Of a DNA stretch of 64,000 nt, positions 1 to 64,000 are shown piece after piece. Under the pieces are notes generated by a model. The model was not told where the DNA came from and searched no databases. It saw only the letters and a list, made by a program, of their open reading frames with translations. The position numbers were made by a program, and so were the translations under genes. The stretch's first letter is position 1, and every line of letters starts with the position of its first letter. The stretch comes from Bryopsis sp. KO-2023 (taxonomy: Eukaryota > Chlorophyta > Ulvophyceae > Bryopsidales > Bryopsidaceae), in NCBI GenBank assembly GCA_030272585.1, contig BSYQ01000008.1, positions 2,480,001 to 2,544,000 of the forward strand, in the 5' to 3' direction.

Positions 1-1182
1 TATAGATAGATAGATAACACACACACACATATATATATATCTGCAAATATTAGCTCCCCAATAAACCAATTTTTTTTTTCTCTGTTTTTTTTTTTTCTTT
101 TTCAACAACACTTTGACAATTACAAGACACTCTTTTTTTTCACTCATCGATTGCATTTCCCCATCAATTTTTTTTTTCTTTAAAAAAGTGTCTTTCTCTT
201 GTGACAAAATTCGATAAAAGCCTGTTTTCTTTTCCTTCATTGTTGATGGCTTTTTTTTTCTCTCTTTCCTTTTTTTTTTCTTAGACCTTGAATCTGCATT
301 TGTTGTTTCTCTTTTCTTCTTTTTTTTTTTCTCTCTCTCTGTCTCTTCACATTCTCAAACAAGCCATTCAAACCAAAAAAAAGAGATTCGAGCAGCGAGA
401 AAGTGTGACAAAACTATTTAGACATATATATATATACATATACAAATGTTTGCAGATGTAAAGTAGAAATCAGCAACCCTTTCCGGTCATTTTCTTTTTT
501 GGTGTTCTTTCCCTTTTTTTTTTCGTGTGTGTTAGTTGAACCCTCCGAAAATTCAGCTTGAAACGTTGTTTGTTTGTTTCTCCTTTTTAGACATCCCTTT
601 TCTCCTTCCCTTTTTTTTTTTCTCTCACTCTTTTCTCCTCTCCAAACCTTGAACTTCAACATGCCCCCCCAACCCCCCCCCCCCTTTCTCCCCCCTTCCT
701 GCAACAATACCATATCATACGCACAGAGCCCTCGCTCATTCTCTCCCCTGAATTAAAAAAGGAGAAAAAAAAAAGAAAAGAGCCAACCAAACAAAGAAAT
801 CATCCCAAAAGTTTCTTGTTTGGATGCAAATTCCAAGTTCTGGACGTCATATGTCATCGTTGCGGTGAAATCCAGGCAAGTCTCTGTCCAAGCTGCTGTT
901 GGATTCAAAGAAGGATGCTGTCGTCCATTCTGTCGAATCGAATCCTGGAAAATATCACGAATTTTTAATAGAAAGAATGGAAAAAATGATTTGATATATC
1001 TATCTCCCAAAGCACTGCGAAGAACACCCCATCCCATAAATCAACAAGATCTTCTGCTAATCTCCCCCCCTTCTCAAAAATACAAAAAAACAAAAACACA
1101 CACGCACACCCCTGTGCTACTGCGAGCCAACAAACTTTTAATTTTTCCTAAAACATTAAAAAAATAAAAAAATAAGTAATCA
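1..1182. other. T-rich low-complexity intergenic DNA
   Basis: The stretch opens with short GATA, CA and TA microsatellites and is then dominated by poly-T and poly-C tracts. The open frames here are made of homopolymers and have no protein character. I see no gene in it. Its right end is the 3' flank of the minus-strand kinase. Confidence 0.7.
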
Positions 1183-1192
1183 TTTATTTATT
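1183..1192 (-). terminator. Polyadenylation signal(s) of the kinase gene
   Basis: On the minus strand two overlapping AATAAA hexamers lie about 60-70 nt downstream of the kinase stop codon at 1254. This is a usual spacing for a eukaryotic poly(A) signal. The surrounding DNA is A/T rich, so a chance match is possible. Confidence 0.45.
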
Positions 1193-1253
1193 ATTATTAT
1201 TTGTTTTTTTTGGGGGGGGGTGGAGAGTTGGGTTCAGTGAAAACGATCAAGAT

Positions 1254-3266
1254 TTACAACCAAAATCTGAAATTTTTTTGTTGTCCCGATTTAAAGAAGG
1301 CCTTCCACTCACGATGTCTGCTGCCGTCCTCGCTACCATGCGGAGTAAGCGCCCAGGCCCCGATACGCTCGGAACTCGCTGTAGCAACTGCACTCCTTTT
1401 CAAAGACCCCTCCGAGGTCGGCATCCCTCCCCTGCCCATGCTCCGCACAGAAAACATGATATCCTTCAACCGGCTGACCACAGACCCAAACTGAGGCCTC
1501 ATCCTCCAGTTCTCGTGCCAGCAATCGTGAATCAGATCGACCAGCGGCTGCGGGCACCTCCTGGGTATTTCTGGACGCATCCCTTCCACGATTCCTATAA
1601 TGATGGCGGGGCTCCCCATGTTTCCAAAGGGCCTTTCGCCGGTCATCATTTCGACGAGCAGAATCGCAAAGGAGAACACGTCGGTGGCGAAACGTAGCTT
1701 CCCGTTCCGGAGCATTTCGGGTGGCATGTGGTCGACGGTGCCCCAGGAGAACGTCGACATGTCTGTCCTGTGGGGTTTGGGGGGGAGGAATGGAGAGGGT
1801 GGGTAAGAGTAAGAGAGAAAAGAAAATAAAAAAATCGTGGTGGTTTGGAGCTTGGTTTTGTTGTCTCAAACGAAATATAGGTTCTTTTGCTTATTCTGGT
1901 ATCTTTATAAGGGGAGCGCTCATTAACTTTTTTTAAATTAGAGCGATAGGATTGTGTATATCCTGCCTAATTCACACCGTGGAATCCAGTTTAAATAAAT
2001 AAATAAATAAATAAGCGTGGCGATCATCACAACAGTGTAACTTGCCATTTATTAGCTATTTTCCAGCTGTACATTTTCCAGTTGAGGAGCAACATGAGGT
2101 GTGGCCAAGCAACCAAACAGTTTTCTTTTTTATTCGGGAAAAAAAAAATCACATTTTCTTTATGTATTTATATCTGTGTACTTTAGTGATTTCAGCCTCG
2201 ATTTCAATCATCAAATTTGACAAAAGCAGAAATGTGTTACAGGTTGGGATGCTCACCTGTCAAACGGCCTTCTGCACAGCCCAAAATCTCCCACTTTGGC
2301 CACAAAATTCTTTTTGGAGGAATTGGAGCCTTGCAACATGACGTTTTGGGCTTTCAAGTCCCCGTGAATGATTCCCACTTCGTGCAAATGTTGCATGGCG
2401 AAAGCGACCTCCAGCGCCACCTCGACGACTTTCGAGTACAGGCAAACCTTCCCGTCGCCAAAGCAACCCGCTAGCACCGCATCCCACAGGGAGCCTCGGT
2501 CGCAGTATTCCATGATGACCCACGTTTCGCACGTGTCTTGCTTCCCTCCCTTTTGTGGGACATCTCGCGCGACGTCCGTGAAACAGGCGGAGTCGTACGA
2601 GTCGATCTCCCTGACGCCGACGCTGTCCCCGCCTTCGAAAAAACCCTCCATGTTTTCGTGCACTCCGAGCACCTGGACGATGTTGGGATGGCAAATCCCG
2701 TGCAGGAGCTCGAACTCCGGCGCCACCCTGGTGGTGGGCTGGGACGCCGCGTGGCATATTATTTTCAATGCCACGGGTTTCCTGCTGAGAACGGCTTTGT
2801 ACACCGTCCCGAATGCCCCCCTTCCGATCGATCGCTCCAGGATCAGGTCCCTGAAATCGAACCTGTTGTGCGTGGCGCGAGTGTGGCGAGGGACGACCGC
2901 ACCTGCGTCATCCCCCTCCACTCCGCCAGAAACGAAACAGCTGGGGTGGTTTCGAGGAGTTATGCCGGCGACTATTCTGGACGCGGTGGTCTCAGACATA
3001 GACCGGTGAATATCCCTGCTCACTCTGTCGTGTGTATTGTCGCTGCCATCCAGAAAGGAGTGAGTGCGGTTGATATCCGGGGCCCGCGGCCCACATGTCG
3101 TCTTACCGAGCAGAGCTCGACAAAATCTGGCGACCCGGCCCAATCGCCTGCCCTTTCCCCCGCTGGCTTGAGCGCCATTTCCCGCCTGGCGATCCCCGCC
3201 ATGCACGACACCCCCCGTGAAACATGTCCCCGGCGCAATGCAACCCTTCAAACCACCACGAGACAT
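1254..3266 (-). CDS. TKL-type protein kinase, two exons, HGD instead of HRD
   Basis: This is a predicted serine/threonine (TKL-like) protein kinase. The coding join is complement(1254..1767, 2257..3266). The intron 1768-2256 has GT and AG ends, and splicing restores frame through an AG|G arginine codon, giving 507 residues. Residues 1-137 are a non-conserved basic N-terminus. The catalytic domain has the glycine loop GRGAFGTVYKA near 148-158, VALK with lysine 168, a catalytic loop HGDLKAQN at 301-308, DFG at 327-329, and PPE in place of APE in the activation segment just after the splice. Lobe C runs to about residue 450 and a short tail follows. In the catalytic loop the usual HRD arginine is glycine, so this is a non-RD kinase. 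A large insert of about 40 residues lies between N-lobe strands (about 207-245). The start is the first ATG of the long exon; an upstream exon cannot be excluded. This is the only undisrupted host-type gene in the left part of the window. Confidence 0.85.
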
Positions 3267-4362
3267 AATTCACGGCCCTTCCCCAATGTTATTTCGTCGG
3301 GTATTTTCGTTTTTTCTTCCCCTTTTCGATCTTTATGCAGTGGCACCCACTGCCCCACCCCGCTGCCGGCTCTGCAAAACACCGATTCGCGTCCCTCCTC
3401 AAATCCCAAAATGCCGCGACAAGTAGATTTTGTGTGTGTGTTATGTTGTTCAACTCCCCCCCCATCAGTCACTTGATTAGAAATGCTTTCAAAAAAAAAA
3501 CCGTCGGCGGAGGGAAATTCCTAGCGACGAGGTACATGGGTCCCAACGCTCCGCTGCGCCACAGTACCTCTGCGGCTGTAATAAAATTTTCGACGAGAGA
3601 CGCCAGCCAGTTTTCCGTTCTTTGTCACTTTTAGTTAATTCCATTTTGGAAAAACACGGACCAAAAAAAACGTCTTGCTGCTGTGCCCAGCAGCGACGGA
3701 AGAAAAAAAAGAAGCTTTTGGTCAGATAATTGTTCTACGCATCAAGGAGAGCAGGGCTTTGGAGGGGGAGGGGAGCGTGTTTAACGAAAGAGTGTGGATG
3801 CGAATAAAAACGGGCTCGTTCGTGGGGGGGACGCAATACCTCCGATGGACCTCTCGGAGGCAGCGCATCGTTGTAGAGAGTGTGCGTATCACGCAATCCC
3901 GGGCCCAACGCGTATCCAGCCATCGCGCCTCTCCTTTATGGCATAAGAAGTTTCCTTTCCTGGTTGTGCGACCTCCCGAGAGAGCTCCTCCGCGGTGTTG
4001 GGCACGCGCGTGATCGGTGTTGTATCCACTGCCTCCTTTCTTTTTTTGCCTCTCTCCTGGGAGGTCGCCCTGAAGTTCTCAAACGGAAACAGCGAAGGGG
4101 CTATTTTCGACGAGGCCCGTTCAAGGCAAAGATTTGAATTTCTGTTCGTATTCCGAGTGACAAAAAAGACGAGAGCGCTCCCCCGAAGCGAATCGATGTG
4201 ACACGATCATTTGTGTTTCGGCTGTCGTTGGGGGGGCATAGCACCAGTGTATTTTTTTTCAATTTCACTGGCCCCAAAGTGGCCCTAAATTTGGCCGTTT
4301 CATCCCGTTGTGGCCCTTTTGTGGCCCCAATTTGTCCGAAAAAACGGTTCGGTGCTTTCAGA
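3267..4362. other. Intergenic DNA, no gene recognised
   Basis: This lies upstream of the minus-strand kinase. Open frames up to 112 codons exist on both strands but show no domain, no splice logic and no conserved motif. It may contain the kinase promoter; I see no specific element. Near 4260-4330 the word tggccc recurs several times. Confidence 0.5.
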
Positions 4363-4458
4363 CCGAATGCCATTAGTCCGAATGCGTGTCAGTCCGAATG
4401 CCGTAAGTCCGAATGTCGTAAGTCCGAACGCCGTCAGTCCGAATGCTGTTACTCCGAA
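4363..4458. repeat. Short tandem repeat, about 15-bp unit (CCGAATGCCGTAAGT-like)
   Basis: Six imperfect head-to-tail copies of a 15-16 bp unit beginning ccgaatg and ending agt. The copies differ mainly in the middle (ccatt, cgtgtc, ccgta, tcgta, cgtc). Arrays of this kind are often found near ends of DNA transposons, but I see no matching inverted partner nearby. Confidence 0.7.
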
Positions 4459-5065
4459 AATTTATGAAAGTGTTAATTTTCCACGTCGTCAAGTCTGCGT
4501 GTCGCGCCACGCAAACTCGCCGTTCGGCGACACACTTCTTGCTCCGAAAGTAGGTCCGCACAAGCAGCGAGGATATTCGGCGAAGAATTATCGAACGCGC
4601 GTGTGGTGTGCAGCCAGTCAGCAGAACTGGCGCTGAGGGAGAAATCATCTAGCAATCCTGAAGTGGATGCCAGGAAGGGGTCAAGTTTCCGGACGCCATG
4701 TTGATCGCGTTCCTGACGGCTTGCGGCATCAGCAGCACGACGGAGGAACGTCGAAATCTGTACCAAGTCTTGCCTGACATACTCCCACCACTGCTTTCCG
4801 TCGTTCCCCACCAGCGTACGTAGCTTTGATGCACGACACGGACGTTGGGAGGGTTGGCTGGCCTTTCTTGTGAGGTTCGTTCGGCTGAATCACAGGTATG
4901 TCGTCAAGTGGTGTGGATGAAAAGTGACGCAGCGTCCAGGGACTATCAGAACGCTGTGATGCACGCTGTGTCTAGAGTTCCTGGCTCCTCTAGGTTTCAT
5001 TCGAAGGAGCAGGTGTATCCAGTATGTTTTTCTTTGGTATTGCAGTTTATCATGTTTGTTTTTAG

Positions 5066-8000
5066 ATCATCCTATTGGGGTTGGCATTGACCATAGGGCA
5101 TCTGTTGGAATGGAAGAAAAATGGTGGATACCAGAAGCAGCTGCTGGGATGTTATTGGGGGTGCTCATGGGCTGGGTGGCAAAAACGACAGGAAAAGACG
5201 AAACATTTCAAGATTGACTATCTTTTAAGGTTTGTCAGGCGACCCATGTCAAAACAAATCAATAATTTGATGCAAACTAGGTTTTATAGGTTTTATTTTC
5301 GGTATAGAAGAGGATAACTTTGCTGTGTTTTATTATCATTTTGTCGGGGGGGAAATATCAGTTTTGAGAAACGGCCGAAGAAATTTCAGGATTTTCACCA
5401 TGCTTGGTTTAAGGCGTCTTGATTTCTTTCCTTTGCATTTTGTTTTTGTTTTTTTTTTAATGGTTTTTCCCTGAGAGTGGCTTTTTTGTTTGTTTTTTTT
5501 GGCTTTTTGGTTGTTTTGATCTTGAATTCAAAATTTTGCAGGGTCATTTCTTCTACTTTGCACTTCTGCCACCGATTATAAAATAAGGTGATCTGTGTGT
5601 GTGTGTATTCAACAGGTTCCTCCAAAATGCTGGTGCCATCTGTGCTTATGCATTTATTGGAACCGCCATGTCCACAATCTTGATTGGCTTCACGATGTGA
5701 GCGCTCCGTCCCCCCTAAATAAATATAATTAAGTAAATGTTAATGTATACATGCACAGCTTTTATTATTTTGAATTAGCTTTTTACATTTTGCCTCTGGT
5801 TGGCTGATTTCGCTGCACTTTTGCTTTTTAAATCGTCTCAGTCTTGCGCACATCTGTGAAGAAAAAAACATCTGTTTTCTTTTCTTTGAAATATGTTTAA
5901 TTTTTTGGAACCGATCGTAGGTGGGCAGCCGGAGCAATGGGGTTATGTTTTGCTTTTACTTTCTTGGAATCCCTCATATTCGCAGCCGTGATCAGTGCTA
6001 CAGACCCGGTCAGTTCTCCGCACTTGAAAACTGAAAACTGAGTTTCAAGTTTTAATGTTACATTCGATTGTTGGGATGTGACTAGCAGTTGAGGTGTTGT
6101 TTTTTTCGTTCTTTTGAACCGACTCTTCTTGCTGCCTTTTCTGCAATGTTTTGCTGTTATTTTTTAGTCAATTTTTTTTTTTTGGGGGGGGGGTGTATAA
6201 ATGAACAGGTGTCGGTGCTATCAGTGTTTCAAAGACTCCAAGCCCACCCATATTTGTACACCTTGGTTTTCGGAGAGTCCATCTTCAACGATGCGGTGGC
6301 CATCGTTCTGTTTCGATCCTTGCTGACTTTCCTCAAAAAGGACGTCACTTTCAAGCTGGCCATGTTTGAAATGCTCACCTTTGTTGAAATTTTCGTCTGC
6401 TCCATGTTGATCGGCATTGCGTATGGCTTCATCGCTTCGCTGGCTTTCAGAACGGATGTGTTCAGAAACAAGCCTTCCCCCGTGGAGGCCAGTCTGGTGG
6501 TCTTGCTGGCACTCTGCAGTTTTTCCACTTCGGAAAGCCTGGGGCAGTCTCGTATTGTCGCAATCCTCTTCTGTGGAATGGTGAGTTTGCGATGCTTAGA
6601 ATACACGAACATTTTTTTTTAAATAATAATAAGGGGGCGGGGAGGCAGCAGTAGTGGTGAGGTTTCATCATGACACCTTTCTCACATTAATCGAAAAACT
6701 TAAGAAAATTATTAAAAAAATTATTGTTGGGTTTTCTGTTTTTTTGGCTTTCCCGGCTTGTGTTTCGAAATGCTTCTGTGGCGGTGTGTGCATTAATTTA
6801 AAAATGAGGTGGGTTTATATAAAATTTATTATTTGTCCACAATAGTAATGTTGGTTTTCTTTTGTTTCAGATGATGGCGAAATACGCGAGGCCGAATTTG
6901 TCTCGAACTGCTGAGAATCGCAGCGTAAGGTTTTTTAAAATCCTGGCCTACATGTCAGAAACCTTTGATGTCATTTACATCGGAACCATGCTGTTTATCC
7001 GCAAGGAAGCCTGGAATGAAGGCATGATGTGGGCTTTCCTGGTGAGTATTTTCTTGTTTTGTTTTGTATATTTTACGGAGGAAAGGTGGACGTTCGAAAA
7101 TAAAATAAACAAAAACAAAAATAGAATTCGCTCATTCTGAACATGTTGATGAAACAAACCGTAAAAAAAAATTGAAAAACAAGGAGGTGCCTCAAAAAGA
7201 AAAAAGGAACACATTAAAAAGATGAAAAACATTTTAAAAAATATCAAAATATCAACGTTTCCTTTATCATTTTTCATACGAGAATCCACCAGGCTTAGCG
7301 GATTCTTTGGGCCCTGGTGATGTATATGTTGCTACGACCTAAGGCATTTTTTGTTTTGCTTCTTCGTCTGTTGAGGTGGTGGCATTGTTTGCGATGGCCC
7401 ATTCTCGCTTCTTCAACGTCTATGCGAATTCCAAGTTGGCGAATTCGTTGAGGCCTGAAGAAATGCACGTCCCGAAAACCCATCAGTCATGTTGTGGTTT
7501 TCGGGTCTCCGGGGTACCATCGCTTTCGCTTTGGCCATCTGGGCATCTTCCGAAATTTTCATTGGGGATAAAGCACCCGTTGGCCGAGTAAGCAAAAAAA
7601 AAATAATTGAAACTAAAGTAAGAAGAATGAAATAAAATGAAATAAAGTAAAATAAAATACAAAGTAAAGTTAGATATAAATAAAATAATGAAATAGTAAA
7701 TAAATAAATAAATAAAAAGAAATAATCAAATTAAAAAAAAGAGAGAGAGTGTCTGGAAACAGAAGGCGCACCACCAAGTACTGTTTTCTTTTCAAAATGG
7801 CTGAAGTTTTTTCATGTCTGGTTTTTTCAATGAAAAATAATAAAAATATACACATGACTTTTTTTAAATTTGATCAGATCCTTTTTTTTGGAAAAATTTA
7901 GGAAAAGAAGTAACTGTCGTTATTGTATAATGGAATGTTTTTTTTCTTCCTGATCATCTCCTCCTCCAAAAAAGATCAGTGGTGCACTCATCTGATTTTT

Positions 8001-8275
8001 ATTTTTTTAAAGTAACTTTTATTCTTAGTTTGGATGGAAGAGGGGAGGCACAAAAACATTGTGGATTTGTGTTTATGAATATCTCATATTTTTTGGTTCC
8101 TCTTTGCTTGCAGGTATTTTTGATATCGGGGTTTTTTATCGTTCTTATTGCTGTGGTGGTGAACGGGGGAGCCACCAACTCTCTTTTTGAATTATAGGTT
8201 CACGAGTCCTCCTGATAGTTCTTTCAAAAGGTGTTGGAATCGTGGTGGGACGAGGCCGGGAGGTTCTTGAAGCCC
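5066..8275 (+). pseudogene. Na+/H+ exchanger (NHE, CPA1 family), disrupted
   Basis: This multi-exon gene is for a membrane Na+/H+ antiporter resembling endosomal or vacuolar NHE/NHX proteins. Exons with good GT/AG borders are 5066-5229, 5542-5587, 5616-5696, 5921-6008, 6209-6580, 6871-7041, about 7376-7587 and from 8114. They encode family motifs in the expected order: IPEAAAGMLLGVLMG, FFYFALLPPII, QNAGAICAYAFIGTAM, SATDP|VSVLSVFQ, LVFGESIFNDAVAIVLFR, MLWFSGLRGTIAFALA, and a C-terminal ESWWDEAGRFLKPD. The frame is broken. There is a 1-bp shift in an A-run near 5119. A TGA near 5213 stands where tryptophan is expected. After LPPII near 5578 about 20 bp are missing and a TAA follows. Another shift lies near 7485, and the frame breaks again around 8195-8240. 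A possible N-terminal exon lies at about 4905-5014. The intact splice sites suggest recent decay or local assembly errors; I favour a pseudogene. Confidence 0.75.
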
Positions 8276-8919
8276 GATTAAGAACTGTGGATCATCCTGC
8301 AAATAATGGGACATGGCCTGGAGCGATGAACAAGCGGTGGGTTGAGCTGTTCTTGGACTCTGTCTGACTATCAGACATGGTTCCCAGTTTCTTAAATACC
8401 GTTCGAACTTGCCTCCTCCAATTTCAAGAAAAAATCAGCATTGATGGTGCCGTAAAAGTGAATTGGCAAACGAATGGGGTTGAAATGGGGTTGGCTGTGT
8501 GGACCGTAGGCTTTCAGAGGTGCATGAAAAACAAATGGGATTTGTGGAGGTGGCGGATAGGCGAGTGAGCCGAGTCCATTGTATAATCAGTTGCAAGGAA
8601 TCTGGGGAGAAGTTGAAGCCCCGTTTAGAGGTAAAAAATTGAAATGGAACGTGAAACGGAAAATAAGTCAACAGTTCTGATCTTTCACTCGTGGATTTTC
8701 TTTGTCATGTTTTTGGGACCTTAGCTTTCTTTCAAGACTCCCCTCCATGTCCTCCTCAGCCACGATTTGAAGTAATTTTTTGTTTCTATAAGATGCATAT
8801 AATAGTGTCAAAAAGCAATTGCCATGTTTCTTCAGGAAATGTTTGTTTTTCTTGTGAGAACTCTGCGTCTGGCTTATTGTGGTTGTGACCAAGTTGCTTT
8901 TCAATGTTTCTGTGTGCAG
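8276..8919. other. Unresolved gap between exchanger and FHA exon
   Basis: The N-terminal half of the FHA domain should be encoded here or just upstream, but I could not place a convincing exon. The longest frames (63-78 codons) show no motif. Confidence 0.4.
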
Positions 8920-9696
8920 GACTGTAGCAGTAATGGGACGTTTGTAAATGGGGAAAAGGTTGGGAAAGGGAAAAGCTTGGACATAAAACATGGGGATCGA
9001 ATTTCTATAGTTCTATCTGTGGCCACCCTTGTCGAGCAATACTTTATTTACTGGGCGGGCAGCCCTCAAGATTCTGACATTCACTTGCGCTTGCCAAGGA
9101 AGCGCAAGTGGAGAAGGTATGCACAGGATTCAGTTTTTTGTTTCCCCTGCCAACCACCCCCTCAGTTTCATTTGTAGTTTTTGGCAAATATAATTCTCGA
9201 CTTCGATTTTTTTTGCAAGTCCTAATCTCGATATTCTGGCCTGCAGCGTCAAACCAGTGTTCAGTGTATATGTAAATATATATATGAAGGTAATTTTTTC
9301 GACACAGGGTCCAGACCAAGAATTATAGCTCCGGGGACACCCGAACGGCCACCTCCTACTGGCGCCAACTCTCCTTCGACGCCGTCTCAAAGAATTTCTC
9401 GCTCTCTATGTTGATCATCCACCAGCCGGTACACCACAGCCGAGCAGTCCACGCTCGACGATTTTCAATGTCAAATTTGTCTGGGAACTTTACTAGGCTG
9501 CGTAGCGATTGAGACGTGCGGCCATAATTTCTGTGTTCCATGTCTGTCTCAGTATTTCGGAACAGCTGGAAAGTGGGGTCCAGTCGACTTGCCCTCTCAG
9601 GTGTCCGGACCTTTTTTTTGTTTGTCAACGAAACTGTGAGAAATCTGGTGGACATGCTTGACAAAGCAAATGCAGCAAGTGCAGGCTCGGTTGATG
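8920..9696 (+). pseudogene. FHA plus RING protein (CHFR/RNF8-like E3), disrupted
   Basis: One exon (8920-9116, after a tgtgtgcag acceptor and before a GTATGC donor) encodes the C-terminal core of a forkhead-associated phosphopeptide-binding domain, with the signature DCSSNGTFVNGEKV and HGDRISI. The next exon (from 9308 to the GTGAGT donor at 9697) carries a RING finger starting at 9469: CQICLG, then CGHNFC and CVPC, then a displaced CPD. A helical stretch VNETVRNLVDMLDKANAAS follows. FHA plus RING in one protein is the architecture of the ubiquitin ligases CHFR and RNF8, which act in mitotic checkpoint and DNA-damage signalling. The frame joining the two exons does not match, a TGA near 9410 lies upstream of the RING, and the last zinc-ligand segment is split by shifts around a T-run near 9612. 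Either it is a decayed copy or the sequence has indel errors. Confidence 0.65.
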
Positions 9697-9948
9697 GTGA
9701 GTCATTATGACCATACCATACCCTGCCCCCCCCCCAAAAAAAAAAGGTAGATAGGAAACCTTTGGAAGCTGCAGAGAAGCTGTGTCGGCATCACTAGATC
9801 CATGGTTTCCCAATTTTGCCCCTAACGACCCAGGCATGGAGTAGAATACAGCAATTCCACTTGCCCATTTTTTTAAAATGTATATAGATGAAAGGGGAAG
9901 GGAGAAAATGTACAGCTGATGCTGTTTTTTTCATTACATTGTTTGCAG
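9697..9948. other. Intron or spacer before the armadillo-like exons
   Basis: No coding signal is visible. It begins with a GTGAGT donor and ends with a gtttgcag acceptor. It may therefore be an intron linking the FHA-RING exon to the following exons, which would make them one gene. Confidence 0.4.
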
Positions 9949-11533
9949 AAAACGGGGAGCATGAAACAAGCATGTCCGTCCTTTGTCCGTTGAACGACAC
10001 GGACTTGCCTGTGGATGCATCGAGTTTGAAAACTAGGCAGGTGGAGGTCACCCTCCGGCGATTGGGCTCTGCCGATGTCAGCGTGGATGATCAGTTGGTC
10101 TGCTTGGAGGTGTTGGCCCGCCTGGCCTGGAGCGATGACTCGGTTCGGGACGAAGTAGCCAACACAGGCGGCATTGAACTCATTATCAAGGTGTGAAATC
10201 TCAGGGGAAAAAGAAAAACACAAATCCTTGGATGGGCTGTGGAGTCGATTGTAACGCATTATTGGAAGACTCAACAAGAATTTCATCAAATCAGCAAAAA
10301 GCAGTAAAAGAAAGAAAAAAAACAAACAGAAATACTTGTTGAAGTTGACTTTTCTCCCCCTTTTTTTTGGTAGAAAGTTTCAAGAGAACCTTAGTTTTAG
10401 TGTTTCGCAGTTTGATGCATAAAGTTTCCTGCTAATGGCTCTTGTTGTGTACTTCTTTTTCGAAAAGATAATGAAGCAGCTGCCTCAGCATGAGGGGATT
10501 CAGTGTAATTGTTGCTTGGCGCTGATGTCGCTGGTGAGAGGGGAGGGTGTCAATCTAACCAATGGAATCTGGCCAAGGCCGGGGCGGTCGAAACAATGGC
10601 TGCCTCCATGAGGGCGTTCCATGAGGGATCACCCAATGGTCCAGCTCAGTGCCTTGTTGTGTTTCATTCCATTGGCTTTGGAAAACCCAATGATGCAGGT
10701 CAGTTGAATGTGGAAAGAATTGGACCAAGGGTTATGTGCCGAGAACAGCACCGCTTGAAGCAGGCGTGTTTTAGAAACAAAAACTGTTAATACTGCCTTA
10801 GCTTTTGGTTGATTGGTTTGTGCTGATATCTGCAACTTGAGTTCTTTTGCAGGCCCATTTGTGTCAACTTGTTTTGAGCGATGTGTGCACTGCTTTGCAC
10901 AATCACATGATGGAGCCTGATATCCAATGCAAAGGATTAGTCGCCCTGGGCGTCATGGCGCAGGTATTCGTTCGAAAGGGCAAAAAGGAGTGGATATGCC
11001 ATCTAGCATGTGTATGGTTGCATTTTTTACTTTTTGTTCTAAAGCACTTGGTTCAGTATTTGGTTTCCCAAATATCAAGCGATCAGTGGTTGGTTTATCC
11101 TCGAAGGGTGATGATGTAATGCATGACACCATTTGTGGTCGGCTGCTCGAATCCAACGCCCACCACCGAGTGGCGAAATCGTTACGAGTGTTTGGCAGAA
11201 AACGATGAGGTTTTGTGGGCAGGACTGTTCGCTCTGGCCACCTTGGCCAGGGACGGCAGCCGATTCTTTCAAGTGGCGTGCACTTCGCTGGCTCAAGTGG
11301 GTTTGCTGCCGATTCTCAAGAGAGTGTTGGCGGCCTACCACAAAGCCATCCGGGAAAACGGCATGGAGGAGGACGAAACCATCGCCACTGCTGGGGACTA
11401 CCTGATTTCGGTTATTTCGGATGCGGCCGATCAATTGCGGAAAGGATGGATGCAAATGTTTTTCACTGGGGTCGGGGTGACGATTTTCGTGGGCGGGTTG
11501 TTTTCTTTTGTTATGTCACGGAAACGAAAATGA
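9949..11533 (+). pseudogene. Armadillo-like repeat protein with C-terminal membrane anchor, disrupted
   Basis: Exons 9949-10190, 10468-10698, 10853-10963 and about 11107-11533 have good splice borders. They encode leucine-rich helical segments typical of armadillo/HEAT proteins, for example LVCLEVLARLAWSDDSVRDE, CCLALMSLV, LAKAGAVETMAASM, VQLSALLCFIPLALENPMM, GLVALGVMAQ and LWAGLFALATLARDGSRFF. The last 30 residues form a single hydrophobic helix followed by RKRK, as in tail-anchored membrane proteins. The exact function is unknown. The frame shifts by one base at least three times: near 10545 in a G-rich stretch, near 10625, and near 11190 just before LAENDEVLW. These resemble the lesions of the two upstream loci. 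It may be the 3' part of the same gene as the FHA-RING exons. Confidence 0.6.
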
Positions 11534-13131
11534 AGTGGACAAAAAAATAATTTCATGAAAAAAGCTGAAAAGGGTACAGAAAAGGGTGGGAATTGGGGGA
11601 AAAAACACCCTCAGCAAAACGAAAACCTTGGCATGGGTTTTACTTCAAACTTTTGTTTTTTTTTTCTTTTTTAACTACCCTCAATACCGATGACGATTTT
11701 TTGTTGTAGAAAAGAAATACCAAAGGTGTTCAACAAAAGGACAAAAGGGGAAATTTGAGTCCAGTTTTTGTTCAACTTTCCATGGCGGATATTGCCAAAA
11801 CTTCCTCAGAAGAAAAAACCGATATGTAATATGTAATATACCCCTACAAACTTGTTTTGAGGATGGAAAAAAAAGAGTGACAGAAAGAGTGAGAGGGGGA
11901 AGAGAAAAAAGTGTGGGGAGGTTTGTTGGAAAGGAAAAAAAAAGATACCCTTTTTGAATATCGTTCGATCGATTTGGTTGGAATATACCTACAAAGAAGA
12001 AAAAAGAAAAGAAATGGGAGGGAGGGGAGAAGAGGAAAGATTCTTTTTTTTTTTTTTTTTACGTTTTGAATTTTTCTTTTGAATTTTTTTTGTGCTCTTT
12101 TCCCTTTTTTTTTCACTTAATATTCTGCCCTTATTTTGGAAGAAAGCACATAATTACATGATTAAAAAAAAAAGGGGGGGGGGGGAAGGAAGAAGAAGAA
12201 ATCATAAACCGTGCCAGAACGATTGAAAGGAGTAGATATGTAGGAGGGAGTGTGCGTTTGGGGGGTGTTATTGATTTTGAGGGTTTTTTTTGAAAAAATA
12301 AACCTATGGAAGAGAGGAAGGGCATTTTGCAGGGGGGTTGGGGTGGGGGGTTTGCCAAGAAGAAGCGAAAAGCAGTGTTGGGATGAAAATGGGGGGAAAA
12401 AAACACCAACAGAAGAGCATCATATATGAGTGGAAAAAAAAAAACAAGAAGAAATGGATTAGTTTTACTTCACTTCCAGAAGAAGAATTTGGCAGCGGGA
12501 AGAAAAGAAGAAAGAAAGAAAGAAAAGTACTATGAAGATGGGGGGAGGAGGAGAGAGAAAGAGAGAGAGAAATATATATATTCGGTGGGTTGGCTGGATA
12601 GCGTGATTACTGTAGTCGGAAGTTGAATGTTGATTATGAGTCCAACTGGGGACCAAAGGGAGCGGATTGACTTGGAAAAAGAGAAAGGAAAAAAAAAGAA
12701 AAAAACGAAGTGGAGGAACAACAAGAAAGGGGGGTTGAAGAAAACAGGGCAGAAGAACCCAAAACAAATTAAAACAGAGAAAGAGAGAGTTTTTTTCCAC
12801 TGAAATGGGGAAAAAAGAAAATACACTTACATATATGTAAGAATTCCGAATTTTTACTTTTTTTTTGTCTTTAGTTTGAGTTTGATTTTTTTTTTGTGGT
12901 CTTTTGTTGGTTTACAAAAAAAAAAAAAAAAGTTTTTGCTCAGTTTCTATATAGGGTGAAGCTTTTTGTTCCTTTGGAAAAATAAATAAATATAGAAGTA
13001 GGACCAGAAGAGAAAAAGAATTGAGAAATGGGTTATGACCAACCAAAACAAGAGAAAAAGAGAGGGGGGGGGAAGAGAAGAAAAAAAAGAGAGGAGAGAG
13101 AAAATAAAAAGTTAACTTTGCATTTCTGCTT

Positions 13132-13171
<40 letters not shown>

Positions 13172-13860
13172 TTGTCTTTTAAATGCATGAAAGCATTTCT
13201 GCTTGGACAAAGTGCCCTCCCTGCTGGCCTCACTCGCCAAAAAAGCAAGGGTCTCATTCTGACAGGGAAATGTGCCACCCCTTGAAACCTTCGACACAAA
13301 AAAATTGATCCCACACATTCAAAGCAACACAGCCGATCCCCAGTGTCGCGACGTATTTCTTTTCGTTGCGCAAACTTGCACCTCCTCTCCCCATATTTCC
13401 AGCACTCCGACCGACATCCAGGAGGCGGCCCGTTTGGCGACAGAATTTAGCTGTTTGAGATCAAGCGGGCTCGATTTTTCCTGTTGACATTCGCAGTTTT
13501 GCCTCCGCATATCGATCTTGCTAGCCAGGAGGAGCGCTCTCAAAATCGGTCAGTCTCGTGTGAGGAGTCCACCTTTCCCCTTCTTTATCAAAGGAGACGA
13601 AAACTTTTCAGAACAGGATGGAGGTTACACCCATTACACAGCAATTCATGTTTTTTCACGGCAAACCTCGTCAAGAGTGTCTTTCTCTCTGCCCGACGCG
13701 CCCCTCAGCTATTCTTTTTACGGGTCGTTTTGGAAAAAATTACTTCACGACAGGATTTTGTTTTTCGGGAGAACAGGGGGGAGGGGAGATATCTTCACAC
13801 AAATTAAACACAAAAATTGAAAAAATTGTCTCCCTGTTTTTTGTTTTATTTTTTACTTTT
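11534..13860. other. Intergenic low-complexity DNA
   Basis: Purine-rich A/G runs (11.85-13.1 kb) are followed by a region of mixed composition (13.2-13.8 kb). Frames of 90-110 codons in the second part show no domain. A (TC)n microsatellite of about 34 bp lies at 13134-13167. I see no gene. Confidence 0.55.
13134..13167. repeat. (CT)n microsatellite
   Basis: An uninterrupted run of alternating C and T, about 17 units. Confidence 0.95.
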
Positions 13861-14128
13861 TTGGGGGGGGGAAGAAAACATTTTCCCTTGGTCTGACCCA
13901 TACCTTCCCACATTTTCCATGACGAATACAAACGAAAAATTCTCCCCCTCTTTTTAGTCTTTTTGATATTTTTTTTGGGAGGGGAAGAAAACATTTTCCC
14001 TTGGTTTGATCCATACCTTCCCACATTTTCCATGACAAATACAAACAAAAAATTCTCCCCCTCTTTTTTGTTTTCTTGAGATTTTTTTTTGAGGGGGGGA
14101 AACATTTTCCCCAGGTCTGACCCATACC
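13861..14128. repeat. About 111-bp tandem repeat, split by element A
   Basis: Units contain acattttcccttggtctga, then catacc, then ttcccacattttccatga, then a cccctcttttt tract. The word acattttccc recurs at about 13879, 13991 and 14102, spacing 111-112 bp. The same unit resumes at 31672 with cataccttcccacattttcc. This shows what the target looked like before element A inserted. Minus-strand frames through it (up to 170 codons) are repeat artefacts. Confidence 0.85.
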
Positions 14129-14726
14129 TGTAACCACAAATTGCGTCGTCCTGACCGCTGGGGTCACCCCTGCAGCGGGAGTAACGGTTGCAGAGTCGTT
14201 CTTTGCAGAAATGGAACGGAAGAAGTGGGGACAGCCCCTTTAAACGAAGCACTTGGGCACCCTCTCACAAGAAATGGGTAAACACGAGACCACACTCTTT
14301 CCAAAGATCTTACAAAGACCTCGAACCCAAAGAATACAACAGAAGAAGCAAAAGTCAGAAGTCCCTCCAATACCCTAAGATCAGCCACTTAAATAGGCTC
14401 TAGACTGACTCATCCCTGTCCCATTGATCGTCCATGATCCTAATCCCCGAGTAGACAACCCAAGCTATCAAACCCATCTGATCCTTCAAAAGTATCCCTA
14501 GTCTATTCATACAGCACCACTTCCTAGGACTGTCCAACCTAGTCACAGCTGTAGCCAAATTGCTACCCCTAAACTGTGGCGGAACTGCCATGGCAGAACT
14601 GTCCCGGGGTGACTGCTAGCCCTACGTAATCCGTCCGGGACTGCCTCAAGCAGCATTCCCTCCCCTGATATCACTCTAGCCCTGGAGGTGACAAAATTGG
14701 TCGAGGCGACGTGGTTTGGGGTTACA
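14129..14726 (-). repeat. 3' LTR of element A
   Basis: Starts TGTAACCACAAATTGCG and ends GGTTTGGGGTTACA on the plus strand, 598 bp. From 14137 to 14726 (590 bp) it parallels the right LTR base for base by eye. The 8 terminal bases tgtaacca are absent from the inner edge of the right LTR. A 71-73 codon frame inside both LTRs is a shared artefact. Confidence 0.9.
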
Positions 14727-14736
14727 GCTGTAACCA

Positions 14737-14751
14737 CTCCCCTCCTCCCTT
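14737..14751 (-). other. Polypurine tract of element A
   Basis: On the minus strand AAGGGAGGAGGGGAG lies 10 bases upstream of the 3' LTR start. This is the expected primer site for plus-strand DNA synthesis. The 10-base gap (TGGTTACAGC) contains an inverted copy of the LTR end. Confidence 0.7.
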
Positions 14752-16171
14752 GACTTTTGTCCCCAAAAGTTAAACTCAACCTCCCCCACTGAACTTCTTC
14801 TGTCCCTGGTCTTTTAGTTGTTAGCTAGTTGTTCCCAGAACTTTTCCAAAAAGTAGCAACAAGAAAATCTTTCTCTTAACTGCCTGACTGGCTACTATGT
14901 CTGTAGACGTAGTGCTCAGAAACACAAAACAAGTGCCCACTGTTACTATTTTTCCACAACAAACTATCCAAGGATATCAAAATGTGAACTAACAATGTTG
15001 TTCCTCAAACAGGTCCCCCCCTTTCTTCTTAATCACAGCCATCAGCTGTTCTTTGAACCCAGCGGGACTGTTCAAAGAGCACTCGAATGTAAACCAGTGG
15101 TGCTGTACTTCAATCAGTTCCCCCTTTTTTTTTTTTTTCATAGCCATCAGCTGTTCTTTCACCCCTATAGGTCAAAGTGACCGGTTTGTCCCTATTTGTC
15201 CCTTGTTTATCCCCCTTTTCTTTCCCAGTTCTCTATTGAGCTCAAAAAAGTATCAAAAGAAAAATCCTTTTCTTTATCGACTGACTGACTGAATACTATT
15301 CCTGCAGAAATAATACTCACTAAACGAGATAGAACAAAAACAGAATAAAAACCCACCCACTGCTGCTGCAGAAATACAGCAATACCAAACAAAACAAACA
15401 ATAAAATACAAAACACAACAAACCACAAAATACCATATTGTATTTCGCAATCCATCCGTACCACCAGTCAATTGGTCTCCGAATGGTATGGTCGTCCTTT
15501 CCTTAGTTGAACGCCCGGCTTCTGTAGAAGTTCTGCCACTTCATTTCTTTCCCCTTTTTCCGCTGTTTTGTTTTCTCCCAAGCTCTCAACGGTATATGCT
15601 GCCGTAGTGGATGAAGTCCCTTAGGCGCTTTCTCTCTCTCATGCTGCCGTAGCGGATATAGTTCCTTAGGCGCTTTTTAACTCTCTCTGCAGTTATGGCA
15701 CGTCTGCCACACTTGCTCTTCCTCTTTTGATATATAACTCTTGCTGCTGTGCAGCTGCTGCACTCTTCTGGCTCAATCCTCTCCCGCCGATGTGCGCATT
15801 CTGTCTGTGGATATCTCGAACCACAGACTATCGTTGTTCCTCATTTGGCACCTGTCACCATTCTCTTTCTCTGCTCAAGTACTTGAGTGGGTGAGCATCT
15901 CCTGCTACCCTTCAATATCGTCGACTTCTTCTGTGCACTTTTGCCTCAGCTTGACTCCCAGCAGGCAAATCCTTTCTTTCCAAATATTTCATTTGATCCT
16001 TATCCATCCATTGATCCACTTTTTCCCCCTTGATCTCTTGCAACAACAATAGTAGGCAAGAAATATGCAAAAACCTCACAAAATTCAAGTGTCCCCTACC
16101 ACTGTTGAGTACTTCCATTGGGACAACAATGGTTGCACCTTGTCAGCTCTGATCTGGGGTTCCATAGTAAA
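14752..16171. other. Non-coding 3' region of element A where integrase is expected
   Basis: About 1.4 kb between the polypurine tract and the end of the RNase H frame. It has no frame with HH-CC or DDE integrase signatures on either strand; the longest frames are about 100 codons without motif. It contains two imperfect direct repeats: a roughly 55-bp unit around 15596-15700 (ctgccgtag...ccttaggcgcttt) and a duplicated agccatcagctgttcttt around 15039 and 15142. An 85-codon minus-strand frame at 15207-15464 is hydrophobic, but I do not trust it as a protein. Confidence 0.6.
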
Positions 16172-16470
16172 TCATGGACGAAGCGCTGTGGAACCACTGA
16201 CTATTGGATGGTCCAGCGGAACTGGAAGCCTTGTCAGTGCATCCGCATTTGCGTTACTCTTCCCAGCGCGGAACTCAATCGTAAAATCAAACTCTTGTAG
16301 GCGGAGTGCCCACCTCATCAGTTTCCCCGTCAGTTTGGTACCCGTCATCAACCATTGTAAGGCTCTTTGATCAGTCTGCAGCACAAATTCCGTTCCGTAG
16401 ATGTATGGCCGAAATAAGGTGCAAGCCCACACCACTGCTAGGCACTCCCCTTCCACTGCAGAATAATTCC
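16172..16470 (-). CDS. Element A pol, C-terminal part: RNase H (split by element B)
   Basis: The frame encodes the second half of a gypsy-type RNase H: NYSAVEGECLAVVWA, LQTDQRALQWLM, LTGKLMRWALRLQEF and the end GKSNANADALTRLP. It then terminates at a stop codon, with no integrase following. The first half is in the frame at 25197-26918. With element B and one copy of its 5-bp target duplication set aside, the two parts are in phase and total 672 codons including the stop. The upstream end of this frame continues into element B DNA by chance. Confidence 0.85.
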
Positions 16471-16740
16471 TGTAACGACTCTGCCCCTGCAGATCGCTTT
16501 TTCCACTCAAGTCCATCGAAGACTGCGACCCTGCCGGTCTGCCAGTCTGAAACTGCCGTTCTATTGAACGACCATGGGAGAAACACTTGAACCTAGCAAG
16601 GTTCAAGGAGAGATCAGGTTCCAAACTAAGGTTACAAGAATGTCCAAGCCCCCACAACTTATACCGTTTCTGCCAACCCTGATCCAAACTGATCCTAAGC
16701 CATAACATCAGTCTGCATCAGTATTGCAGACCATCAAACT
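16471..16740 (-). repeat. Truncated 3' LTR of element B copy 1
   Basis: 270 bp matching the first 270 bp of the 629-bp LTR. The sequence leaves the LTR after catcaaact and enters internal DNA (ggatttcaaatac). In copy 2 these two points are 425 bp apart. Confidence 0.9.
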
Positions 16741-19700
16741 GGATTTCAAATACCCAAAGGAACCTCTGCCTCAAAGTTCAGTTTGAAAAGTTGCTATCCC
16801 ATCTTGTCAACTACCAAACACCTTTTGGAAGGACTGACCAACTGAAAATATCCTTTCGAAAAATATATGCTTCTTTCTCAACATTCTGGAGCATACCTCT
16901 GAATTGCCTAGAAAACTACTCAGAAAAATCCCAATAACACAAATAAGAAAACCGAAGAACTTCCCTTTCGGAATTGTAATGTGCTACTGAACAAAATTCA
17001 ATTCCTTTCCGCAGCCTATAAACTCCATAGATTTTAATATTGACTATTTGAGAAGCCAACAGAAAAATAGCAAAAATCTGCTGCAGCTTTTAGAGTCTCA
17101 GCAATTCACCTTTCTGCTCAAATATCGTTTTTCAATGATAAAAGAAAGACACCAAATATTTTTCAACTACCAAAACTTCTGAAACTTCATGTTGTTCCTT
17201 AATTTCTAACTCAACATTTGCATATTGAAAACGTGCAAACTGTCACCACCACAGTCTGCAAATTATTTCTGCAACTATTGCCACAGTCTGCAACCCTGCA
17301 AACTGGTACTGCCACAGTCTGCAACCCTGCAAACTGGTACTGCCACAGTCCAGAACTCTACAAACTGCTGCTGCCAAAATTTGCAACTAAGCAAAATACC
17401 ACTCTCACAATATGCAAGCTGTCTCGGAAATTTCTCTATGGTAGAAAGAACTTCAGCCATTCAACCTTTTCCTTTTAAACAAAGGGATAAGATTCCAACC
17501 TTTTGAAAACCAAGAGATCAGCAATCACTCCAGCAGCTCCTCAGAGTTGAAGCTCCTTGCTGCATAGGGATCTGCAACATGTCTCCCGCAATCACTCCAG
17601 CAACTCCTCAGAGTTGAACCTCCTTGCTACATAGCGAGCTGCAACACGTCTCCACCAAGATGGTCTTCCGCATAGCAATGCAAAGAAAACGATAGGATCT
17701 TGCAACAAGTCTCCAGATCTTCTCTAATGAAGAGGTGAGCTTGCTCATCAATTTTTGCTGAAGCATGCTCCCTCCTGTTCTTGCTTCCTCTCTCCTGAGT
17801 CATGAATGTTCAGAGTACCTACAGATTGATTCCATTAATTGTTCCCGAATTCCTCTATGTCTTCTCCGGTTTTCCCATATACGAATCTATACAAATCAGA
17901 ACATATGGAAACCCAGAAATTCCACTTGACCTATCCTGACTTAATGAAATCAACCCTTTCTTTCAACCAACAAGACTTCACTCAGTGATATTTCCTTTTT
18001 CTTTTTAACTCTGCTGCTCAAATAAATATCCCACAACTGAGTGCTGAAAGAATCCATACCAATGTACTTTCTGAAATTCAATAACCTCAAGTAAGCATCA
18101 ATCTAACTGATTCAATCAATGGTCATGCAAACTTCTGTAAATTCCAAATCAACTGAATCCACAGCAAAATATGTGTCGTGAACCAGAATATTTCAGTCCA
18201 CCAGAAACACCCTTGCTAAGACTGCAAATGTTTAATTCTGCATCGTCCTAAAGTAGTGAACTATGCTTAGTTCCTTAATCCACTCTGCAAGAACAGTAGA
18301 ACTGAAAACACATATTTACTGACCACCAAGATATTGCAAACACTATCCATCAATTCCCATCTTCTCTGAAAGAGTACTACTAACAACCTCTTCCTTTCCT
18401 TAGAAACCTTGATGAAAACATGTGTCTCTTTGCAACACCTACTGAAATAAATGCAATTTTGGAAAAACAAAAACGAAACGCATCGGTTCAACCGAGGCCC
18501 CCTCCCCATCTGAAATGGAGCTTGTCCTCAAGCAAAACCATGCAACCATGCAAAACCATATCACTGTCCCAGCTACAGAAAGTTGAGCTGTTCGGAGCAG
18601 TCAAATGACCCCAAACAACTGAACAAACTACTTCAGAAAACAAGCCTGAAAAACTGAAGGCCTGAATTTGCTCTGCCAAAGTCAGAATAATCTGCTGCCC
18701 CAGATTGTAACCAAATGTTCAGTTCTCAACCTTTCTGATATAAAAATATACACCAACTATGCCACCAAAGATCAAGGCTATTTCTGATTCATTTATCAGG
18801 AAATAAATAGAAAATAAAGAAAACACAGAAAATTTTGCAGCCCTGCCAAGTGTCCCTGCAGCTAACAGGTTCTGTACCTGCAATGTACCAACTGCCCATA
18901 ACATTGCCAGATCTGCCTGCAAAAATTTTCACAGTCCCTTGTGTTTCTTTCTATGTAGAGCTGAACCTGACCATCGAATGTCATAACCTTCAGCCCCTGA
19001 TCTTTGACACCAGAACACTAATGCCCATTGTGTTTACTATAACGTCATGAAATAAGAGAGCTGCCAACTCATGATACTTCATGTCCAACCTCTGCAAACA
19101 AACTCAAGAAGAAATTCATCTGAAAATCTGGATCGTGCCTGAAAATCCGAGAAAACCTTTCTTTTCTTCTCTACCTCTGCGGATTTCCACTGACTCAAAC
19201 ACCAAATCAGAGATAGATCCTCAGAAACTCTTTGTATTTCGTAGAATCTGAAAATCTTTTTACTTTTCCTTATGAGCTTTATATTTCTCACTATTTCTCC
19301 ATGTAGTCGAAGAAATCAGAAATATACACTCCACTCCTGATTTTCGTTCTTAACCTCCTGAAAATCTTAACCTCCTGAAAATCTGCAACTCAAACCAGAT
19401 CTAATGTATCGAATCAAAATAAAGCATTTTCCAGATTTCAGTCACTGCCAATTAAGTCCAAAAGTGACTGCAACAATACCAACTTCTGTCACTGAAAATT
19501 GCTATCTCCGATGCAGTTTGACACAACCATATCTTTCACAGGGAACCCTGAATTTCCCTCAGAAAATTTTCAGCTCAACAACCAGTCTATGGACCTGTAA
19601 AATAGAAATCAGAGTCCTCCTTTCAAGCAAAAACTGCAACTCCATCTGCAGTCTGAAATAGAGCCCAAATCTCTCATTTTCAAGCCTTTCAAATGTTGTA

Positions 19701-20164
19701 ATTCTGCCACTGATTTGCCAAACTAATTTCCATAAACAAAACTGAAATGAAAGCTCTTATGTAGGTTTCTGTATCTGCCCTTTTAATCAGCCATCTTCAA
19801 GTGGCAGCAAATACTAACACCACGAAGACAAATCTCATAATGCATCAAATATTTTTCTGAACCAATATTCTGATCTTCTTTCCTCGAGGGCTGAGGTCTT
19901 GCATACTCTGCAACTCCTAGAAAAGATCATTGTATTTTCCTTCGACTCAACTACATTCCTTCCTAACCTTCTCATTTTTCTTAGATGCAGCTCACATGGT
20001 ACTGCATCCACTGAAAATTTCTCCAGCCAAGTTCAGAATCCCAGCTAGCTTCTAGTTTATAGACGAGATGTAGCTATTCCAATTCTACATCCCTACCTAT
20101 CGATATACGATTTTCTCCACGTCACGAAATCACCGACAATAAGAATTCAGTTCCTTCTCAAAAC

Positions 20165-20355
20165 ATCAATCGCACGCCGTACACAATCTGCCTGGCATGT
20201 ATTCTCATTTCAGCCGCACGCCGCACACGGCCTGCCTGGCATGTCCACTTCACTTCCATAAAGATCAATCGCACGCCGTACACAATCTGCCTGGCATGTA
20301 TTCTCATTTCAGCCGCACGCCGCACACGGCCTGCCTGGCATGTACACTTCACTTC
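20165..20355. repeat. 99-bp tandem duplication inside element B
   Basis: Two nearly complete copies of a unit starting atcaatcgcacgccgtac and containing two gcacgccg...ctgcctggcatgt half-units. The same duplication occurs in copy 2 at about 48614-48804. Confidence 0.9.
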
Positions 20356-23300
20356 GAAGTTTGGACTATGTCCTTTAAAGTAGACTTCATTAGGTCTACC
20401 CAGCCCATAACTCCTCGCTCACAAAAACAAATCTGATGTGCCTGCAGAACACATCATGCAGGTCAGGTGTGGCCCCACATGACCACACATCCCCTGCCTC
20501 CGAGAGCTGAGCAGTCGTGGCTACACTCGGCCCAACAACCCCCTCAAGCTCAGAATCCTCCTCCAAAAATTCTGCAAGTCAGTGTTCCCCGCACTGCACC
20601 TCAGAACTTTTCCTTGAAAATCTGCAGATGCTGCGACTCCCCGCCCAGCATCTACCAACTCACAGTCTGCAGGTCCCACGCGTCGCCTAGTGGGTACCTC
20701 CTGCAACACTGCTCACCTTCTCCTCAAGGTCTCCAGAATTCCCTGCACCAGTGTCCTTGCCCGGACCACCACCTGCAGAAATTCCATCCACTAGACTTAC
20801 ACACTTCTCCGTAGTTGCGGCTACACCGGCACTCCAACTTCGGAATGGACTCCGCGCCCATAGGCTACCCTCCCCTGAGGTAACACCCTGTGTGAGTGGC
20901 TACGCCGGCCTTCTCACACTCCACTTCTGTCCTCCTTCGCCTCTTTTCTCACTCCTGCAAGTCCTCCCTGGACTTCCATCCCCGCGAAAACTTGGGGCTG
21001 AGCAACTTTCTTGAGGGATGCTGATCTTAGCTTCCCCGCTCAGTTGTCCTACATGAGTGTATGCTTCCCATGGCACTCCACTCATGCACCATCTCCTCAG
21101 ATGTAGCTACACATGGCTTTTCATCTGCAAGAGATATCTGCAAGTCTTGCTCTCCTTTTCTCACTTCACAACCCATAAGCACCACCTGGTGCTATCACCT
21201 TAAACTCTTTCCTTTGTTTTCTCTTTTCAACTTGTACTCTTCTCGTAAAAAGCACCTAACTATAATGTGGCTGCAAAAAGAATATAAAACCTGCCACATT
21301 TAACTTCCTTTCTTTTCCTCCTATTTTACCCTAATAAATCAGCAAAATACTGAGTGCACCTCTTTCTTTTGTCACAACAAACCACTAAGTATATTATGGC
21401 AGTCCAAACACAAAAATCTGCCACAGTTTCTTTGTGTAAAGAATGCATGAAAACTTCAGGTGACTCCAGCATATCACTAATATACTTTCTATCGCCAACA
21501 GGATAGAAACTCTACCAAAATAACTATCAGAAATATACTCCCTTTGAAAATCAGCAACCACTCTGCATCCAAATGAAAAAGGAAGAACAGAACTATACCA
21601 AACAAGCAAAGAAAACTTCTCTTTTGTTCAGCCATCTGCCCTTTAGACTGCTGCCCTTTTTCTGTGCCTCAAGAGTACCACTGCTAGTTCAATAACTGAC
21701 CTGAAATTTTCTGGAAACCTGAATAAACTTCCAGAATGAGATATATCCTGAAAACCTATTTTCCAACACCTCAAAGACAAATAACCAAGAGTGTAACCAG
21801 AAATTTCTTTTCTCTAAGACCAAGCTTCTTCAACCAACTCTGCTACCACCAAAGTCTTGTTGAAATAAAAACCTAATACCGAGAAAATGCTGCCATCAAC
21901 CAAAGAAAATACCCTCTTAATCAATGGGTAGGATGTGGCTGCTTTATCACTTCAACCTCCCCATCTGATTTCTTTTCTCTTTGAAAGACAATCAGTATTT
22001 TCAAACAGCTTAATTTCCAGAATTCCCTAGACTATCTTTGAAAATTCAGTCTCTAACAATACTACCACAATTGAGTATTGTTCCCTTCCAGAAAATTCTC
22101 TAATCACTAGCAAATGTTTTCTGCTCAATAAGGGGCATCCTTTAACAAAATAATCTGCCCTCATAGCAATGTATCCGACTGAAAACTTTCTGCTAGCGGA
22201 AAATAGAAGATGTCCTATTTCAGAACACCCATAATAGAAGAAAAGACCAGCTACTGCTGTACCAAACGTTTCTTCAATTCACCACTATCACTCAGCCTAC
22301 TAAAGAAGAGTTCCATGGACCTATTGGTCCCTTCAAAAATCTACATCTTTTCCTGACCTGAAAAGCAAGGCTGCCACAGAAAAATACCTTGCCAATACAT
22401 CTAATATTTGCCCTGCCAACAACAGAAAATGATCTGCCACTGATCTATAAAAAGACTGATATTCTGTCATTTGTCCCACCAAACAACAGAAAATAATCTG
22501 CCACTAGTCTATTATAGAACGAAAACTTCATGTCATTGACATTCTTCTGAGAATAACCTGCCACTGGTCTATTCAGAAATCAGAGCAATATACCATAGGG
22601 TCCATCAAGAAAAAGACAAGACAACCCTTCAACAGAAACACAAACACTATACCTCAACTGACCAATAGAGTAGAACTGAAAAGTGCCTTAGCTTCCTGCA
22701 AGCAACTCTAAAATAAGTTCTGACCTTCAGTTCTCCTCATTTCAAGTTCAGAAACGACTCTGAAAAATTCCCTCAAGCTATTGTGCATTCACTGAAACAC
22801 CTGAAAATGTTCCCACAATCAACACAAATGTAGCAAGTGTTCCTAATGTACAAACATCCAAAATATGTATGCACAATCACATCAAAGCTGATGTGACACA
22901 TGTTCTGACCTGCCACTAAAGCCAAGAATTTTTCCACTGCAACCTTCCACACTCTGAAATGATAAGTCACCACTACTGCTCAAATCCACTGTGCCAAGGA
23001 TAAATCTCCACTAACGAATGCACAAATCCAAGCAAACAAGGAGGAACTCCTGATCAGAAAAATCCTAACTTCTGATCAATAAAGCTGTCAAATATCAACA
23101 CCAGACTTTTGAAAGAATATATCAAAACTTCCTGAAAAATCTGCCTGGTCTCAAAGACTCTTTCCAGAATTTCCACCACTAACTTGTGATCAATTCAAAG
23201 CCTTTCAGAACATCTCCCTCACTTCAGCCTGAAAATTTGACTGCAACTCTTGAAATCCTTTCGAAAGTGATCAAACATCTTTTCCAGAATGTGTGCTGCA

Positions 23301-23429
23301 ATCAGAAGATCATAGACCACCTGATCCTGAAATCAATCTGAAGCTCACTACCTCTAAAGTCACTTCAATCAACCAACGAAATGATCAGATCACTCAAATG
23401 TAACCCTGCAAGCACGTAACACTCTTGCA

Positions 23430-24530
23430 TCTCGCGTCTGCGCTCAACTTACGCTCAGCCTGCGCTCAACCTGCGCTCAACCTGAGTCAGTTAAGCGATG
23501 CCTGCATCAGTCGCACTCACTGCGTACACTGCAACTCTTCCTGGTCGCACCAACTTAATTTGTGCTACACAATTCTCACTCTCGCACACATCCTGCCACG
23601 TTCTGTGCAAGTCCATCAGATCCTGCACCTTGTGCCGACCTTGCACACAGCTGCGCGTTCCTGCGTCAACTGCGCGATCCCTGCATCAGCTGTTCCTTCA
23701 ATCGACACGCAGTCCCAACATCGTCTGCGAACTTCCATCAAGAGCTGCACAGTTCCATAAACACTGCGCAGTCCCTGCATCCTGCATAGGCTGCCCAGCC
23801 TGCATCTGCGCGAAATGTCCCATCGACATTGCAATCCGCTGCACGCAGCGTAACTCTGTCGTCTGCAGTGCAATTTCGCATGTGCAGCGCTTTCCTGTTG
23901 CTGCTGCGCGTCACATCATCCACTTACGCAGTGCCAACATTCGCTGCGCACTTCCAGCAAAACCTGCGCACGTTCTGTCTGCGACGCAATCCTGCCCGCG
24001 GTACATTTCCATATTCGCTGCGCAACCTTGTATCAACAGCGTAATTCCACATCTGCGGTACAACTCTGCATCTGCGGCGCAATCCTGGATCTGCTGCGCA
24101 TTCCTGGATCTGCTGCGCAGTTCTACACCTGCGACGCAATCCTCCAAATGCTGCGCCACCCAACGTCTCCTGCGACGCTGCATAGTCGTGCTGCGCTTGA
24201 CAATGCTGCGCGCCTGTGTGTAAGCTGCGCTTCTACATACTCCAATGTATTGCCCTGCGCTCTACACATCACTTCTGCGAAATCTGTCTGCCGCAGTGTT
24301 CTTACACACACTGCGCCCATTCTACTCCTGACGCTGATTCAGCGACTTTCCTTCACACAGCACACTCGAACACTCCAATAGATAACTGCAAATCTGCAAA
24401 GCACTGGCGTTTGTCTGCCTTGCAAACCTCTGCTTTGCACTGTGCTGTGTGCCTGCCAGTGTCCTGCGCCTCTGCGCCTTCTCACTGCGCGCCTGCCGCG
24501 CATACTGCTGCCTCTGCAGCCTGCCAGACT
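23430..24530. repeat. GCGCAG/CTGCGC-rich leader region of element B
   Basis: About 1.1 kb next to the primer-binding site where CTGCGC and near variants (CTGCGT, CTGCGA, CTGCATC) occur dozens of times at irregular spacing. In the sense (minus) orientation this is a GCGCAG-rich RNA leader just downstream of the 5' LTR. The long antisense frame here is a by-product. The same block is in copy 2 at about 51880-52980. Confidence 0.75.
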
Positions 24531-24554
24531 CGTTTGTGATCTTGTCACAAGCCT

Positions 24555-24567
24555 GCTCCGAAACCAA
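24555..24567 (-). other. Primer-binding site of element B copy 1
   Basis: On the minus strand TTGGTTTCGGAGC follows immediately after the 5' LTR end. It begins with TGG, complementary to the CCA tail of a tRNA. The same 13 bases are at the same place in element A and in copy 2. Confidence 0.75.
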
Positions 24568-25196
24568 TGTAACGACTCTGCCCCTGCAGATCGCTTTTTC
24601 CACTCAAGTCCATCGAAGACTGCGACCCTGCCGGTCTGCCAGTCTGAAACTGCCGTTCTATTGAACGACCATGGGAGAAACACTTGAACCTAGCAAGGTT
24701 CAAGGAGAGATCAGGTTCCAAACTAAGGTTACAAGAATGTCCAAGCCCCCACAACTTATACCGTTTCTGCCAACCCTGATCCAAACTGATCCTAAGCCAT
24801 AACATCAGTCTGCATCAGTATTGCAGACCATCAAACTGCCAAGTCCCTTTCAGTCCCCTTTCATTCATGCAGCTCAGTCCACTTGCAGGTTCTGAGTCTG
24901 CCATCTAAGACCTTCTAGAACTTTGTGACTGCCAGCTCTGCAGCCCACGTTCTGCAGCGCTGCCAGCACCTGCCTGTCGTCAGCAACCTGTCAGCCCGAC
25001 TACTCTGCCATTTCGTCAGTCTGCCAATCTGCTGACTACCAGTCTATCAGTCTGCAGGTCTAAAGGACCTGAGCCATTCCTGCTTCTGCCGAATCATAGC
25101 AGTCAACCTGCAGCCTAATCTGTCAGCCCAATCACTGCCAGTTCTGCAAGCCTGCAGGTCTGCCTGAATCGCCTTTGATTCTGCCGAATCCTTACA
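24568..25196 (-). repeat. 5' LTR of element B copy 1
   Basis: 629 bp from TGTAACGACTCTGCCCC to GCCGAATCCTTACA. Same length as both LTRs of copy 2 and identical as far as read by eye. Short frames in it recur in every LTR copy and are not genes. Confidence 0.92.
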
Positions 25197-26918
25197 ATTC
25201 CTCTCAGCAGGATTGAGTCTTTTGCTGGCATAAGCCACCACATGCTCTCTCCCTTGCTCATCCTTTTGACAGAGTACTGCCCCCACAGCCTGGCTGCTCC
25301 AGTCTGTTTGCAGAATGTATGGTAAGTGTGGCTGTGGTGGAGCCAGGACTGGTTGATCGGTAATGCTTTTCTTCAGCCTCTCAAATGCTTGGTGGTGGCG
25401 TTCCCTCCATTCAAATGGCACATCCTTCTTCAACAACTCCGTCAGAGGTGCAGCGATCCTTGCATAGTCGCGCACAAATCTCCTGTAGTAAGAAGTAAGG
25501 CCCAGGAAGGACCGCAGAGTAGACACATCCACCGGTGGCTCCTGCATCTCCACTGTGGCTACCTTCTTCGGGTTCATTTTTATTTCCCCTTTCCCCACGA
25601 TGTGGCCCAAGTACAGCAGCTCCTCGAACCCGAAGTCCGATTTCCTCGGGCTGATCCTCAGGTTGGCCTCCTTCAACCGCTGCAGCACCTCTGCCAGGAT
25701 CTCCTGATGCTTTTCCCAGGTCTCCGCATAGATGATAATGTCATCCAGGTACACGATCACCCCCTTCCACAGCATGGGTCCCAGTACCTCGTTCATCATC
25801 CTTTGGAAGGTCGCTGGGGCGTTACTGAGCCCGAAGGGCATCACTACGAACTCATACAGCCCCTCCTGGGTAATGAAAGCCGTTTTCTCCGCGGAGGCGG
25901 TGCTCATCCTGACCTGCCAATACCCTGACCTCAAATCCAGAGCGGTAAAGAATTTGGCCTCCGAAAATTGGTTGATCGCGTCCTCAATCCTCGGGAGGGG
26001 AAAGCTATCTCGGGTGGTCACCTTGTTAAGCTTGCGGTAATCAACGCAGAACCGCACCGACCCATCTGGCTTTGGGACTAGAACGATCGGTGAGGCCCAC
26101 GGGGACTTTGACTTCCGCACCACTCCGTCCAGGAGCATCCTCGCCACCTCCGATTTTACCACCCGGTTCTCCGCGTAACTGAACCTGTAGGGGTTCTGCC
26201 TGATGGGGGGATGATCTCCGGTGGGAATCTCGTGGTATAAGAGGTTGGTTTGCCCGACCTGATCCGAGGACCAAGCACAGGCATCGGGGTACTGCTGCAG
26301 AAGATCCAGCAGTTCCTTTCTTTGGTGGGGGGTTAGATGGGGACTAATTTTCAGTTCTTCCAATTTTTCTCTAAGTGACACCTTTTCCTCCTTTCTTTCC
26401 TTTTCTGTGGCAAACGTTTTATTTTCTACATCAGAAGTCCCAAGGGGAACCACCCCTGCCCAAATCTGGTTTTCCTGCAGCTGAACTGCTGTCTGTCCCA
26501 TTTCTTTCAACCCAAACTTTTCTTTTCTTCTTCCTTTTTCTTTCTTTTCTCTTCCCAATTCTTTTTCAGCTGCTTCCCCTTCCCTTGAATTTTCCCTTCT
26601 TTTCTTTTCTTCTTCTCCTTTTATCTCTTGTCTCACCAGAATTTCTGCTTCCACTGTTTTACTATGGTTCAAACACTGCATGGCCCATGAGTCTGGCCAC
26701 AGACTTCTGGCCCTTTCTACCTCTTGTGTTTGGCGTTGCATTCTCCATTCTTGCTCCTTGATCCGCCTCCCTGATCGACGCCATTGCTCTTTCCGTCCCC
26801 CACGTTTGCCACGTCTCCTCCTTTTCCTTTTCCTTTTATTTCGTTTTTCTGGACCGACCCACTCCCGCCACCCCTTCAGGTGTCGCCGAAGGAGGACGTC
26901 GGTGGCCGGCCCACTCAA
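25197..26918 (-). CDS. Element A pol: reverse transcriptase and first part of RNase H
   Basis: The frame begins at the Gag-protease stop. About 200 residues are Lys/Glu/Arg-rich linker, followed by a gypsy-type reverse transcriptase. Motifs include KSPWASPIVLVPKPDGSVRF, FCVDYRKLN, FFTALDLRSGYWQV, VMPFGLSNAPATFQRMM and the catalytic YLDDIII (about residue 388). Then come GHIVGKGEIKMNPKK, SFLGLTSYYRRFV, and the start of RNase H (LQTDWSSQAVGAVL, YASKRLNPAERN). At 25202 element B interrupts it; the open frame runs on into the B LTR to 25047 by chance. The first codon is TTG, not ATG, and overlaps the upstream TGA. Expression therefore probably uses -1 frameshifting or reinitiation. Spliced across B, the RT-RNase H product is 671 residues with no integrase. 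Confidence 0.92.
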
Positions 26919-29900
26919 AAATCCGAAGTGGTATAGCTTATCACCTCACTCCCTCCTTTCCCTCCGGTTGCGGCCGTTGCTGCTGGCACTCCTGCGGCAG
27001 GCACTCCTTTCGGTCTCCATGCTTGTGCACTCTCCCGGAAGTAATCCAAAAGCTTTTTGAGCTCCTCCTTTTCTTGTTGTTTCAGTGCCTCCCGCCTCCG
27101 CATGTATTCCTCTGTTACACCATTCCTTCTCCCCTGTTTTCCTTCCCTTTGCAGTGTTTCCTCCAAACTCCCTTCGTTCTCTTTTTGTATTTTCAAATGG
27201 TGCCCTCTTCTTGCATCCAGTAACTCCATCTCTTGCTGGTGGAGGTGTGAGGCTGCTGCCTCACTCATCCCGTTCTCCCGACGCCTGGTGTAGCACTCTT
27301 GCAGCACCCTTGCTTGGTAGTATGTAAGCCGGAGGGTCGGTGGATGTCGACTGGCGGCGTTGGGCTGGTTCAGACCATCATGAGTCGTCCTTGAGTTCGG
27401 CTGCAAAAGTTCCCCGATAGAAGAGGGTGGTTGGGCTGGTGCAGGACTGGGTTCTTCGATGTGGCGGAGGGTCTGGTAGATCGAAACGACTGCAGCAGCT
27501 GCAGGCGTTACAGAGTGGATGAACTCGATCGGCACGCCACCCATGCGCTGTCCCGCCATGTACGGAGTGAGCTTTTTGCACCCGTAGTCGATTTCCGCCC
27601 CCGCTTCCCCTAGCCACGGAGTCCCAATGATCAAGGAGAAGTGGCTGTTCTCCACCACATGGCACGGTACCATTTGTTTGCTCTGCCCAAGGGCGATAGG
27701 TAGGGCAGGGATGTATCCTACTGCCTGCCGAGTCTCTCCATTGCAGTCCCGGTACCTTCCCTTTGGTGCCTCCATCAGATGTGTTAACCCCGTTTGTGCT
27801 AGGAGTTTTGCTGATATAACGCATGCACTCGCTCCGGTGTCAATGATTGCTCCTGGCACTTTGGTTTCCATCACTTTGGCTGTGGCTGTAGTGACTACAT
27901 ATGAGCTTGTCTTGTCCACTTCCGCCATGGTGGTAACTGCTGGGACTTTCGCCATGGGCACCCTTAATGCCTTCAGCCAAGCATCAATCAGCTCCGGATG
28001 ATGTTGACAGAGTTTGGCCACGGATACTTCCGCCGTCAATCCCTCCACAAACTTCTTGGCCTCCGCCTTAGTAAACATGCGCTTCTCCTTTGGCTCCACT
28101 GTTGATTTCTTGACCATCTTCTTTTTCTTTGCCATGGTATTTCTCGGCGATGGTACTTGCATCGGTCTATGCATCAATGGCAACATCACAACTGATTTGG
28201 ATCCTTGTGGCACATCTTCTGGTTTTGGCACACCTTCTGGTTTCGGCACATCTTCCGGTTCAAGCACTTGCTTTGGAATCTCTTTTGGCTCTTTCTTGGT
28301 TTCAGGGTCTGGCTCCTCTTTCGGTTCCTCCATTTCAACATCCTCTGTAGTGGTTGGTTGCGGATCTGAGGGTATTGGACTGGTATCCATCGGAGTCCCT
28401 CCATTGCTTCCTTCGACACTGTCCATTGCTCCGTTATCGACATCCATAGCAGAGTACAAGATTGATGCCAGAACTTCCTCTGGTTCCTCCATGGCTGCTG
28501 TCACTGGGTCGGTCTGCTCGAAATCCATAATAAACTCATCGTCAAGTTCTGCTTGGAAGCTCTGCACCCGGTTGGGACAATTTCTTCTGTAATGTCCAAG
28601 GTCTAAGCAATGCCAACACGTGACTTCGCTCATGTCTATCCTTCCACTCCTTCTCCTCCATTCATTTCCTCTGTTCCTTCCCCGGCCTCTTTCTCCATTG
28701 GTAAGTATTCCATCCGCTCCAGCGTCTTCAGTAATGCCATGGCTCACCCCTGCCAGCTCGGGTTCTTCCGATTGTCGCATATCTGCTACCCTTTCTGTCA
28801 AGGCGGAGATCATCCTCCTGAGTTCGCTATACTGCCGCCCAGATATTCTCACTTGCTGCTCCACTCCTCGAAGTCTTGAATCCGTCACAATTTTGTGATC
28901 ACGCATTTCCTTCCTTAGGCTGTCAATTTGCCCATTTACTCTCCGATCCATAACGCCCACTTCTGCCAAAACAGGCTCCAATGCTGCATGCTCCTGCAGT
29001 TCTCCCATCAGTTCGGTTGCTGGGACCGTCACTTCCTTCTGGGTGGAACTGGGGTCCACTTGTCTCTTCTCAACTTGTCCGGCTCTGGCACTGACTCCTT
29101 CCAAAGTATCCTCCATGGGTGCATGAAGTATGGGTGTCAACTCCCCCTGAGCTCCATCCTTGTTCGATCGAAGTAAGGACCCATCTGCCACGGCTGGATT
29201 GCCTGGTACTCTGTTCGCTTCCACTTGCTGTTGCCCTTGGGATGGCACAGATGTATACTCGTCCACTGTTTCATCACCCTTCCGGCTTTGCTCCAAGGTA
29301 TGGGCTACTGGTGTTGCTGGGGCAACTCCAAACCAGGCCAGCATGTCCGTTTGCAACTTCTGCCATGTCCTCAATGGGTTTGGCACTCCTTCCACAAGGG
29401 CTGGATGTCTGGCTACCCAATTGTCAACCCATGATCGAGCTTGACCGGCTGTATAGCGGACCAGTCTCTCTATCCTCTGATCTTCGTGTGGCTGCACTGT
29501 TGGGGGTACGTTCCAGCCTGAACCCGCAGCGAGAATCCCATAGGAGCGTAACCAGGTGGCCACATCTTCTGCCTCTGCACCCGTAAATGCGGGTAAATGA
29601 CTGTTAGTCAACCGATTAGGAAGTCCTTCTGCTGGATGTATCATGGCGCCGCCACTGCCTGGAGTCGGTGGACAAACTGGTGGTGGAACAGGAGGTCTTG
29701 GTGGAACGGGTGGAACAACTGGACCAGGTGGCACAATTGGAGGAATCTGGGGGAGACTGGCAGCAAAGGCAAATGGGTTCAGTGGTGGATGTACTGGGGG
29801 CACAGGCTCTTCCTCGAAACTAGAGGATGTCTCCCTCTTGTCTCTTTCCCCTTCAGGTTTGTCTTCGTCGGAACTGGAACTCGAGGGCTCTGATGGGTCA

Positions 29901-30586
29901 ACAAGAAAATCTGGCTCAAGACGCACAACACTGCCTTCAGGCCGGCTGACTGCATTAGGGTAACCAGTTCCTCCGGAGCCTGCACTGTTGGTAGCGCCTC
30001 CATTTCCTCCGTTCCCTGCAGCAACACTGCTCTCTTCTTCCTCTTCTTGTCTGACTTCTTCCTTAACCACAACTTCTGGCTCAACAAAGGCTTCCTCCTC
30101 TTCTTTGATCACTCGTCTTGCTTCGTCTTCTTCTTTTACTTCTTCCGCAAGCACTTCTTCCTCCTCTTGGACAACCTCGGCTTCTCCTTGGTCAGTAACG
30201 CCAACGAGGTTTCCTTCTTGTACCTCCCTTCCAGTGGGGTCAACACTTGCTTGCTCTTCTTCTTCTTTAACGACAGCAACCACTTCGTCGTCTACCTCTG
30301 CCCTCGTAACCTCGTCTCCAGCAGCTCTGTCTTCTTGTCTTGCTTCACGTTCTTCAGGAACACTCTCGACCATCACAACCTCTTTCTCGTCAACCTCGTT
30401 CACTTCCTCGTTGTCCCAGCCGCCAAGAAAGTCTTCCTTCAACACCCCTTCGTCGTCAACAAGACCAGCCTCAGAAAAAGCACCAACACTTCCTTGTGCC
30501 TCAGAAACCTCAACGTTCACTCCTTCTGCACCACCAAGGCCTTCTTCCTCGTTTGGTTCTTCTTCCTCGTTCACTTTTTCCGTCAA
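26915..30586 (-). CDS. Element A gag-protease polyprotein
   Basis: An open frame of 1223 codons. The N-terminal 250 residues are very Glu/Val-rich. A proline-rich segment (PPIVPPGPVVPPVPPRPP) follows, then a retrotransposon capsid-like region (LPAFTGAEAEDVATWLRSYG, RLVRYTAGQARSWVDNWV, WQKLQTDMLAWFG). Next are a CCHC zinc knuckle CWHCLDLGHYRRNC near residue 656 and an acidic and Pro/Glu repeat linker (KPEGVPKPEDVP). An aspartic protease has IDTGASACVIS near residue 914 and LIIGTPWLG. About 170 further residues end at TTTTTGA. The frame opens just after a TGA with no ATG; the first ATG is at 30373 (residue 72). Translation may start there or from a spliced leader. Gag packages the RNA and the protease matures Gag and Pol. 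Element B could borrow these products. Confidence 0.9.
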   Translation of the reverse strand: MTEKVNEEEEPNEEEGLGGAEGVNVEVSEAQGSVGAFSEAGLVDDEGVLKEDFLGGWDNEEVNEVDEKEVVMVESVPEEREARQEDRAAGDEVTRAEVDDEVVAVVKEEEEQASVDPTGREVQEGNLVGVTDQGEAEVVQEEEEVLAEEVKEEDEARRVIKEEEEAFVEPEVVVKEEVRQEEEEESSVAAGNGGNGGATNSAGSGGTGYPNAVSRPEGSVVRLEPDFLVDPSEPSSSSSDEDKPEGERDKRETSSSFEEEPVPPVHPPLNPFAFAASLPQIPPIVPPGPVVPPVPPRPPVPPPVCPPTPGSGGAMIHPAEGLPNRLTNSHLPAFTGAEAEDVATWLRSYGILAAGSGWNVPPTVQPHEDQRIERLVRYTAGQARSWVDNWVARHPALVEGVPNPLRTWQKLQTDMLAWFGVAPATPVAHTLEQSRKGDETVDEYTSVPSQGQQQVEANRVPGNPAVADGSLLRSNKDGAQGELTPILHAPMEDTLEGVSARAGQVEKRQVDPSSTQKEVTVPATELMGELQEHAALEPVLAEVGVMDRRVNGQIDSLRKEMRDHKIVTDSRLRGVEQQVRISGRQYSELRRMISALTERVADMRQSEEPELAGVSHGITEDAGADGILTNGERGRGRNRGNEWRRRSGRIDMSEVTCWHCLDLGHYRRNCPNRVQSFQAELDDEFIMDFEQTDPVTAAMEEPEEVLASILYSAMDVDNGAMDSVEGSNGGTPMDTSPIPSDPQPTTTEDVEMEEPKEEPDPETKKEPKEIPKQVLEPEDVPKPEGVPKPEDVPQGSKSVVMLPLMHRPMQVPSPRNTMAKKKKMVKKSTVEPKEKRMFTKAEAKKFVEGLTAEVSVAKLCQHHPELIDAWLKALRVPMAKVPAVTTMAEVDKTSSYVVTTATAKVMETKVPGAIIDTGASACVISAKLLAQTGLTHLMEAPKGRYRDCNGETRQAVGYIPALPIALGQSKQMVPCHVVENSHFSLIIGTPWLGEAGAEIDYGCKKLTPYMAGQRMGGVPIEFIHSVTPAAAAVVSIYQTLRHIEEPSPAPAQPPSSIGELLQPNSRTTHDGLNQPNAASRHPPTLRLTYYQARVLQECYTRRRENGMSEAAASHLHQQEMELLDARRGHHLKIQKENEGSLEETLQREGKQGRRNGVTEEYMRRREALKQQEKEELKKLLDYFRESAQAWRPKGVPAAGVPAATAATGGKGGSEVISYTTSDF

Positions 30587-31068
30587 GATCTTCTTTTTCC
30601 TTCAGCGCCGCCACAGATCTGAGTGGCAAGTCTCCCTTCTGGTCGCGATCCTTCTCTTTTACCCTCTGTTCTCCTCCAAACCTCGGATAAGTACTGCCCT
30701 TGCTTCTTTTTCCACCTTATGCAGTTCGTCACTCTTTCTTGTATTTGTTCTCGACCTTGCTGCAGCCCAAACAAGACAAAAGCGACCCAACAGCAGTTCT
30801 GACCTAACCTTAGGTTAAGATCCCACAAGATCCCGAAACCCACAAAGCTTTTTCGCCTTCTCTTTACCCTTGTGAGCGACACAAGCTCGACCTTGTACCC
30901 TTTTGAAACGTATCCACCCCTGTGGGTCCTTCTCTTCACTCTTGCAAGAGCTTCCTCCGTTTCTTTTTCTACTCTCAGGCCTTCCTCGTCCAGACTGCCC
31001 ACGTATAACGTCTGCCAGAGCCGTAGTGCACGTCTGCTGCAGCACAGCTGAAAAGTGTGCGCGCCTGG
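30587..31068 (-). other. 5' leader of element A
   Basis: About 480 bp between the primer-binding site and the Gag frame. A minus-strand frame ends at 30583, overlapping the first Gag codon by four bases (TTGA). It starts inside the LTR and has no recognised motif. It may hold packaging signals; none can be defined from sequence alone. Confidence 0.5.
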
Positions 31069-31081
31069 GCTCCGAAACCAA
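31069..31081 (-). other. Primer-binding site of element A
   Basis: On the minus strand TTGGTTTCGGAGC directly follows the 5' LTR. It is identical over 13 nt to that of element B and then diverges (CCAGG here, AGGCT in B). It is complementary to a tRNA 3' end of the form GCUCCGAAACCA. Confidence 0.75.
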
Positions 31082-31671
31082 CAAATTGCGTCGTCCTGAC
31101 CGCTGGGGTCACCCCTGCAGCGGGAGTAACGGTTGCAGAGTCGTTCTTTGCAGAAATGGAACGGAAGAAGTGGGGACAGCCCCTTTAAACGAAGCACTTG
31201 GGCACCCTCTCACAAGAAATGGGTAAACACGAGACCACACTCTTTCCAAAGATCTTACAAAGACCTCGAACCCAAAGAATACAACAGAAGAAGCAAAAGT
31301 CAGAAGTCCCTCCAATACCCTAAGATCAGCCACTTAAATAGGCTCTAGACTGACTCATCCCTGTCCCATTGATCGTCCATGATCCTAATCCCCGAGTAGA
31401 CAACCCAAGCTATCAAACCCATCTGATCCTTCAAAAGTATCCCTAGTCTATTCATACAGCACCACTTCCTAGGACTGTCCAACCTAGTCACAGCTGTAGC
31501 CAAATTGCTACCCCTAAACTGTGGCGGAACTGCCATGGCAGAACTGTCCCGGGGTGACTGCTAGCCCTACGTAATCCGTCCGGGACTGCCTCAAGCAGCA
31601 TTCCCTCCCCTGATATCACTCTAGCCCTGGAGGTGACAAAATTGGTCGAGGCGACGTGGTTTGGGGTTACA
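31082..31671 (-). repeat. 5' LTR of element A
   Basis: 590 bp, ending at the outer target duplication CATACC (31672-31677). It pairs with 14137-14726. Its inner edge lacks the terminal tgtaacca found on the left LTR. Confidence 0.9.
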
Positions 31672-31827
31672 CATACCTTCCCACATTTTCCATGACAAAC
31701 ACAAACAAAAAATTCTCCCCCTCTTTTTCTTTTTCTTCTTGATTATATTTTGGGGGATTTTTAAGAGATTCTCACAATTCGGTTCCAACAGAAAAAAGAA
31801 AAAAAAAAATTGAAAATTTGATTTGCG

Positions 31828-33300
31828 ACACATGGCCGTGTTTCACGCCGTCGTAATGATAAAAGGAGATATTGTCCCACAAATTCTCGATTCTCGACAC
31901 ATGGCCGTGTTTCACGCCGTCGAAGTAATGAATCGAAGGGATTTCCCACCCATCGCACCGACTCGATTCTCGACACATGGTCGTGTTTCACGCCGTCGAA
32001 GTAATGAATCGAAGGGATTTCCCATCCATCGGACCGACTCGGTTCTCGACACATGGCCGTGATTCACGCCGTCGAAGAATGAATCGAAAGGATTTCCCAC
32101 CCATCGGACCGACTCGATTCTCGACACATGGCCGTGATTCACGCCGTCGAAGTAATGAATCGAAAGGATTTCCCACTCATCGGACCGACTCGATTCCCGA
32201 CACATGGCCGTGTTTCACGCCGTCGAAGTAATGAATCGAAAGGATTTCCCACTCATCGGACCGACTCGATTCTCGACACATGGCGGTGATTCACGCCGTC
32301 GAAGTAATGAATCGAAGGGATTTCCCACCCATCGGACCGACTCGATTCTCGACACATGGCGGTGATTCACGCCGTCGAAGTAATGAATCGAAGGGATTTC
32401 CTACCCATCGGACCGACTCGATTCTCGACACATGGCCGTGATTCACGCCGTCGAAGAATGAATCGAAAGGATTTCCCACTCATCGGACCGACTCGATTCC
32501 CGACACATGGCCGTGTTTCACGTTGTCGAAGTAATGAATCGAAAGGATTTCCCACTCATCGGACCGACTCGATTCTCGACACATGGCGGTGATTCACGCC
32601 GTCGAAGTAATGAATCGAAGGGATTTCCCACCCATCGGACCGACTCGATTCTCGACACATGGCGGTGATTCACGCCGTCGAAGTAATGAATCGAAGGGAT
32701 TTCCTACCCATCGGACCGACTCGATTCTCGACACATGGCGGTGATTCACGCCGTCGAAGTAATGAATCGAAGGGATTTCCTACCCATCGGACCGACTCGA
32801 TTCCCGACACATGGCCGTGTTTCACGCCGTCGAAGTAATGAATCGAAAGGATTTCCCACTCATCGGACCGACTCGATTCTCGACACATGGCGGTGATTCA
32901 CGCCGTCGAAGTAATGAATCGAAGGGATTTCCTACCCATCGGACCGACTCGATTCTCGACACATGGCCGTGATTCACGCCGTCGAAGAATGAATCGAAGG
33001 GATTTCCCACCCATCGGACCGACTCGATTCTCGACACATGGCGGTGATTCACGCCGTCGAAGTAATGAATCGAAGGGATTTCCTACCCATCGGACCGACT
33101 CGATTCTCGACACATGGCCGTGATTCACGCCGTCGAAGAATGAATCGAAAGGATTTCCCACTCATCGGACCGACTCGATTCTCGACACATGGCGGTGATT
33201 CACGCCGTCGAAGTAATGAATCGAAGGGATTTCCCACCCATCGGACCGACTCGATTCTCGACACATCATGGCCGTGTTTCACGCCGTCGACGAAATGAAT
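31828..33300. repeat. 76-bp satellite array, about 19 copies
   Basis: The unit is gaagtaatgaatcgaaggg, then atttcccacccatcggaccg, then actcgattctcgacacatgg, then cggtgattcacgccgtc. Most units are 76 bp; some are 75 bp (gaagaatg). Variants alternate between ggcggtgattcac, ggccgtgattcac and ggccgtgtttcac, and between cccacccatc, cctacccatc and cccactcatc. The edge units (31828-31900 and 33270-33300) are the most divergent. Because 76 is not a multiple of 3, the many overlapping frames on both strands are artefacts. The array ends about 135 bp before the transposase ATG. Confidence 0.95.
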
Positions 33301-33435
33301 TGAAATTGTCGATGCTAATTAGTCTTTCTAAGTAGATAATAGGAATATATTAATAGGAATATTTTCTTTCTGTTCGCGCTTGTTATAGTAACATTATTGA
33401 CTAAACTTGTATTGCATTTTTTGCTTCCTTGCAGA

Positions 33436-36400
33436 ATGCAATCAACAAATCAGGACAGATGGAAAGTTACGCACGGACAACGACGTGGCATAGTTCTTCT
33501 TGACCGCTCCTATGGGAGAATATACCAAGTCAATAAGGACACCAAAAAAGTCATCTATTGGAGATGTGCTACGTTCAAGAATACGGGGTGTCGCGCCACA
33601 ATCAAATCGCATGGTGGAAGAACTAACCCTACTATTGACGATTCTCGGCTTTCTGATACTGACCACACATGCGGCCCACCTGATTTTGACCTGGTTGAGG
33701 TGTATGAATTGAGGACCTCAGTACGAGAGAACGTTCAGAGAGACTTACACGTGCCTGTACCCAGAATAATACGAGATGTGGAATCAAAAGCTTCACAGAA
33801 TGGGGTCGCTATGAGGTTTGGAGGGGTGCGGAGGATGGGGTCCATGGCATACAACACGAGGCGAAAAATGTTTCCACCGAATCCGAAAAATGCCTTCGAC
33901 GTAGATATACAAGGTAACTTTGATGAATGGCTTTGTTAGGAATGTCCTTGCTGTTCGGGATGCGCCAGATTCTTCAGTTCGCTGCAGTTTGATCATTTGG
34001 TCCGATCTAAACAACTTCGATTGCATTAGGACGAGGTCTTTCCGTCACTCTCTGACGTATCTCCTTACCAAGGATAAATTACCTGACTATAATAACTTTT
34101 TCAAGACTGTGAGCACTTACTCCCTTAAGTTTTCAAGCTTCATTTCAAACGAGTTGATGACAGGAACATGAAAATGTATTACCTTCATCATGTCATCGTT
34201 TGTGTTGTTGTGGACGGAGTGCATATCCATAATTGTTTTTTTGCATCACCTATGAGGTCGATGGTGTAGTTGCCGTTTGCATGTGTTGCCCTATTTTGTT
34301 TGGAATAAAAATAGAAAAAAACCTCCCATTCCACTTCAACCATCTCGTTCAAGATAAAGTAGTCAAGGCAAGCGTAGAAGGAGCAATTTTATAATCTAAT
34401 TATGGATACGCCGGTAATAAGTTATTATTTTTATGAGAAAATAGCGGCTGCTTCCTTCTTCGCCACCTTTTTGGGAGGTCCCCAAGCACCATGTCCTCTC
34501 TTCATCTATACGTACCTCCAAACACGAACCCCAACATTCGCTCCCCCCTTACGAAAAAGAGTATGAAAACTCACTAATGAGTTGCGGTTAGAATCGGCCC
34601 TGGTTCCAGTCAGACAAGTTCGCCGGACCTGATAGCTTCTGGAACCTATCTAAACCGGTTAAATTTGGACCGACGGACCTGTGTACACTCTAGACCAGTC
34701 CACACGGCTCGTGAACAAATTCAGACAGATATGTTCCAACATAATGCATTGGTCTAGACCGTCCAAACTTGTTGAACTTGTCAAGTCCGGTCCAATCTTT
34801 CTAGCGGTGATACGTCGTGTGGTCGTACATGATCGTTGTAGTACGGGATTCTAGGGGTTAAGTTGAAAGAGAACGCTTGTCAACTTAATTCTCTGGCACT
34901 TGTGTCTTCGTTTCACACTGTACCTCACTACCTTGCTTGATGTGAGAGTAGTCTATCAACGAGGTTTTTTTTATTTTTGGTATTGTTGTTTCACACAGGC
35001 GACATGGCAAACACGTTGGGTGGTGATGCCTTTCATCTCGCGACCATTGACTACGTGCGAGCAGGGACAAACCAACGGGTTGTTTTGTTTGCAACGGAGA
35101 GGAACATTTGCAAGCTCGCATCAACCGACAGATGGTTCATGGACGGGACTTTCAAAACGTCACCCCCCCAATTTACTCAGATCTACACTATCCACGGGGA
35201 GTTTTCGGGTTGGGTGCTTCCTTTGGTGTATTGTTTATGTACCGAAAAAACTTTCGAGTGCTATCAAAACATCATGCAGGAACTTATAAAGAAAGCTCAC
35301 AATATGGGTTTGGTGTTGGACCCGGACTATGTCACCTGTGATTTCGAAGCCGCTGCAATCTCCGTCATTCAAGCTCTTTTCCCGAGTGCAAGAGTTCACG
35401 GATGTTTGTTTCATTATTGCAAAGCAATATGGAAACGGATTCAAACTGAAGGATTACAACAGGACTATGTCAGGTCTAATGATGTACGCAAAGCGTTCCG
35501 ACTGTTCTTCGCGCTCCCATTCCTCCCTATCAATGACTTGAAAGATGGGTTGAAGGTTTGCTATGCGGAGTGTGTTTCAAAGATGGTGTTGAACCATGGT
35601 AAGTCCTAATTTTTTTCAAGGACACTTTTTCCATTTGAGTGATCCTCTAAGATTTACGGGTATCATTAATAGCAAACTTACAACACCATTTTTAGAACAA
35701 TTATTATCTATTCACAATACCCCATTTACGAATAAAATAAAATTAATACGATAAGATAGATTAAGGTAAGAATGAGGTAGAAGACACGTGCTACACCAGT
35801 TGTGTGAGGTAATTTTGAGAAACGTATTCTTAATTTTGCGGTGCCTAGGAACAATTCTTATTTCACTCTCTCCTTGCCGAAAATCAACCACAAAATCAAA
35901 CCATCTCTCATTCTTTTTTGTTTCTTAACGTAGGTGTTGATGGTGCAAAAATGATGAGATTTTGGCAATACTTTCTGAACACGTGGATGAAGCGATATCT
36001 CCCCGAAATATGGAATGTGCACGACTTCAGTGGCCACAGAACAAACAATAATTTGGAAGGGTGGCATTCCAAGATTGGAAAGATTTGCGGGACCCACTCC
36101 TCGATTTGGAGATTGATAACTCAACTGAAAAAAGAAGAAAGTCAAGTTCAGGGTTACATGGCACGACAAGAAAGTGGAGAAACCTTGGAGCCTCAAAGAA
36201 AATACAAGAGGTAAAAACTTTATCCACTCTTGTAACAAATCATAACTCAAAAGAATTTCCTTACTTTCGTAATGCTTATAGTCAATAGGCTCTCAAGCAG
36301 AGTTGTGCCGACGTCGTTTTTGCGACAACGACAACGGCCGTTAACCGTTAACGCCGTTAACGGTCGTTGTCGTTGTCGCAAAAACGACTTCGGCACGACT

Positions 36401-38689
36401 CTAACACATTTTTTTATGATGTGATGTGACTCCTAAAACGAGCAGCCACCAAAGCGCGAGCGAACCTCGCTGCTTAGTGACTATGGTGTGATGCAGATAT
36501 GTGCGCCGTTGCAACGGCGCACAACTCTGCTCTCAAGTACTCACAAAAAAATATAGATCTTCCCTAATTAGTTATGGTTATATACTTAAGTAGGATATTC
36601 CGAATATCCTATATCATAATCTGGGAGTCGGAGGTTTCTCTATTTCGTTCTATTTGATTCGTTCTTATCTTCCGTGGGTGGCTTGATTGTGTTTACCTCC
36701 GAATACTCTTAATCATTGGAATGAAAAGGGTTTACACGAATGATACCGGAATAACGTTAGAATTCACTATTTGCAGGGTTAATGAGAACATTCACACTTT
36801 GAAGATTCGCTTGGCTCAAGGATCTATTGGTGTTGAAGAATACCTCGAGAATATTGCACTCAACCTCCCGGAGTTCTTTCCACCGAAACATCAACATTCG
36901 CAAGCTCCTTCGGCAAGCCAAGTGCGAGACTGAGTTCCACCTTCATAACAGCGCCTTGTTTCCCCAAAATTCTCGCCAATTAATACGACCATTTGATATC
37001 TCTAATGAGACTAACATATATAAAATTGATTTTTCCCAGGTCCCAAGCCAGCCTGCCGGGAGCCAGCTTGCCCTGAGCCCGCCCGCCTTGAGCCCGCCTG
37101 CCCTGAGCCGGTCTGCAGTGAGCCGGTCTGCCGGGAGCCAACTTGCCCTGAGCCAAGGCCAGCGCGCCATGAGCCCGCCTTCCCTGAGCCGGTCTGCCGT
37201 GAGCCGGTCTGTCGGGAGCCAACTTGCCCTGAGCCCGCCTCCCCTGAGCCCGCCTGCCTTGAGCCCGCCTACCCTGAGCCCGCCTACCCTGAGCCAAGGC
37301 CAGCGCGCCATGAGCTCGCCTTCCCTGAGCCGGTCTGCCGTGAGGCAGTCTGCCGGGAGCCAGCTTACTCTGAGCCCGCCTGCCTTGAGCCCACCTGCCC
37401 TGAGCCCGTCTGCCCTGAGCCAAACACCATCAATTGCGTCAAAGATCCACAAAAGGCAAAACGTAACTCCTGCTCTTATTGGGAATTCTTTTTTGCAAGG
37501 GTCAATGCAACCTTACATGTCCTTGACGCAAACGAGCTTTGCTTCACGGGTGTCAAGGACGCCAAGTCCAACACTCCCTTCACCGGCACCGACACCGACA
37601 CCTACCTCCACACAAGTATCGGCAACCGTTTCTACCCAACCCTCAACAGTAAGGAATTTCTTCACATCGAAACATTGATATATAAAAAAAATATTTCCCC
37701 ACAACTTTTCACTACTTCTGTGAGTTCCTTATAATACCTCAATACATTTACCTTATTTAATGTATTAATTCTGCTTTCTTGGTGCAAAATACAGAGCTTA
37801 ATACACAAAATCTCAAATTTCTTAAATGTTCTTTTTTGTGGCTTCACAGTTCTTGGGCTTCAATAATAAACAAAACTCGTGTGGACACGACTCCTTCACT
37901 GTGTTGATGGCAAATATCTTGCCGACGGGAACAAAACTCACTCACTCTTGGGGAGTGCAAATTGACAAGTACATGGACCTAATCTCCCAAGGGGCGGTCA
38001 CCAAAAAGGCGCTGGAAGAAATTCAAACCAAGATATTCCGATGTGTGGAGCGCGAGTACGTGAAGTTTGACCCAAGTTGGACCCATGGAAGCTTCACATC
38101 AGCAGATGTCTTGTGGAGACTCATTGCAAAAGAAGGCAGGAAAGCAATTGAGTGCTTCGCCCACGAAATCAGAGAGTATGGGAAGTGTAAAGGGTGCAAG
38201 CACCGAGTGAGACTTGCTTCACCAGAAGAGATCGACTTCCACATTACTCCTGACATGATGGGAGAAGTTGCAAAAGGTGGAACTTTTTGTCTTCAAGATG
38301 TTGTGGACCTCGCAAGAAAGCCTCGCGATGTCTTTTGTACAAATTGCGGGAAACCTATGCATGTCAACCGGGATATCGCCAAAGTTCCCAAAATATTTTG
38401 CTTGACCTTAGATAAGGTTCAAGGCAACACCTTCACGGCTAACGCAGTGGGAAAGTCTACCTCTGTTATTCCGATAATATGCGACCCTTTGAATTTCTTT
38501 GACAAGGTTTGTGACCTCGTCGGGATTCACTACTGCTCGGGAGCTCACCACTGGGTAGAATTCCTTATTCAGGGAACAGGGTGGTTTCATTATGATGATA
38601 TGGCGTCTGGATCATGGCGATTCATCGGGAAAACACATTCCCCAGTATCTGGAACAATTTGTTCATTATTTTTTGAAGTTCAGGGATAG
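33436..38689 (+). CDS. FLYWCH - MULE transposase - USP-like peptidase fusion, six exons
   Basis: My model is join(33436..33913, 34999..35598, 35934..36210, 36777..36921, 37040..37648, 37850..38689). All borders are GT/AG, phases 1,1,2,0,0 match, and it totals 982 residues without a stop. Residues 41-79 form a FLYWCH zinc finger (YW, C44, C52, H77, C79). The Mutator-like transposase has D208 (RWFMDGTF), D274 (TCDFEAA), the CxxH pair C295/H298 and E401 (TNNNLEGWH). Residues about 501-640 are a Ser/Pro linker encoded by a 15-bp minisatellite. The last exon is a USP (family C19)-like domain: Cys box NSCGHDSF with C714, finger pairs C816/C819 and C866/C869, His box AHHWVEFL (H937), and GWFHYDD with D952/D953. 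Binding to transposon ends, DNA cleavage and possible removal of ubiquitin from bound proteins are inferred. Alternatively the USP part is a separate gene starting at ATG 37826, which reads through the intron. The first intron is 1085 bp with no gene seen. No terminal inverted repeats were found. Confidence 0.85.
36298..36529. mobile_element. 232-bp hAT-type MITE in intron 3 of the transposase gene
   Basis: Ends CAGAGTTGTG...CACAACTCTG are inverted. They are flanked by the 8-bp duplication CTCTCAAG at 36290-36297 and 36530-36537. CAG-starting ends and an 8-bp duplication are hallmarks of the hAT superfamily. The left part is a near-perfect inverted repeat of about 50 bp per arm (gtgccgacgtcgtttttgcg against its complement, around gttaacg). 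The right end adds a perfect 22-bp palindrome (gtgcgccgttgcaacggcgcac). There is no coding sequence. Confidence 0.92.
37050..37425 (+). repeat. Coding minisatellite, 15-bp unit (Ser-Pro-Pro-Ala-Leu)
   Basis: Units of agc ccg cct gcc ctg and variants encode SPPAL, SRSAV, SQLAL and SPPTL pentapeptides. Two copies of QGQRAM punctuate a higher-order unit of roughly 170 bp. It lies within exon 5 of the transposase fusion and keeps the frame, because every unit is a multiple of three. It probably makes a flexible, disordered linker between transposase and peptidase. Confidence 0.9.
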
Positions 38690-39719
38690 ACTTTGAAAGA
38701 GGGTATGATGTGATCGGAAAACGTTCTTGGTGAGGACTGATCGGGTCCAATCATTGATAGCTTTGTTTGCACTTTTACAATCAAACAAGCTTTCTCAAAA
38801 AACGAATTTTCTTCGAGGGGACAAACAAAAGGTGCAAGGCATTTTCTTTCATAAATTGATTCAGGGTAAGCAGCGATAACGATCCACCTAATCTGATTTT
38901 ACGGTTGGGTCTTTTGTTATTTTTCTTTCTATTTGGTTGTTTTAAACATTGGTCGGGAAACATTTCTCAGGGGCGTTTTTTGCTTAGATTTTATCTTCCC
39001 TCCCCTTCCTTTTTGTGCTCTGGTTGGTCTTCTTAAGAGTTTACTCGAGAATCGTGGGTCGGGGCTGGTTCATTGTGTTTCAAAGGGTTTGGGACCCTTT
39101 GTTACGGCCCTAATTTTTTTTTTTCCGGATTTTCAAGTGGAGAGTGAACGGGTATTGATCTGAGGGATCAAGAGAGAACCTAAGAAACAAATGATTAAAG
39201 GGTTGATATGTTGTAGTTTTCTTTGGCGGTGATATGTCTGAATGAAAGCAATAGTGTAAGGCCTTCTTGGTAGCCTTGAGGGCGCACAGAGCATGTAACA
39301 CGTGTCAAGCAATAATCAATCTATGTTACCGCTCGGGAGGACTGACGTCCGCGAGTATAGTAAGTATATACCCTATTGATAGTAGGGTGTGTGGTGGAAA
39401 TAAATTTTCTACATACTCCCTGTAACGATGCAGAATTGGACCAGTACTACTGGCAGTTCTACCCTGAGAAGGGTCCAACCACAACTATCACAACTGCTAC
39501 TGCAGCAGCTAAGAATACTGCTGAACAAATAGTTCCAGAAGATGTAGCAAGGAATGGGGATGAGCAAGTAATGACTGCTGCAGGCATCATTACGTCGAGG
39601 AGTTAATTGTAACAGTCACAAGGGGAAAACACTTCGACACACGAAACAAAACGAAACCTTACACGAACACCAACAACAAGACAACCGCCGCCGACTCCTT
39701 AAACCCCAAGCAAGCCTAA
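38690..39719. other. Region downstream of the transposase fusion, no gene recognised
   Basis: T-rich stretches and a frame at 39376-39606 (DQYYWQFYPEKG then Thr/Ala-rich) that I cannot assign. No right terminal inverted repeat matching the 31.8-33.4 kb side was found by eye. Confidence 0.45.
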
Positions 39720-39785
39720 TCCGCGGCACTGGCGTAGTGCCTAGGACTCCAGCCGCGGATGTCCCTGGTTCAAATCCCACTAACT
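39720..39785 (+). repeat. tRNA-derived (SINE-like) module 1
   Basis: An A-box-like word tggcgtagtgcctagga at 39730-39746 is followed 20 bp later by the consensus B box ggttcaaatcc at 39767-39777. This is the spacing of an RNA polymerase III internal promoter. The sequence does not fold as a standard tRNA by eye and is probably a SINE head. Confidence 0.6.
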
Positions 39786-39974
39786 ACTGCCCCATTCTAC
39801 ACCTCCTGTACCCCTCCCTCGACTCCACTCTAACCTCACACTCACGTCACATCAGTCACCCCGCGGGTCACATCGTGAGTCAATTCAATCCCCTCCCATT
39901 ACTCCCGAATCTCCCGAGAGCGACACCTATTACCTAATCCGGTATATAGGCGCCCTCTCCCCCAAGTTAAAATA

Positions 39975-40060
39975 AGAAGCGAACTCAGGACACCTGGCTC
40001 AGAGTAGAATACATCCATTCCGGCCCAGGTGGCCTGAGTTCGAATCTCAGCCACTACCAC
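39975..40060 (+). repeat. tRNA-derived (SINE-like) module 2
   Basis: tggctcagagtagaa at 39995-40009 resembles an A box. agttcgaatct at 40037-40047 matches the T-loop/B box consensus with one change at each end. A second, different tRNA-like unit 200 bp after the first suggests a composite SINE or two insertions. Confidence 0.5.
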
Positions 40061-40089
40061 CACTAATCCCACACCTAAAGAATTGCTAC

Positions 40090-40235
40090 AGTCACATCGG
40101 TCTAAAACAGGTGACACCAGTATGACCGGTACTAGACATGGAACCGGTCTAAAACAGGTCACACTAGGCGTCACACCGGTCTAAGACAGGGTCACACCGG
40201 TCTAAAACAGGTCACACCAAAATGACCGGTACTAG
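40090..40235. repeat. Short dispersed repeat ACCGGTCTAAAACAGGTCACAC
   Basis: Four copies of cggtctaa(a/g)acaggt(c/g)acac, plus two copies of atgaccggtactagac, interleaved within 150 bp. Possibly the tail of the preceding SINE-like unit. Confidence 0.75.
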
Positions 40236-40240
40236 ACAGG

Positions 40241-40975
40241 CGCTAGTTCCCTGCGGGAGCGGTGCCCCCACCGCTCCCCTCATCACGTGATGCGCTGATC
40301 GCATCACTCTTAATCATTTGGAAACGCCGCTGTAGAGACTCGAATTTCAGCGTTTCCTGTTCGTGTGGGGGTGGGCAGCCTGCGGGGGTTTCGACGTCCA
40401 GCGCACGACGCACTCGTCGAATAAGGGCGCGTGGGGCGCGTGGGGGTCGCGATCTCCTCAGCAAAAAGAAAAATCACGTCTCGGCTTCCACGGCCGCGGT
40501 CCGCGATTCCATCCTCCTCTGGAGGGCATCCTCCTCTGGAGGGTGTGGAGGGTTTTCTTCCTCACTCTATACCGGCATATTGCACTTGATTTGGTGTGCG
40601 GACTTTTCTTCAACAGGTTTTTCTGCCCGAGGGTTTTACCACAGTGTTCTCGCGCGTTTTATTTTCGAAAAGAAAACTACAGGCGAAAGAAAAAACGGTC
40701 GGGAGAGTCCGCGCGAAACGAGCGAGCATAGGCTTTGGAAGTCGCGCTGCGGACGGCGTCTTGGCACGTCACAGTCGCACTCGATCCGCCTCCTGTCAAG
40801 CCCGGACGACGCCTGCAAAGTCTAAACCCCTGGACAACGTTTGATGTGGCCTGGAAACTCCTTCCGCTCGCGTCTCACAACCTTACAACCTCAACCTCGT
40901 CCTTGATATCTCGAAAGCGCTTGAAAGAAACCACGCTACAGCCATTCTTCCAAAAAATGACCATAAGTCCATTAT
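40241..40975. other. GC-rich unique stretch before the satellite
   Basis: Frames up to 187 codons (starting at GTG) are open but show no domain. It begins with a cluster of short palindromes: gggagcggtg/caccgctccc at about 40255-40280, catcacgtgatg at 40281-40292, and gtgatgcg/cgcatcac. It ends with a 10-bp stem ccataagtcc/ggacttatgg at 40961-40986, exactly at the satellite border. No gene can be supported. Confidence 0.45.
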
Positions 40976-43900
40976 GGGACTTATGGGCAATCCTTGATTT
41001 TCCTAGAGTAAATTTCTCCACCAAAGTGGAATCCGACGCGGCAGCCCACATATACATTTTTTTGTTCTAATTTTTGGAACACCGAGATTTTGAAATGTGT
41101 CAAACACATCATTCGAGTTTCGAAAGAAAACTCTCCCTAGGGTGAGACTTACAGGTAATCCATGAAAAAACCTGATTTTCCTAGAATGAATTTCTCCACC
41201 AAAGTGAAATCCGACGTGGCAGCCCACATATACATTTGTTTGGTCTAATTTTTGGAACACTGAGATTTTGGGATGTGCCAAACACATCATTCGACTTTTA
41301 AAAGAAAATTCTCCCTGAGGTGAGACTTACAGGCAATCCTTGATTTTCCTAGAGTGAATTTCTCCACCAAAGTGGAATCCGACGTGGCAGCCCACATATA
41401 CATTTGTTTCGTCTAATTTTTGGAACACTGAGATTTTGATATGTGCCAAACATATCATTCGAGTTTCAAAAGAAAACTCTCCCTGAGGTGAGACTTACAG
41501 ACAATCCTTGATTTTCCTAGAGTGAATTTCTCCACCAAAGTGGAATCCGGCGTGGTACCCCACATATACATTTGTTTGATCTAATTTTTAGAACACTGAG
41601 ATTTTGGAATGTGCCAAACACATCATTCGAGTTTTAAAAGAAAACTCTCCCTGAGGTGAGACTTACAGGCAATCCTTGATTTTCCTAGAGTGAATTTCTC
41701 CACCAAAGTAGAATCCGACGTGGCTGCCCACATATACATTGTTTGGTCTAATTTTTGGAACACTGAGATTCTGGAATGTGCCAAACACATCATTCGAGTT
41801 TCGAAAGAAAACTCTCCCTGGGGTGAGACTTACAGGCAATCCTTGATTTTCCTAGAGTGAATTTCTCCACCAAAGTGAAATCCGACGTGGCAGCCCACAT
41901 ATTTATTTGTTTGGTCTAATTTTTGAAACACTGAGCTGAGATTTTGGAATGTGCCAAACACATCATTCGAGTTTCGAAAGAAAACTCTCCCAGGGGTGAG
42001 ACTTATGGGCAATCCATGAAAAAACCTGATTTTCCTAGAGTGAATTTCTCCACCAAAGTGGAATCCGGCGTGGTACCCCACATATACATTTGTTTGGAAT
42101 AATTTTTAGAACACTGAGATTTTGAAATGTGCCAAACACATCATTCGAGTTTCAAAAGAAAACCCTCCCTGAGGTGAGACTTAGAGGCAATCTTTGGTTT
42201 TCCTAGAGTGAATTTCTCCACCAAAGTAGAATCCGACGTGGCTGCCCACATATAAATTGTTTGGTCTAGGTTTTGGAACACTGAGATTCTGGAATGTGCC
42301 AAACACATCATTCGAGTTTCGAAAGAAAACTCTCCCTGGGGTGAGACTTACAGGTAATCCATGAAAAAACCTGATTTTCCTAGAGTGAATTTCTCCACCA
42401 AAGTGGAATCCGACGTGACAGCCCACATATTTATTTGTTTGGTCTAATTTTTGGAAAACTGAGATTTTGGGATGTGCCAAACACATCATTCGAGTTTCGA
42501 AAGAAAACTCTCTCTGGGGTGAGACTTACAGGCAATCCAAGAAAAACCCTGATTTTCTTAGAGTGAATTTCTCCACCAAAGTGGAATCCGACGTGGCAGC
42601 CCACATATACATTTGTTTGGTCTAATTTTTGGACCACTGAGATTTTGGGATGTGCCAAACACATCATTCCAGTTTCGAAAGAAAACTCTCCCTGGGGTGA
42701 GACTTATGGGCAATCCATGAAAAAACCTGATTTTCCTAGAGAGAATTTCCCCACCAAAGTGGAATCCGACGTGACAGCCCACATATACATTTTTTTGGTC
42801 TAATTTTTGGAACAATCAGATTTTGAAATGTGCCAAACACATCATTCCAGTTTCGAAAGAAAACCCTACCTGGGGTGAGACTTATGGGCAATCCATGAAA
42901 AAACCTGATTTTCCTAGAGAGAATTTCCCCACCAAAGTGAAATCCGACGTGGCAGCCCACATATACATTTGTTTGGTCTACTTTTTGGACCACTGAGATT
43001 TTGAAATGTGCCAAACACATCATTCGAGTTTTGAAAGAAAACTCCGCCTAGGGTGAGACTTATGGGCAATCCAAGAAAAGCCCTGATTTTCTTAGAGTGA
43101 ATTTCTCCACCAAAGTGGAATCCGACGTGGCAGCCCACATATACATTTGTTTCGTCTAATTTTTGGAACACTGAGATTTTGACGTGTGCCAAACACATCA
43201 TTCCAGTTTCGAAAGAAAACTCTCCCTAAAGTGAGACTTATGGGCAATCCATAAAAAAACCTGTTTTTCCTAGAGAGAATTTCCCCACCAAAGTGAAATC
43301 CGACGTGGCAGCCCACATATACATTTTTTTGGTCTAATTTTTGGAACACCGAGATTTTGAAATGTGTCAAACTCATCATTCGAGTTTCGAAAGAAAACTC
43401 TCCCTAGGGTGAGACTTACAGGTAATCCATGAAAAAACCTGATTTTCCTAGAGTGAATTTCTCCACCAAAGTGGAATCCGACGTGGCAGCCCACATATTT
43501 ATTTGTTTGGTCTAATTTTTGGAACACTGAGCTGAGATTTTGGAATGTGCCAAACACATCATTCGAGTTTCAAAAGAAAACCCTCCCTGAGGTGAGACTT
43601 ACAGACAATCCTTGATTTTCCTAGAGTGAATTTCTCCACCAAAGTAGAATCCGACGTGGCTGCCCACATATACATTTGTTTGGTCTAATTTTTGGAACAC
43701 TGAGATTTTGGAATGTGCCAAACACATCGTTCGAGTTTCGAAAGAAAAATCTCCCTGGGGTGAGACTTACAGGTAATCCATGAAAAAACCTGATTTTCCT
43801 AGAGTGAATTTCTCCACCAAAGTGGAATCCGACGTGGCAGCCCACATATTTATTTGTTTGGTCTAATTTTTGGAACACTGAGCTGAGATTTTGGAATGTG

Positions 43901-44494
43901 CCAAACACATCATTCGAGTTTCAAAAGAAAACCCTCCCTGAGGTGAGACTTACAGGCAATCCTTGATTTTCCTAGAGTGAATTTCTCCACCAAAGTGGAA
44001 TCCGACGTGGTACCCCACATATACATTTTTTTGGTCTAATTTTTGGAACAGTGAGATTTTGGAATGCGCCAAACACATCATTCGAGTTTCGAAATAAAAC
44101 TCTCCCTAGGGTGAGACTTATGGGCAATCCAAGAAAAACCCTGATTTTCTTAGAGTGAATTTCTCCACCAAAGTGGAATCCGACGTGGCAGCCCACATAT
44201 ACATTTGTTTGGTCTAATTTTTAGAACACTGAGATTTTGGAATGCGCCAAACACATCATTCGAGTTTCAAAAGAAAACTCTCCCTTGGGTGAGACTTACA
44301 GGCAGTCCTTGTTTTTCCTAGAGTGAATTTCTCCACCAAAGTGAAATCCGACGTCGCAGCTCACATATACATTTGTTTGATCTAATTTTTAGAACACTGA
44401 GATTTTGAAATATGCCAAACACATCATTCGAGTTTCGAAAGAAAACTCTCCCTGGGGTGAGACTTACAGGCAATCCTTGTTTTTCCTAGAGTGA
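40976..44494. repeat. 168/178-bp satellite array, left block
   Basis: About 20 monomers containing gtgaatttctccaccaaagt, then ggaatccgacgtggcagccc, then acatatacatttgtttggtc, then aacactgagattttggaatg, then cattcgagtttcgaaagaaa and gtgagacttacaggcaatcc. Monomers are 168 bp or 178 bp; the longer type has a 10-bp insertion giving ccatgaaaaaacctgatttt. Some carry a 5-bp duplication (gagctgagatt). The recurring 74-102 codon minus-strand frames are repeat artefacts. The block ends where element B copy 2 is inserted (target AGTGA). Confidence 0.95.
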
Positions 44495-45123
44495 TGTAAC
44501 GACTCTGCCCCTGCAGATCGCTTTTTCCACTCAAGTCCATCGAAGACTGCGACCCTGCCGGTCTGCCAGTCTGAAACTGCCGTTCTATTGAACGACCATG
44601 GGAGAAACACTTGAACCTAGCAAGGTTCAAGGAGAGATCAGGTTCCAAACTAAGGTTACAAGAATGTCCAAGCCCCCACAACTTATACCGTTTCTGCCAA
44701 CCCTGATCCAAACTGATCCTAAGCCATAACATCAGTCTGCATCAGTATTGCAGACCATCAAACTGCCAAGTCCCTTTCAGTCCCCTTTCATTCATGCAGC
44801 TCAGTCCACTTGCAGGTTCTGAGTCTGCCATCTAAGACCTTCTAGAACTTTGTGACTGCCAGCTCTGCAGCCCACGTTCTGCAGCGCTGCCAGCACCTGC
44901 CTGTCGTCAGCAACCTGTCAGCCCGACTACTCTGCCATTTCGTCAGTCTGCCAATCTGCTGACTACCAGTCTATCAGTCTGCAGGTCTAAAGGACCTGAG
45001 CCATTCCTGCTTCTGCCGAATCATAGCAGTCAACCTGCAGCCTAATCTGTCAGCCCAATCACTGCCAGTTCTGCAAGCCTGCAGGTCTGCCTGAATCGCC
45101 TTTGATTCTGCCGAATCCTTACA
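44495..45123 (-). repeat. 3' LTR of element B copy 2
   Basis: 629 bp, TGTAACG...CCTTACA, same as 53017-53645 by eye. Near-identical LTRs imply a young insertion. Confidence 0.93.
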
Positions 45124-45132
45124 TTCCTCCCC
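45124..45132 (-). other. Polypurine tract of element B
   Basis: On the minus strand GGGGAGGAA abuts the TGTAAGG start of the 3' LTR. It is lost from copy 1 by the 425-bp deletion. Confidence 0.8.
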
Positions 45133-48100
45133 ATCTAGTTGGCAGTAGTCCCTTACTGCCCTAAGAGAACGATAACAACCTTGTCCCTTGGATTTCAAAT
45201 ACCCAAAGGAACCTCTGCCTCAAAGTTCAGTTTGAAAAGTTGCTATCCCATCTTGTCAACTACCAAACACCTTTTGGAAGGACTGACCAACTGAAAATAT
45301 CCTTTCGAAAAATATATGCTTCTTTCTCAACATTCTGGAGCATACCTCTGAATTGCCTAGAAAACTACTCAGAAAAATCCCAATAACACAAATAAGAAAA
45401 CCGAAGAACTTCCCTTTCGGAATTGTAATGTGCTACTGAACAAAATTCAATTCCTTTCCGCAGCCTATAAACTCCATAGATTTTAATATTGACTATTTGA
45501 GAAGCCAACAGAAAAATAGCAAAAATCTGCTGCAGCTTTTAGAGTCTCAGCAATTCACCTTTCTGCTCAAATATCGTTTTTCAATGATAAAAGAAAGACA
45601 CCAAATATTTTTCAACTACCAAAACTTCTGAAACTTCATGTTGTTCCTTAATTTCTAACTCAACATTTGCATATTGAAAACGTGCAAACTGTCACCACCA
45701 CAGTCTGCAAATTATTTCTGCAACTATTGCCACAGTCTGCAACCCTGCAAACTGGTACTGCCACAGTCTGCAACCCTGCAAACTGGTACTGCCACAGTCC
45801 AGAACTCTACAAACTGCTGCTGCCAAAATTTGCAACTAAGCAAAATACCACTCTCACAATATGCAAGCTGTCTCGGAAATTTCTCTATGGTAGAAAGAAC
45901 TTCAGCCATTCAACCTTTTCCTTTTAAACAAAGGGATAAGATTCCAACCTTTTGAAAACCAAGAGATCAGCAATCACTCCAGCAGCTCCTCAGAGTTGAA
46001 GCTCCTTGCTGCATAGGGATCTGCAACATGTCTCCCGCAATCACTCCAGCAACTCCTCAGAGTTGAACCTCCTTGCTACATAGCGAGCTGCAACACGTCT
46101 CCACCAAGATGGTCTTCCGCATAGCAATGCAAAGAAAACGATAGGATCTTGCAACAAGTCTCCAGATCTTCTCTAATGAAGAGGTGAGCTTGCTCATCAA
46201 TTTTTGCTGAAGCATGCTCCCTCCTGTTCTTGCTTCCTCTCTCCTGAGTCATGAATGTTCAGAGTACCTACAGATTGATTCCATTAATTGTTCCCGAATT
46301 CCTCTATGTCTTCTCCGGTTTTCCCATATACGAATCTATACAAATCAGAACATATGGAAACCCAGAAATTCCACTTGACCTATCCTGACTTAATGAAATC
46401 AACCCTTTCTTTCAACCAACAAGACTTCACTCAGTGATATTTCCTTTTTCTTTTTAACTCTGCTGCTCAAATAAATATCCCACAACTGAGTGCTGAAAGA
46501 ATCCATACCAATGTACTTTCTGAAATTCAATAACCTCAAGTAAGCATCAATCTAACTGATTCAATCAATGGTCATGCAAACTTCTGTAAATTCCAAATCA
46601 ACTGAATCCACAGCAAAATATGTGTCGTGAACCAGAATATTTCAGTCCACCAGAAACACCCTTGCTAAGACTGCAAATGTTTAATTCTGCATCGTCCTAA
46701 AGTAGTGAACTATGCTTAGTTCCTTAATCCACTCTGCAAGAACAGTAGAACTGAAAACACATATTTACTGACCACCAAGATATTGCAAACACTATCCATC
46801 AATTCCCATCTTCTCTGAAAGAGTACTACTAACAACCTCTTCCTTTCCTTAGAAACCTTGATGAAAACATGTGTCTCTTTGCAACACCTACTGAAATAAA
46901 TGCAATTTTGGAAAAACAAAAACGAAACGCATCGGTTCAACCGAGGCCCCCTCCCCATCTGAAATGGAGCTTGTCCTCAAGCAAAACCATGCAACCATGC
47001 AAAACCATATCACTGTCCCAGCTACAGAAAGTTGAGCTGTTCGGAGCAGTCAAATGACCCCAAACAACTGAACAAACTACTTCAGAAAACAAGCCTGAAA
47101 AACTGAAGGCCTGAATTTGCTCTGCCAAAGTCAGAATAATCTGCTGCCCCAGATTGTAACCAAATGTTCAGTTCTCAACCTTTCTGATATAAAAATATAC
47201 ACCAACTATGCCACCAAAGATCAAGGCTATTTCTGATTCATTTATCAGGAAATAAATAGAAAATAAAGAAAACACAGAAAATTTTGCAGCCCTGCCAAGT
47301 GTCCCTGCAGCTAACAGGTTCTGTACCTGCAATGTACCAACTGCCCATAACATTGCCAGATCTGCCTGCAAAAATTTTCACAGTCCCTTGTGTTTCTTTC
47401 TATGTAGAGCTGAACCTGACCATCGAATGTCATAACCTTCAGCCCCTGATCTTTGACACCAGAACACTAATGCCCATTGTGTTTACTATAACGTCATGAA
47501 ATAAGAGAGCTGCCAACTCATGATACTTCATGTCCAACCTCTGCAAACAAACTCAAGAAGAAATTCATCTGAAAATCTGGATCGTGCCTGAAAATCCGAG
47601 AAAACCTTTCTTTTCTTCTCTACCTCTGCGGATTTCCACTGACTCAAACACCAAATCAGAGATAGATCCTCAGAAACTCTTTGTATTTCGTAGAATCTGA
47701 AAATCTTTTTACTTTTCCTTATGAGCTTTATATTTCTCACTATTTCTCCATGTAGTCGAAGAAATCAGAAATATACACTCCACTCCTGATTTTCGTTCTT
47801 AACCTCCTGAAAATCTTAACCTCCTGAAAATCTGCAACTCAAACCAGATCTAATGTATCGAATCAAAATAAAGCATTTTCCAGATTTCAGTCACTGCCAA
47901 TTAAGTCCAAAAGTGACTGCAACAATACCAACTTCTGTCACTGAAAATTGCTATCTCCGATGCAGTTTGACACAACCATATCTTTCACAGGGAACCCTGA
48001 ATTTCCCTCAGAAAATTTTCAGCTCAACAACCAGTCTATGGACCTGTAAAATAGAAATCAGAGTCCTCCTTTCAAGCAAAAACTGCAACTCCATCTGCAG

Positions 48101-51100
48101 TCTGAAATAGAGCCCAAATCTCTCATTTTCAAGCCTTTCAAATGTTGTAATTCTGCCACTGATTTGCCAAACTAATTTCCATAAACAAAACTGAAATGAA
48201 AGCTCTTATGTAGGTTTCTGTATCTGCCCTTTTAATCAGCCATCTTCAAGTGGCAGCAAATACTAACACCACGAAGACAAATCTCATAATGCATCAAATA
48301 TTTTTCTGAACCAATATTCTGATCTTCTTTCCTCGAGGGCTGAGGTCTTGCATACTCTGCAACTCCTAGAAAAGATCATTGTATTTTCCTTCGACTCAAC
48401 TACATTCCTTCCTAACCTTCTCATTTTTCTTAGATGCAGCTCACATGGTACTGCATCCACTGAAAATTTCTCCAGCCAAGTTCAGAATCCCAGCTAGCTT
48501 CTAGTTTATAGACGAGATGTAGCTATTCCAATTCTACATCCCTACCTATCGATATACGATTTTCTCCACGTCACGAAATCACCGACAATAAGAATTCAGT
48601 TCCTTCTCAAAACATCAATCGCACGCCGTACACAATCTGCCTGGCATGTATTCTCATTTCAGCCGCACGCCGCACACGGCCTGCCTGGCATGTCCACTTC
48701 ACTTCCATAAAGATCAATCGCACGCCGTACACAATCTGCCTGGCATGTATTCTCATTTCAGCCGCACGCCGCACACGGCCTGCCTGGCATGTACACTTCA
48801 CTTCGAAGTTTGGACTATGTCCTTTAAAGTAGACTTCATTAGGTCTACCCAGCCCATAACTCCTCGCTCACAAAAACAAATCTGATGTGCCTGCAGAACA
48901 CATCATGCAGGTCAGGTGTGGCCCCACATGACCACACATCCCCTGCCTCCGAGAGCTGAGCAGTCGTGGCTACACTCGGCCCAACAACCCCCTCAAGCTC
49001 AGAATCCTCCTCCAAAAATTCTGCAAGTCAGTGTTCCCCGCACTGCACCTCAGAACTTTTCCTTGAAAATCTGCAGATGCTGCGACTCCCCGCCCAGCAT
49101 CTACCAACTCACAGTCTGCAGGTCCCACGCGTCGCCTAGTGGGTACCTCCTGCAACACTGCTCACCTTCTCCTCAAGGTCTCCAGAATTCCCTGCACCAG
49201 TGTCCTTGCCCGGACCACCACCTGCAGAAATTCCATCCACTAGACTTACACACTTCTCCGTAGTTGCGGCTACACCGGCACTCCAACTTCGGAATGGACT
49301 CCGCGCCCATAGGCTACCCTCCCCTGAGGTAACACCCTGTGTGAGTGGCTACGCCGGCCTTCTCACACTCCACTTCTGTCCTCCTTCGCCTCTTTTCTCA
49401 CTCCTGCAAGTCCTCCCTGGACTTCCATCCCCGCGAAAACTTGGGGCTGAGCAACTTTCTTGAGGGATGCTGATCTTAGCTTCCCCGCTCAGTTGTCCTA
49501 CATGAGTGTATGCTTCCCATGGCACTCCACTCATGCACCATCTCCTCAGATGTAGCTACACATGGCTTTTCATCTGCAAGAGATATCTGCAAGTCTTGCT
49601 CTCCTTTTCTCACTTCACAACCCATAAGCACCACCTGGTGCTATCACCTTAAACTCTTTCCTTTGTTTTCTCTTTTCAACTTGTACTCTTCTCGTAAAAA
49701 GCACCTAACTATAATGTGGCTGCAAAAAGAATATAAAACCTGCCACATTTAACTTCCTTTCTTTTCCTCCTATTTTACCCTAATAAATCAGCAAAATACT
49801 GAGTGCACCTCTTTCTTTTGTCACAACAAACCACTAAGTATATTATGGCAGTCCAAACACAAAAATCTGCCACAGTTTCTTTGTGTAAAGAATGCATGAA
49901 AACTTCAGGTGACTCCAGCATATCACTAATATACTTTCTATCGCCAACAGGATAGAAACTCTACCAAAATAACTATCAGAAATATACTCCCTTTGAAAAT
50001 CAGCAACCACTCTGCATCCAAATGAAAAAGGAAGAACAGAACTATACCAAACAAGCAAAGAAAACTTCTCTTTTGTTCAGCCATCTGCCCTTTAGACTGC
50101 TGCCCTTTTTCTGTGCCTCAAGAGTACCACTGCTAGTTCAATAACTGACCTGAAATTTTCTGGAAACCTGAATAAACTTCCAGAATGAGATATATCCTGA
50201 AAACCTATTTTCCAACACCTCAAAGACAAATAACCAAGAGTGTAACCAGAAATTTCTTTTCTCTAAGACCAAGCTTCTTCAACCAACTCTGCTACCACCA
50301 AAGTCTTGTTGAAATAAAAACCTAATACCGAGAAAATGCTGCCATCAACCAAAGAAAATACCCTCTTAATCAATGGGTAGGATGTGGCTGCTTTATCACT
50401 TCAACCTCCCCATCTGATTTCTTTTCTCTTTGAAAGACAATCAGTATTTTCAAACAGCTTAATTTCCAGAATTCCCTAGACTATCTTTGAAAATTCAGTC
50501 TCTAACAATACTACCACAATTGAGTATTGTTCCCTTCCAGAAAATTCTCTAATCACTAGCAAATGTTTTCTGCTCAATAAGGGGCATCCTTTAACAAAAT
50601 AATCTGCCCTCATAGCAATGTATCCGACTGAAAACTTTCTGCTAGCGGAAAATAGAAGATGTCCTATTTCAGAACACCCATAATAGAAGAAAAGACCAGC
50701 TACTGCTGTACCAAACGTTTCTTCAATTCACCACTATCACTCAGCCTACTAAAGAAGAGTTCCATGGACCTATTGGTCCCTTCAAAAATCTACATCTTTT
50801 CCTGACCTGAAAAGCAAGGCTGCCACAGAAAAATACCTTGCCAATACATCTAATATTTGCCCTGCCAACAACAGAAAATGATCTGCCACTGATCTATAAA
50901 AAGACTGATATTCTGTCATTTGTCCCACCAAACAACAGAAAATAATCTGCCACTAGTCTATTATAGAACGAAAACTTCATGTCATTGACATTCTTCTGAG
51001 AATAACCTGCCACTGGTCTATTCAGAAATCAGAGCAATATACCATAGGGTCCATCAAGAAAAAGACAAGACAACCCTTCAACAGAAACACAAACACTATA

Positions 51101-53003
51101 CCTCAACTGACCAATAGAGTAGAACTGAAAAGTGCCTTAGCTTCCTGCAAGCAACTCTAAAATAAGTTCTGACCTTCAGTTCTCCTCATTTCAAGTTCAG
51201 AAACGACTCTGAAAAATTCCCTCAAGCTATTGTGCATTCACTGAAACACCTGAAAATGTTCCCACAATCAACACAAATGTAGCAAGTGTTCCTAATGTAC
51301 AAACATCCAAAATATGTATGCACAATCACATCAAAGCTGATGTGACACATGTTCTGACCTGCCACTAAAGCCAAGAATTTTTCCACTGCAACCTTCCACA
51401 CTCTGAAATGATAAGTCACCACTACTGCTCAAATCCACTGTGCCAAGGATAAATCTCCACTAACGAATGCACAAATCCAAGCAAACAAGGAGGAACTCCT
51501 GATCAGAAAAATCCTAACTTCTGATCAATAAAGCTGTCAAATATCAACACCAGACTTTTGAAAGAATATATCAAAACTTCCTGAAAAATCTGCCTGGTCT
51601 CAAAGACTCTTTCCAGAATTTCCACCACTAACTTGTGATCAATTCAAAGCCTTTCAGAACATCTCCCTCACTTCAGCCTGAAAATTTGACTGCAACTCTT
51701 GAAATCCTTTCGAAAGTGATCAAACATCTTTTCCAGAATGTGTGCTGCAATCAGAAGATCATAGACCACCTGATCCTGAAATCAATCTGAAGCTCACTAC
51801 CTCTAAAGTCACTTCAATCAACCAACGAAATGATCAGATCACTCAAATGTAACCCTGCAAGCACGTAACACTCTTGCATCTCGCGTCTGCGCTCAACTTA
51901 CGCTCAGCCTGCGCTCAACCTGCGCTCAACCTGAGTCAGTTAAGCGATGCCTGCATCAGTCGCACTCACTGCGTACACTGCAACTCTTCCTGGTCGCACC
52001 AACTTAATTTGTGCTACACAATTCTCACTCTCGCACACATCCTGCCACGTTCTGTGCAAGTCCATCAGATCCTGCACCTTGTGCCGACCTTGCACACAGC
52101 TGCGCGTTCCTGCGTCAACTGCGCGATCCCTGCATCAGCTGTTCCTTCAATCGACACGCAGTCCCAACATCGTCTGCGAACTTCCATCAAGAGCTGCACA
52201 GTTCCATAAACACTGCGCAGTCCCTGCATCCTGCATAGGCTGCCCAGCCTGCATCTGCGCGAAATGTCCCATCGACATTGCAATCCGCTGCACGCAGCGT
52301 AACTCTGTCGTCTGCAGTGCAATTTCGCATGTGCAGCGCTTTCCTGTTGCTGCTGCGCGTCACATCATCCACTTACGCAGTGCCAACATTCGCTGCGCAC
52401 TTCCAGCAAAACCTGCGCACGTTCTGTCTGCGACGCAATCCTGCCCGCGGTACATTTCCATATTCGCTGCGCAACCTTGTATCAACAGCGTAATTCCACA
52501 TCTGCGGTACAACTCTGCATCTGCGGCGCAATCCTGGATCTGCTGCGCATTCCTGGATCTGCTGCGCAGTTCTACACCTGCGACGCAATCCTCCAAATGC
52601 TGCGCCACCCAACGTCTCCTGCGACGCTGCATAGTCGTGCTGCGCTTGACAATGCTGCGCGCCTGTGTGTAAGCTGCGCTTCTACATACTCCAATGTATT
52701 GCCCTGCGCTCTACACATCACTTCTGCGAAATCTGTCTGCCGCAGTGTTCTTACACACACTGCGCCCATTCTACTCCTGACGCTGATTCAGCGACTTTCC
52801 TTCACACAGCACACTCGAACACTCCAATAGATAACTGCAAATCTGCAAAGCACTGGCGTTTGTCTGCCTTGCAAACCTCTGCTTTGCACTGTGCTGTGTG
52901 CCTGCCAGTGTCCTGCGCCTCTGCGCCTTCTCACTGCGCGCCTGCCGCGCATACTGCTGCCTCTGCAGCCTGCCAGACTCGTTTGTGATCTTGTCACAAG
53001 CCT

Positions 53004-53016
53004 GCTCCGAAACCAA
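53004..53016 (-). other. Primer-binding site of element B copy 2
   Basis: TTGGTTTCGGAGC on the minus strand, immediately internal to the 5' LTR; same as in copy 1 and element A. Confidence 0.75.
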
Positions 53017-53645
53017 TGTAACGACTCTGCCCCTGCAGATCGCTTTTTCCACTCAAGTCCATCGAAGACTGCGACCCTGCCGGTCTGCCAGTCTGAAACT
53101 GCCGTTCTATTGAACGACCATGGGAGAAACACTTGAACCTAGCAAGGTTCAAGGAGAGATCAGGTTCCAAACTAAGGTTACAAGAATGTCCAAGCCCCCA
53201 CAACTTATACCGTTTCTGCCAACCCTGATCCAAACTGATCCTAAGCCATAACATCAGTCTGCATCAGTATTGCAGACCATCAAACTGCCAAGTCCCTTTC
53301 AGTCCCCTTTCATTCATGCAGCTCAGTCCACTTGCAGGTTCTGAGTCTGCCATCTAAGACCTTCTAGAACTTTGTGACTGCCAGCTCTGCAGCCCACGTT
53401 CTGCAGCGCTGCCAGCACCTGCCTGTCGTCAGCAACCTGTCAGCCCGACTACTCTGCCATTTCGTCAGTCTGCCAATCTGCTGACTACCAGTCTATCAGT
53501 CTGCAGGTCTAAAGGACCTGAGCCATTCCTGCTTCTGCCGAATCATAGCAGTCAACCTGCAGCCTAATCTGTCAGCCCAATCACTGCCAGTTCTGCAAGC
53601 CTGCAGGTCTGCCTGAATCGCCTTTGATTCTGCCGAATCCTTACA
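53017..53645 (-). repeat. 5' LTR of element B copy 2
   Basis: 629 bp, the transcription-start LTR in the element's own orientation. It is followed outward by the AGTGA duplication and then satellite DNA. Confidence 0.93.
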
Positions 53646-56600
53646 AGTGAATTTCTCCACCAAAGTGGAATCTGACGTGGCAGCCCACATATACATTTGT
53701 TTCATCTAATTTTTGGAACACTGAGATTTTGGAATGTGCCAAACATATCATTCGAGTTTCAAAAGAAAACTCTCCCTGAGGTGAGACTTACAGACAATCC
53801 TTGATTTTCCTAGAGTGAATTTCTCCACCAAAGTGGAATCCGGCGTGGTACCCCACATATACATTTGTTTGATCTAATTTTTAGAACACTGAGATTTTGG
53901 AATGTGCCAAACACATCATTCGAGTTTTAAAAGAAAACTCTCCCTGAGGTGAGACTTACAAGCAATCCTTGATTTTCCTAGAGTGAATTTCTCCACCAAA
54001 GTAGAATCCGACGTGGCTGCCCACATATACATTGTTTGGTCTAATTTTTGGAACACTGAGATTCTGGAATGTGCCAAACACATCATTCGAGTTTCGAAAG
54101 AAAACTCTCCCTGGGGTGAGACTTACAGGCAATCCTTGATTTTCCTAGAGTGAATTTCTCCACCAAAGTGAAATCCGACGTGGCAGCCCACATATTTATT
54201 TGTTTGGTCTAATTTTTGAAACACTGAGCTGAGATTTTGGAATGTGCCAAACACATCATTCGAGTTTCGAAAGAAAACTCTCCCAGGGGTGAGACTTATG
54301 GGCAATCCATGAAAAAACCTGATTTTCCTAGAGTGAATTTCTCCACCAAAGTGGAATCCGGCGTGGTACCCCACATATACATTTGTTTGGTATAATTTTT
54401 AGAACACTGAGATTTTGAAATGTGCCAAACACATCATTCGAGTTTCAAAAGAAAACCCTCCCTGAGGTGAGACTTACAGGCAATCCTTGGTTTTCCTAGA
54501 GTGAATTTCTCCACCAAAGTAGAATCCGACGTGGCTGCCCACATATACATTGTTTGGTCTAGGTTTTGGAACACTGAGATTCTGGAATGTGCCAAACACA
54601 TCATTCGAGTTTCGAAAGAAAACTCTCCCTGGGGTGAGACTTACAGGCAGTCCTTGTTTTTCCTAGAGTGAATTTCTCCACCAAAGTGAAATCCGACGTG
54701 GCAGCTCACATATACATTTGTTTGATCTAATTTTTAGAACACTGAGATTTTGGAATATGCCAAACACATCATTCGAGTTTCGAAAGAAAACTCTCCCTAG
54801 GGTGAGACTTACAGGCAATCCTTGATTTTCCTAGAGTGAATTTCTCCACCAAAGTGGAATCCGACGTGGCAGCTCACATATACATTTGTTTGATCTAATT
54901 TTTAGAACACTGAGATTCTGGAATGTGCCAAACACATCATTCGAGTTTCAAAAGAAAACTCTCCCTGAGGTGAGACTTACAGACAATCCTTGATTTTCCT
55001 AGAGTGAATTTCTCCACCAAAGTGGAATCCGACGTGGCAGCCCACATATACATTTGTTTGGTCTAATTTTTGGAACACTGAGATTTTGGAATGTGCCAAA
55101 CACATCATTCGAGTTTCGAAAGAAAACTTCGCCTAGGGTGAGACTTATGGGCAATCCAAGAAAAACCCTGATTTTCTTAGAGTGAATTTCTCCACCAAAG
55201 TGGAATCCGACGTGGCAGCCCACATATACATTTGTTTGATCTAATTTTTAGAACACTGAGATTTTGGAATGTGCCAAACATATCATTCGAGTTTCAAAAG
55301 AAAACTCTCCCTGAGGTGAGACTTACAGACAATCCTTGATTTTCCTAGAGTGAATTTCTCCACCAAAGTGAAATCCGACGTGGCAGCCCACATATACATT
55401 TGTTTGGTCTAATTTTAATAACACTGAGATTTTGGAATGTGCCAAACACATCATTTGAGTTTCGAAAGAAAAATCTCACTGGGGTGAGACTTACAGGCAA
55501 TCCTTGTTTTTCTTAGAGTGAATTTCCCCACCAAAGTGGAATCCGACGTGTCAGCCCACATATACATTTCTTTGGTCTAATTTTTGGAACACTGAGATTT
55601 TGGAATGTGCCAAACACATCATTCGAGTTTCAAAAGAAAACTCTCCCTGAGGTGAGACTTACAGGCAATCCTTGATTTTCCTAGAGTGAATTTCTCCACC
55701 AAAGTGGAATCCGACGTGGCAGCCCACATATACATTTTTTTGGTCTAATTTTCGGAACACTGAGATTTTGGAATGTGCCAAACACATCATTTGAGTTTCG
55801 AAAGAAAAATCTCACTGGGGTGAGACTTACAGGCAATCCTTGTTTTTCTTAGAGTGAATTTCCCCACCAAAGTGGAATCCGACGTGTCAGCCCACATATA
55901 CATTTCTTTGGTCTAATTTTTGAAACACTGAGATTTTGGAATGTGCCAAACACATCATTCGAGTTTCAAAAGAAAACTCTCCCTGAGGTGAGACTTACAG
56001 GCAATCCTTGATTTTCCTAGAGTGAATTTCTCCACCAAAGTGGAATCCGACGTGGCAGCCCACATATACATTTTTTTGGTCTAATTTTCGGAACACCGAG
56101 ATTTTGGAATGTGCCAAACACATCGTTCGAGTTTCGAAAGAAAAATATCCCTAGGGTGAGACTTATAGGCAATTCAAGAAAAAATCAGATTTTCCTAGAG
56201 TGAATTTCTCCACCAAAGTGAAATCCGACGTGGCAGCCCACATGTACATTTGTTTGGTCTAATTTTAAGAACACTGAGATTTTGGAATGCGCCAAACACA
56301 TCATTCGAGTTTCGAAAGAAAACTCTCCCTAGGGTGAGACTTACAGGCAATCCTTGTTTTTCTTAGAGTGAATTTCTCCACCAAAGTGGAATCCGACGTG
56401 GCAGCCCACATATACATTTGTTTGGTCTAATTTTTGGAACACTGAGGTTTTGGAATGCGCCAAACACATCATTCGAGTTTCGAAAGAAAACTCTCCCTGG
56501 GGTGAGACTTACAGGCAATCCTTGTTTTTCCTAGAGTGAATTTCTCCACCAAAGTGGAATCTGACGTGTCAGCCCACATATACATTTCTTTGGTCTAATT

Positions 56601-59600
56601 TTTGAAACACTGAGATTTTGGAATGTGCCAAACACATCATTCGAGTTTCAAAAGAAAACTCTCCCTGAGGTGAGACTTACAGGCAATCCTTGATTTTCCT
56701 AGAGTGAATTTCTCCACCAAAGTGGAATCCGACGTGGCAGCCCACATATACATTTTTTTGGTCTAATTTTCGGAACACCGAGATTTTGGAATGTGCCAAA
56801 CACATCGTTCGAGTTTCGAAAGAAAACTCTCCCTGGGGTGAGACTTACAGGCAATCCTTGTTTTTCCTAGAGTGAATTTCTCCACCAAAGTGGAATCTGA
56901 CGTGGCAGCCCACATATACATTTGTTTCATCTAATTTTTGGAACACTGAGATTTTGGAATGTGCCAAACATATCATTCGAGTTTCAAAAGAAAACTCTCC
57001 CTGAGGTGAGACTTACAGACAATCCTTGATTTTCCTAGAGTGAATTTCTCCACCAAAGTGGAATCCAGCGTGGTACCCCACATATACATTTGTTTGATCT
57101 AATTTTTAGAACACTGAGATTTTGGAATGTGCCAAACACATCATTCGAGTTTTAAAAGAAAACTCTCCCTGAGGTGAGACTTACAGGCAATCCTTGATTT
57201 TCCTAGAGTGAATTTCTCCACCAAAGTAGAATCCGACGTGGCTGCCCACATATACATTGTTTGGTCTAATTTTTGGAACACTGAGATTCTGGAATGTGCC
57301 AAACACATCATTCGAGTTTCGAAAGAAAACTCTCCCTGGGGTGAGACTTACAGGCAATCCTTGATTTTCCTAGAGTGAATTTCTCCACCAAAGTGAAATC
57401 CGACGTGGCAGCCCACATATTTATTTGTTTGGTCTAATTTTTGAAACACTGAGCTGAGATTTTGGAATGTGCCAAACACATCATTCGAGTTTCGAAAGAA
57501 AACTCTCCCAGGGGTGAGACTTATGGGCAATCCATGAAAAAACCTGATTTTCCTAGAGTGAATTTCTCCACCAAAGTGGAATCCGGCGTGGTACCCCACA
57601 TATACATTTGTTTGGTATAATTTTTAGAACACTGAGATTTTGAAATGTGCCAAACACATCATTCGAGTTTCAAAAGAAAACCCTCCCTGAGGTGAGACTT
57701 ACAGGCAATCCTTGGTTTTCCTAGAGTGAATTTCTCCACCAAAGTAGAATCCGACGTGGCTGCCCACATATACATTGTTTGGTCTAGGTTTTGGAACACT
57801 GAGATTCTGGAATGTGCCAAACACATCATTCGAGTTTCGAAAGAAAACTCTCCCTGGGGTGAGACTTACAGGTAATCCATGAAAAAACCTGATTTTCCTA
57901 GAGTGAATTTCTCCACCAAAGTGGAATCCGACGTGGTACCCCACATATACATTTGTTTGGTCTAATTTTCAGAACGCTGAGATTTTGAAATGTGCCAAAC
58001 ACATCATTCGAGTTTCAAAAGAAAACCCTCCCTGAGGTGAGACTTACAGGCAATCCTTGATTTTCCTAGAGTGAATTTCTCCACCAAAGTGGAATCCGAC
58101 ATGGCAGCCCACATATACATTTGTCTCATCTAATTTTTGGAACACTGAGATTTTGGAATGTGCCAAACACATCATTCGAGTTTCGAAAGAAAACTTTGCC
58201 TAGGGTGAGACTTATGGGCAATCCAAGAAAAAACCTGATTTTCCTAGAGTGAATTTCTCCACCAAAGTGGAATCCGACGTGGTACCCCACATATACATTT
58301 TTTTAGTCTAATTTTTGGAACACTGAGATTTTGGAATGCGCCAAACACATCATTCGAGTTTCGAAAGAAAACTCTCCCTTGGGTGAGACTTACAGGCAAT
58401 CCTTGATTTTCCTAGAGTGAATTTCTCCACCAAAGTGGAATCCGACGTGGTACCCCACATATACATTTTTTTGGTCTAATTTTTGGAACACTGAGATTTT
58501 GGAATTGAGATTTTGGAATGCGCCAAACACATCATTCGAGTTTCGAAATAAAACTCTCCCTAGGGTGAGACTCATGGGCAATCCAAGAAAAACCCTGATT
58601 TTCCTAGAGTGAATTTCTCCACCAAAGTGGAATCCGACGTGGCAGCCCACATATACATTTGTTTGATCTAATTTTTAGAACACTGAGATTTTGGAATGCG
58701 CCAAACACATCATTCGAGTTTCAAAAGAAAACTCTCCCTTGGGTGAGACTTACAAGCAGTCCTTGTTTTTCCTAGAGTGAATTTCTCCACCAAAGTGAAA
58801 TCCGACGTGGCAGCTCACATATACATTTGTTTGATCTAATTTTTAGAACACTGAGATTTTGGAATATGCCAAACACATCATTCGAGTTTCGAAAGAAAAC
58901 TCTCCCTAGGGTGAGACTTACAGGCAATCCTTGATTTTCCTAGAGTGAATTTCTCCACCAAAGTGGAATCCGACGTGGCAGCTCACATATACATTTGTTT
59001 GATCTAATTTTTAGAACACTGAGATTCTGGAATGTGCCAAACACATCATTCGAGTTTCAAAAGAAAACTCTCCCTGAGGTGAGACTTACAGACAATCCTT
59101 GATTTTCCTAGAGTGAATTTCTCCACCAAAGTGGAATCCGACGTGGCAGCCCACATATACATTTGTTTGGTCTAATTTTTGGAACACTGAGATTTTGGAA
59201 TGTGCCAAACACATCATTCGAGTTTCGAAAGAAAACTTCGCCTAGGGTGAGACTTATGGGCAATCCAAGAAAAACCCTGATTTTCTTAGAGTGAATTTCT
59301 CCACCAAAGTGGAATCCGACGTGGCAGCCCACATATACATTTGTTTGATCTAATTTTTAGAACACTGAGATTTTGGAATGTGCCAAACATATCATTCGAG
59401 TTTCAAAAGAAAACTCTCCCTGAGGTGAGACTTACAGACAATCCTTGATTTTCCTAGAGTGAATTTCTCCACCAAAGTGAAATCCGACGTGGCAGCCCAC
59501 ATATACATTTGTTTGGTCTAATTTTAATAACACTGAGATTTTGGAATGTGCCAAACACATCATTTGAGTTTCGAAAGAAAAATCTCACTGGGGTGAGACT

Positions 59601-62600
59601 TACAGGCAATCCTTGTTTTTCTTAGAGTGAATTTCCCCACCAAAGTGGAATCCGACGTGTCAGCCCACATATACATTTCTTTGGTCTAATTTTTGGAACA
59701 CTGAGATTTTGGAATGTGCCAAACACATCATTCGAGTTTCAAAAGAAAACTCTCCCTGAGGTGAGACTTACAGGCAATCCTTGATTTTCCTAGAGTGAAT
59801 TTCTCCACCAAAGTGGAATCCGACGTGGCAGCCCACATATACATTTTTTTGGTCTAATTTTCGGAACACTGAGATTTTGGAATGTGCCAAACACATCATT
59901 TGAGTTTCGAAAGAAAAATCTCACTGGGGTGAGACTTACAGGCAATCCTTGTTTTTCTTAGAGTGAATTTCCCCACCAAAGTGGAATCCGACGTGTCAGC
60001 CCACATATACATTTCTTTGGTCTAATTTTTGAAACACTGAGATTTTGGAATGTGCCAAACACATCATTCGAGTTTCAAAAGAAAACTCTCCCTGAGGTGA
60101 GACTTACAGGCAATCCTTGATTTTCCTAGAGTGAATTTCTCCACCAAAGTGGAATCCGACGTGGCAGCCCACATATACATTTTTTTGGTCTAATTTTCGG
60201 AACACCGAGATTTTGGAATGTGCCAAACACATCGTTCGAGTTTCGAAAGAAAAATATCCCTAGGGTGAGACTTATAGGCAATTCAAGAAAAAATCAGATT
60301 TTCCTAGAGTGAATTTCTCCACCAAAGTGAAATCCGACGTGGCAGCCCACATGTACATTTGTTTGGTCTAATTTTAAGAACACTGAGATTTTGGAATGCG
60401 CCAAACACATCATTCGAGTTTCGAAAGAAAACTCTCCCTAGGGTGAGACTTACAGGCAATCCTTGTTTTTCTTAGAGTGAATTTCTCCACCAAAGTGGAA
60501 TCCGACGTGGCAGCCCACATATACATTTGTTTGGTCTAATTTTTGGAACACTGAGGTTTTGGAATGCGCCAAACACATCATTCGAGTTTCGAAAGAAAAC
60601 TCTCCCTGGGGTGAGACTTACAGGCAATCCTTGTTTTTCCTAGAGTGAATTTCTCCACCAAAGTGGAATCTGACGTGTCAGCCCACATATACATTTCTTT
60701 GGTCTAATTTTTGAAACACTGAGATTTTGGAATGTGCCAAACACATCATTCGAGTTTCAAAAGAAAACTCTCCCTGAGGTGAGACTTACAGGCAATCCTT
60801 GATTTTCCTAGAGTGAATTTCTCCACCAAAGTGGAATCCGACGTGGCAGCCCACATATACATTTTTTTGGTCTAATTTTCGGAACACCGAGATTTTGGAA
60901 TGTGCCAAACACATCGTTCGAGTTTCGAAAGAAAACTCTCCCTGGGGTGAGACTTACAGGCAATCCTTGTTTTTCCTAGAGTGAATTTCTCCACCAAAGT
61001 GGAATCTGACGTGGCAGCCCACATATACATTTGTTTCATCTAATTTTTGGAACACTGAGATTTTGGAATGTGCCAAACATATCATTCGAGTTTCAAAAGA
61101 AAACTCTCCCTGAGGTGAGACTTACAGACAATCCTTGATTTTCCTAGAGTGAATTTCTCCACCAAAGTGGAATCCAGCGTGGTACCCCACATATACATTT
61201 GTTTGATCTAATTTTTAGAACACTGAGATTTTGGAATGTGCCAAACACATCATTCGAGTTTTAAAAGAAAACTCTCCCTGAGGTGAGACTTACAGGCAAT
61301 CCTTGATTTTCCTAGAGTGAATTTCTCCACCAAAGTAGAATCCGACGTGGCTGCCCACATATACATTGTTTGGTCTAATTTTTGGAACACTGAGATTCTG
61401 GAATGTGCCAAACACATCATTCGAGTTTCGAAAGAAAACTCTCCCTGGGGTGAGACTTACAGGCAATCCTTGATTTTCCTAGAGTGAATTTCTCCACCAA
61501 AGTGAAATCCGACGTGGCAGCCCACATATTTATTTGTTTGGTCTAATTTTTGAAACACTGAGCTGAGATTTTGGAATGTGCCAAACACATCATTCGAGTT
61601 TCGAAAGAAAACTCTCCCAGGGGTGAGACTTATGGGCAATCCATGAAAAAACCTGATTTTCCTAGAGTGAATTTCTCCACCAAAGTGGAATCCGGCGTGG
61701 TACCCCACATATACATTTGTTTGGTATAATTTTTAGAACACTGAGATTTTGAAATGTGCCAAACACATCATTCGAGTTTCAAAAGAAAACCCTCCCTGAG
61801 GTGAGACTTACAGGCAATCCTTGGTTTTCCTAGAGTGAATTTCTCCACCAAAGTAGAATCCGACGTGGCTGCCCACATATACATTGTTTGGTCTAGGTTT
61901 TGGAACACTGAGATTCTGGAATGTGCCAAACACATCATTCGAGTTTCGAAAGAAAACTCTCCCTGGGGTGAGACTTACAGGTAATCCATGAAAAAACCTG
62001 ATTTTCCTAGAGTGAATTTCTCCACCAAAGTGGAATCCGACGTGGTACCCCACATATACATTTGTTTGGTCTAATTTTCAGAACGCTGAGATTTTGAAAT
62101 GTGCCAAACACATCATTCGAGTTTCAAAAGAAAACCCTCCCTGAGGTGAGACTTACAGGCAATCCTTGATTTTCCTAGAGTGAATTTCTCCACCAAAGTG
62201 GAATCCGACATGGCAGCCCACATATACATTTGTCTCATCTAATTTTTGGAACACTGAGATTTTGGAATGTGCCAAACACATCATTCGAGTTTCGAAAGAA
62301 AACTTTGCCTAGGGTGAGACTTATGGGCAATCCAAGAAAAAACCTGATTTTCCTAGAGTGAATTTCTCCACCAAAGTGGAATCCGACGTGGTACCCCACA
62401 TATACATTTTTTTAGTCTAATTTTTGGAACACTGAGATTTTGGAATGCGCCAAACACATCATTCGAGTTTCGAAAGAAAACTCTCCCTTGGGTGAGACTT
62501 ACAGGCAATCCTTGATTTTCCTAGAGTGAATTTCTCCACCAAAGTGGAATCCGACGTGGTACCCCACATATACATTTTTTTGGTCTAATTTTTGGAACAC

Positions 62601-64000
62601 TGAGATTTTGGAATTGAGATTTTGGAATGCGCCAAACACATCATTCGAGTTTCGAAATAAAACTCTCCCTAGGGTGAGACTCATGGGCAATCCAAGAAAA
62701 ACCCTGATTTTCCTAGAGTGAATTTCTCCACCAAAGTGGAATCCGACGTGGCAGCCCACATATACATTTGTTTGATCTAATTTTTAGAACACTGAGATTT
62801 TGGAATGCGCCAAACACATCATTCGAGTTTCAAAAGAAAACTCTCCCTTGGGTGAGACTTACAAGCAGTCCTTGTTTTTCCTAGAGTGAATTTCTCCACC
62901 AAAGTGAAATCCGACGTGGCAGCTCACATATACATTTGTTTGATCTAATTTTTAGAACACTGAGATTTTGGAATATGCCAAACACATCATTCGAGTTTCG
63001 AAAGAAAACTCTCCCTAGGGTGAGACTTACAGGCAATCCTTGATTTTCCTAGAGTGAATTTCTCCACCAAAGTGGAATCCGACGTGGCAGCTCACATATA
63101 CATTTGTTTGATCTAATTTTTAGAACACTGAGATTCTGGAATGTGCCAAACACATCATTCGAGTTTCAAAAGAAAACTCTCCCTGAGGTGAGACTTACAG
63201 ACAATCCTTGATTTTCCTAGAGTGAATTTCTCCACCAAAGTGGAATCCGACGTGGCAGCCCACATATACATTTGTTTGGTCTAATTTTTGGAACACTGAG
63301 ATTTTGGAATGTGCCAAACACATCATTCGAGTTTCGAAAGAAAACTTCGCCTAGGGTGAGACTTATGGGCAATCCAAGAAAAACCCTGATTTTCTTAGAG
63401 TGAATTTCTCCACCAAAGTGGAATCCGACGTGGCAGCCCACATATACATTTGTTTGATCTAATTTTTAGAACACTGAGATTTTGGAATGTGCCAAACATA
63501 TCATTCGAGTTTCAAAAGAAAACTCTCCCTGAGGTGAGACTTACAGACAATCCTTGATTTTCCTAGAGTGAATTTCTCCACCAAAGTGAAATCCGACGTG
63601 GCAGCCCACATATACATTTGTTTGGTCTAATTTTAATAACACTGAGATTTTGGAATGTGCCAAACACATCATTTGAGTTTCGAAAGAAAAATCTCACTGG
63701 GGTGAGACTTACAGGCAATCCTTGTTTTTCTTAGAGTGAATTTCCCCACCAAAGTGGAATCCGACGTGTCAGCCCACATATACATTTCTTTGGTCTAATT
63801 TTTGGAACACTGAGATTTTGGAATGTGCCAAACACATCATTCGAGTTTCAAAAGAAAACTCTCCCTGAGGTGAGACTTACAGGCAATCCTTGATTTTCCT
63901 AGAGTGAATTTCTCCACCAAAGTGGAATCCGACGTGGCAGCCCACATATACATTTTTTTGGTCTAATTTTCGGAACACTGAGATTTTGGAATGTGCCAAA
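53646..64000. repeat. 168/178-bp satellite, right block with 4109-bp higher-order repeat
   Basis: Same monomer family as the left block, but organised in a higher-order repeat. Sequence at 54999-59107 recurs at 59108-63216 and begins again at 63217, a period of exactly 4109 bp. Counting the gtgaatttc words gives 24 monomers per unit. The first part (53646-54998) belongs to a preceding unit that lacks about 884 bp (five monomers) near 54.64 kb. The array runs off the window. Minus-strand frames that recur every 4109 bp are artefacts. Nucleosome-sized monomers in higher-order repeats are common in centromeric or heterochromatic satellites, but function cannot be shown here. Confidence 0.95.

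Follow-up and report, generated by a model that had tools for sequence, protein, structure and literature searches.

A giant MULE DNA transposon of Bryopsis sp. KO-2023 probably encodes a transposase tied, through a flexible repeat linker, to a divergent USP-type deubiquitinase domain. This is the best explanation that we can offer. Read from sequence, the spliced frame is open, the DDE and USP landmark sets are complete, the unit around the gene is bounded by terminal inverted repeats (TIRs) and holds host segments, a second copy exists, and sister MULEs carry ULP1 or adjoin an OTU exon.

The gene lies on C8, inside the window (the whole 64,000-nucleotide stretch analysed). Its 982-residue frame is assembled from six exons (33436-38689, + strand) whose introns are all GT-AG, with phases 1, 1, 2, 0 and 0, which bears out the six phase-matched exons of the first-pass annotation. 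The exons and the minisatellite upstream of them are:

31886..33304, + strand: 76-bp minisatellite, ending 131 bp upstream of the start codon
33436..33913, + strand: exon 1, start ATG and FLYWCH zinc finger (PF04500, residues 27-59); donor aag/gtaact, phase 1
34999..35598, + strand: exon 2, MULE DDE domain (PF10551) with D208 (35142-35144), D274 (35340-35342) and C295/H298
35934..36210, + strand: exon 3, completing the catalytic triad with E401 (36056-36058)
36777..36921, + strand: exon 4, end of the transposase region, phase 0; tblastn similarity to the sister MULEs L001 and L005 extends to here
37040..37648, + strand: exon 5, linker rich in Ser/Pro/Leu/Ala, made of 15-bp tandem units (TRF 37046-37421, period 15)
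37850..38689, + strand: exon 6, putative USP-type (C19-like) peptidase, with C714 at 37880-37882, the second His of HHW at 38549-38551 and DD from 38594

When alternative sites were allowed at the exon-2 donor, the exon-4 donor and the exon-5 acceptor, two of the 12 combinations were open to the final stop, giving 982 and 978 residues; an exon-1 donor further downstream, at 33935, likewise keeps the frame. Substitution counts in exons and introns are too small for a contrast.

The MULE nature of the transposase half is supported. In single-exon Pfam searches the MULE domain scores 52.4 bits against a cut-off of 27.6 (7.4e-14) and the FLYWCH finger 26.3 bits against 23.6 (8.7e-6), the latter falling to 23.6 bits, barely at the cut-off, on the full protein. 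D208, D274 and E401 are all present, with C295xxH298 between the second D and the E, and we take these to be the DDE triad and associated motif of MULE transposases. The FLYWCH finger and fully equipped DDE transposase claimed earlier are thereby confirmed. We reject domestication as a host gene in view of the complete DDE set, the repeat context and the TIR-bounded unit.

The order of landmarks in the last exon, together with a profile built from five USPs, supports its reading as a divergent USP-type (C19-like) peptidase, USP-like and not ULP1-like, as had been proposed. These landmarks are C714, CKGC (816-819), CTNC (866-869), HHW (936-938) and WFHYDD (948-953). The Cys box, GFNNKQNSCGHDS, aligns with those of host, P0001 and viral USPs, while remaining unaligned in one pairwise run; both CxxC finger pairs, placed between the Cys and His boxes, align with USPs, and H937 and D952-D953 align with their GHY...DD. 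The USP Cys box follows the consensus G..N..N[ST]C...S, and the residue right after the nucleophile is usually, not universally, a Tyr; here it is Gly715. Hence the Cys box, the two CxxC pairs and the His box described earlier stand, but the DD pair is not terminal: it belongs to the His box, some 30 residues before the C-terminus. The five-USP profile gives exon 6 a score of 8.2 bits, better than all of 5000 shuffles and all of 208 control ORFs, the latter coming from overlapping loci, partly non-independent, and omitting L076, L079, L080, L009, L010 and L039. A three-USP profile was no more than suggestive (42 of 3000 shuffles did equally well). Pfam UCH reaches 14.0 bits, under its cut-off of 23.9, so that we class the exon as USP-like and not as a curated C19 member, and neither Peptidase_C48 nor OTU is among the seven Pfam families listed for it at E<=10 (filters drop most matches above ~0.1). 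NCBIfam gave no match. Short hits below threshold to a transglutaminase core (E 0.011) and a MAP-kinase-interacting kinase (E 0.33) were dropped. We gave no weight to a USP motif pattern matched by none of 200,000 shuffles, because it was composed from the USP consensus with the query already in view, and it misses even the host USP.

A single-sequence AlphaFold model was uninformative, its fold search finding no match at E<=0.001. With USP rows in the alignment the model was weak (pLDDT 51), and the 50 listed Foldseek matches are USP, USPL1 and SAGA/Ubp8 entries, a circular result. An intact host USP exon, used as positive control against the PDB, retrieved USPs immediately. Region 700-982 of the full protein had no homologue at E<=1 among 616 candidates, exon 6 alone had none confirmed among 139, and seven pattern matches in viral contigs yielded none either. 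The host USP as query found two database proteins and two viral loci; when it was aligned with two database USPs, 85 pattern matches turned up in viral contigs, none of them confirmed as a relative.

It is rather unlikely that the last exon encodes an enzyme of USP fold whose target is SUMO (USPL1/C98 type) or another ubiquitin-like protein rather than ubiquitin, a reading to which the Gly after the nucleophile, the ULP1 carried by other MULEs in this genome and elsewhere, and the USPL1 structures at Foldseek ranks 2, 5, 7 and 13 of the weak model lend some colour. However, the two CxxC pairs are as in classical fingers, and Peptidase_C98 has no match genome-wide at E<=10 and none among the Pfam matches listed for the exon, most weak ones being filtered out. 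That the peptidase is catalytically dead, serving solely as a ubiquitin-binding or structural domain, appears very improbable to us: its Cys and His boxes are divergent, with HHW in place of GHY, but the Cys, two candidate His and the Asp-Asp are all kept, and two of three relic stretches display an excess at third positions.

A 70.6-kb unit surrounds the C8 copy of the gene; it has inverted ends of ~200 bp and a 10-bp direct repeat, and it encloses three segments captured from the host. For a unit that belongs to a MULE gene, inverted ends and a target duplication of 8-11 bp are expected. Within the window, the unit comprises:

4321..4330, no strand: left 10-bp direct repeat, GTGGCCCCAA; its right counterpart, C8:2554887-2554896, falls outside the window
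4346..4553, + strand: left TIR, 15-bp units such as AGTCCGAATGCCGTA; its positions 12-208 recur inverted at C8:2554667-2554862 (97%)
4814..8177, + strand: first captured segment, Na+/H+ exchanger exon (PF00999, 2.1e-17); 5039-8177 resembles C11:3897002-3900474 (80-91%)
8176..11759, + strand: second captured segment, FHA exon, 91% to C3:7244225-7247758
11760..13074, + strand: third captured segment, 84% to C6:2836019-2837378
14132..31671, - strand: later insertion, an LTR retrotransposon with 596-bp LTRs (99.8%) and a further element nested inside; missing from C12 at the corresponding site

Chance produced such a 10-bp repeat in 778 of 200,000 random flank pairs. Between it and the TIR part common to both ends lie 24-26 bp, and an 8-mer lying closer is another candidate. 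Parts of the first captured segment recur on C17 and in six elements of ~15.3 kb that share the unit's ends. By appearance, the 70.6-kb unit would be a giant Pack-MULE.

A genome search for further copies, as had been suggested, returned a second one on C12, whose exon 5 is broken by an LTR element (LTRs of 517 bp) as well as by a further insert of ~470 bp; the label 'intact' given earlier suits the C8 copy and not this one. Only a 44-bp remnant is left of the right end of the C12 element. Among the sister MULEs, L044 has a transposase, a repeat linker and ULP1 (C48) exons, one of them over the C48 cut-off, and L043 has an adjoining OTU exon (match over the cut-off) in another frame than its transposase.

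Transposase and USP-like domain are likely to form one protein. The fusion proposed by the first-pass annotation gains a compatible splice frame, but translation of exon 6 might begin instead at an in-frame ATG of its own, at 37826, which precedes its acceptor. Unspliced, the exon-5 frame continues to a stop at 37678, and one may thus picture two adjacent genes, a MULE transposase ending there and a separate USP-like gene from 37826, much as the OTU exon of L043 sits beside its transposase. We find this improbable: just ~150 bp separate that stop from that ATG, and the intron has the donor aca/gtaagg and a T-rich acceptor ending ttcacag, with phase 0 on both sides. It is also conceivable, if unlikely, that the gene is a passenger, brought in by capture or insertion as the host segments were, and that another transposase moves the 70-kb unit. 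The six ~15.3-kb elements and two of ~12 kb sharing the unit's ends overlap no MULE match among those listed, and of the 31 inverted pairs in 31600-41100, the 25 listed include no long TIR pair that brackets the gene more closely. But a lack of transposase is expected of Pack-MULEs, which are moved in trans (excerpt of PMC6431247), and L045, a small MULE with an open 415-residue transposase frame, has ends built alike, of 15-bp tandem units, and carries a direct repeat of 12 bp.

If the transposase and USP-like domain indeed act as one protein on their own unit, the transposase would bind its ends and move it by cut-and-paste. The tethered peptidase could strip ubiquitin from the transposase itself, shielding it from degradation, or alternatively from chromatin or repair proteins at the cut site. 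We hold self-stabilisation, at about an even chance, to be somewhat likelier than such local editing, at clearly less than even; these are judgements, not measurements. More broadly, our results suggest that editing of host ubiquitin-type tags helps the survival of these MULEs.

We would tentatively propose that three sister MULE lineages independently took up unrelated peptidases, ULP1 (C48), OTU and USP-like C19, and that the bearer of the USP-like domain, as a giant Pack-MULE, mobilises tens of kb of chimaeric host DNA. Were this independent uptake true, the removal of ubiquitin or ubiquitin-like proteins would be something that MULE transposition convergently requires, not a matter of chance domain capture; if each class supports transposition or transposase stability, it is deconjugation itself that matters, not one enzyme family. 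Sister MULEs that, within a single genome, carry or adjoin three peptidase classes offer a natural comparison for asking why so many DNA transposons bear ULP1 or OTU domains. The giant Pack-MULE setting bears, in turn, on how large cut-and-paste elements can become.

Kaonashi and CUMULE are MULEs with a ULP1-like (C48) peptidase, and Transposase_11 is a transposase of DDE type. Ulp1/C48 peptidases are described on Mutator elements of hydra, lancelet, Arabidopsis, maize, rice and melon, and Ulp1 and OTU are known, respectively, on Mutator and Ginger and on Ginger and Helitrons (excerpt of PMC2836005). Our element shares with the C48-bearing MULEs the pairing of a MULE transposase with a peptidase of the ubiquitin/ubiquitin-like kind, and L044 is of their type, with a repeat linker; it differs in that its peptidase is USP-type, with the Cys box first and CxxC fingers, and no C48 among the matches listed. 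Trichomonas vaginalis XP_001314237.1 likewise joins a DDE-type transposase domain to a C19 peptidase, although its transposase is Transposase_11 and not MULE, and FLYWCH goes unmentioned for it in the same excerpt. Ginger1 transposons carry OTU or Ulp1 at the C-terminus, the position of the peptidase here, with an integrase-type transposase and other peptidase classes (excerpt of PMC2836005). MuDR-6_HM, a MULE with an ovarian-tumour gene (excerpt of PMC6446971), has a deubiquitinase-type gene as ours does, OTU instead of USP, and L043 is similar to it. The literature matches listed include no MULE with a USP-like domain, and to that extent the architecture is indeed non-standard for MULEs, as first claimed; the general theme is not new, with Ulp1 and OTU on transposons and the Transposase_11/C19 protein already known (excerpt of PMC2836005). 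Finally, Pack-MULEs are transposase-less elements, and those first reported did not exceed 7 kb (excerpt of PMC6431247). Our unit resembles them in its long inverted ends around segments of several host loci and in its relatives with no detected transposase, and departs from them in size (~15.3 kb here, and 70.6 kb where later insertions are counted) and in carrying a MULE gene aboard.

A single open spliced frame, lying inside a unit bounded by matching ends, holds a complete transposase together with the full set of USP landmarks. The window covers C8:2480001-2544000 of a genome of 91 Mb and 28 contigs, which its introns mark as eukaryotic. The six exons of this MULE-USP gene (window 33436-38689, + strand) encode 982 residues with no internal stop, and their GT-AG introns have phases 1, 1, 2, 0 and 0. 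Exon 1 encodes the FLYWCH finger, whose score stands at the cut-off in the full protein and over it for exon 1 alone; exons 2-3 make up the MULE domain, with D208, D274, C295xxH298 and E401 present. The matching phases, the finger and the DDE catalytic positions described in the first-pass annotation are thus all found. Exon 5 is a Ser/Pro-rich linker built of 15-bp tandem units, and exon 6 is the peptidase-like domain. Among combinations of nearby alternative splice sites, two out of 12 are open through to the end, and a second donor of exon 1 likewise preserves the frame.

It could be argued that the transposase and the peptidase are two neighbouring genes, as the frame reading through the exon 5 donor ends at a stop (37678) and a separate in-frame ATG (37826) is available to exon 6. 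Exon 5 has no stop ahead of its donor. Because the splice signals are good and only ~150 bp separate that stop from that ATG, we favour a single gene on the basis of the genomic sequence.

The unit enclosing the gene (the giant unit) has its left TIR from window 4346, and positions 12-208 of this TIR reappear inverted at C8:2554667-2554862, on the same contig, with 97% identity. Outside both TIRs stands the 10-mer GTGGCCCCAA (window 4321-4330 and C8:2554887-2554896), 26 and 24 bp away from the shared TIR part; comparable flanks had a common 10-mer by chance in 778 of 200,000 random pairs. Bounded by this 10-mer, the unit measures 70.6 kb. An alternative duplication, the 8-mer GAAAAAAC, lies nearer to the ends, and chance 8-mers are frequent (261/5000). 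Two observations speak against a clean picture of the unit: the second MULE-USP element, on contig C12, lacks the full right end, and the sequence past the C12 satellite has no C8 counterpart among the 131 matches listed (39 of 80 candidates scored).

Between the ends lie host-like segments resembling contigs C11 (80-91%), C3 (91%) and C6 (84%). Their joins at 8176/8177 and 11759/11760 are sharp, and they include a Na+/H+ exchanger exon and an FHA exon. Since the ends enclose segments from several loci, the giant unit appears to match the pattern of Pack-MULEs. The same ends occur in facing pairs around eight shorter units (pairing inferred from positions), six of ~15.3 kb, with exchanger segments at 93%, and two of ~12 kb; none of the eight overlaps the MULE matches listed in two genome searches in which the best candidates were scored. 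At C1:11163925-11194497, two 15.3-kb units adjoin in mirror orientation, with ~50 bp between them, judging from positions. By contrast with these sizes, none of the first-reported Pack-MULEs exceeds 7 kb, according to PMC6431247.

Other features of the window
2256-3269 (-): protein kinase exon, just to the left of the giant unit
16740-25197 and 45189-53646: two copies of one 8458-bp LTR-type element
25050-30601 (-): LTR element whose frames encode reverse transcriptase, RNase H and a gag-type aspartic protease
39607-40090: ~484-bp repeat that looks like a solo LTR
40995-44476 and 53646-64000: 168-178-bp satellite, split by an LTR element

The 8458-bp copies are 100% identical, indicating very recent activity or duplication; one is nested within an LTR element (14132-31671) and the other is flanked by satellite arrays. 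Fragments of the satellite occur on several other contigs, and 97-98% copies of the ~484-bp repeat at 14 listed places, several as pairs ~7 kb apart.

A genome search for further copies with both domains, the check proposed in the first-pass annotation, recovered the one on the minus strand of C12 (transposase region 1386325-1389104, last exon 1375097-1375933). Across exons 1-4 and 6 it differs from the C8 copy at 1 of 2340 positions; its exon 5 is broken up by two insertions, one an element whose two 517-bp LTRs are identical, with a 4-5-bp duplication, the other an insert of ~470 bp with an 8-bp duplication. Besides these two copies, a protein search with the USP-like domain listed two weak matches, both on contig C2. 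By tblastn, one (L011) shows 59% identity across 29 residues and, with the frame shifted, 41% across 27; the other (L012) shows 61% across 23. Differences from the USP-like exon fall mostly on third codon positions in the first stretch of L011 (8, 6, 18) and in L012 (6, 4, 12); the second stretch of L011 (11, 10, 10) has no third-position excess. Identity to the MULE-USP transposase reaches 60% (over 47 residues) among the transposase fragments of C2, against 27-35% for other intact MULE frames. From these matches, their codon-position pattern and the closer transposase fragments, it follows that the family probably has an earlier history in this genome. C2 is possibly its graveyard. MULE fragments crowd on this contig (14 of 34 listed rows), and 11 of those 14 have stops inside.

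A search of the genome for MULE transposases gave 13 places, two of them being the C8 and C12 copies, and we read the flanks of three others. In L044 (C7), the transposase is followed by a long repeat linker and by exons in which a WLND motif can be seen by eye and C48 scores over the cut-off; the copy read was that on C7, while C10 has an equal-scoring copy and C5 one that scores nearly as high. L043 (C13), with FLYWCH and MULE both over the cut-off, has an OTU match over the cut-off upstream of the transposase, on the same strand and in a different frame. For both peptidases, joining to the transposase in one transcript is putative. In L045 (C12), no peptidase was seen by eye among sense-strand frames of at least 90 aa, the profile scan covering the transposase frame only. 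This compact MULE of ~4.5 kb (5369-9881), whose flanks carry a common 12-bp direct repeat, GTTAGAAGGGAT, has ends of 15-bp units, which those of the giant unit resemble; it is possibly a minimal relative.

As for mechanism, the transposase would move the giant unit and its short relatives, and the flexible linker would bring the peptidase within range of ubiquitin attached to the transposase or to proteins where the DNA is cut. Self-stabilisation of the transposase would be our first choice of role, ahead of local editing of repair or chromatin; the latter idea resembles a proposal made for Ulp1 and OTU by the Ginger authors (PMC2836005).

The claim that this architecture is not a standard one holds, within the literature searched, for the pairing of MULE and USP; the general theme is known. 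No MULE with a USP domain appeared among the listed titles and abstract openings of the literature searched, mostly outside subscription journals. The main text of a MULE survey (PMC6446971) names SET and an ovarian-tumour gene as additional features, and the words ubiquitin, protease, peptidase and ULP are absent from it. On the other side, PMC2836005 reports Mutator elements with Ulp1, Ginger elements with Ulp1 or OTU, Helitrons with OTU, and a Trichomonas vaginalis protein in which C19 is joined to Transposase_11, whereas here a USP-like C19 domain is probably joined to a MULE transposase. Peptidases of the ubiquitin and ubiquitin-like type on transposons are therefore already known, and the MULE-USP gene is, within the literature searched, a new form of this known theme.
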